Of a stretch of 31,455 nt of DNA, positions 1 to 31,455 are shown piece by piece. The notes under the pieces are model-generated. The model ran no database searches. It worked only from the letters and a program-made list of their open reading frames with translations, and was not told the origin of the DNA. Each line of letters opens with the position of its first letter. The first letter of the stretch is position 1. This stretch comes from a virus. The translations under genes and the position numbers were made by a program. The stretch covers positions 1-31,455 of the IMG/VR virus record IMGVR_UViG_3300020074_000077. One strand, written 5' to 3'.

Positions 1-1
1 G

Positions 2-823
2 GCATCCGCTGGCGTTAGCGAGGCATGGCAGGGCCTTCAGCAGGCCCAGAAAGCCCTGGCGGACGCCGAGGCCCGCGAGAAGCTGGTGCGCGAGCAACTC
101 GCGGCAGCCGAGGCGGCGGTCGAGGCCGCAACCTGCCCCGACACCTCCGAGATCGACGCCCGGATCGCCTCAGCCGGCGAGACTCGCGATCGCGCCAAGC
201 TGTTCGAGCAGCGGGACCGCCTCACCGAAACCGTGGCCGAGCTCGACGCGAAGTCGAAGGCGCTGACCGACGAGATCGCCGACGTCGATCGGCGGAAGAC
301 GGAAGCCGTCAAGACGGCCCCCCTGCCCATTGAGGGACTCGGCTTCGACGCCGAAGGGGTCACCTACCAGGGGTTCCCGCTCCAGGAGTGCAGCGAGGCG
401 GAACAACTGCGGGTCAGCGTGGCGATCGCCATGCGGCTCAACCAACGGCTTCGCGTCCTCAGGATCACCAACGGGAGCCTGCTCGACGAGGACAGCTTCG
501 CGCAGATCGCCGAGATGGCGGGCGAGCAGGGCTACGTCGTGCTCATCGAGCGCGTGGACTGGCCGAAGGCCGATGCTGACGGCCAGGTCCACATCCCGAT
601 GGGCGTCTACATCGAGGACGGCGAGGTGGCCGCGATCAACGGAACCCCGATCACGCGCGCTCCCGAGGAGCCTGAGACGGACGAGGCCGGGGCCCAGGCG
701 CAAGACGGCGAGCCGGAAGCGCCCGCGCCGGCGGACACGCTGGAGAGCCTGGACGGCGGAAGGGACGCGGGGTCAGCGCCCCCCTGGGACGCACCTGGAG
801 GTGCTACCGATGGAACGCCCTGA
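2..823 (+). CDS. SMC/Rad50-like ATPase, C-terminal part (5' partial)
   Basis: The frame is open from base 2, so the start lies outside the window. The visible 273 residues begin with a charged, Ala/Glu/Arg-rich heptad-like stretch typical of a coiled-coil arm. An ATPase head half follows: an ABC-signature-like segment (CSEAEQLRVSVAIAM), a strand ending ITNGSLLDEDSF that matches the Walker B/D-loop region of Rad50/RecF-type proteins, and a strand VVLIERVD. Phage proteins of this type usually act in recombination or replication as DNA-end or clamp ATPases; that role is inferred. The last 55 residues or so are acidic, Pro/Ala-rich and probably disordered. The gene ends 14 nt inside the next gene. 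The N-terminal Walker A half cannot be checked here. Confidence 0.75.
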   Translation, partial: ASAGVSEAWQGLQQAQKALADAEAREKLVREQLAAAEAAVEAATCPDTSEIDARIASAGETRDRAKLFEQRDRLTETVAELDAKSKALTDEIADVDRRKTEAVKTAPLPIEGLGFDAEGVTYQGFPLQECSEAEQLRVSVAIAMRLNQRLRVLRITNGSLLDEDSFAQIAEMAGEQGYVVLIERVDWPKADADGQVHIPMGVYIEDGEVAAINGTPITRAPEEPETDEAGAQAQDGEPEAPAPADTLESLDGGRDAGSAPPWDAPGGATDGTP

Positions 824-1472
824 AGGCCCAGGGGGACTGCCGGGCGAGGGCACCTGGCGCACCCCCGACTCCTGGACCCCGGACCAGATCATCTGGTTCA
901 TCCACGACGCCAGGAAGCCGGCGCCTCCCAAAGCCGGCAAACTCAATACCCGCCTCGCCTGGAGCAATGGCGACGGGAGGCTCTATCCAACGCGGGAGGA
1001 AGCCCTGGCCGCGCTCCCATCTATGTTTGTCAGCAACGTTGAGGCCGAGCACGCCGAGGGAGAGTGCCCGCACCTGGACCCAGCCATGTGCTCCATCGGA
1101 GAGGGTGAATGCAAGCTGGCGTCCAGATTGTCCGGGAAGTTGTCCCACTGTTTCTGGCAAGCCGACGAGAGGGCTATCTGCGCATTCCGCGCCCTCGCCG
1201 CCGAGTGCGAGCGGATGCGGGGGCGAGTCGCCGACCTGGAGCGCAAGCAAGCGGGGCTGTTCGCGCTGCAGGGCATCGAGCCGGCGAGGGCTGTTGCATT
1301 GCTGGACTCAGCGGCACGTCAGGCAAGGGACATGGGACTAACCACGAAGGCCGCTGGGTTCACGGCCATCGAGGAGTCCATCGCCGCCGGCGCGGCACCT
1401 CCGCCGCCGGGTGCGGCCCGGTGCGGCGGAGAACGAGATGGAGGGTCCACCGAATGCACGCCTCAGACCTGA
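810..1472 (+). CDS. Hypothetical protein with a portal-like segment
   Basis: This 220-residue protein has a strong start: GGAGGT at 797-802, seven bases before the ATG. I recognise no family for the whole protein. Residues 13-30 (EGTWRTPDSWT, then DQII) match residues 261-278 of the portal protein encoded at 10002-11810, and the DNA match is nearly exact and in the same frame. The middle is Cys-rich (ECPHLDPAMC, GECKL, SHCFW, AIC), which could bind metal. It is followed by a helical stretch (CERMRGRVADLERKQAGL) and a Gly/Pro/Ala tail. It overlaps the upstream ATPase gene by 14 nt and the next gene by 19 nt, so translation is probably coupled. Function unknown. Confidence 0.7.
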   Translation: MERPEGPGGLPGEGTWRTPDSWTPDQIIWFIHDARKPAPPKAGKLNTRLAWSNGDGRLYPTREEALAALPSMFVSNVEAEHAEGECPHLDPAMCSIGEGECKLASRLSGKLSHCFWQADERAICAFRALAAECERMRGRVADLERKQAGLFALQGIEPARAVALLDSAARQARDMGLTTKAAGFTAIEESIAAGAAPPPPGAARCGGERDGGSTECTPQT

Positions 1473-1843
1473 CCTGGGAGACCGCGAGCGAATTACAGCG
1501 CGCAGCCATCACCTTCACCATGCAACGCCGGCCCAGGGAGCCCGAGGACCTCGATAGGCCGATCTCCCATGCAAGGGCCCTCAGGGCGCTCGAAGGGCTG
1601 CGCGGCCGACGCTTCCCCGACGGCGACAGCCTGGTAACGGTCACCGTCTCCTGCCGTGGTCGAGTCCGCCTCGTGCGCGGGCACTTCATCCCGCGTCAGT
1701 CTCGGGACCATCCCGATGTCCCCTGGACCGACAACAGCGAGGTCCTCTACTGGACCTGCCTGCCCTGCACCCAGGTTCGCCGCTACGCTGAAGGACCCCA
1801 AGAGGCGCTCGATCGCGCCCTCAGGAGGGTGCTCATCCCATGA
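1454..1843 (+). CDS. Hypothetical protein
   Basis: This 129-residue protein starts at the ATG at 1454, preceded by GGAGGG (1440-1445) with an 8-nt gap. The longer reading from 1109 runs inside the upstream gene and has no such signal. Residues in the middle (LVTVTVSCRGRVRLVRGHF) look like paired beta strands, followed by VLYWTCLPC with two closely spaced Cys. I recognise no family. The stop overlaps the next start as ATGA, so the two are probably translationally coupled. It belongs to a chain of small unknown genes between the ATPase and the DNA methylase. Confidence 0.65.
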   Translation: MHASDLTWETASELQRAAITFTMQRRPREPEDLDRPISHARALRALEGLRGRRFPDGDSLVTVTVSCRGRVRLVRGHFIPRQSRDHPDVPWTDNSEVLYWTCLPCTQVRRYAEGPQEALDRALRRVLIP

Positions 1844-2244
1844 ACACACTTGAAGACGCCAGGCTGCGCCAATCGGCCACCCTCTTCCGGTGCTATGACG
1901 GCGAGCACCACGGCGTCCGATCCTGCGCGGACGGACTGCGCCTCTGCGAGTCTGCGAGCCGGGGTTGGTGGCGCTCAGCCCCACTGACCGCCTACTTCTC
2001 CGAAGGGTCGGAGGAGATGTTCGTGTACCCCGAGGGCGATATTATCGGGGGCGAGTACACACTCAGCGCCCGCCTGACCGGGCCCAGGGACACCGGACGG
2101 TGGGGATCGACAGCGCCTCATCCCTGGCGCCGATGCCAGTTCGTTGCCGACCGCGGCTACAGATTGGCCGGTGTGCGGTCGGGCGACAGGATCGAGCTCC
2201 TGGTATCCGTCAAGCGCGCCAGGCCACCGCAGAAGGGAAGCTGA
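1840..2244 (+). CDS. Hypothetical protein
   Basis: This 134-residue protein has an ATGA overlap with the gene before it and an AGGAGG Shine-Dalgarno at 1822-1827. It is rich in Gly, Arg and Tyr and looks beta-rich (MFVYPEGDIIGGEYTLSARL). It contains CYDGEHHG and two further Cys (SCADGLRLC), so weak metal binding is possible. No known domain is recognised. Its length, spacing and ribosome site support a real gene, most likely an accessory or host-takeover protein by position. Confidence 0.62.
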   Translation: MNTLEDARLRQSATLFRCYDGEHHGVRSCADGLRLCESASRGWWRSAPLTAYFSEGSEEMFVYPEGDIIGGEYTLSARLTGPRDTGRWGSTAPHPWRRCQFVADRGYRLAGVRSGDRIELLVSVKRARPPQKGS

Positions 2245-2248
2245 CCGG

Positions 2249-2560
2249 ATGAGAGAGCACTCCACAGCACTACGACTCGCCCGCTGGGCCATCCGCCGGG
2301 CCCGACTTCGCTGGCGGGCGATCTTTGCCGCATTGCTCCGGCCCGAGACCTCCTACTGCCGCTGCGGCTCCTTCGCCAGGGTCGCCGGCGCGGCGGGCTT
2401 CCCGACCCTGGCCTACCCGACCCGGTTCGCCAGCCGAGCCAACATCGCGGCCTTCCGGGGCCTCGAAAGGGCCTGTCTCGAATGCGGAGAGGTGATCCTG
2501 CCCGAGCGCGCCCTGGCCAAGCCGCATACCTGGGTGCGCATTGAGGAGGTGCCAAGATGA
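2249..2560 (+). CDS. Small zinc-ribbon-like hypothetical protein
   Basis: The start at 2249 gives 103 residues and follows the previous stop by 4 nt; AGAAGGGAAG upstream can serve as ribosome site. The N-terminal 30 residues are very Arg-rich and amphipathic. Two Cys pairs, CRCG near residue 39 and CLEC near residue 76, separated by about 37 residues, resemble the knuckles of a zinc ribbon. Such small proteins often bind nucleic acid or protein partners, but no specific family is recognised. The stop overlaps the next gene's ATG (ATGA). Confidence 0.6.
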   Translation: MREHSTALRLARWAIRRARLRWRAIFAALLRPETSYCRCGSFARVAGAAGFPTLAYPTRFASRANIAAFRGLERACLECGEVILPERALAKPHTWVRIEEVPR

Positions 2561-2823
2561 TGTGGCTGCTGCTGACAATGGCTCTGGCGCTGTTGCTCCT
2601 GGCTGGCGCCTACTGCCAGGGACGCCTCGACGGCGCCAGGGCAGCACTTCGGGAAGCCGGGGTACCGCAACCGGGGGAATACTGGTGCATGGCGAACGGG
2701 CAGACGTCACGGATTGAGTGGCGCCGTGATCGCTACGTGGGGTACCTGATCGAGGGGGTCGCGGCGGGGACGGCGGAGGTATGGGCGTTCATACGGACGC
2801 ACCGCCGGCTGCCCGATCGGTAG
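2557..2823 (+). CDS. Small single-pass membrane protein
   Basis: This 88-residue protein begins with a strongly hydrophobic run (residues 2-20, MWLLLTMALALLLLAGAYC), which reads as an N-terminal membrane anchor or uncleaved signal. A short polar domain of about 65 residues follows. An AGGAGGT site a few bases upstream and the ATGA overlap with the previous gene fix the start. The Cys at the end of the hydrophobic segment lacks a convincing lipobox. Function is unknown; membrane proteins in early phage regions often alter the host envelope or act in superinfection exclusion, but nothing here shows that. Confidence 0.65.
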   Translation: MMWLLLTMALALLLLAGAYCQGRLDGARAALREAGVPQPGEYWCMANGQTSRIEWRRDRYVGYLIEGVAAGTAEVWAFIRTHRRLPDR

Positions 2824-2865
2824 CCGAGCCCAGCGCAGCCCTCCCGGCTGCAGAAGGACGGCGAG

Positions 2866-3189
2866 ATGGGATATGTGGTCGAGCAGATCAAGTCCACCGA
2901 GGAAGCGACGTTCCTATTGATCGTTGACGGCACCGGGGCAATGGCGACACTCGTCCGGCTCAGCCCGAGTGAGGGGACGGCTACCGAAGAGCCCGATCGC
3001 TGGCGCGTCACCGTGCGGCCGGAGGAGGGGTGCCGGCTGGAGCCCTTCTCCTACAACACGAAGATGGTGACTGCCCGCGCGGCAGCCGAGCAGTCGGCCC
3101 AGGAGTTCCATGAGCGGATGACCGGCAAGGACATCCAACCCCCAAGACGGGCGAGGGGCTACTTGCTCGCCACGATCGAAGGCGAGTGA
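2866..3189 (+). CDS. Hypothetical protein
   Basis: This 107-residue protein begins 42 nt after the previous stop, with GAAGGACGGCGAG before the ATG. The N-terminal half reads as a small beta structure (YVVEQIKSTEEATFLLIVDG, then TLVRLSPS). The C-terminal half contains an Ala/Glu/Gln helix (ARAAAEQSAQEFHERM). No Cys motif and no recognised domain. Context is the same chain of small unknown genes. Confidence 0.55.
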   Translation: MGYVVEQIKSTEEATFLLIVDGTGAMATLVRLSPSEGTATEEPDRWRVTVRPEEGCRLEPFSYNTKMVTARAAAEQSAQEFHERMTGKDIQPPRRARGYLLATIEGE

Positions 3190-3192
3190 TAC

Positions 3193-3456
3193 ATGGACAC
3201 CGTGAACGTCGCCATCGCGGCCTACTGCTCCCTCCGGTCCTGCACGACCCATCCCAACCCGTGGCCGGAAGAGGAGCCCATGACTCCACAGGCTGACCTC
3301 GGCGCTCCAGCGCAGGTCACCTGCTATCAGGGTGACCTCGGAGGGCTCATGTTGGTCAACGGACGGAACGGCGTCACCGGCGAAAGGTGCGCCCTAATCG
3401 CCGGGGCGGGTGCCTGCCACAACTACAGCCCCAGACCCTTGGCTGCGAGGGACTGA
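3193..3456 (+). CDS. Hypothetical protein (alternative start at 3280)
   Basis: The longest form, from the ATG at 3193, has 87 residues and follows the previous stop by 3 nt. An internal ATG at 3280 is preceded by GAGGAG (3271-3276) only 3 nt away and would give 58 residues beginning MTPQADLGAPAQVTCYQ. The C-terminal part has several Cys (VTCYQGDLGG, GERCALIAGAGACHNYS), possibly a metal or disulfide site. No family is recognised, and the start is undecided. Confidence 0.45.
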   Translation: MDTVNVAIAAYCSLRSCTTHPNPWPEEEPMTPQADLGAPAQVTCYQGDLGGLMLVNGRNGVTGERCALIAGAGACHNYSPRPLAARD

Positions 3457-3458
3457 AC

Positions 3459-3515
3459 ATGCCAGAGGACCTCCGCTGCTACGGCCGCGGCTGGGAACTG
3501 GAGCTCGCCCAGTGA
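3459..3515 (+). CDS. Possible 18-residue leader peptide
   Basis: A short ORF (MPEDLRCYGRGWELELAQ) fills the gap between two genes. An AGGG-containing site lies about 8 nt upstream. Its stop overlaps the GTG start of the next gene as GTGA, the arrangement used for translational coupling. It may be a coupling leader or simply a chance ORF. Confidence 0.22.
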   Translation: MPEDLRCYGRGWELELAQ

Positions 3516-3907
3516 GACCACCGATCGACCCACTCACCGCCGCCGGCGCGATCTCGGGCGCTTTCCTGGCCGACTGCATAGAGAGCGCGGTGCGGTTTGA
3601 ATCGATGGCGTGCCGGCTATCGACCCTCACGGGCAACGACTGCCGAGGACCTCTACGCGAGCTCAGGCGCTGGATCTACGCTGAGGGGGCCCGACTCCCA
3701 TGCGGGAAAGGCGACCTCGATCTGATCCTGTCCAGGGCGGTGACCTGCGGCATCCGCGCGGCCGCTTTCGGTGACCCGAAACCGATGAGCACAATGCACT
3801 CCGTTGCCGCCGTGCTTCTCAACGCCGAGCGGCTCGAGGCCCTCGGCCTGTTCAAGTCGGCCTGCGCCCTGCGTAGCATGGCGCTTCCGGAGGACCCTGC
3901 GCGATGA
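3512..3907 (+). CDS. Hypothetical protein
   Basis: The GTG at 3512 has GGAG at 3501-3504 and gives 131 residues (MRPPIDPLTAAGAISGAFL). The open frame extends up to 3410, but that extension would overlap two upstream ORFs and looks non-native. The protein appears mostly helical, with scattered Cys (ADCIESA, MACRLS, NDCRG, VTCGIR, SACALR). No known domain is recognised. The stop forms an ATGA overlap with the DNA methylase start, so it probably shares its message. Confidence 0.55.
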   Translation: MRPPIDPLTAAGAISGAFLADCIESAVRFESMACRLSTLTGNDCRGPLRELRRWIYAEGARLPCGKGDLDLILSRAVTCGIRAAAFGDPKPMSTMHSVAAVLLNAERLEALGLFKSACALRSMALPEDPAR

Positions 3908-4959
3908 ACGGGCGCCCCACACTGCCCTTCTCCTGGGCCGGCGGCAAGCAGATGATGACCTTCCTGCTCCTGCCCCTGATACCGCCCCACGAGGAGTACG
4001 TCGAGCCCTTCTTCGGCTCGGGCGCCCTCTTCTTCCGCAAGGAGCCTTCCCGGCTGGAGACCCTCAACGACATCGACCGAGACATCGCCAACTTCTTCCG
4101 GGTCCTGCGGGATCGCCTGCCGGAGTTCCTGCTACTTGCGGAGCTCACCCTCGTGTCGCGCAGCCTCTATGAGGAGTGCCGCCGAGCCTACCGCCACGAG
4201 GACGACCCAGTTCGACGGGCCTGGATGTGGTGGGTCGTGGCCTCGCAGAGCACCTCCGGGACCTTCGGGCGCGGCTGGTCCCGGATGAAGCAGGCCGGCC
4301 GCGCTGGGCCACCGAGGCGGCTCGCCTCTCGCATTCGCTCCCTGGCGGCCGTCGCCGGCAGGCTCCAGGGAGCCCAGATCGAGGACAAGGACGCCCTGGA
4401 GTGCATGGGAGAGTTCTGCCGGCCAACGAGCTTCTGCTACGTGGACCCCCCTTACCTGCACTCCAGCCGGCGAGATACCAGGCTCTATGTGAGAGAGACG
4501 ACCCTCTTCGGGCATGATCGACTCGTGCGCGCCCTCCTCGAACTGCCGGGCCACTTCCTCGTGAGCGGAGTCGTTCACCCGATCTATGCTCCGCTCGAGG
4601 ACGCCGGCTGGACCAGGCTCGACTTCAGGCGGCCCGACTGCGCCACTCCCCGCGATCGCCATACAGCCCACCGGGATGACGGTGAGGATGGAGCAGGCTG
4701 GCGCAACGAGAGCCTATGGGTCCATCCGCGAACATGGGAACACGCCCGGGCAGGACCCCTTGCCGAACTGGTCGCCAAGTGCCAGCGGATGGGCCGCTCG
4801 CTCTCCTACATGACCGGACTGAGAGGTGACCACCATACCACGACGACGACCGACGCCCTTCGTCTACCGCTTGAAGGTGCCGGCGATGCTCCACTGCCTG
4901 GTGACCCTTCTCCCGGACAGCGCCCGGAACGCGCAGGAGGCCCAGGCCTTGATCCGTGA
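3904..4959 (+). CDS. DNA adenine methylase, D12/Dam class
   Basis: This 351-residue protein should transfer a methyl group from S-adenosylmethionine to N6 of adenine in DNA. The class motifs are in order: PFSWAGGK at residues 8-15 (motif X), YVEPFFGSGALFF from residue 32 (motif I, SAM binding), LNDIDRD just after it, and the catalytic DPPY at residues 181-184. Residues up to about 300 fit the family. The last 50 or so are low-complexity (a run of Thr, then Pro/Gly) and overlap the next ORF in another frame, so the natural end may be shorter. With the neighbouring genes at 5213 and 6657 it makes a probable modification module that protects phage DNA from restriction. Confidence 0.88.
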   Translation: MNGRPTLPFSWAGGKQMMTFLLLPLIPPHEEYVEPFFGSGALFFRKEPSRLETLNDIDRDIANFFRVLRDRLPEFLLLAELTLVSRSLYEECRRAYRHEDDPVRRAWMWWVVASQSTSGTFGRGWSRMKQAGRAGPPRRLASRIRSLAAVAGRLQGAQIEDKDALECMGEFCRPTSFCYVDPPYLHSSRRDTRLYVRETTLFGHDRLVRALLELPGHFLVSGVVHPIYAPLEDAGWTRLDFRRPDCATPRDRHTAHRDDGEDGAGWRNESLWVHPRTWEHARAGPLAELVAKCQRMGRSLSYMTGLRGDHHTTTTTDALRLPLEGAGDAPLPGDPSPGQRPERAGGPGLDP

Positions 4960-5107
4960 GCACCTCCGGGACGCCGACGACTTCCCCTGGGACGTCTACG
5001 ACTGGCAGAAAGACTACGATGCCCTGGAGGTCGAACTGGTCTCAGGGCCGACCAATCAGGAGTTGGGCTTGACACTCCCCCCGGAACCCGCTACGATTAC
5101 ACCGTAG
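4826..5107 (+). CDS. Hypothetical protein (alternative start at 4886)
   Basis: The GTG at 4826 gives 93 residues, but the ATG at 4886 has a better ribosome site (GAAGGTG, 4873-4879) and gives 73 residues beginning MLHCLVTLLPDSARNAQEAQ. The 5' part overlaps the low-complexity end of the adenine methylase gene. The protein looks like a small alpha/beta fold with an acidic middle (DADDFPWDVYDWQKDYDALE). No family is recognised. The promoter for the next unit lies within its last 40 codons or so. Confidence 0.5.
   Translation: MTTIPRRRPTPFVYRLKVPAMLHCLVTLLPDSARNAQEAQALIREHLRDADDFPWDVYDWQKDYDALEVELVSGPTNQELGLTLPPEPATITP
5069..5097 (+). promoter_or_regulatory. Sigma70-like promoter P1
   Basis: A perfect -35 box TTGACA (5069-5074) is followed after exactly 17 nt by TACGAT (5092-5097, four of six matches to TATAAT). 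Transcription would begin near 5104, about 11 nt before the tRNA-like element, and continue into the methylase/Mom-like gene at 5213. It lies inside the end of the preceding ORF. Confidence 0.55.
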
Positions 5108-5114
5108 AGGAAAA

Positions 5115-5186
5115 GCGAGCGAGCCAGCAGGCGCTCCCCCCGGCTCCAACCGGGGGGCCGGGTTCGAGACCACGGGGCTCGCTCCA
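5115..5186 (+). tRNA. tRNA-like element, possibly tRNA-Trp(CCA), atypical
   Basis: The only gene-free gap in the left 9.5 kb folds like a tRNA. GCGAGCC (5119-5125) pairs fully with GGCTCGC (5176-5182), which is followed by T and an encoded CCA (5184-5186). Alternatively GCGAGC (5115-5120) pairs with the same arm, leaving a D-like arm GAGC/GCTC (5121-5124/5133-5136) with GG in its loop. A T arm CCGGG-TTCGAGA-CC(A)CGG (5158-5175) has the canonical TTCGA loop and one bulged A. The middle hairpin (5136-5157) has eight G-C pairs and the loop CTCCAA, whose CCA would read Trp codons. Linker bases 8-9 and most of the variable loop are missing and the loop is six rather than seven bases, so it may be decayed or only tRNA-like. 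Confidence 0.45.
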
Positions 5187-5212
5187 ACAGCTTCCGGGCC
5201 GGGGGCGACCAG

Positions 5213-6670
5213 ATGCCGGTAGCCGGATCACCCAGCTACATCGCTCTGTTCCTGGGCGTCACTCCCAGGCCGTTCCGAGAGTACCTGGCCCCGCTGCTCA
5301 AGGCCGCCCGGGCGCGCTACACGCGCCTGCTGAACCCCTGCGTCGGGCGACTCACCATCCCGTGGCTTGCCGTCAAGCAAGGCTGGAACCCCTCCGCGAT
5401 CAGGGCCTCCGACATATCGCTCTTCTCCACCATCCTGGGGGAGTACGCGGCCGGCCGGGACCTGCGCGCCCTCAAGATCGAGCTCCACGACATGCCTGAG
5501 TTGGACTGCCTGGAGTCCTGCTGGGACGGCGGGATCAACCATGCCGCCGCGGCGCTTTACGCCTGCGCCTGGGCGGCGCGCAAGGACGCCGGCAGCTACT
5601 ACCATCGCCAGCTACTGCGCGACTTCGAGCTCCGGCGAGATGACTACCTGATGGAGTGGCGCCAGCGGATCGAAACCCTCGCGGGGGCCTGCCGGGGCAT
5701 GGAGTACGCCGTGTCGGACATCTGGGATGAGATACCCGGCCAGGCTGACGCGCAGACGCTGCTCTACACCGACCCACCGATCTACGGCGGCGGGTACGGC
5801 GTCATGTTCGACTACAAGGGCCGGGTCACATGGAACGACCCCCAGATCGCCGAGTTCCGGCCCGAGGACGTCGGCCGGCTCACCGACCGCATCATGGAGT
5901 TCCCCGGCCTGGCGATCGTGTTCACGAGTCGAGCAATCCCCGAGGCGGCGGCGGCCGGCGGGCTCTTCGCGTGCCAGATGGACCCGACCAGGGTTGACTA
6001 CCTATGGACGAACCGCCCCGAGGAAGCCAAGTCCCTGCACGCCATCGGCTGCCAGGCCATCGGACTCACCGAGATCAAGGCGGTGGCTGCACCGATCCTG
6101 ACCGACGAGGACCCGCTCACCAGGGGCAGCCGGGTGAGCTTCATCGCCGTGAGCCGCGAACAGGCGATGTACTACCGCGACCTCTGGGCCCACAACCTCG
6201 GCACCACCAGCGCCCAGGGATACGTCGCAGCCCTGGTCGATGGGAAGCTGTTCGCGATCGCCGGTCTCTACAGCACCTTCATGGGTCGTGGTGACATCGG
6301 CGGCATGGGGCCGGGGGAGTATCTCTGGCTTCAGTTCGCGATGAGCCCGCCCTCCCGCCGGCACCTCAACCGGCTGTTCATCCGCCTGATGGTGACCGAG
6401 GAGTTCTACTGGGTCGCGAACGCTGCGCTCAACCTGGGCATCTCGGGGCAGAAGGGCGTCGAGACAACCTGGTTCAGCCGCCACTCGAGTACGATGGTCT
6501 ACCGGGGCATCATGCGCGTTGAGAAACGCGAGGCGCAGCACGACGGGAGTTGGCGGATCATCTACCGCCAGGAATGGCAGCCCAAGACGCTGAAGGCGGC
6601 CTTTCGCGAGTGGCTCAGACTCGAGGATGCCCGCAGCCCTCAGGAGGCAGACGCCGATGCTACCGGGTAG
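5213..6670 (+). CDS. Divergent adenine methylase fused to Mom/GNAT-like domain
   Basis: This 485-residue protein appears to have two parts. Residues 1-290 resemble a degenerate D12-type methylase: LLNPCVG around residue 41 stands where the SAM loop should be, ASDIS follows like the acidic motif, and YTDPPIYGGGY carries DPPIY at 187-191 in place of DPPY. Residues 300-475 look like the acyltransferase-fold proteins related to phage Mu Mom: YYRDLWAHNLGTT, a strand pair around ALVDGKLFAIAGLYS, an Arg-rich helix (SRRHLNRLFIRLM) and the late VYRG (429-432) with a following strand pair. Mom modifies adenine beyond methylation, so this protein may make or complete a hypermodified base. Similar phage proteins are, from memory, labelled putative antirestriction adenine methyltransferases. 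It is followed by the ParB-like gene with a 14-nt overlap. Confidence 0.65.
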   Translation: MPVAGSPSYIALFLGVTPRPFREYLAPLLKAARARYTRLLNPCVGRLTIPWLAVKQGWNPSAIRASDISLFSTILGEYAAGRDLRALKIELHDMPELDCLESCWDGGINHAAAALYACAWAARKDAGSYYHRQLLRDFELRRDDYLMEWRQRIETLAGACRGMEYAVSDIWDEIPGQADAQTLLYTDPPIYGGGYGVMFDYKGRVTWNDPQIAEFRPEDVGRLTDRIMEFPGLAIVFTSRAIPEAAAAGGLFACQMDPTRVDYLWTNRPEEAKSLHAIGCQAIGLTEIKAVAAPILTDEDPLTRGSRVSFIAVSREQAMYYRDLWAHNLGTTSAQGYVAALVDGKLFAIAGLYSTFMGRGDIGGMGPGEYLWLQFAMSPPSRRHLNRLFIRLMVTEEFYWVANAALNLGISGQKGVETTWFSRHSSTMVYRGIMRVEKREAQHDGSWRIIYRQEWQPKTLKAAFREWLRLEDARSPQEADADATG

Positions 6671-7418
6671 GCTCATCGGCCAGATAGACGACGCCCTCCA
6701 GGTCTGGATGGTCCCGCTGACCGGCCTACGGGAGCAGGACATGAACGCCCGCGTCATGGCGCCGGAGATGCTCCAGCACCTGGCGGCGACCGTGGAGCGC
6801 GAGAAGCACCTGGAGGGGCTGCCTTACTGCGTCGCCCGGGATCGGGATGAGGGAGAAGGGGCCTTCGAGATCGTGAGCGGCCACCATCGCGCCCGGGCCG
6901 CTCGAATGGCGGGCCTTCAGGAGATCGCCATTCTCGCGGACATGCGGGAGCTGACCCCGGATCAGATCCGCGGCAAGCAACTCGCTCACAACGCCATCGA
7001 GGGCCAAGATGACCCCGACACGCTCCGGAGGATGTACCTGGGCATCGCCGACGTGAACGCTCGGCTGGAGACCTTCCTGGACCCCGCCAGGCTCAACATC
7101 CCCCTTCAGAAGGGTCAGATCGACGTGCGCGACCTGACTCTTGGGTTCCGCTGGCATACCGTCGCCCTGGTGTTCCTCCCACATCAGAAGCACGAATGGG
7201 ACCGCCTCGTCGATCGCATCCCGCACGAAGCCGAGCAGGTGGGCGTCGTGCCGGAGGAGGTGTTCGAGAGCTTCACGGCCGCGTGCAAGAGGCTCGGACG
7301 GCAGGAGGACATCCGCCATCTGGGCATGATGGTCTCCCGCATGGTCGAGATCGTGAACGCCCACCTGGACTCCGCTGCGGTGCCGGATGGTCCGCCGGAA
7401 GGGCCGCCAGATGGGTGA
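6657..7418 (+). CDS. ParB/Srx-fold protein
   Basis: This 253-residue protein begins at the ATG at 6657, behind AGGAGG (6642-6647). Residues 10-110 match the ParB/sulfiredoxin N-terminal domain: VPLTGLREQDMNARVM, a helix that counts alternatives, YCVARDRD, FEIVSGHHRARAARMAG with the conserved G-H-x-R box at residues 75-78, and a helix bearing AHNAIEGQDD. Such domains bind CTP or ATP, or act as nucleases, and in phages often sit next to DNA-modification genes or terminase. The C-terminal 140 residues are not recognised and lack an obvious ParB helix-turn-helix. I infer a DNA-directed partner of the Mom-like protein rather than a partition protein, because no ParA is present. Confidence 0.72.
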   Translation: MLPGRLIGQIDDALQVWMVPLTGLREQDMNARVMAPEMLQHLAATVEREKHLEGLPYCVARDRDEGEGAFEIVSGHHRARAARMAGLQEIAILADMRELTPDQIRGKQLAHNAIEGQDDPDTLRRMYLGIADVNARLETFLDPARLNIPLQKGQIDVRDLTLGFRWHTVALVFLPHQKHEWDRLVDRIPHEAEQVGVVPEEVFESFTAACKRLGRQEDIRHLGMMVSRMVEIVNAHLDSAAVPDGPPEGPPDG

Positions 7419-8226
7419 CGAAACGGACGCGACAGCAAGCCCCATCAGGCGCACCGACTGGCGCGCCGTTGCCCTCAAGTTTGAGCGATCCCCCGAAACG
7501 ATGACCCAACAGCAGTTCGCGGAGGCCGAAGGGTTGGTCTACGCGACGATGAAAGACCACGCTGCTCGGGAGGACTGGGAGGAGCGGCGCCGGGCGTTCC
7601 ACGACCAGGCAACGAGGGCAGCACGAGAAAGGCTCCAGCGAGAGCTCGCTCGCGAGGTGGTTGCCAAGCTCCGCGAGGACATCGACATTCTACAGCGAAC
7701 CAAGGCGGAACTGGTCGCTGCCATTCAGGGAGGGGAAGACGGTAGGGCGCCCCTCCGCGTCGTGAGCCTCGAAGGCGCAGCCCGGGCAGTCATTGAGATC
7801 ATCAAGGCCCAGCGGCTCATCATGGGCGAGGCCACGGAGCGCGCCGAGCTAACCGGCCCGGTAAGCGACGCGCTCGAAGACCTTCTGGAGCGCCAGGTCA
7901 GCGATGATGAACTCGCCAGCGTACTCAGCAACGCGGCGTTCCTACTTACACGAGGCGGCCAGGGGGCAAACGCGGCTCCTCCAGAGGGCCCCGAGCGATC
8001 CGGGCTGCTTCGCTCTCTCGATGCTAAGGACGGAGCGGAAGGAGCACCTGGACTTCGTGAGCCGCCCTTACCTGCTCCAGCCGCTCTACGACCCGACCCC
8101 GAACCAGACGGCGGTGGCCTGCGCGCAGAGCGGGAAGACGGTCACCTGGTTCGCGAAGACGGTCCAGAAGCTGGTGTTCCCCCTGCGGGGCAGACCCCGG
8201 ACCGCGATCTGGACGTTCCCCACTGA
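7411..8226 (+). CDS. terS: Terminase small subunit (probable)
   Basis: Starting at 7411 (an 8-nt overlap with the ParB-like gene) the product has 271 residues. Residues 12-55 fit an N-terminal helix-turn-helix (WRAVALKFERS, TQQQFAEAEGLVYATMKDHA), as used by small terminases to bind packaging sites. A long charged helix follows (ARERLQRELAREVVAKLRED), and then an oligomerisation-like helical region. The last 90 residues or so, rich in Gly, Pro and Glu, are read from DNA that also encodes the start of the large subunit, so they are probably an out-of-frame extension left by the lack of stops in GC-rich DNA. Adjacent position supports the call. Confidence 0.65.
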   Translation: MGDETDATASPIRRTDWRAVALKFERSPETMTQQQFAEAEGLVYATMKDHAAREDWEERRRAFHDQATRAARERLQRELAREVVAKLREDIDILQRTKAELVAAIQGGEDGRAPLRVVSLEGAARAVIEIIKAQRLIMGEATERAELTGPVSDALEDLLERQVSDDELASVLSNAAFLLTRGGQGANAAPPEGPERSGLLRSLDAKDGAEGAPGLREPPLPAPAALRPDPEPDGGGLRAEREDGHLVREDGPEAGVPPAGQTPDRDLDVPH

Positions 8227-9562
8227 CAGCGACGTGCGGGCCTTCAGCGCGGCCCGCGTCAAGACCATGCTCACTACGAGCCGGCACCTCCGCCGGCACA
8301 TGGGCGACCTCGACCAGGTGGGGGTCAAGCAGTTCCTCAACGGGAGCACGATCTACTTCCGGGGCACCAAGTCCGAAGTGGTGGCCCTGTCGATCCCCTG
8401 TGACTACTTGATCCACGACGAGCTCGACAGGTCCCAGCCGGATACGCTCCAACTCTACCAGGACCGGACGCGCAACAGCGACGACCGCAGGTGCTTCCTG
8501 TTCTCCACCCCCACCATCCCTGGGTATGGCGTCTCGGCCGCTTGGGAGACGACGAACCAGCACGAGTGGATCTGGAGTTGCGGGGCCTGCGGCCGGCGCC
8601 AGGTCTTCGCGCCGATGGACAAGAGCACCCCCTGGCAGCAGCATCTGGACCCCGACGAGGGCGTGTTCCGGTGCTGCTACTGCCAGGCCGAGGTGGAGCG
8701 CGAGTGGGTTCACAACGGGTACTGGGAGGCCCAGGAGCCCAGCAACTCGGACCATGCCGGCTATCATGTGACCGGCATCATGCCGCCCAACGCCGACGCG
8801 GCCACCCTCGCGAAGGAGTACCGCAAGGCCGAATTCCCCGAGCTCGTCGTGCAGGGGGGGATCGGGCTACCCGAGGTGTCGGGGGAGAACGAGCTCACGG
8901 CGGACATGATCGCCTTCGGCGCATGGCAGAGCACCCTGGTGTCCGATGGCACGCTCTACGCCGGCCTGGACCAGGGGAAGAAGCTGGACTTCATGGCCGG
9001 CGATGGCCAGGGCAAGCTGGTCTGCGTCGAGCGGTTCGACGACTGGAACCAAGTGGCCTCGGCGATGGAGACGCTCAAGATCATGCGGCTGGTCGCCGAC
9101 GCCCAGCCCGACGCCAGGCCGGTGCAGGACCTGGTGGCCAGGTTCCCCGGCCGGGTGGTCATGGCCGACTACTCCCTCACCACCCTGCCTGCGGAGGAGT
9201 GCTTCGAGCGCGTTCACGACGAGCCCCGCGTTCGCATCCACCGGACTGCCGGGCTCGACTGGACCAGAGACCGCATCATGCTCGGGAAGAGCGGCGGGGA
9301 TGTCTTCCCGACGCTCGGCTACGAGACCGAGCAGGTGCTCAAGGCTCACCTCACGGCCTCGAAGCGTGCGATGGAGAAGGACCAACACGGCAACCCGCGC
9401 GCCGTATGGAAAGAGACCGCGGCCGATCACCTGCGCCACGCCCACCTGTACTACTGCGTCGCGTGCAGGCTCGGGGAGGGCGTCCCCGCCTGGGAACGGC
9501 CGGACCTCTGGCAGCAGTGGGAGCAGTACGAGCAGCGGCGGCGTGAGGACGAGGGCGGTTGA
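7904..9562 (+). CDS. terL: Terminase large subunit, GpA-like
   Basis: This 552-residue protein is the packaging motor and headful/cos nuclease. Walker A is at 73-79 (CAQSGKT) and Walker B at 168-175 (YLIHDELD). A zinc knuckle pair lies at Cys226/229 and Cys257/260, followed by EREWVHNGYWE, which is the arrangement of the lambda GpA type. The nuclease half has acidic positions at D356 (AGLDQGKKLD), D422 (VMADYS) and D508 (AADHLRHAHLYY), consistent with an RNase H-like fold. The first Met pair at 7904 overlaps the small-subunit frame by 323 nt; a later ATG at 8021 starts just before conserved sequence but has no good ribosome site. The native N-terminus is therefore uncertain. Confidence 0.88.
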   Translation: MMNSPAYSATRRSYLHEAARGQTRLLQRAPSDPGCFALSMLRTERKEHLDFVSRPYLLQPLYDPTPNQTAVACAQSGKTVTWFAKTVQKLVFPLRGRPRTAIWTFPTDSDVRAFSAARVKTMLTTSRHLRRHMGDLDQVGVKQFLNGSTIYFRGTKSEVVALSIPCDYLIHDELDRSQPDTLQLYQDRTRNSDDRRCFLFSTPTIPGYGVSAAWETTNQHEWIWSCGACGRRQVFAPMDKSTPWQQHLDPDEGVFRCCYCQAEVEREWVHNGYWEAQEPSNSDHAGYHVTGIMPPNADAATLAKEYRKAEFPELVVQGGIGLPEVSGENELTADMIAFGAWQSTLVSDGTLYAGLDQGKKLDFMAGDGQGKLVCVERFDDWNQVASAMETLKIMRLVADAQPDARPVQDLVARFPGRVVMADYSLTTLPAEECFERVHDEPRVRIHRTAGLDWTRDRIMLGKSGGDVFPTLGYETEQVLKAHLTASKRAMEKDQHGNPRAVWKETAADHLRHAHLYYCVACRLGEGVPAWERPDLWQQWEQYEQRRREDEGG

Positions 9563-9595
9563 TTTTCTCGTGGATTTTCTCGGTTGATTTCCTCG
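9561..9595 (+). repeat. Three tandem copies of GATTTYCTCG
   Basis: GATTTTCTCG occurs at 9561-9570 and 9573-9582, and GATTTCCTCG at 9586-9595, spaced 12-13 nt apart. The first copy overlaps the terminase stop codon. The tract is AT-rich against a GC-rich background. The third copy also forms one arm of the hairpin at 9588-9628. Confidence 0.75.
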
Positions 9596-9628
9596 GTTGG
9601 ATTCTGGTGAGGAATCGCACCGAGGAAA
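9588..9628 (+). terminator. Strong hairpin after terminase gene (terminator-like)
   Basis: TTTCCTCGGT (9588-9597) pairs with ACCGAGGAAA (9619-9628). Inside it GATTC (9600-9604) pairs with GAATC (9612-9616) around a 7-nt loop. A T-run does not follow, so it may stop, protect or process the message rather than act as a classic intrinsic terminator. Confidence 0.4.
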
Positions 9629-9659
9629 CGTACAGCACTCCTGCACCCGTCCCAAGCCT

Positions 9660-9674
9660 GCTTATGATATAAGC
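9660..9674. promoter_or_regulatory. 15-nt palindrome in spacer
   Basis: GCTTAT and ATAAGC are perfect inverted copies around GAT. The AT-rich dyad could be a small operator. TATGAT within it resembles a -10 box, but no -35 box is found at the right distance. Confidence 0.35.
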
Positions 9675-9740
9675 ACCCCCCGGACCCTGCACCACTCCTA
9701 CCCACATTCGGGCTGAACGGGGCGTAGGGTCGATCTGCGG

Positions 9741-9766
9741 GACCTCAGCGTGCAAGCACGCAGGTC
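9741..9766. promoter_or_regulatory. 26-nt dyad in spacer
   Basis: GACCT-CA-GCGTGC (9741-9753) pairs with GCACGC-AGGTC (9756-9766): eleven base pairs with one 2-nt bulge. It lies about 170 nt upstream of promoter P2 and could be a protein-binding dyad or an RNA hairpin. Confidence 0.4.
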
Positions 9767-9932
9767 CCCCTACGGTCTGCATAACGGGACGATTTTGGCG
9801 GTATGGCTCAGCGCGAACAGATCGGACCCCGCGGGGTCGGCAAAACAGATGCCCAAGGGGCGTAGAAGGAGTGTGCGGGGCGACTGGCGAAAACACAGTA
9901 TCAGGGGATGCCCAGAGAATGGCCCACAAGGC

Positions 9933-9961
9933 TTGACAAACGTTCACCTGGGGGCTATTCT
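9933..9961 (+). promoter_or_regulatory. Sigma70-like promoter P2 for structural genes
   Basis: TTGACA (9933-9938), a 17-nt spacer and TATTCT (9956-9961, four of six) lie 40 nt upstream of the portal start. The spacer begins AACGTTC, a half-palindrome also present as part of CCGAACGTTCGG at 26232-26243. This is the most likely start point for head and tail gene transcription. Confidence 0.62.
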
Positions 9962-10001
9962 GCGCGCGACGCCACATCGGTATCCGCCGGGCAGGCATCT
10001 G

Positions 10002-11810
10002 ATGCGGAAGAAAAGAGCGCGTCAGCCCACACTCGGAAGCCGCCTTGGCGCAGCCTGGCAGGCTTTGCGCGGACAGCAACCCCACAACCAAGGGCGCGAC
10101 TGGTGGAATGCGCCTGCGGAGAACAACGACAGCTCAACCCCCGACAGCGGCGTGCTCGGGCTCAGGTCGGAAGCCACCGGCGATGGCCGGCTCGCAGCAC
10201 TCTCCTTCCTCGAGTGGGTGGCGGAGGTCTACTCGCCGGCGACCATCTGCATCGCGAAGCGGCAAGAGCAACTCTCCTCGCTCCGCTTCAGCTTCAAGGC
10301 CAAGGACCCTGACAAGGCCGAAGCACCCGAGATCGAGGCGCAGATAGCACGAGCTAAGGAGTACGTGACCCGCCGCGGCGGCCTGGGCGGTCCGGGTGTC
10401 CCCTGGCGCGAGTTCCTGCTGGAAGCCATCTGGGACGCCCTGGCGATCGACGCGCTGCCGATCTGGGTGGAGCGGGATGGCGCCGGCAACATCACAGGTC
10501 ACCGAATGCTCTCCGGGCTGGGGGTCATCCCGAAGCGAGACGCCAACGGATGGGTGCCACGGCCGCCCGAGATCGCCTTCGAGCAGTGGATCAACGGCCG
10601 GCGCGTCCAGGTCAACGGTCGCCCGGGCTATACGGCCGAGGAGCTCTACTACTTCAGGATGCGACCCCGGAAGAAGACCGTCTGGGGGTTCCCGGCCTGC
10701 GAGGCTCTGGTCAGCCAGGTCATGGCCTGGCTCTTCTCCGAAGACTGGAACCTGAGCTTCTTCACCGAAGGCGACACAACCGAGGGCACCTGGCGCACCC
10801 CCGACTCCTGGACCGTGGACCAGATCATCAAGTTCACGCAGTTTGTCAACACGAGGCCCAAGCTGGACCCGAAGGCCAGACACAAGTCATCCTGGACTCC
10901 GGCGGGGCCCCAGTTCGAGCCGACGCGCCGGCGCGACGACATGGAATGGGACGACCTGCAGATGCGGGCCATCCACCTGACGGCCGCGCTCTTCGGGTTC
11001 AACGCCACGACCATCGGGTTCGCCGGCCAGGTCTACAAGGAGAGCCAGGAGGACCAGATCAAGGCTGCGACCCGATGGGGCCTGGTCCCGACCATGCTCT
11101 TCATCAAGGACTTCATCGACCTGTGTCTCGAGGACATCGGCTGCGGAGAGATCGAGCAGGACTGGCTTCCTGAGGAGGAGGACCGGCTCAAGCTCTCTCA
11201 GTTGATCCGCAATGCCGGGCCGAACGTGCTGACTACGAACCAGGCCCGCGCTCTGCTCGGCCAGGACGAGGTGGACTCCCGGCTGGGGAACTGCCTCTAC
11301 ATGGTCACGGCCACCGGCTTACTGGTCACCTACGATCCGGCGGCCGCCGATCCCGAGGCAGCCTACAAGATCACCTTCAGCGAGAAACCCCTGCCCGCTG
11401 CTGAGGCGAGCGAGGAGGGGATGACCGACCCGGAGGACGCGCCCGAGCAGGAGGACATCGAGACACCCGCCGATGCTTCTGAGCGAGCGGGCGCCGACGA
11501 GCCGCTCGATGCGGCAGCCCAGGCCGACCTGGAGCTCTGGGAGAGGAAGGCGCTCCGGCGTCTTCGCCAGGGCAAGGGGCTCGGCACGTTCGCGAGCCAA
11601 GCCATCCCTGGCGCCACTCAGAGCGCGATCAGGCGATCTCTCAGGGCAGCGACGACGCCCGACGACGTGCGGCGCGCCTTCCGGGGCGCCCAGGAATGGC
11701 GATCGCGCGGAGAGAGCGCCCTGAACCAACTGACGGACATGGCCGAAATGGTGCTTTGCCAGGCGGGGCGCCACGAGACGTTCCTCGGCGGCAACGGTCA
11801 GGAGGACTGA
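10002..11810 (+). CDS. Portal protein
   Basis: This 602-residue protein should form the dodecameric portal ring at one capsid vertex. The start at 10002 (MRKKRARQPTLGSRL) is chosen because everything upstream is low-quality frame. Portal-like features are a helical N-terminus, a core with LWSFEDW-type motifs (AWLFSEDWNLSFFTEG), a central wing with WDDLQMRAIHLTAALFGFN, and the clip/stem region after YKESQEDQIKAATRWGLVP. The C-terminus adds an acidic, Pro/Ala-rich linker and a helical domain (LELWERKALRRLRQGKGLG, then DDVRRAF), common in HK97/SPP1-type portals. Residues 261-278 have a near-identical copy in the gene at 810. Position directly after terminase and before the capsid genes supports the call. 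Confidence 0.82.
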   Translation: MRKKRARQPTLGSRLGAAWQALRGQQPHNQGRDWWNAPAENNDSSTPDSGVLGLRSEATGDGRLAALSFLEWVAEVYSPATICIAKRQEQLSSLRFSFKAKDPDKAEAPEIEAQIARAKEYVTRRGGLGGPGVPWREFLLEAIWDALAIDALPIWVERDGAGNITGHRMLSGLGVIPKRDANGWVPRPPEIAFEQWINGRRVQVNGRPGYTAEELYYFRMRPRKKTVWGFPACEALVSQVMAWLFSEDWNLSFFTEGDTTEGTWRTPDSWTVDQIIKFTQFVNTRPKLDPKARHKSSWTPAGPQFEPTRRRDDMEWDDLQMRAIHLTAALFGFNATTIGFAGQVYKESQEDQIKAATRWGLVPTMLFIKDFIDLCLEDIGCGEIEQDWLPEEEDRLKLSQLIRNAGPNVLTTNQARALLGQDEVDSRLGNCLYMVTATGLLVTYDPAAADPEAAYKITFSEKPLPAAEASEEGMTDPEDAPEQEDIETPADASERAGADEPLDAAAQADLELWERKALRRLRQGKGLGTFASQAIPGATQSAIRRSLRAATTPDDVRRAFRGAQEWRSRGESALNQLTDMAEMVLCQAGRHETFLGGNGQED

Positions 11811-11812
11811 CC

Positions 11813-13660
11813 ATGTGGAGCTCGATGCAGGATGTTCCGGCCAACGTGAGGCTGCGCAGGGGAGCCCCTCTCTCCCTGGACGGGGCCCAGTTCTGGCAGG
11901 CTCATTTCAACCTGCTGCTGGGTACGGGGACCCCGGAGACGGCGGCCTCCGATGCCGCATGGAGCGCCTTCGAGCAGCAGTACCGGCTCTCCAACGGCTC
12001 CTGGGTGAACGCCTCGGAAGCCCCGCTCCTCGAGGTGAACATGGGCCGCGTGGGCTACGTGCAGGCAATCCTGGACCAGGGCTACCCCCGGTTGGAGATG
12101 CTCTGCGGGAGCGCCACGCTCGACGCCTACGGGACCTACGTGTCTCCCGAGATCATCCCGCTCTTCAGGGCACAGGCAGCCATCGGCGAACGCGCCCAGA
12201 CCTTCACCGAGGCCGCCTCCCTCGGCTGCACCATGCTCCGGCTGACGCACGACAGGACGCACCCGTTCCCGATCGGATGGGCGACGGCAACCATCCCCGC
12301 GGACCAGTGGGACCTCTACTCCTGGAGCGAGATCCGCGAGAAGGTCCAGGTCTCGCGACCCGAGCACGCCCTGGTCTATCGGCATCGGCTCCGGGAGGAC
12401 CATCCCTACTTCCAGGCCCTGGTGAGCGACGTAACGGCCGGCCGGCCCCTGGCCGCCAGCCTGGGGATGCTCCACGTGTACCGCCGCCGCATCCGCAGCG
12501 ACCTGGCCCAACGGGATGTCTGCGCTCTCGTCGGGCCGAACGCGCGCGCCGATCATGTGGCGCTCATCTTTGAGATGATGGGCGCGAACCCGGATGCCAA
12601 CTTCGGACTCCTGGGTATCGCCCTACAGAGCCTCTTCGACGGCGTGGACCCACTGCAGGCCCGGCGTTCACGTTTCCGCATCTCGCTGAGGAGGGGTGAC
12701 CCCTCTCAGCCCCCCACGGAGGGTACACCCATGCCGAGCACCGATCGCAGCGTCCCCCTGCAGCCCTATGCGGAGTCCGGCGACCTCACGGGCGCCGAGT
12801 TGTTCTCCGACCTGCTCAAGCGCAGGATGCCCATGCGCACGTTCGACAGTCTCATCGAGACCCTGGCCGAGGCGCTCCAGTCCGCAGCCTGGCGCCACCG
12901 AGAGACCGGCGAAGCCGGGTTGGAGGCCGAGATGGCCGCCATCCTGGAAGCCTTCGGTGAAGCGGTGGCCCAGGAAGTGCTGGACGGCTCGGAACTGCGG
13001 TCAGATGCCGCCTGGTCCGCCTTCTTCGGACGGGCCGAGACCCCCAGCACCGGAGGTGCAACCATGAGCCGTGTGACCGAGTTCTTGGCTGGCCTGTCCG
13101 ACGAGGAGAGGGCCGAGCTTCGCGCCAACATGGGCGAGCCCGCCCCTCCTCCGGCTACCCAGCCCCCATCATCGGAAGAGCCGAATCCGGCAACGTCGCC
13201 AACGACACCCAACCCCGAGCCAGCGCCACCGGCTGAGCCGCCCGCCCCGGCCGCGGCCGAGCCCGCTCCGGCCCCGGCTCCGGCTCCAGGTGACACAGGC
13301 AGCGAGGAGGCGCTCCAGGCCGTCACCGACCTGGTCCGCCGCGACCTTCAGGCCCTCAGGGCCGAGATCGCCGAGGTCGTCGGCCCCCTGGCCGCGGATC
13401 TGCAGGAGGTCCGAGCGCATCTGGGTCTGGACCCCGCGGGTTCGGACGCACCGGCGGCTCCGGCGCCCGCCCCCTCCGGCGTGGTGACCAGCGAGACCCG
13501 CACGCTTCCGACCCCTCCGGCCATCGAGCCCCAGGTGCCGCCCTCGCTCGAGGAGATCGAGGCCAAGGAGGGGAACCGGGCCGCCCGTGAGGCCGGGCGC
13601 GCGAGGGCGCGCGAGGTCGTAATGAACCGCCTCGGCCTTCCGCCGCAGCCGCAGACGTAG
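11813..13660 (+). CDS. Capsid maturation protease/scaffold candidate
   Basis: This 615-residue protein lies between portal and major capsid, where a maturation protease and scaffold are usually encoded. It starts behind GGAGG, three nt after the portal stop. Residues 1-290 are a folded alpha/beta region of unrecognised family, and no catalytic triad could be assigned with certainty. Residues 307-420 look helical (TFDSLIETLAEALQSAAW). Residues 440-500 form a long Pro/Ala/Glu-rich linker, and the end is a coiled-coil-like helix (LVRRDLQALRAEIAEVVGPL) with a basic C-terminus, typical of scaffolds. Two in-frame ATGs inside the gene have excellent ribosome sites, so shorter scaffold-only products are likely, as for lambda C/Nu3. 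Confidence 0.6.
   Translation: MWSSMQDVPANVRLRRGAPLSLDGAQFWQAHFNLLLGTGTPETAASDAAWSAFEQQYRLSNGSWVNASEAPLLEVNMGRVGYVQAILDQGYPRLEMLCGSATLDAYGTYVSPEIIPLFRAQAAIGERAQTFTEAASLGCTMLRLTHDRTHPFPIGWATATIPADQWDLYSWSEIREKVQVSRPEHALVYRHRLREDHPYFQALVSDVTAGRPLAASLGMLHVYRRRIRSDLAQRDVCALVGPNARADHVALIFEMMGANPDANFGLLGIALQSLFDGVDPLQARRSRFRISLRRGDPSQPPTEGTPMPSTDRSVPLQPYAESGDLTGAELFSDLLKRRMPMRTFDSLIETLAEALQSAAWRHRETGEAGLEAEMAAILEAFGEAVAQEVLDGSELRSDAAWSAFFGRAETPSTGGATMSRVTEFLAGLSDEERAELRANMGEPAPPPATQPPSSEEPNPATSPTTPNPEPAPPAEPPAPAAAEPAPAPAPAPGDTGSEEALQAVTDLVRRDLQALRAEIAEVVGPLAADLQEVRAHLGLDPAGSDAPAAPAPAPSGVVTSETRTLPTPPAIEPQVPPSLEEIEAKEGNRAAREAGRARAREVVMNRLGLPPQPQT
12731..13660 (+). CDS. Nested in-frame product: probable scaffold, long form
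   Basis: The internal ATG at 12731 is preceded by GGAGGGT (12718-12724) with a 6-nt gap, as good as any gene start in the window. It would give 309 residues (MPSTDRSVPLQPYAESG) that contain only the helical, Pro/Ala-rich and coiled-coil parts of the parent protein. This matches the known arrangement in which a scaffold is made from an internal start within the protease gene. Expression is inferred from the site alone. Confidence 0.45.
   Translation: MPSTDRSVPLQPYAESGDLTGAELFSDLLKRRMPMRTFDSLIETLAEALQSAAWRHRETGEAGLEAEMAAILEAFGEAVAQEVLDGSELRSDAAWSAFFGRAETPSTGGATMSRVTEFLAGLSDEERAELRANMGEPAPPPATQPPSSEEPNPATSPTTPNPEPAPPAEPPAPAAAEPAPAPAPAPGDTGSEEALQAVTDLVRRDLQALRAEIAEVVGPLAADLQEVRAHLGLDPAGSDAPAAPAPAPSGVVTSETRTLPTPPAIEPQVPPSLEEIEAKEGNRAAREAGRARAREVVMNRLGLPPQPQT
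13064..13660 (+). CDS. Nested in-frame product: probable scaffold, short form
   Basis: A second internal ATG at 13064 has GGAGGTG (13052-13058) five nt upstream. The 198-residue product (MSRVTEFLAGLSDEERAEL) starts with a short helix, then the Pro/Ala linker and the C-terminal coiled coil. It would be a minimal scaffold with the capsid-binding end. It is less certain than the start at 12731, because GGAGGT can also arise from Gly codons. Confidence 0.33.
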   Translation: MSRVTEFLAGLSDEERAELRANMGEPAPPPATQPPSSEEPNPATSPTTPNPEPAPPAEPPAPAAAEPAPAPAPAPGDTGSEEALQAVTDLVRRDLQALRAEIAEVVGPLAADLQEVRAHLGLDPAGSDAPAAPAPAPSGVVTSETRTLPTPPAIEPQVPPSLEEIEAKEGNRAAREAGRARAREVVMNRLGLPPQPQT

Positions 13661-13668
13661 ACACCGAA

Positions 13669-13706
13669 GTTACCGCGTGGGCGACACACCATGCGAGCGA
13701 GGTAAC
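13669..13706 (+). promoter_or_regulatory. Hairpin masking the capsid gene ribosome site
   Basis: GTTACC (13669-13674) pairs with GGTAAC (13701-13706), and GCGTGG (13675-13680) pairs with CCATGC (13689-13694, one G-U). The 3' arm overlaps the capsid gene's Shine-Dalgarno (GAGG, 13699-13702), five to eight nt before the ATG. The fold could tune capsid synthesis. Confidence 0.5.
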
Positions 13707-13710
13707 CGAC

Positions 13711-14730
13711 ATGATCCCAACCACCCTGGGGGCACTTGTCCGAGAGATCGTTCAGCGGCGGAGCTCCCATCTGCAGGCGGCGATCAGTTCGACCACAGTC
13801 ACCAGTCAGCGTGATCTCACGTGGGACGAGATCACCACGACATACGGTGACTACGCCACCCACTTCACGGCGCGCCTGGCCACGGCCAGGGCGAAGGGCG
13901 TCACCCACTACTGGCGGGAGCGCGTCATCCGCAACGCTGCCGCCAACGCCCAGGATGAGGGCTTCGCGTGGGCCGATCTGAGCGAGCCCTCGGCCGTGCT
14001 GCCCACCAAGCTCACGAACACTTGCCAGATCTTCGCGGGCAAGATCACCCTCACCGCCTCCGAAGCCGAGGAGGCACGCCTGGGGCGCCTCGGTCCCGAC
14101 CTGGTCGATCTGCTCAACGACCAGTTGGACCAGGAGTACCGTGGCATTTTGAAGGACATCGACAAGCAGGTGATCGAGGGCGTGGAGTCGGAGACGGACC
14201 CTCGCACCTTCCTCGGCCTCGCCGGCGCGCTCGGCACCTGGGACGGGTTCATTCAGACCTGCCAGGAGGACGCCGGCGGCGACGCGCTCTCGGAGGATGA
14301 CATCAAGGCGGGGTTCGTGAAGGTCTGGAACGCCACGAAGGGCCGGTACGCCCCCAACGCGCTCTACATGAGCATGGAGACGGCCCAGGCCTTCGCGGAC
14401 TTCACCGACAAGGTGCGGTTCAACGTGGACCTCTCGGACGCCGACGTTGCGATCAAGGCCGGGCAGCGGGTCGGTCGCTACCAGCATCAGTACGGTGTGG
14501 CCGACCTGTTCGTCCATCCGTCCATCCCCTACGACAGCGGGACGGAGGCCAACAACGTCATCCTGGGCGTCTGCGAGGACAACGTCAAGCTGGCCTTCCT
14601 GCGCAACTTCGCCACCAAGAAGCTGCCCGAGCTCATCGACGGCGAGCAGGCGGGCATGGTGGGCGAGCTGTCGATGGAGGTGCGCGTCGAGAAGTCGCAC
14701 TTCCTGGTGGTCAACTTCGCGGCCGCCTAA
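13711..14730 (+). CDS. Major capsid protein, HK97-fold candidate
   Basis: This 339-residue protein is called from position (after the protease/scaffold gene, with its own translation signal) and sequence style. It has a charged N-terminal helix, a region LTNTCQIFAGKITLTASEAE and a helix RLGPDLVDLLNDQLDQEYRG, as in DUF5309-like and SU10-like capsid proteins. Further on come NALYMSMETAQAFADF, a PLISY-like strand (DLFVHPSIPYDSGTE) and a beta-rich end (GELSMEVRVEKSHFLVVNFA). The conserved small-residue end and the absence of a long delta domain fit a capsid protein that works with a separate scaffold. It is flanked by stable RNA hairpins on both sides, consistent with high expression. Confidence 0.78.
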   Translation: MIPTTLGALVREIVQRRSSHLQAAISSTTVTSQRDLTWDEITTTYGDYATHFTARLATARAKGVTHYWRERVIRNAAANAQDEGFAWADLSEPSAVLPTKLTNTCQIFAGKITLTASEAEEARLGRLGPDLVDLLNDQLDQEYRGILKDIDKQVIEGVESETDPRTFLGLAGALGTWDGFIQTCQEDAGGDALSEDDIKAGFVKVWNATKGRYAPNALYMSMETAQAFADFTDKVRFNVDLSDADVAIKAGQRVGRYQHQYGVADLFVHPSIPYDSGTEANNVILGVCEDNVKLAFLRNFATKKLPELIDGEQAGMVGELSMEVRVEKSHFLVVNFAAA

Positions 14731-14740
14731 GGGGCGTGCC

Positions 14741-14797
14741 AGAGCCCCCGGGCTCTACAGGCCAGGGGCCTCGCCCACGCAGCCGGGCGGGGCCCCT
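14741..14797 (+). promoter_or_regulatory. Two tandem hairpins after the capsid gene
   Basis: AGAGCCC (14741-14747) pairs with GGGCTCT (14750-14756). Then AGGGGCCTCGCCC (14764-14776) pairs with GGGCGGGGCCCCT (14785-14797) over 13 positions, with one G-U pair and an 8-nt loop. No T-run follows, so message protection or partial termination is more likely than full termination. Confidence 0.55.
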
Positions 14798-14820
14798 GAC
14801 GAACCGAAAGGAACGGTGCG

Positions 14821-16293
14821 ATGAGCTATACCCACGAGATCACAGATGCGATGGTGGCGCGAGCCAGGCGGTCGGGTCCCGTCTGGCGCGGCTTCCCGAG
14901 CGGGGCCGGCGGCCGCGTCGAGCCCCTGGCGGCGATCAAGGAGTTGCAGGCCGCGGTCAGTCCGATGGAGGCGTCGATCGAGGACTTCGCGGAGTTGCTC
15001 GCCCAGATGTCCGCGATTCAGGGTCCGATCTCCCTCTTCGTCTCCGGCAACCTGGGGCACGACGCTGGCGTGAGCAGCGACGGCGTGCTGTTCGGCAAGC
15101 TGACGGCGGCCAACCCGACCAAGTTCTTCCTCCAGACCCACGGCCTGGCGCCGTTGGCCTGCGCGGACGACGGTGGGGCCTACACCTGGGAGACGACGGC
15201 CGCCGGCAACGCCACCGCCAACGACATGACCCTCCTGCCCACCGTGCCGGCCGAGGATGACGCCTACTACTGGTCATCCCCGGACGGGACGAAGAAGCCC
15301 ACGGCGCTGTGGCTCCTCATCGGAACCCAGGGGGTGGGGACGTGGACGATCACCTGGGAGTACAGCAAGGGCAATGGGGTCTGGGGCGCGCTCCAGAACG
15401 TCACGGACGGCACCACCGGGTTCACGGCGACCACGGGCTGGAAGAAGGTCAGCTTCGATCTGCCCGGCGACATCGCGCTCGACACGGTGGACGGCCAGAG
15501 CGGCTACTGGATCAGGGCCCGCGTGTCGGCCTACACCGCCGTGACGACCCCGCCGCTCGGCAGCCGCAGCTACGTTGTGGTGGCTTCCGCCGATGCCGGA
15601 TGGACGGACGACACGACCGACTTCACCGATGCCGACGCCGGCGACGTGGCCCTCCTGCCGGCCTACACAGGCATTCTGGTGCCCAACGATGCCTGCTACA
15701 TCGTGGACACCGCCAAGTTCTGCAAGGTGAAGCTCACGGTCTCGCAGGCGCTGCAGGGCACCATCACCATCACGCCCGAGTACAGCAAGGCCGGGAACAC
15801 CTGGGGCGCGTTGACCCTGAAGGACAACTCCTCCGGGTTCACGGCGGGGGCGAGCACCTACATGATGAGCTTCGACCCGCCGGCCGACTGGGCCACAACG
15901 ACCATCAACGGCCAGGCCGGGTACGCCATCCGGTGGCGTGTATCCGCCGTCACGGTCTACACGACCCAGCCGCTGGCGACGCAGGGCTGGATCTACCGGC
16001 TGACGGCCGGCGAGGGTCTGCGCCTGCGCTACGGTGGCGTGATCGACCGGGTCCAGATGACCGCCCAGACCGCCAGCGGAGTGGCCGGCGACAGCGTGTT
16101 CCTGCTGCTCAACCGGACCAAGGGGACCGCCGCGAGCTTCACCTGGACCGGCGGAGACACCCGCGACGAGGTGGACGACCTGGGGCTGGAGGTCGAGGCG
16201 GATGACGAGATCGTGCTCGTGCAGGTCGCGGAGGATGGCACGACCGAGTTCGCGTCGGCCACCTTCCTCTTCGACGAGGTTGCGGCCGCCTGA
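14821..16293 (+). CDS. Capsid decoration/head-fibre candidate with duplicated domain
   Basis: This 490-residue protein follows the capsid gene behind GAAAGGAACGG. Residues 1-85 form a mixed N-terminal region (a helix EDFAELLAQMSAIQG). Two beta-rich repeats with a period of exactly 140 residues then follow: EYSKGNGVWGAL at 180 and EYSKAGNTWGAL at 320, each continuing with a GFTA strand, a GQSGYWIRARVSAYT or GQAGYAIRWRVSAVT strand, and a TTPPL/TTQPL turn. The C-terminal 100 residues are another beta domain (ASFTWTGGDTRDEV). Duplicated immunoglobulin-like or lectin-like domains right after the capsid gene suggest a particle-surface decoration or head-fibre protein that could bind polysaccharide. 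The family is not recognised. Confidence 0.6.
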   Translation: MSYTHEITDAMVARARRSGPVWRGFPSGAGGRVEPLAAIKELQAAVSPMEASIEDFAELLAQMSAIQGPISLFVSGNLGHDAGVSSDGVLFGKLTAANPTKFFLQTHGLAPLACADDGGAYTWETTAAGNATANDMTLLPTVPAEDDAYYWSSPDGTKKPTALWLLIGTQGVGTWTITWEYSKGNGVWGALQNVTDGTTGFTATTGWKKVSFDLPGDIALDTVDGQSGYWIRARVSAYTAVTTPPLGSRSYVVVASADAGWTDDTTDFTDADAGDVALLPAYTGILVPNDACYIVDTAKFCKVKLTVSQALQGTITITPEYSKAGNTWGALTLKDNSSGFTAGASTYMMSFDPPADWATTTINGQAGYAIRWRVSAVTVYTTQPLATQGWIYRLTAGEGLRLRYGGVIDRVQMTAQTASGVAGDSVFLLLNRTKGTAASFTWTGGDTRDEVDDLGLEVEADDEIVLVQVAEDGTTEFASATFLFDEVAAA

Positions 16294-16315
16294 GCGCCGC
16301 GACGCAGGGCCCGTG

Positions 16316-16350
16316 AAGGGGGCCGGTTGGCTTAGGCCGCCGGCCCTCTT
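16316..16350 (+). terminator. Hairpin after the decoration-protein gene
   Basis: AAGGGGGCCGG (16316-16326) pairs with CCGGCCCTCTT (16340-16350) over eleven positions with one G-U. An inner GGC/GCC pairing closes on the loop TTAG. No T-run follows. It may reduce read-through or set the 3' end of the capsid/decoration message. Confidence 0.42.
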
Positions 16351-16370
16351 CGGGTTCAGAGGTGAACGAG

Positions 16371-16997
16371 ATGATCCTGGCCGCGAACGACCTCACCGCA
16401 TACCTGGACGCCGCGGGCATCGAGGGGTACGACGGTTGGGACGCCACCGAACAGCACGACGCGCTCCTGATGGCCGAGGAGTGGGTCACGGCCAAGACCG
16501 ATCGGGAGTTCGAGGTCCAGGCAGAGCTCGAACGGTACTTCAACGGCAACGGGCTGCAAGAGATCGAGATACCGGATGCCCTGGCGATCAACGAGGTGAA
16601 ACTCAACGGGTCGGCAATCACCGCCTACCAGGCGCTTCCGCTCAACGGAAGCCCCAAGGAGCGTCTGCGCAAGAACAGCGGGGTCTGGGTGCGGCCGACG
16701 ACGACCCTTGGCAACCTGGTGGTCAAGGGGACCTGGGGACACGCGGCACAGGTTCCGCAGCGCATCAAGGACGCGATCTGCCTGGTGGCGACGACCAGGG
16801 GAATCGGCAGTGGGTTGGTGCCGAACCCCACGGAACAGCAGATCAAGAGCGCCAGCGCCTTCAGCCTGTCCTACACGCTGGCCACCGAGAAGGACCAGGG
16901 CGCCGCGGCCGATCTCATCTACCGCGAGGCCGAGCGCCTCCTTCAGGGCTACATCGACTTCACCGGACGACGAACCAGAGCACTCACGGGGACCTGA
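16371..16997 (+). CDS. Head-tail adaptor protein, gp6/gp15-like
   Basis: The ATG at 16371 has AGAGGTGA just upstream and gives 208 residues; a GTG nine nt earlier is less likely. Early helices (LTAYLDAAGIEGYD, HDALLMAEEWVTAKTDREF) are followed by a strand pair (EIEIPDALAINEVKLNGS, LVVKGTWGHAAQVPQRIKDA) and C-terminal helices. This is the usual layout of the adaptor ring that docks under the portal (HK97 gp6, SPP1 gp15 class). Position after the capsid genes supports it. The stop shares one base with the next start. Confidence 0.68.
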   Translation: MILAANDLTAYLDAAGIEGYDGWDATEQHDALLMAEEWVTAKTDREFEVQAELERYFNGNGLQEIEIPDALAINEVKLNGSAITAYQALPLNGSPKERLRKNSGVWVRPTTTLGNLVVKGTWGHAAQVPQRIKDAICLVATTRGIGSGLVPNPTEQQIKSASAFSLSYTLATEKDQGAAADLIYREAERLLQGYIDFTGRRTRALTGT

Positions 16998-18385
16998 TGA
17001 GCGCCTGCCCCTGCGGATGCCATAACGTCATCGACCACAGCGCGCGACGCCTGCACGAGCTCAGGTCTCGCGTGCTCGCAGCTTCCTGGGTCCAGGCAGG
17101 GGCCGAAGCCGTCCCCGAGATCACCGATGAGTGGGTGCTGCAGAACCTGCCGGACGTGCGCGCGACCGCCGTCATGGCCTCAATGGTCACCCACACGCTC
17201 TCCTACGGCAGCACGCTCGACGAGTGCCTCCGGCTCCTGGACCAGGGGCGGCTGAGCCTCGAGGAATGGAAGCTCCTGGAGAGCCGGTGCCTGGCGATCT
17301 GGGACGAGGGGCTCGACAAGGTGGCGCCGGCCAACCGGCCTCGACTCCAGCCGGCCTGGGAGCAGATCCGCGCGCTCATGGCGCGCGTTGCCCAGGGCGG
17401 CGTCAACCCGATCGCGGCCTCGGACTGGCTGCTGCGAGACTACCTGCCGATGTACCGCAGCTACGAGTTCCTGCGGCTCATCCGCACGGAGGCCGCCTAC
17501 GCGGACAACGTGGCGCGCAACACCGTCTTCCGGGAGACCCTGGGGGCCAACTCAGAGGCGATGGATGCGGTGGCTGACGCCCAGGGGCTCACCTTCCGGG
17601 GCCCCCCGGTGCATCCGAACTGCCTGTGCGGGACCGACTGCGTGCTGGGCACGGACGGCCGCTACCACCTGTTCCTCAACCCGGCGCCGAGCGCGTGTTG
17701 GCTCTGCCAGCAGGTGGCCGATCTGATGCTGGACGCCATCCCGCTCGTTCGGCCGGCCGGCGCTTCACCGATCGCGCCAGGGGGCACGACGACAGTGCCA
17801 GAACCGGCCACCGAGCCCAAACCCGCCCCTGCCGCTCATCCAAGCCCCCTCCCCGCGCGGCCAGCCTGGGACGAGGCATCCGCCAAGGCATGGAATGACA
17901 GTCTCACCCAGGATGAGGACAACGCCTTCCAGGCATGGCTTGGGAGCTACTACCGGAACATCAGGGCCTATCAAGCGACCGGAGATCCCGGGAGTGGCGG
18001 CCAGTTCGCGATTGACTACAGCGACAGCATCGAGGGCGCACTGGCCCGGGCTCCACAGTTTCAGGGTACCGTGTACCGCGGGCTTGCCGATCTCTCTGAC
18101 GAGCAGATGACTGCTCTTGAGGCCGGCGAACTCACATGCAACGCGGTGACCTCGGCCTCTACCAGCCGAGACACGGCCCTTCGCTTCACCTCGGGCAGAA
18201 ACATGGCCCTCCTCACAATCCGCTGTCGAACTGCAGCCGACATCACCGCGCGCTCGACCGAGGGTGAGGTTGTCCTCCTGCGGGGAACGCGCCTGAGGCT
18301 GGTATCATCGGAGCGAGTCGCAGCCTACGATGACGACGGCGGGCCAGGGCAATGCCTACTGCTCGAATACGAGGAGCTTGACTGA
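16997..18385 (+). CDS. MuF head-morphogenesis protein fused to ADP-ribosyltransferase
   Basis: This 462-residue protein has two modules. Residues 1-215 fit the Mu gpF/SPP1 gp7 family: a Cys-rich N-terminus (CPCGCH), helices, IRTEAAYADNVARN around 162 and the end motif PPVHPNCLCG (203-212). After a Pro-rich linker (about residues 245-290), residues 295-462 match R-S-E class ADP-ribosyltransferases: VYRGL with Arg361, the STS motif at 388-390 (SASTSR), and the catalytic E-G-E at 422-424, followed by VVLLRGTRLRLVS. All three catalytic elements look intact. MuF proteins are minor head proteins, and toxin-tailed MuF proteins are known from temperate phages, so it may be packaged in the head and delivered with DNA. 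The target is unknown. Confidence 0.82.
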   Translation: MSACPCGCHNVIDHSARRLHELRSRVLAASWVQAGAEAVPEITDEWVLQNLPDVRATAVMASMVTHTLSYGSTLDECLRLLDQGRLSLEEWKLLESRCLAIWDEGLDKVAPANRPRLQPAWEQIRALMARVAQGGVNPIAASDWLLRDYLPMYRSYEFLRLIRTEAAYADNVARNTVFRETLGANSEAMDAVADAQGLTFRGPPVHPNCLCGTDCVLGTDGRYHLFLNPAPSACWLCQQVADLMLDAIPLVRPAGASPIAPGGTTTVPEPATEPKPAPAAHPSPLPARPAWDEASAKAWNDSLTQDEDNAFQAWLGSYYRNIRAYQATGDPGSGGQFAIDYSDSIEGALARAPQFQGTVYRGLADLSDEQMTALEAGELTCNAVTSASTSRDTALRFTSGRNMALLTIRCRTAADITARSTEGEVVLLRGTRLRLVSSERVAAYDDDGGPGQCLLLEYEELD

Positions 18386-18386
18386 G

Positions 18387-18581
18387 ATGCCGGACCCCAA
18401 GACGACGCGCGCCGGCGAACCGATCCCTGAGCCGGGCCCCATGGAGGCATCGCCCCCGGGCGGCACAACGCCCAGCATGGGGGCTTCCGCCGGAAGCCGC
18501 TTCGTTGAGGATGGCGCGGACCTGGAGACCTACATGCGAATCACGCCCGCGGCGAAGCCGCCGAGGGGGAAGCCCAAGTGA
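18387..18581 (+). CDS. Small Pro/Gly-rich hypothetical protein
   Basis: This 64-residue protein starts one base after the MuF-ART stop, with GAGGAG (18371-18376) ten nt upstream. It is rich in Pro, Gly and Ala, with little predicted structure apart from FVEDGADLETYMRITP. Its position suggests that it could be an immunity or accessory protein for the ART domain or a neck component, but the sequence does not show either. Confidence 0.5.
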   Translation: MPDPKTTRAGEPIPEPGPMEASPPGGTTPSMGASAGSRFVEDGADLETYMRITPAAKPPRGKPK

Positions 18582-18584
18582 TCC

Positions 18585-19124
18585 ATGCCAACCCGCACCA
18601 TCCCGGACGACGAGTTGATGGCCATATGGGAGCGACGGCAGATGCTCCTGCTCAGCCAGCCGGCTCCCACCTTCCGGGACGCCATCCATCGGCTCTATCT
18701 GCTCGACCGCTCCGTCCTGCTGCGGATGGTGTACGGCGCCGCGCGTCGGTTCCGCACCGGCAACCTTCAGCGCCACGAGCTCTTTGTGGAACGGTCTCCC
18801 GGGGTCATCGAGTTCATCAACGACGCGAGCAGCGACGGGTTCTACTACGGCTGGATCATCATACGGGGGCACCCCGGGAGATCGGTCCCAACGGCGAAGC
18901 GGGGCAAGATGTGGTACGCCTGGGTCGATCCCGGACACACCCGGCCACAGCCGTTCGACAGCGAGGGCTGGCGCAAGGGCCTCAAGGAAGGGTGGGCCCA
19001 TCGCAGCAAGCACTTCGGCCCCTTCCCGAAGCGGGACTGGCGCACCGAGGCGATCCAGAAGGGTGTGCCCTACATCCGGGAGCAGTTCACGAACATGATG
19101 GTCCGCATTCACGCCTCGGGGTGA
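18585..19124 (+). CDS. Neck/tail-completion candidate
   Basis: This 179-residue protein follows the previous stop by three nt. Helices at the N-terminus (DDELMAIWERRQMLLL, FRDAIHRLYLLDRSVLLRMV) precede a strand-rich middle (HELFVERSPGVIEFIND, FYYGWIIIRGHPG) and a basic aromatic end (GPFPKRDWRTEAIQKGV, FTNMMVRI). The last part resembles the ends of HK97 gp10-type tail-completion proteins. Its position between MuF and the closure protein supports a neck role, but the family is not certain. Confidence 0.48.
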   Translation: MPTRTIPDDELMAIWERRQMLLLSQPAPTFRDAIHRLYLLDRSVLLRMVYGAARRFRTGNLQRHELFVERSPGVIEFINDASSDGFYYGWIIIRGHPGRSVPTAKRGKMWYAWVDPGHTRPQPFDSEGWRKGLKEGWAHRSKHFGPFPKRDWRTEAIQKGVPYIREQFTNMMVRIHASG

Positions 19125-19128
19125 CCTG

Positions 19129-19332
19129 ATGGACCTGACGGCGCAAGGCACCGACATCATCTGGGATGACGAGGACCTGCCGGCCCTGTTCCAGCACCTC
19201 TCCACGGGGGCCAAGCAGGTCGCCCGGGCCCTGCTCAATGCTCGGCTTCCGATGATGCCGCGGGGCCGGGCCGAGACTGAGACCTGGGCCGACCTGGTGA
19301 GAGGGGGGCTCCATCTTGCCGCTAAGGCGTAG
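19129..19332 (+). CDS. Small hypothetical protein in neck cluster
   Basis: This 67-residue protein begins with MDLTAQGTDIIWDDEDLPAL behind a GGGGTGA site, four nt after the previous stop. It is acidic at the start and helical later (QHLSTGAKQVARALLNARL). Its end overlaps the next gene by 17 nt. Size and place would suit a small connector or assembly factor. No family is recognised. Confidence 0.5.
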   Translation: MDLTAQGTDIIWDDEDLPALFQHLSTGAKQVARALLNARLPMMPRGRAETETWADLVRGGLHLAAKA

Positions 19333-19765
19333 GGGAGGCGTTCACGAACAGGCGCTGACCATGCTCCGCCAGGTGCTCGACGACCACATGGCGACCTTCG
19401 GCACCGACGCCGACTGGTTCGCCCATACCGGCGACGAGAGCGCGCCGAACACCACCATCGCCTCAGCCTACCTGGACCAAGACTACCAGGGCGAGGACTG
19501 GGTGGCGTGGATCGAGGACCCCCACCTCTTCACCGACCGCGGTAAGATCCGCGTCTCGCTGGAGCCGCCCAAGGAGCTCTCGCTGGAGGCGACCCAGGCG
19601 ATCGTGGGCGGAAGCAAGGCGGTCTACTGCTACCCGGAGGTCGCGATCAACCCGGGCGACATCCTCAGGACCGGGTTCCCGGACGAGACCCGGCACTTCC
19701 GGGTGACGCAGGTGACGGCGCACGCCAGGCTCTACACGGAACTCCTGTGCAGGGTGGGCCACTGA
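19316..19765 (+). CDS. Head-closure (stopper) protein candidate
   Basis: A TTG at 19316 with GAGGGGGG (19301-19308) gives 149 residues; the ATG at 19361 gives 134 but has no nearby ribosome site. The C-terminal half is beta-rich (KIRVSLEPPKELSLEATQ, VYCYPEVAINPGDILRTGF, RHFRVTQVTAHARLYTELLC). This follows the strand pattern of SPP1 gp16-like closure proteins, in which a 'P-x-x-x-D-x-L' strand is followed by a final F-x-V strand. Position between adaptor and tail terminator fits. The stop overlaps the next start by one base. Confidence 0.5.
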   Translation: MPLRRRGGVHEQALTMLRQVLDDHMATFGTDADWFAHTGDESAPNTTIASAYLDQDYQGEDWVAWIEDPHLFTDRGKIRVSLEPPKELSLEATQAIVGGSKAVYCYPEVAINPGDILRTGFPDETRHFRVTQVTAHARLYTELLCRVGH

Positions 19766-20634
19766 TGAGCGACTTCGCTTCGGACGTCCTGAACCAGCAC
19801 CGCTACGTGACCGACGCGAAGCGTATCCTGATCGCGTGGCTGAAGCACCACCTCAACGACCCTGACGGTCCGTACCGCGCGCAATGGCGGCGGCTGGGAG
19901 CCGGCGAGGTTGCAGTTTGCACGGCCAGAGCCCTGCCCGCCCTTCGGCCGGGAGACCAGTTCCCCAGCCCCTTCCTCGTGCTCTCGAGGAGCGGGGAAGA
20001 GAGCAAGCTGACGACCCTCAACATCGCGCAGTACAACCGCTACGGGCAGATACAGCGGATGCAGTTCGGGCTCTCCGCGCTCACGGACGGCAACACCGGC
20101 CGCGAGATCGCCTGCGACGACCTGAGCAGCGCCGTGGGCAAGGTGATCGCTGAGCATCGGCAGGAGCTCGTTCCGCTCGGCCTTCAGATCACGAGCTTCA
20201 CGGGCGCTTCCGAGGTTGGCGGCGTGCAGGATGACCGCTACGAGAACTCCTGCCAACTCGAGGTCGAGGTGCTGCTGACTGGCGCCACGAAGAGCACCGT
20301 CGAGTGTGAGCTGGCCCGCTTCGTAATCACGAGACCGGGCAACGGGGACTTCTTCGCCGGAACGACCCTCGAACTGGCCCACGACCTCTGCCTGAAGACC
20401 CTGGCCGGGACTCACCCGCCGGCGATCGAGGTGACCGTCTACGCCAAGAACCAGGATGGGGACCCCGGCACGCTCACCGGGACCATCCCCGGCGCGGTCG
20501 CCGCGGGCACCCGCATCGACCTGGTGGCCGCCCAGGAGGATGACCAGTTCACCCAGGTGACCAGCATCGCGATCACCGGCGGTAGCGCCGGCGACAGTTT
20601 CAAGGTCGTCAACATCCCACAGCAACTGGAGTAG
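19765..20634 (+). CDS. Tail terminator candidate with extra C-terminal domain
   Basis: This 289-residue protein is next after the closure gene. Residues 1-200 fit a tail-terminator role: a helix with TDAKRILIAWLKHHL, strands (FPSPFLVLSRSG), a mid-chain helix (CDDLSSAVGKVIAEHRQEL) and a late strand (NSCQLEVEVLLTG). Residues 215-289 form an added beta domain (AIEVTVYAKNQDGDPGTLTG, IDLVAAQEDDQFTQV, ITGGSAGDSFKVV) that resembles the C-terminal domain of the next protein. Such added domains often project from the tail. The terminator call depends mostly on order. Confidence 0.5.
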   Translation: MSDFASDVLNQHRYVTDAKRILIAWLKHHLNDPDGPYRAQWRRLGAGEVAVCTARALPALRPGDQFPSPFLVLSRSGEESKLTTLNIAQYNRYGQIQRMQFGLSALTDGNTGREIACDDLSSAVGKVIAEHRQELVPLGLQITSFTGASEVGGVQDDRYENSCQLEVEVLLTGATKSTVECELARFVITRPGNGDFFAGTTLELAHDLCLKTLAGTHPPAIEVTVYAKNQDGDPGTLTGTIPGAVAAGTRIDLVAAQEDDQFTQVTSIAITGGSAGDSFKVVNIPQQLE

Positions 20635-20645
20635 GAGGCCAGCCC

Positions 20646-21407
20646 ATGTCAGACCTGCCCGATGCGACTCTACAGGCGCACCTCGACAGCCTTGCCGCGC
20701 AGTACGCCCTCTGCGCGCTCCACCTCGGCGATGGGACCGGCGCAACGAGCGTGTCCGCCGGCGCCGCATCCATCCTGGCCAGCGTGCTCGCCCTCGACGA
20801 CTACGACCAGGAGATCGCCCTCCTGGCGGCCGCGAAGGCGCTCTCCGAGCAGACCAAGGTTCGGAGCGGCACCGCCGCTTACGGCAACACGGCGGCGCTG
20901 CGGATGCGGACCTACCTGGATGCGCTCAACGTGCTGGAGAGCAACGACCTGAATCAGAGCCTGACGGACCGCGCGATCCAGGTGCATCCCAACTTCGACC
21001 GGCTCTGGTACGACGCGAGAGGGGTCCACCTCTCGCGGGCCAACGTCTTCCCTGAGGTCACGGTGCTGGGCACGATCACGCGAGGGGAATCCCAGACCGT
21101 GTTCGTCGCCGGCGCGGATCTTGACCCCAATCAGGGGCCGGCCCAACTCGAGGTCGAAGTCACCCACGACATCGGCGCCGAGAACGACTGGGTGCTGACC
21201 CTCACCTGCAAGAAGCTCGACAACTCGACGGAGCAGAAGGTGGTCACCGTCCCCAAGGGTTCAGAGGAGGGCGACACAATCGACGTGGGAACCGCGGACA
21301 ACATCTACATCGACGTGACGGCCTGCGCGGGCACCGGCGGACAGGCCGATGACGCCTGCCAAGTCCAGACGAAGCTCCTGCGGGAAGTGGCATTGATCGT
21401 AGCGTAG
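20646..21407 (+). CDS. Tail protein with shared C-terminal beta domain
   Basis: This 253-residue protein starts behind AGGAGG at about 20634. Residues 1-110 are helical (EIALLAAAKALSEQTKVRSG, TAALRMRTYLDALNVLESND). Residues 160-253 form a beta domain (LEVEVTHDIGAENDWVLTLT, EEGDTIDVGTADNIYIDVTA, GGQADDACQVQTKL) with the same layout as the end of the upstream protein. It may be a second tail-completion or tube-associated protein. No family is recognised. Confidence 0.5.
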   Translation: MSDLPDATLQAHLDSLAAQYALCALHLGDGTGATSVSAGAASILASVLALDDYDQEIALLAAAKALSEQTKVRSGTAAYGNTAALRMRTYLDALNVLESNDLNQSLTDRAIQVHPNFDRLWYDARGVHLSRANVFPEVTVLGTITRGESQTVFVAGADLDPNQGPAQLEVEVTHDIGAENDWVLTLTCKKLDNSTEQKVVTVPKGSEEGDTIDVGTADNIYIDVTACAGTGGQADDACQVQTKLLREVALIVA

Positions 21408-21429
21408 AGCACAAGAACGGAGGACTCCC

Positions 21430-22209
21430 ATGCCAGACCAGCCCATGCGCGTTACCGGAACCGGCGGCGTCTGCACCTTCGCCGAGACCCCCATCGACTA
21501 CCGAGACACCTGGGGCTTCAGCGGCAAGGGGACCGTCGAAGAGGTCAAGGGCCAGGCGAACATCTGGAAGCAGCGGCTCCTCGTCGGCGGACAGTGGAGC
21601 GTGGATGTCGGCCTCGACATCCCAACGCTGTCGCGGGACTTCGTGCCGAGCGTCTCCATCGGCTCGATCACCGGGCTCATCCTGAAGAAGTACAGCCTCA
21701 AGATGAAGGCCGACATCGCCACCTGCCCTGGCCAGGAGGACGCCTGGCGCATCCAGGTCCCAACCGGCTATGATGTCAGCCTCAACGTCGAGAGCTGGCT
21801 GGCGCCCCCCACCTATGGGGCCTTCGTCGCCGCCCTCAAGAGCATGGTGGAGGGAAGCGCCGCCGTCGCGGTGACGACTCCCTTCGGGGCCTTCACCGCG
21901 GTGATCGAGACCGCCGACATCGGAGAGGACGACAAGGTGCTCAAGGAGACCATCGACCTCCCGGTCTCCGGGGCCTCCTTCAGCCCCGGCAGCTACTTCA
22001 CGGCCCTGTGGAGTCACATCACGGATTGTGTCGCCGCCCTGGCGGGCGGCGACCCCGCCCAGGTCCCTCAGGCGGGGACCATCGCGATCCCGCCCGGCTC
22101 TGGGCTGGCGTACATCGAGAGCTTCGACATCGACGCGGCCGAGGGGCACGCCACCGGGAAGCTGGCCTTCCAGGGGACCGGGGAATGGACCCCGACTGAG
22201 ACCGAGTAG
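21430..22209 (+). CDS. Major tail (tube) protein candidate
   Basis: This 259-residue protein has GGAGG before its ATG. It is beta-rich throughout, with a long central helix (TYGAFVAALKSMVEGSAA) as in tube proteins, plus GSITGLILKKYSLKMKADIA and a late domain (YIESFDIDAAEGHATGKLAF). Its position before the tail chaperone and tape measure genes is that of a tube protein. No sheath gene is seen beside it, which favours a non-contractile tail. Confidence 0.6.
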   Translation: MPDQPMRVTGTGGVCTFAETPIDYRDTWGFSGKGTVEEVKGQANIWKQRLLVGGQWSVDVGLDIPTLSRDFVPSVSIGSITGLILKKYSLKMKADIATCPGQEDAWRIQVPTGYDVSLNVESWLAPPTYGAFVAALKSMVEGSAAVAVTTPFGAFTAVIETADIGEDDKVLKETIDLPVSGASFSPGSYFTALWSHITDCVAALAGGDPAQVPQAGTIAIPPGSGLAYIESFDIDAAEGHATGKLAFQGTGEWTPTETE

Positions 22210-22220
22210 AGGAGCCCATC

Positions 22221-22835
22221 ATGGACGATCGCTCGTCTGGCTCGCTGACCGACCTGGTTACACAGGCCGGTCACCGGCTCGCGAAGACCGTGCTCATCGA
22301 GCGCGGCGACCAGCTGAACGAGTATCTGTTGCAGGAGATGCGCGGCGATGTCTACGTGCGCTTGACCCATCTGGCGATGGTCCAGTCGCCGGAGGGCCCC
22401 GTGCTCGACACGCACCGGCTCCAGGCGCTCAGGATCATCGCCTCCCTGGCGGGCGACTGCGAGCCGCCGGGCGACACCATCGACGCCAAGATGGGGCACA
22501 TGGTCCAGACCGAAGCGGGCCCGCAGCCGCTCATCGACGTGATCTCCAAGCTGCCGAACGAGATGTTCCTGCGGCTCGATGAGGCGGCCCAGGAGGTCAA
22601 CCTGGCGATCTCCAAGCTGAGGCAGCGGTTCGAGCAGCAACTGGCCGGCTCCGAACTGGCCATCGAGGTCATGGCCTACTGCATGGAGCAGGGGATGACC
22701 CTCCACGACCTCGCGGTCAAGGAGGTCTACATGAGCGAGATCGTGGCGATGCGCGCGGTCTACCGCGAGTTGAGGTTCGCGGAAAGCCAGGAGCAGCAAC
22801 GGCTCATGCGCGCGATGGGGAGCGCGACCGCATGA
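22221..22835 (+). CDS. Tail assembly chaperone candidate
   Basis: This 204-residue helical protein lies between the tube and tape measure genes, the standard place of the tail assembly chaperone. It starts behind GAGGAG. It is rich in Glu/Gln/Leu helices (LIERGDQLNEYLLQEMRGDV, EVNLAISKLRQRFEQQLAG, EIVAMRAVYRELRFAESQEQ) and has no motif of its own. The gene ends with an ATGA overlap with a small zinc-ribbon ORF in the -1 frame. A GGGG run at 22817-22820 could allow a -1 slip. Confidence 0.6.
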   Translation: MDDRSSGSLTDLVTQAGHRLAKTVLIERGDQLNEYLLQEMRGDVYVRLTHLAMVQSPEGPVLDTHRLQALRIIASLAGDCEPPGDTIDAKMGHMVQTEAGPQPLIDVISKLPNEMFLRLDEAAQEVNLAISKLRQRFEQQLAGSELAIEVMAYCMEQGMTLHDLAVKEVYMSEIVAMRAVYRELRFAESQEQQRLMRAMGSATA

Positions 22836-23011
22836 TCGACCCGCAGCCCGGCGCGCCTCCACCATCGGACGAGCATCGCCAGGACCGTCAGGTTGTCACC
22901 TGCGAGTCCTGCGGGTTCGCCGGAGACATGGAGCTCTTCCTGGCCAAGGATCCGACCGATACGATCTGTCCTCAGTGTGGGGAACGAGTGGAGCTCACCT
23001 ACGAGGTGTGA
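22832..23011 (+). CDS. Small zinc-ribbon protein in chaperone/tape-measure gap
   Basis: This 59-residue ORF begins MIDPQPGAPPPSDEHRQDRQ. Two Cys pairs, CESCG at residue 24 and CPQCG at residue 46, separated by 18 residues, form a clear zinc-ribbon pattern. It overlaps the chaperone gene as ATGA and lies in its -1 frame, where a second chaperone or fused chaperone extension normally sits. It may be translated separately, as a -1 frameshift fusion, or both. The tape measure gene starts 3 nt after its stop. Confidence 0.68.
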   Translation: MIDPQPGAPPPSDEHRQDRQVVTCESCGFAGDMELFLAKDPTDTICPQCGERVELTYEV

Positions 23012-23014
23012 GCC

Positions 23015-24487
23015 GTGGACTATCTCGACCGGATCATCAGTCGGTTCGTGGTCGAAGGAGCCGCCGACCTCGGGCGCGCCGCGGGCGCTCACCTGCGCGG
23101 TGCCGGCGACTTCGTCAAGAGCGGCCGCGCGCTCGACGCGCTCCTGGCGAACGTGCCTCGCATCCAGGGGTGGGGGAACGCCCTCAGCCGCACCGCCGAC
23201 AACTGGATGCAGATGGCCGGGACCCTCGAGCAGAGCCAGGTGGCCTTCACGACCCTGCTGGGCAGCGGCGATGCAGCCACCTCGATGCTCGCGGACCTCC
23301 GACAGTTCGCCGCCACAACCCCCTTCGAGTTCATGGGGCTCCAGGAGCAGGCCAAGCAGCTACTGGCCTATGGGTTCACCGGCGAGCAGGTGATCCCCAT
23401 GCTCAGGAACGTCGGCGATGCGGCTGCCGCGATGGGAGGACGTCCCGAGACCATCGACCGGCTCATCCGCGCCCTGGGGCAGATGCAGGCCAAGGGAAAG
23501 GTCAGTGGGGAGGAGATTCGGCAGATCGCGGAGGGCGGCATTCCCGTCTACCAGATTCTCCAGGACGAACTCGGCCTGACGAAGGAGCAGCTTGCCGACA
23601 TCGGTTCCTCTGGGATCGACGCCAACCGGGGCATCGAGGCCATCCTGCGCGGCATGGGCGAGCGATACCCAAACATGATGGAGGCCCAGAGCAAGACCTA
23701 CCTGGGCGCGGTCTCGAACATGAAAGACGCCCAGGATGAGTTCGCCACCGCGATGGGCGAGACCATGATCGGCCCGATGACCGACGTGACCAAGATGATC
23801 TCGAAGGTCACCGCCGAGATTGCCGGCCTGCCGGAGCCCATGCGAGAGGCCATCGGCTGGGGCACGCTTGTGGGCGGGAAGGCTCTCGAGTACGGCGGAA
23901 CCGTGCTCTCGCTGGTCGGAGACTTCAAGCAGATGGGCTACATGAAGAGCATCGCGGAAGCCACTGCCGCCTCCGCCGCCGGTCGCGGGATCTCCGGCGC
24001 CGTAGCCCCCGCAGTCGGGGCTGCGGCCGGCGGAGCCACCACCGGCGTGGTAGGCGCTGTCGGCGGAACCGCCGGCGGCGTAGCCGGTGGCGCGGCGATC
24101 GGTGGGGCGGGGGCCGCTGTCGGGCTCGGCGTGGGATTGGGTGCGATCGCCGCCGGCGTGATGGTTGCCGGCGGCAAAGCGTACCAGGCGATCGGAAGGG
24201 CCACTCACGACTGGGCCTACTACCTGAACCCTCTGTACTGGCCAGTTGCCGGCGGGTATCAACTCAGCGTTGAGGGAAAGCGGAAACGGGGCGAGAAGGC
24301 CGAAGACGAGGCCGTTTCAATGGCGGAGCGTCTTCGGGCCCGGTCGATCGCCAGGCAGCGAGGTTATGCCGGCCGGGCGACCCAACAACCTAACGGCACC
24401 ATCCAGGTGCAGCAGACGCTCACGCTCGAAGGCGCCGGGCCCTCGCAGCAGAACTTCAGCGACTATGCGCGGCTCGGCGGAGGGTAG
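23015..24487 (+). CDS. Tail tape measure protein
   Basis: This 490-residue protein starts at a GTG. Residues 65-240 show the typical tape measure domain: QVAFTTLLGSGDAATSMLAD, FAATTPFEFMGLQEQAKQLL, MLRNVGDAAAAMGG, EEIRQIAEGGIPVYQILQDE and TYLGAVSNMKDAQDEFA. Residues 325-390 are Gly/Ala-rich and hydrophobic (AAIGGAGAAVGLGVGLGAIA), like the membrane-inserting segments of tape measures. The end is basic and polar. At 490 residues it is short for the family, which by the usual length relation predicts a short tail. Confidence 0.85.
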   Translation: MDYLDRIISRFVVEGAADLGRAAGAHLRGAGDFVKSGRALDALLANVPRIQGWGNALSRTADNWMQMAGTLEQSQVAFTTLLGSGDAATSMLADLRQFAATTPFEFMGLQEQAKQLLAYGFTGEQVIPMLRNVGDAAAAMGGRPETIDRLIRALGQMQAKGKVSGEEIRQIAEGGIPVYQILQDELGLTKEQLADIGSSGIDANRGIEAILRGMGERYPNMMEAQSKTYLGAVSNMKDAQDEFATAMGETMIGPMTDVTKMISKVTAEIAGLPEPMREAIGWGTLVGGKALEYGGTVLSLVGDFKQMGYMKSIAEATAASAAGRGISGAVAPAVGAAAGGATTGVVGAVGGTAGGVAGGAAIGGAGAAVGLGVGLGAIAAGVMVAGGKAYQAIGRATHDWAYYLNPLYWPVAGGYQLSVEGKRKRGEKAEDEAVSMAERLRARSIARQRGYAGRATQQPNGTIQVQQTLTLEGAGPSQQNFSDYARLGGG

Positions 24488-24493
24488 GATGCG

Positions 24494-24640
24494 CTACTGC
24501 ACAACGAGCCGGACCAGGAGGGCAACCGCCGCTCCGATGGCGATGCAACCGAGGAGGATGCAGGGGACCCTTACCCAGGCCACATCGAACAGGTTGCCCT
24601 GGGGTCGCGGACGACGCCGCTGGGAAAGCTGGTGACTCAT
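24494..24640 (-). CDS. Small membrane protein on the opposite strand
   Basis: Reading the minus strand from 24640, GGAGGTG lies six nt before ATG and the ORF gives 48 residues (MSHQLSQRRRPRPQGNLFD) that end in TAG at 24494. Residues 1-18 are basic; residues 26-47 are hydrophobic (RVPCILLGCIAIGAAVALLV), forming one membrane span with the basic part probably inside. It is the only minus-strand gene I can support. It occupies the gap between the tape measure gene and the Asp-box gene. No good minus-strand promoter was found, although TATCCT lies upstream. The plus-strand ORF in the same place is Arg-rich and unlike a protein. Confidence 0.55.
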   Translation of the reverse strand: MSHQLSQRRRPRPQGNLFDVAWVRVPCILLGCIAIGAAVALLVRLVVQ

Positions 24641-24658
24641 CTGTGTCACCTCCAATCG

Positions 24659-24675
24659 GGCAGGATACCCCTGCC
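24659..24675. promoter_or_regulatory. Small hairpin between divergent genes
   Basis: GGCAGG (24659-24664) pairs with CCTGCC (24670-24675) around a 5-nt loop. On the minus strand it lies just upstream of the ribosome site of the small membrane-protein gene. On the plus strand it lies before the Asp-box gene. It could be an operator or a message-end structure. Confidence 0.3.
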
Positions 24676-24693
24676 ACGTAGCGGGGAAACCTC

Positions 24694-26166
24694 GTGGAAT
24701 GGACGCCCTGGCGCGGGCTTCAGTCCTCTGGACAGATCGACGACGACCAACTCCCGGCGACGCTGTTTCAGCTTCGCCGGTTCCTGCTTCTGCGCGCGGA
24801 TCTAACGAGCCATCCCGGGCCGATCGGCTACCTGAATTGGGATGGCGAGATGACCTGGGACATCCGCGACGACGCCTCCAACAAGGTCTTCGAGCAGACC
24901 ACATGGTTCAGCCTCACCCTGGTGTACCAGAAGACGGGCGACGTGCTCGCCTTCTTCGCCTGGTGGTGGGAGTATCCCGCGCACCGCATCCAGACCACCA
25001 TCCCTCAGCCCTGCTACATGGCAACCGGCTTCCAGGCCGGCCTTCCGCAAGTGCTCATGGCCCGGATCGGCATCGGGGCCAACGGCCTCGCCAGCTTCCA
25101 GCGCGAGGCAAGCTCCCCATTCCCGACCGCCTGCGGCCTACTCCCGGTGGGTACGATCGGTGGCGCCGCGATCAACGCCACCGCCACCATGTCGATGGCG
25201 AGAGGCCAGGAGCCGGCCTCCGGCAGTCTCCCGGCCGGCGCCACCACGCTGGAGAACATCGACGGCGCCAGCAATGCCTACCTGGGATGCCTCGGCGCGT
25301 CGGTGGCGGGTGGAACCCCAGGGGACGCCTTTCACGTCGCGAGCCGAGGGTGGGTCTACTCACCCTCGGAACAGGGCCTCGCGGACCCCAGCAGCTACCC
25401 GCCCGGCCACACCCAGTTCGAGGATCTGCCTGGGCAATCCGGGTACACCGATCACGAAGTCATCGTGGGCCTCTACTACTACGCGCCCGGCTACGCCGTC
25501 GATCTGACGCCGGGATCGAAGGTCTCGATCACCAAGAACGAGATCAGTGGCGACGCCTTCTGGCCTCTGGACCTGGCCAGCGTGTCCATCCGCACCGCCG
25601 GCGAAAGTGGCTTCGGCTCCATGATCGACACCCCTGGCTTCCACCGCCTGGCGATCGGCAGCGCGACGACAGCGGAGCAACTCGTCAGCGCCGATGGAGG
25701 ACTCAGCTACTACGGCCGGCGGATCGGCGACGGTATGCGCCGGCTCCAGATCGCGAAGACTCCCCAGAACCATCTGGTGGTCGGCGGGTACGCCGGCCAG
25801 CACTACCGGCTCCTGCTCAGCAAGAACGACGGCCGCACATGGGGCACACTCCAGTCACTGGGGGAGGCTCCGGTGCCTGACGACATCTGGCCCGCGGCGA
25901 CCTACGCGGACCCGGACTTCGCGATCACGAGACAGGGGCGGGTGGTGAGTATCGCCCGCGCCGGCGCCGCGCTCTCCTGCAAGACGAGCGCCGATGGCTT
26001 CTCGCGCAGCCACCGGATCGGCCAGGTCGCCCGGAACACCTGGCGCATCGCCTACGACGACGAGCGCGACCGCCTGCTCGTGACGGACGGGAAGACCGGG
26101 GTCTACCTGTCCAAGAACGCCGGGATGACGTGGGAACAAGTGCCGGCGGAAGGGCTGTCGCCATAA
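24694..26166 (+). CDS. Asp-box (BNR-like) tail protein
   Basis: The GTG at 24694 follows a GGGGA site and gives 490 residues. Residues 1-320 are aromatic and beta-rich, without a recognised family (FFAWWWEYPAHRIQTT, VIVGLYYYAPGYAVDL). Residues 325-490 carry Asp-box-like motifs at regular spacing: SADGGLSY at 332, SKNDGRTW at 376, SADGFSRS at 432 and SKNAGMTW at 473. The two SKN..G.TW copies fit the S-x-[DN]-x-G-x-T-W pattern of sialidase-type propellers. Such folds bind or cut glycans, so a receptor-binding or tail-tip role is likely. Only four motifs are seen and no sialidase active-site Arg set is evident, so enzyme activity is not claimed. Confidence 0.62.
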   Translation: MEWTPWRGLQSSGQIDDDQLPATLFQLRRFLLLRADLTSHPGPIGYLNWDGEMTWDIRDDASNKVFEQTTWFSLTLVYQKTGDVLAFFAWWWEYPAHRIQTTIPQPCYMATGFQAGLPQVLMARIGIGANGLASFQREASSPFPTACGLLPVGTIGGAAINATATMSMARGQEPASGSLPAGATTLENIDGASNAYLGCLGASVAGGTPGDAFHVASRGWVYSPSEQGLADPSSYPPGHTQFEDLPGQSGYTDHEVIVGLYYYAPGYAVDLTPGSKVSITKNEISGDAFWPLDLASVSIRTAGESGFGSMIDTPGFHRLAIGSATTAEQLVSADGGLSYYGRRIGDGMRRLQIAKTPQNHLVVGGYAGQHYRLLLSKNDGRTWGTLQSLGEAPVPDDIWPAATYADPDFAITRQGRVVSIARAGAALSCKTSADGFSRSHRIGQVARNTWRIAYDDERDRLLVTDGKTGVYLSKNAGMTWEQVPAEGLSP

Positions 26167-26168
26167 AC

Positions 26169-26201
26169 GGGGTGTGTAGGGGCGCACAGGGGCGACAGGG
26201 G
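26169..26201 (+). promoter_or_regulatory. G-quadruplex motif after the Asp-box gene
   Basis: Four GGGG runs at 26169-26172, 26179-26182, 26189-26192 and 26198-26201 are separated by loops of 6, 6 and 5 nt. This meets the usual four-run rule on the coding strand, two nt after the stop codon, so the RNA could also fold. A stop or stability role at the message end is possible. Confidence 0.55.
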
Positions 26202-26220
26202 CACCCCGCACCCTCCTAAC

Positions 26221-26249
26221 TCGACAGATGGCCGAACGTTCGGTACGGA
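26221..26249 (+). promoter_or_regulatory. Weak promoter-like site P3 with palindromic spacer
   Basis: TCGACA (26221-26226, five of six to TTGACA), a 17-nt spacer and TACGGA (26244-26249, poor -10). The spacer contains the perfect palindrome CCGAACGTTCGG (26232-26243), which includes the AACGTTC also found in the P2 spacer. It may be an operator-regulated promoter for the tail-tip genes. Confidence 0.3.
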
Positions 26250-26337
26250 GCACCACAGAAGGGGCGTAGCGGGGCGTATGGGCACCATAGCGGCGAATCC
26301 AGGCCTTTCGGGGGGTGCGGGACAGGTGCCGGAAGCG

Positions 26338-26357
26338 ATTCTGAGCCATTCTGAGCC
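26338..26357 (+). repeat. Perfect tandem repeat of ATTCTGAGCC
   Basis: Two adjoining exact 10-nt copies. This is the only perfect tandem 10-mer noticed in the spacer. It may be a regulator site or slippage product. Confidence 0.5.
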
Positions 26358-26470
26358 CCTGAAAACCACGCCCTGCACCCTACTCCCATGCCACACGGTC
26401 TCTGGGCAGCCTGCCCCTGCGTATGCCCCTGCATGGCCCCATTCCGCATCGCCGGCAAAGGGCGCGAATC

Positions 26471-29179
26471 ATGGCTCAGCGCAAAGTTGAGGTCGAGCTC
26501 CTCCCACCCTTCGGGCCGCCTATGGCTCGGGGGATCAGTCTGCCGCTGCTTAGCGCCGAGGAGATCGCCGGCGCGAACAGCGACGGCCTACTCCTCCTGG
26601 ACATCGACCCCTCGCGCGGCGAGCCGACCAACGCGATCGTTCCACTCTGGTCCTTCGGGCGCGAGGACACCCGGGTGACCGACTGGACGGTCATCCCACG
26701 GCCCGGAGAGGACGAGGCTCGCCAGGAGGTGTACCAGAAGCTGCTCGAGGAGCTCCGCGAGCTCTGGGGGGCCGACGAGGACGCCGGCAGCATCGGAGCT
26801 CTCCTGGCAATCAGCGTGGTCGGAACCGGGATCGACTACCAGGGGCTGTGGTCAGCCATCGAGAGCGCGATGGGGTTCCCGGCCGGCGATCTGAGCGACG
26901 AGGAGAAGCGGAGGGCCTGGGAGATCTGGTGGATGGCGCACGACTTGGCGACCCGGGCCTTCTGGGAGGAGAAGGTCAACCTCTTCGGAGACACCTGCGC
27001 AGGGTTGTACCGCGGGTGTTCCACGGCCAACGCCGCCTGGGAGCTTCGGTCCAACCGAAACCTCGACACAGATCGCCCCTTCACCATACACCTACACCGG
27101 GCCATGCCGGACGACACCCAGGTGAGTCCGAGGTTCCGCATCGCCTGGGGCGACTGGCTGCTCCAGTTCACCAAGGACACCGAGGCCACTTTCGCCCGGT
27201 TCAACGCCGCGCTCACGGAACGAGAGCGATCCGAGCTCCTCGAGCAGATCGACGACCTGGAGGACGGCGGGCGCCCCGTACGCGAGACCCTCGAGGAGAT
27301 CGAGGCCGAGCGGCAGGCGGCCGCGACGCTCAAGAAGCAGATCGAGCGGGAGAATCGCAACCCGACTGCGAATGAGGAGGCGGAGTTCGCTGCCCACACT
27401 GCCCGGATAGACGAGCTCAAGGACGAGCAGCGCGGTCTCGAACGCGAGGCCCAGGAGCAGCGAGACGCCCTGGCCGAGGAGCTCTTCCTGCAGGTGGAGA
27501 CCATCGAGTTCACCGAGCCTATCGAGACCTGGTACGGAGTGGACGTTCCGATGACCTTCGTCCCGCACCGCCGCGGGTTCGTGAGTCTTCACATCGGGCG
27601 TCCGGGCTCGCGCAACTACTGGGTGTTCCAGGACAAGGCGCGACTCGAGGAGCGTTCCTGGAGCAGCATGTGGCAGCGGTCTCACACTTCCGGGCAGCGC
27701 ACGCGCCGGTTCGATGGCCCGCTGACGCTCAGCAGCAACGGTGGAGCCTGTTGGTTCCGGTTCAGCTACGCCATCCCACGCCGGTACTGCACCCTTCGCT
27801 CCGGCCTGCACCGGGCCGAGCGCAACATGCTGGAGGTGTCCTCGGAGGACTTGGTCGGCCTACCCTACTGGGACCCGATCCCGGCGGGCTGGGACGACGA
27901 GAGCAGAGAGTGGACGGCGCCCACGGCCTCCATCCTGGCCCGGATCATCCCAGAAAACTCCCCTGGAGACTGGGGGCGCTACCGCTGGCAGATCGAGCTT
28001 GAGACGGATGGAACCTATCTGCCGATCGTGTATGGGTTCCAGCTTACGATCCTGGCCGAGCCCAGAGACCGATCCGAGGAGACGCCCATCTGGAATAGCC
28101 GCGACTTCCCCGGTTGCGTGGCGAGCGCCAGCCCGCGAACGGCCGCCATCGGGGAGGCAATCGGCTGGGACCTCACCGTCTTCGATGCCGATGGCTCCCT
28201 GGCTGCCGCGCTCGGCTGGTGCCACAACCGACAGCTCATCATTCGCGACGCCTTCACCGGGCGCGTCCTCTTCACGGGCGTGGTGACCGAGGACCCCGCC
28301 GAATCCCTGGGGCCCCACGGGGCCTCCTACATCGAGATCAAGTCCCTCGACCGCACCGCCCTGCTCACCGAAGACACCGTTGACACCGAGACACCGGCGG
28401 ACGGCATGGTCATCGGTGACTACATCCGCCTGTTCACCCGCGAGCGAGGGTTCCACGAGGACGAGATCTTGGTCCAGGACTGCGCGGAGACGCGCAAACG
28501 ACTGCCCTGGCCCGATCCCGGAGAGAAGCCGAAGCTGCGCCCAGAATGGGGCAGCCGGCGCTGGGAGTTCCTGACCTCGCTGTTCGAGCAGTACCAGTAC
28601 GGAATCGTGCGCTACTTCGACGACGAGGGGCGGCTGCGGTGGGAGCAGGAGTCCACGGCGCTCCGGGACGACATCATGTTCACCGGAGCTCACGTCCACC
28701 AGGGCGACCGGCGCGTCATGGGGTCCATCCGCGAGTACCTGGACCTGAGCGAGACCTACAACGACTTCTTCGTGATCGGAGGGGAGGCCCCCGGCCGCCA
28801 GGGGCGCCCCGTGGTGGCCCGGTTCACCATCTACGAGGCGATCTCGAACCCCCGGGACATCCGGTACACCCGGACCTGGCGGATGAAGACGGTCAACGAC
28901 AGCACGCTGCGGTTCCAGCGCGAGGCCAACCTGGCCGTGCGCCGGCAGGTGCAACTCTACGGGTGGCCGAAGTGGATCGTGGAGTTCGACACGCACTACC
29001 AGGACGACATCGGGATGCAGAGCCGGTTCTGGATTCGCTTGGCTCGGCCCGGCGGGCACGTGCTCCTGCCCGTCAAGGTGCTCGACATCCCGAAGAGCGA
29101 CCCGGAGCGCGACCAGATGAGCCTGCGCACCCAGGTGCTGCTTGACTCGGCTGCTACGATCGGACGGAACCAGACATGA
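26471..29179 (+). CDS. Tail hub/tip protein with internal coiled coil
   Basis: This 902-residue protein starts at the ATG at 26471 (MAQRKVEVELLPPF). Residues 1-245 are an N-terminal region resembling distal-tail proteins. Residues 250-350 form a highly charged coiled coil (LTERERSELLEQIDDLEDGG, RIDELKDEQRGLEREAQEQR). Residues 355-560 are beta-rich (WYGVDVPMTFVPHRRGFVSL). Residues 570-900 resemble the hub domain of tail-associated proteins: LIIRDAFTGRVLFTGVVTED, YIEIKSLDRTALLTEDTV, GDYIRLFTRERGFHEDEI and a late strand set ending PGGHVLLPVKVLDIP. I infer a fusion of distal-tail and hub functions at the tail tip. It has an ATGA overlap with the next gene. Confidence 0.65.
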   Translation: MAQRKVEVELLPPFGPPMARGISLPLLSAEEIAGANSDGLLLLDIDPSRGEPTNAIVPLWSFGREDTRVTDWTVIPRPGEDEARQEVYQKLLEELRELWGADEDAGSIGALLAISVVGTGIDYQGLWSAIESAMGFPAGDLSDEEKRRAWEIWWMAHDLATRAFWEEKVNLFGDTCAGLYRGCSTANAAWELRSNRNLDTDRPFTIHLHRAMPDDTQVSPRFRIAWGDWLLQFTKDTEATFARFNAALTERERSELLEQIDDLEDGGRPVRETLEEIEAERQAAATLKKQIERENRNPTANEEAEFAAHTARIDELKDEQRGLEREAQEQRDALAEELFLQVETIEFTEPIETWYGVDVPMTFVPHRRGFVSLHIGRPGSRNYWVFQDKARLEERSWSSMWQRSHTSGQRTRRFDGPLTLSSNGGACWFRFSYAIPRRYCTLRSGLHRAERNMLEVSSEDLVGLPYWDPIPAGWDDESREWTAPTASILARIIPENSPGDWGRYRWQIELETDGTYLPIVYGFQLTILAEPRDRSEETPIWNSRDFPGCVASASPRTAAIGEAIGWDLTVFDADGSLAAALGWCHNRQLIIRDAFTGRVLFTGVVTEDPAESLGPHGASYIEIKSLDRTALLTEDTVDTETPADGMVIGDYIRLFTRERGFHEDEILVQDCAETRKRLPWPDPGEKPKLRPEWGSRRWEFLTSLFEQYQYGIVRYFDDEGRLRWEQESTALRDDIMFTGAHVHQGDRRVMGSIREYLDLSETYNDFFVIGGEAPGRQGRPVVARFTIYEAISNPRDIRYTRTWRMKTVNDSTLRFQREANLAVRRQVQLYGWPKWIVEFDTHYQDDIGMQSRFWIRLARPGGHVLLPVKVLDIPKSDPERDQMSLRTQVLLDSAATIGRNQT

Positions 29180-29397
29180 GAGAGCAACGAGTCCTCGAGC
29201 GTTTCGCCCGCACCATCGAGCGCCGGGCCACCGGACCCCTCTTCCAGCGCCGCGGGCCCGCGCGCCAGGCCAGCCCGGTCTCCTCCTCCATCGCTCAGGC
29301 AGCGATCGCCCATACCCGGCCGGTAGGCACCGGCAGCAAGCGCATGTTCATGGTCGGGATCGACCGCGTGGACGACCCGGCTACGGAGGTGTGGTGA
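29176..29397 (+). CDS. Small basic hypothetical protein
   Basis: This 73-residue protein overlaps the hub gene by ATGA. It is Arg-rich (RVLERFARTIERRATG, FQRRGPARQ) and ends with MFMVGIDRVDDPATEVW. No family is recognised. Its start is coupled to the hub gene and its stop lies one nt before the next start, which supports translation. A role in tail-tip assembly is possible from position only. Confidence 0.55.
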   Translation: MREQRVLERFARTIERRATGPLFQRRGPARQASPVSSSIAQAAIAHTRPVGTGSKRMFMVGIDRVDDPATEVW

Positions 29398-29398
29398 C

Positions 29399-30370
29399 AT
29401 GCCCCAAACCGACCCCGGAGCCTTCGGCAGAGAGGCGAGCGACTGGCAGGGACAGGCTGAGAACTTCTCCGCTGCCCTGGCACGCGCCATCGACGGCACA
29501 CTCGACGCGATCGACGCGACCGACGCCGAAGTCGCGCTGGGAGTGCTGGCGCTCCACGGCCAGGGGCGGGAGCCGGGAACTGGCATGAACCTGGCCCTGG
29601 GCTCAGGGCTCTCCTGCCGGATCACCAACGGCCGCGCATGGATCTTGGGCCGGCCGGTAGTGATCGACGACCCAGCGGAGTATCTGGTGGTTGCTCTCCC
29701 AGCAAACGCGACGACCTGGGTCTACCTGGACGACGACGCGGCGCCGCACCTTTCGGCCGCGCTCATCCCGTCCGAGGAGAAGGAGCCCGATTGGATCTGT
29801 CTGGGCTGGGCCCGGACGACCGCCGCCGAGTGCGTCGAGACGAACATGGATGACGCCGAGATCATCGGGTCCATCGCCGAGCTCGACTCCGAGATCGCGG
29901 CGCTGACCCTCCTTATCCAGATCATCCAAGCGGCGATCGGCGAGGAGTACTTCACCGGCACCCCGCCCTCCAGGAGCCTGCACCGGCGGGTCACCGACCT
30001 CGAGGACCTCGGCGGGGGCGGAGGCGGGGGGATCGTCTACGCTTCGCTCCTGGAGTGGAGCAGCACCGACCCTCGACTCCTGGCAGCCGTGATTCAGGAC
30101 ATGATCGACGACTCCTTCGCCGACCACGTTGCTCTGTATCACGGCTCGTCGGGCGGCTCGGGCGGTTCGGCCACGCCCACCAGCAGCTACTTCGACTGGG
30201 CGATCATCGACCAGCACCGCGGGGGCATCCGAATCACCGAGTATGGGAGCGACCCAGACTTCCCTGACAGCCAGGCGGCCGCCATCTACATCGTGTGGGG
30301 CTGCTATGGGCACGGCGAGAACGGCACGCCCGACTACGTGCATCCCAGCAGCACCTGGCTTCCGGCGTAG
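29399..30370 (+). CDS. Tail fibre/baseplate appendage protein
   Basis: This 323-residue protein starts behind GGAGGTG. Residues 1-55 are helical (FSAALARAIDGTLDAIDATD). Residues 60-135 match the beta domain common at the base of phage fibres (GSGLSCRITNGRAWILGRPV, YLVVALPANATTWVYLDDD). A helical coiled-coil stretch (ELDSEIAALTLLIQIIQAAI) and a Gly-run hinge (GGGGGGG) lead to a second helix. A Ser/Gly linker (SSGGSGGSA) comes before a compact C-terminal domain of about 60 residues (FDWAIIDQHRGGIRITEYG). The order of anchor, coil, hinge and tip suggests a trimeric fibre. Confidence 0.62.
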   Translation: MPQTDPGAFGREASDWQGQAENFSAALARAIDGTLDAIDATDAEVALGVLALHGQGREPGTGMNLALGSGLSCRITNGRAWILGRPVVIDDPAEYLVVALPANATTWVYLDDDAAPHLSAALIPSEEKEPDWICLGWARTTAAECVETNMDDAEIIGSIAELDSEIAALTLLIQIIQAAIGEEYFTGTPPSRSLHRRVTDLEDLGGGGGGGIVYASLLEWSSTDPRLLAAVIQDMIDDSFADHVALYHGSSGGSGGSATPTSSYFDWAIIDQHRGGIRITEYGSDPDFPDSQAAAIYIVWGCYGHGENGTPDYVHPSSTWLPA

Positions 30371-30459
30371 GCTTATGCGCTGACCGCGGTCGCAGCAAGC
30401 GACTGAAAGCTCATCCCACATTCCATCCCTGGGACTGAGATGGAGGAAAGGCAACGGAG

Positions 30460-30942
30460 ATGCTCAGCACGTATCTGAGGAACGCGATCCTGAACGCGAT
30501 CGGCAACAACGCCCCGCTGCAGGTGGCGCAGGCATACGCCAGCTTGCACAGCGCCGATCCGGGGCTCACGGGCGCGAACGAGTTGGCGAACTCCAACGGC
30601 TACGCGCGGGTGGCGGCGAACTTCGGTGCCGCAGGGTCCGGCATCATGGAGAACGACGGCGTCGTCACGTTTGGCCCGGCGACTCCGGCGGGCTGGAGTG
30701 CGGCGACGCACTTGGGCATCTGGGACTCTGGGACATACGGGGCAGGGAACTTCCTGTACTCGATCAAACTCGGGGGCTTCGCCACGCCCATCGCAACCTG
30801 GATGGCTGCTTACGATGCCTACCTGCGAGGCGACGGCGCAGACCCTGGCACGGCGCCGGCGTTCACGGCGGCCCCGAAGACGTGCGGGATCGGCGACACG
30901 GCGAGTTTCGCAATCGGCGCGATGGACCTGTATGAGAGGTGA
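30460..30942 (+). CDS. Phage tail-fibre-associated structural protein
   Basis: This 160-residue protein matches a widespread family of tail-end proteins: an N-terminal helix (MLSTYLRNAILNAIGN), SLHSADPGLTGANELANS, GYARVAANFGAAGSG, VVTFGPATPAGWSAATHLGI, GNFLYSIKL, and a final PKTCGIGDTASFAIGAMDL strand pair. These small beta proteins usually sit at the tail tip or fibre. GGAGGAAAGG lies upstream. The 89-nt gap before it contains the palindrome GACCGCGGTC (30382-30391) and a small GTCGC/GCGAC hairpin (30389-30403), with no gene. Confidence 0.72.
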   Translation: MLSTYLRNAILNAIGNNAPLQVAQAYASLHSADPGLTGANELANSNGYARVAANFGAAGSGIMENDGVVTFGPATPAGWSAATHLGIWDSGTYGAGNFLYSIKLGGFATPIATWMAAYDAYLRGDGADPGTAPAFTAAPKTCGIGDTASFAIGAMDLYER

Positions 30943-30945
30943 GCC

Positions 30946-31368
30946 ATGTCTTGGCAGCCGGCGAAGTGCAACTACGACCGAGTCCAGTACGAGGCCCTGC
31001 GGCGCGACGTGGAGGCACCGTTCACCGAGGCGCACGACGCGATCAGCGCCGTCTGGTACAACCACTGGCGGCAGGGCGACCTGATTGAGGTGGAGGTCTG
31101 CGGGCAGAGGCTGCAGCCGCGCGACGAGAAGGACGCGCGGGCGATCTTCGACGCGGTCCACGCGAAGGTCGAACTTCTGCGCCAGGAGGCCCTGGACGCG
31201 GCCAACGAGGAGGCGTTCGGCACCGCGAAGCACGAGCCGAAGCTGAGGGCCGCGGAACTCACGACGGATGACGCAGGAGTGACCGTGCGCCAACGGCGGC
31301 GAGTGCAGATCAACGCACTCAGGTCTGCGTGGCCGCTGCCCGACCTGGAACGACCGAGGCGAGGCTGA
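30946..31368 (+). CDS. Hypothetical protein near tail fibre genes
   Basis: This 140-residue protein starts behind GAGAGGTGAG. It is mostly helical and charged (YEALRRDVEAPFTEAHDAIS, RDEKDARAIFDAVHAKVELL, RQEALDAANEEAFGTAKHEP) with a short strand (LIEVEVCGQRLQPRD). No family is recognised. Its stop shares a base with the next start, so it is translated together with the last gene of the window. Confidence 0.6.
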   Translation: MSWQPAKCNYDRVQYEALRRDVEAPFTEAHDAISAVWYNHWRQGDLIEVEVCGQRLQPRDEKDARAIFDAVHAKVELLRQEALDAANEEAFGTAKHEPKLRAAELTTDDAGVTVRQRRRVQINALRSAWPLPDLERPRRG

Positions 31369-31455
31369 TGGCTGTTACGTGGATCACCCCAACCGAGATC
31401 ACACCGGGAGCCGCCGGCGCCTGGACGGATGCGGACCTGTCGGCACTCATCCCGG
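31368..31455 (+). CDS. Tail-end structural protein, N-terminus only (3' partial)
   Basis: The frame is open from the ATG at 31368 to the window end, giving 29 residues (MAVTWITPTEITPGAAGAWT). The style matches small tail-tip or fibre proteins that follow such genes. Nothing more can be said from this fragment. Confidence 0.5.
   Translation, partial: MAVTWITPTEITPGAAGAWTDADLSALIP

Follow-up and report, generated by a model that had tools for sequence, protein, structure and literature searches.

A central question raised by this locus is whether three adjacent genes at positions 3904-7418, all on the plus strand, operate as a single DNA hypermodification system. A first-pass annotation had proposed exactly this, grouping a D12 adenine methylase, a methylase-Mom fusion and a ParB-fold protein. 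The locus lies in a stretch of 31,455 nucleotides (the window) of a viral record from IMG/VR.

The first gene (3904-4959, 351 residues) is a canonical D12 adenine methyltransferase, as originally called. Specifically, its product matches MethyltransfD12 (PF02086) at 47.4 bits in a Pfam profile search (cut-off 22), and all of the catalytic motifs are present (WAGGK, EPFFGSG, NDID and DPPY). Its proposed membership in the module did not hold up, however, as a D12 enzyme scored above the cut-off in only one of 46 related viral records. We therefore reject a three-gene unit of Dam, fusion and ParB; the D12 gene is a local extra beside the other two and lies outside the conserved module. What does co-occur across phages is the remaining pair, and the fusion and ParB genes constitute an essentially obligate two-gene module. 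The fusion adjoins a ParB gene in 99 of the 100 loci of the combined search set, and a converse search with GNAT-only and Dam-only queries returned fusion plus ParB at 85 of 90 loci, with all exceptions to the pairing located at contig ends. In this search, no relative with a GNAT or Dam-like domain alone turned up except at contig ends, but L035 carries a second copy of the module without a GNAT match. Since the pair is conserved across loci, including those of Gordonia phage Soos and Mycobacterium phage Jeon, a chance arrangement of open reading frames at 5213-7418 is ruled out.

The core of the module is a protein of 485 residues (5213-6670, plus strand) that matches phrog_7858 in PHROGs over its full length. 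Pfam places DAM-like-phage1 (PF22555) at residues 13-274 (141.1 bits, cut-off 27) and GNAT-phage-like (PF22559) at residues 306-470 (72.4 bits, cut-off 27), and we set the domain limits at approximately 11-274 and 306-470. A phmmer search against PDB sequences gave nothing beyond a chance flavodoxin match, separate profiles of each half gave nothing usable, and NCBIfam has no model for the protein. In terms of structure, E. coli Dam is the top match for residues 11-271 of an AlphaFold2 model with pLDDT 87.9 (Z 14.5, 4.5 Å over 202 residues), followed by other Dam structures, and the solved chains listed for a GNAT-only model (pLDDT 89.0) are GNAT-fold proteins (best Z 10.1). The earlier suggestion that a DPPIY methylase variant and a GNAT domain share one chain is thus borne out by both the Pfam matches and the modelled folds, neither of which was missing from 5213-6670.

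With respect to catalytic chemistry, the Dam-like half has motif I, the Asp of motif II and a motif resembling DPP, arranged as in Dam. Among the residues of the SAM pocket, G45 and D67 are invariant in the 48 members compared and D169 is found in 43 of them. Motif I, in contrast to the F-x-G-x-G of Dam, reads P-C-x-G-x-F, such that the first Gly is kept and the second is lost (GxG to G-x-F), and the AGGK lysine of D12 enzymes is not evident. Motif IV, as judged from column counts across relatives, is DPPIY in the window (residues 187-191; 5771-5785, plus strand), NPPTY in most relatives, APPTY elsewhere, and FPPF in Soos and Jeon. It departs from (D/N/S)PP(Y/F/W) in that the aromatic is one residue off and the first position varies among N, D, A, S, T and F, with a sizeable minority of sequences having A, S, T or F there. 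A 300-residue intein-like insertion interrupts one homologue (L060) exactly at this motif.

These features bear on whether the protein is simply an N6-adenine methyltransferase to which a GNAT of minor importance has been appended. The fold is shared with D12/Dam enzymes (E. coli Dam, T4 Dam and DpnM; PF02086) at Z 12 to 14.5, E. coli Dam is the closest solved structure, and the window copy retains the Asp of DPPIY. Nevertheless, the fusion differs from these enzymes in its shifted and variable motif IV, its lost GxG, an AGGK signature that is not evident and its fused GNAT domain, and PF02086 does not match it at E 0.1. Moreover, both domains are under purifying selection: among the closely related pairs compared, dN is well below dS for each, and constraint on the GNAT domain is as strong as on the Dam-like domain, which is at odds with a minor role for the appended part. 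We consider an ordinary methyltransferase the least probable of the readings weighed here. As for the suggestion that one chain couples two steps on adenine, the chain with its two folds stands, but methylation as the opening step is weakened because motif IV is unlike that of amino-methyltransferases and its first residue varies.

The GNAT half raises the related possibility that the protein is of Mom type and synthesises the Mom base (N6-carbamoylmethyl-adenine), its Dam-like domain being fused for targeting. Mu Mom (8bv8) is the third-ranked solved structure for the GNAT model (Z 9.7, 4.1 Å over 146 residues), a profile-profile comparison with Mom gave E 1.4e-4 (probability 53%), and Mom is paired with ParB in some phages. 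The Z of 9.7 is, however, tied with those of unrelated GNATs at 9 to 10. We also take the profile match as weak, since the Mom segment ELNRM, expected in strand 4 of Mom, is aligned with an 'LNRL' that the fusion model places in a helix; part of that score is accordingly doubtful. PF25680 (Mom) matched neither the window fusion at E 0.1 nor its relatives at E 1, as compared with 253 bits for Mu Mom, and the Mom-invariant HY, E-L-x-R, S-x-x-D and G-x-x-Y-x-A-x-N were not present when 47 fusion GNAT domains were compared with 14 Mom proteins. The domain described in the first-pass annotation as Mom/GNAT-like is therefore Mom-like in fold only, and simple membership of the Mom family is rejected. 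Mu Mom (PF25680) shares the GNAT fold and a phage DNA context with the fusion, and some Mom genes lie near ParB-like genes, but Mom stands alone, with other invariant residues and no Dam-like domain. We regard synthesis of the Mom base by this module as very improbable.

In the GNAT half, as judged from sequence and secondary structure, the acyl-CoA pyrophosphate loop R/Q-x-x-G-x-G/A is degenerate: the corresponding position reads K-x-x-R-x-(G/N/T)-R-L, and use of acyl-CoA by the fusion is therefore uncertain. Y321 and H327 are invariant in 48 members and absent in Soos and Jeon.

The second gene of the module (6627-7418, plus strand) had been assigned a ParB fold, and this assignment was confirmed. 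Its product matches phrog_7405 at 154 bits, a profile of its family finds solved ParB structures at E 4e-6, and it is the constant partner of the fusion across loci; ParB_N itself falls below the cut-off (23.2 versus 26.3 bits). The protein contains E-Q-D-x-N-A at residues 36-41 and SGHHR at residues 84-88, and the P-motif (Box II) is present with its essential Arg, as Arg88 of SGHHR is invariant in 65 sequences. An ATG at 6657 is the likelier start, rather than 6627, with AGGAGG at 6642-6647; from either start the gene overlaps the fusion stop at 6668-6670. The NTP specificity of the ParB-CTPase fold is not reliably predictable from sequence (PMC12704722).

The module is carried by many unrelated phages, whose hosts include Clostridia, Streptomyces, Microbacterium, Gordonia and Mycobacterium. 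Some of the carriers are phage isolates propagated on Mycobacterium smegmatis mc2 155, Gordonia rubripertincta or Microbacterium paraoxydans. Its IMG/VR relatives were found with small-alignment queries; the window fusion as a single-protein query gave no matches there. A sample of approximately 1,180 bacterial genomes contributed one further carrier, and we therefore view the module as a rare phage-borne trait. Its usual site is just upstream of the terminase genes, which in the window are a small subunit (TerS; 7387-8226, plus strand; phrog_6299 and neighbourhood clusters) and a large subunit (TerL; 7904-9562, plus strand; phrog_675 at 194 bits, PF05876). The order fusion, ParB, TerS, TerL is found in most of 65 non-redundant loci and is common to Brigit, Microbacterium phage ValentiniPuff and the window. 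This placement would suit a packaging accessory, in which fusion and ParB bind or mark the pac/cos region and pass DNA to the adjacent terminase. In Jeon, however, approximately 50 kb of the map (approximately 8 kb if circular) separates the pair from the terminase, and in Soos several genes lie between it and TerS. The module is therefore not dependent on terminase adjacency, the Jeon arrangement weakens the case for any strictly terminase-bound role, and we consider a packaging accessory quite unlikely. Other neighbours include a DUF488 gene upstream of the module in 36 of the 65 loci and MetK (AdoMet synthetase) in 7 of 47 records.

Several known systems can be compared with the pair. True Mom genes adjoin ParB-like genes, or lie one gene away, in phages Appa and Martha. 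Phage ParB-fold domains are found fused to methyltransferases, and one acetyltransferase-fused ParB-fold domain binds GTP (PMC12704722). Such proteins, often from phages or prophages, likewise couple the ParB fold to methylase-type or acetyltransferase domains, but in the window ParB is encoded on its own, in a gene that overlaps the fusion, and both of those domains reside in the partner. The DNA carboxymethyltransferase CmoX is also accompanied by ParB-domain genes, and the CmoX/CmoA cytosine carboxymethylation system parallels the proposed module: it is a phage hypermodification whose first enzyme is methyltransferase-like and which often has a ParB-domain gene nearby (PMC12783734). CmoX differs in being a C5-cytosine enzyme that involves carboxy-SAM and an AMP-forming ligase, with no GNAT, and its authors' preliminary search returned no adenine counterpart (PMC12783734).

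Taken together, the obligate ParB linkage, the Dam and GNAT folds, the retained SAM-pocket residues, the constraint on both domains, the MetK and DUF488 neighbours and the Mom-ParB and CmoX-ParB parallels lead us to give roughly even chances to fusion and ParB being a phage-borne two-gene DNA base-modification module. The Dam-like half would bind duplex DNA and flip a base, probably adenine, with SAM or a similar ligand occupying the pocket that it has retained, and the GNAT half could then place an acyl-type or otherwise donor-derived group on the exposed amine. The ParB-fold protein, a putative NTPase, may load or gate the complex on phage DNA at a late stage of infection, near the time of packaging, and the DNA that is packaged would thereby resist host restriction. 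Accessory roles would fall to DUF488 and AdoMet synthetase. The product is probably not plain 6-methyladenine, nor is it demonstrably the Mom base.

Several observations count against base modification, namely the altered motif IV, the lost GxG, the AGGK lysine that is not evident and the degenerate GNAT loop, together with the missing Y321 and H327 of Soos and Jeon and a usual terminase-adjacent site that would also suit packaging. Proteins and small molecules are equally substrates of GNAT-fold enzymes. The Dam-like half could have lost catalysis and serve as a reader of DNA or bases, recruiting the GNAT half to DNA to acylate a protein there; host RNA polymerase, nucleoid or terminase proteins and ParB itself would be candidate targets, and the DNA would stay unmodified. 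The substantial minority of motif IV sequences that begin with A, S, T or F, despite purifying selection on the domain, would fit such a reader, and host proteins are known to be modified by phage GNATs (PMC7824862). Yet the invariant G45 and D67 exceed the needs of a pure reader, and the ParB pairing and MetK neighbours point to SAM/DNA chemistry; we judge protein acylation unlikely, if less so than the other alternatives.

Returning to base modification, the description of the system as undescribed is accurate with respect to function and not to family. By curated score or full-length match, the two genes are members of PF22555 and PF22559, PHROG 7858 and PHROG 7405, catalogue entries to which no function is assigned. 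No functional description was found in the literature searched on the Pfam names, DUF488 contexts and Dam/GNAT fusions, nor was a paper found there that describes the ParB pairing, the DUF488/MetK context or the motif decay of the module. We tentatively raise the possibility of a new hypermodification class, distributed among phages whose hosts span several bacterial phyla. In it, a Dam-derived fold without methyl transfer would flip the base and possibly supply a SAM-derived ligand, a fused GNAT with a non-standard donor site would build an undescribed amine adduct, and an obligate ParB-fold NTPase would load or switch the complex.

A tightly linked pair found in phages of such distant hosts as Faecalibacterium, Streptomyces and Mycobacterium must be useful to them, although its genes are annotated as hypothetical. 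If the module does modify DNA, it would add a chemistry to the anti-restriction repertoire and offer a test case for the recurrence of ParB-fold NTPases beside phage DNA-modifying enzymes.

The 31,455-base viral record carries a D12 adenine methylase gene (D12 Dam, 3904–4959), as the first-pass annotation had proposed, with a Pfam score of 47.4 bits (cut-off 22) and the catalytic motifs WAGGK, EPFFGSG, NDID and DPPY. The 485-residue product of 5213–6670 (the fusion) contains the Pfam domains PF22555 (DAM-like-phage1, residues 13–274) and PF22559 (GNAT-phage-like, residues 306–470), and is spanned over its full length by PHROG 7858, labelled 'unknown function'. The ParB-fold neighbour, likewise anticipated, was found at 6627–7418 through its match to the ParB-like PHROG 7405, and an AGGAGG at 6642–6647 in front of position 6657 points to a start there, 14 bases within the end of the fusion. 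Downstream of ParB lie genes for the small and large terminase subunits, portal, major head protein and tape measure (Pfam, PHROG). Big ORFs of the structural region (11696–13660, 14821–18385 and 24694–30370 of the window) gave no PHROG match at E 0.001, and the terminase is at most ~25% identical to those of the best-ranked isolated phages.

The linkage of the fusion to ParB exceeds chance. Among 100 loci, collected by searching IMG/VR and bacterial genomes with ParB or fusion queries and adding the window plus two phage isolates, the fusion adjoins ParB in 99, a count of sequences rather than independent events; in the exception (L018), ParB starts 36 bases from the contig end. Because the ParB query had been built from three ParBs all previously known as fusion neighbours, converse searches were run in which each half of the fusion, GNAT or Dam-like, served by itself as the query, and these gave the pair in 85 of 90 loci checked (again sequences, not independent events), the other five all ending at or close to contig ends. 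The expected co-occurrence thus holds for these two genes, hereafter the module. A tblastn search with the window ParB led to genes 26/27 of Gordonia phage Soos and 68/69 of Mycobacterium phage Jeon, each pair with a four-base overlap of annotated ends; the first members, annotated as hypothetical, score 316/177 bits (Soos) and 288/194 bits (Jeon) for PF22555/PF22559. The module was rare among bacterial genomes in a sample drawn around hosts already known as carriers.

Several loci depart from the simple arrangement. At L035:2669–6888 the module occurs twice in tandem (fusion, ParB, fusion, ParB), and the second fusion, of 387 residues, has no PF22559 match, implying truncation or divergence of its GNAT half. 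At L044:4506–5905 the fusion is apparently split into 371-codon and 107-codon ORFs in overlapping frames, through either a frameshift, a sequencing error or a true gene split. Rarely, ~1 to 1.4 kb separate fusion and ParB (L083:2295–5479, L084:3041–6663).

With respect to wider context, the commonest gene order is DUF488, fusion, ParB, TerS, TerL. Merging near-identical loci left 65 non-redundant ones and, as virus records may be fragments, the following counts are lower bounds: a DUF488-like gene lies no more than 4 kb upstream in 36 of these 65, AdoMet synthetase (MetK) occurs in 7 of 47 records (L002:2969–4147, L066:1581–2732 and five others), and D12 Dam in 1 of 46, so that, contrary to the proposal, it does not belong to the module. 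DUF488 (PF22751/PF04343; cluster c1, e.g. L063:3896–4366) is the most frequent upstream neighbour, and MetK lies a few genes upstream of the module where the locus shows it; neither was detectable in the window. In archaea, DUF488 is also fused to a CTP-binding ParB fold (PMC12704722). In phage ValentiniPuff, whose genome is reported to be circularly permuted (PMC7302621), the DUF488 gene is the last of the genome and the fusion the first. The module is not bound to the terminase, since in the 60.9-kb Jeon genome they lie far apart (terminase at 0.3–2 kb, module at 51–53 kb).

Structure prediction of 5213–6670 yielded both expected folds. AlphaFold2 with 48 family sequences gave a pLDDT of 87.9 for the whole fusion and 89.0 for the GNAT half modelled alone. 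Residues 11–271 best match E. coli Dam (2ore; Z 14.5, 4.5 Å, 202 aligned), followed mostly by other Dam structures (EcoDam complexes, DpnM, T4 Dam) and, lower down, by Erm methyltransferases near Z 12. The solved structures listed as matches to the GNAT half are all GNATs (Z 8.8 to 10.1), with Mu Mom (8bv8) third at Z 9.7 over 146 aligned residues, level with unrelated GNATs; in a viral-model library, the matches to this half at E <0.001 include Mom from Lactobacillus phage LP65 and from Salmonella phage FSL SP-031. The top structural match to the whole fusion is BFVD A0A8S5SJK3 (Siphoviridae sp. ct4Uy2), a 695-residue protein labelled 'Amidoligase enzyme' that may carry an additional domain. 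The suggested joining of a methylase to a Mom/GNAT-like domain therefore stands as regards Dam-like and GNAT folds and Pfam domains, but not as regards Mom: unlike Mom, the fusion has neither a Mom profile match nor the Mom invariant residues, and it was rejected as a member of that family. It was likewise rejected as a canonical D12 enzyme, from which it differs in falling outside both PF02086 and the D12 motif IV.

In terms of individual residues, G45, D67, Y321, H327, G351 and G432 are invariant in 48 aligned members, and D169 is kept in 43. By motif order, G45 and D67 would occupy the places of motifs I and II, which bind SAM in Dam, and D169 that of the Asp with which Dam contacts the SAM adenine, an assignment made from sequence order and established knowledge of Dam rather than a computed superposition. 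At motif IV, 26 members carry NPPTY, five APPTY or APPSY and four DPPxx (including DPPIY of the window), with the aromatic displaced by one residue towards the C terminus relative to amino-methyltransferases; the motif is FPPF in both Soos and Jeon. The ligand-pocket residues are thus more constant than the catalytic ones. In the GNAT half, whose acyl-CoA loop is degenerate, Soos and Jeon retain R322, the K/R-L pair at 387–388, T418 and the K-x-x-R-G block at 428–432, and have lost Y321 and H327. In the close pairs examined, dN is well below dS in both halves, and since these pairs include Streptomyces members carrying APPTY, the Dam-like half is retained even where methyl transfer is unlikely. 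One homologue (L060:3556–5928) is interrupted precisely at motif IV (NPPAY) by an intein-like insertion of ~300 residues, which matches LAGLIDADG weakly and scores under the cut-off of that model; insertions of this type preferentially occupy functional sites.

Comparison with known systems qualifies the claim of an undescribed system: the open literature searched gave no function or system description for the module, but the family is known to databases, both domains and both genes being catalogued in Pfam and PHROGs. Published work lends indirect support to the mechanism proposed below. Phage ParB-fold domains are repeatedly joined to DNA methyltransferases, and GTP binding is reported for a ParB-fold domain fused to an acetyltransferase (PMC12704722); ParB-domain genes also recur alongside the carboxymethylcytosine enzyme CmoX (PMC12783734), and GNATs can transfer methylcarbamoyl groups (PMC8072286). 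True Mom-family genes occur near ParB-like genes in Microbacterium phage Appa (L137:3469–4621) and Arthrobacter phage Martha (L147), adjacent or one gene away, which suggests a ParB–Mom pairing in actinophages.

The analysis establishes fold, pairing, overlap, selection and context. The module would act most like a phage DNA-modification cassette, and we consider the chances that it modifies DNA to be evenly balanced. The Dam-like half would present a flipped base, the GNAT half would modify the amine of that base, and ParB would serve as a clamp or loader on DNA that depends on nucleotide, limiting or driving the reaction on phage DNA. More tentatively, and with the likelihood leaning against this specific scheme, the GNAT half, controlled by ParB, may be fed by a base-flipping platform of Dam origin.
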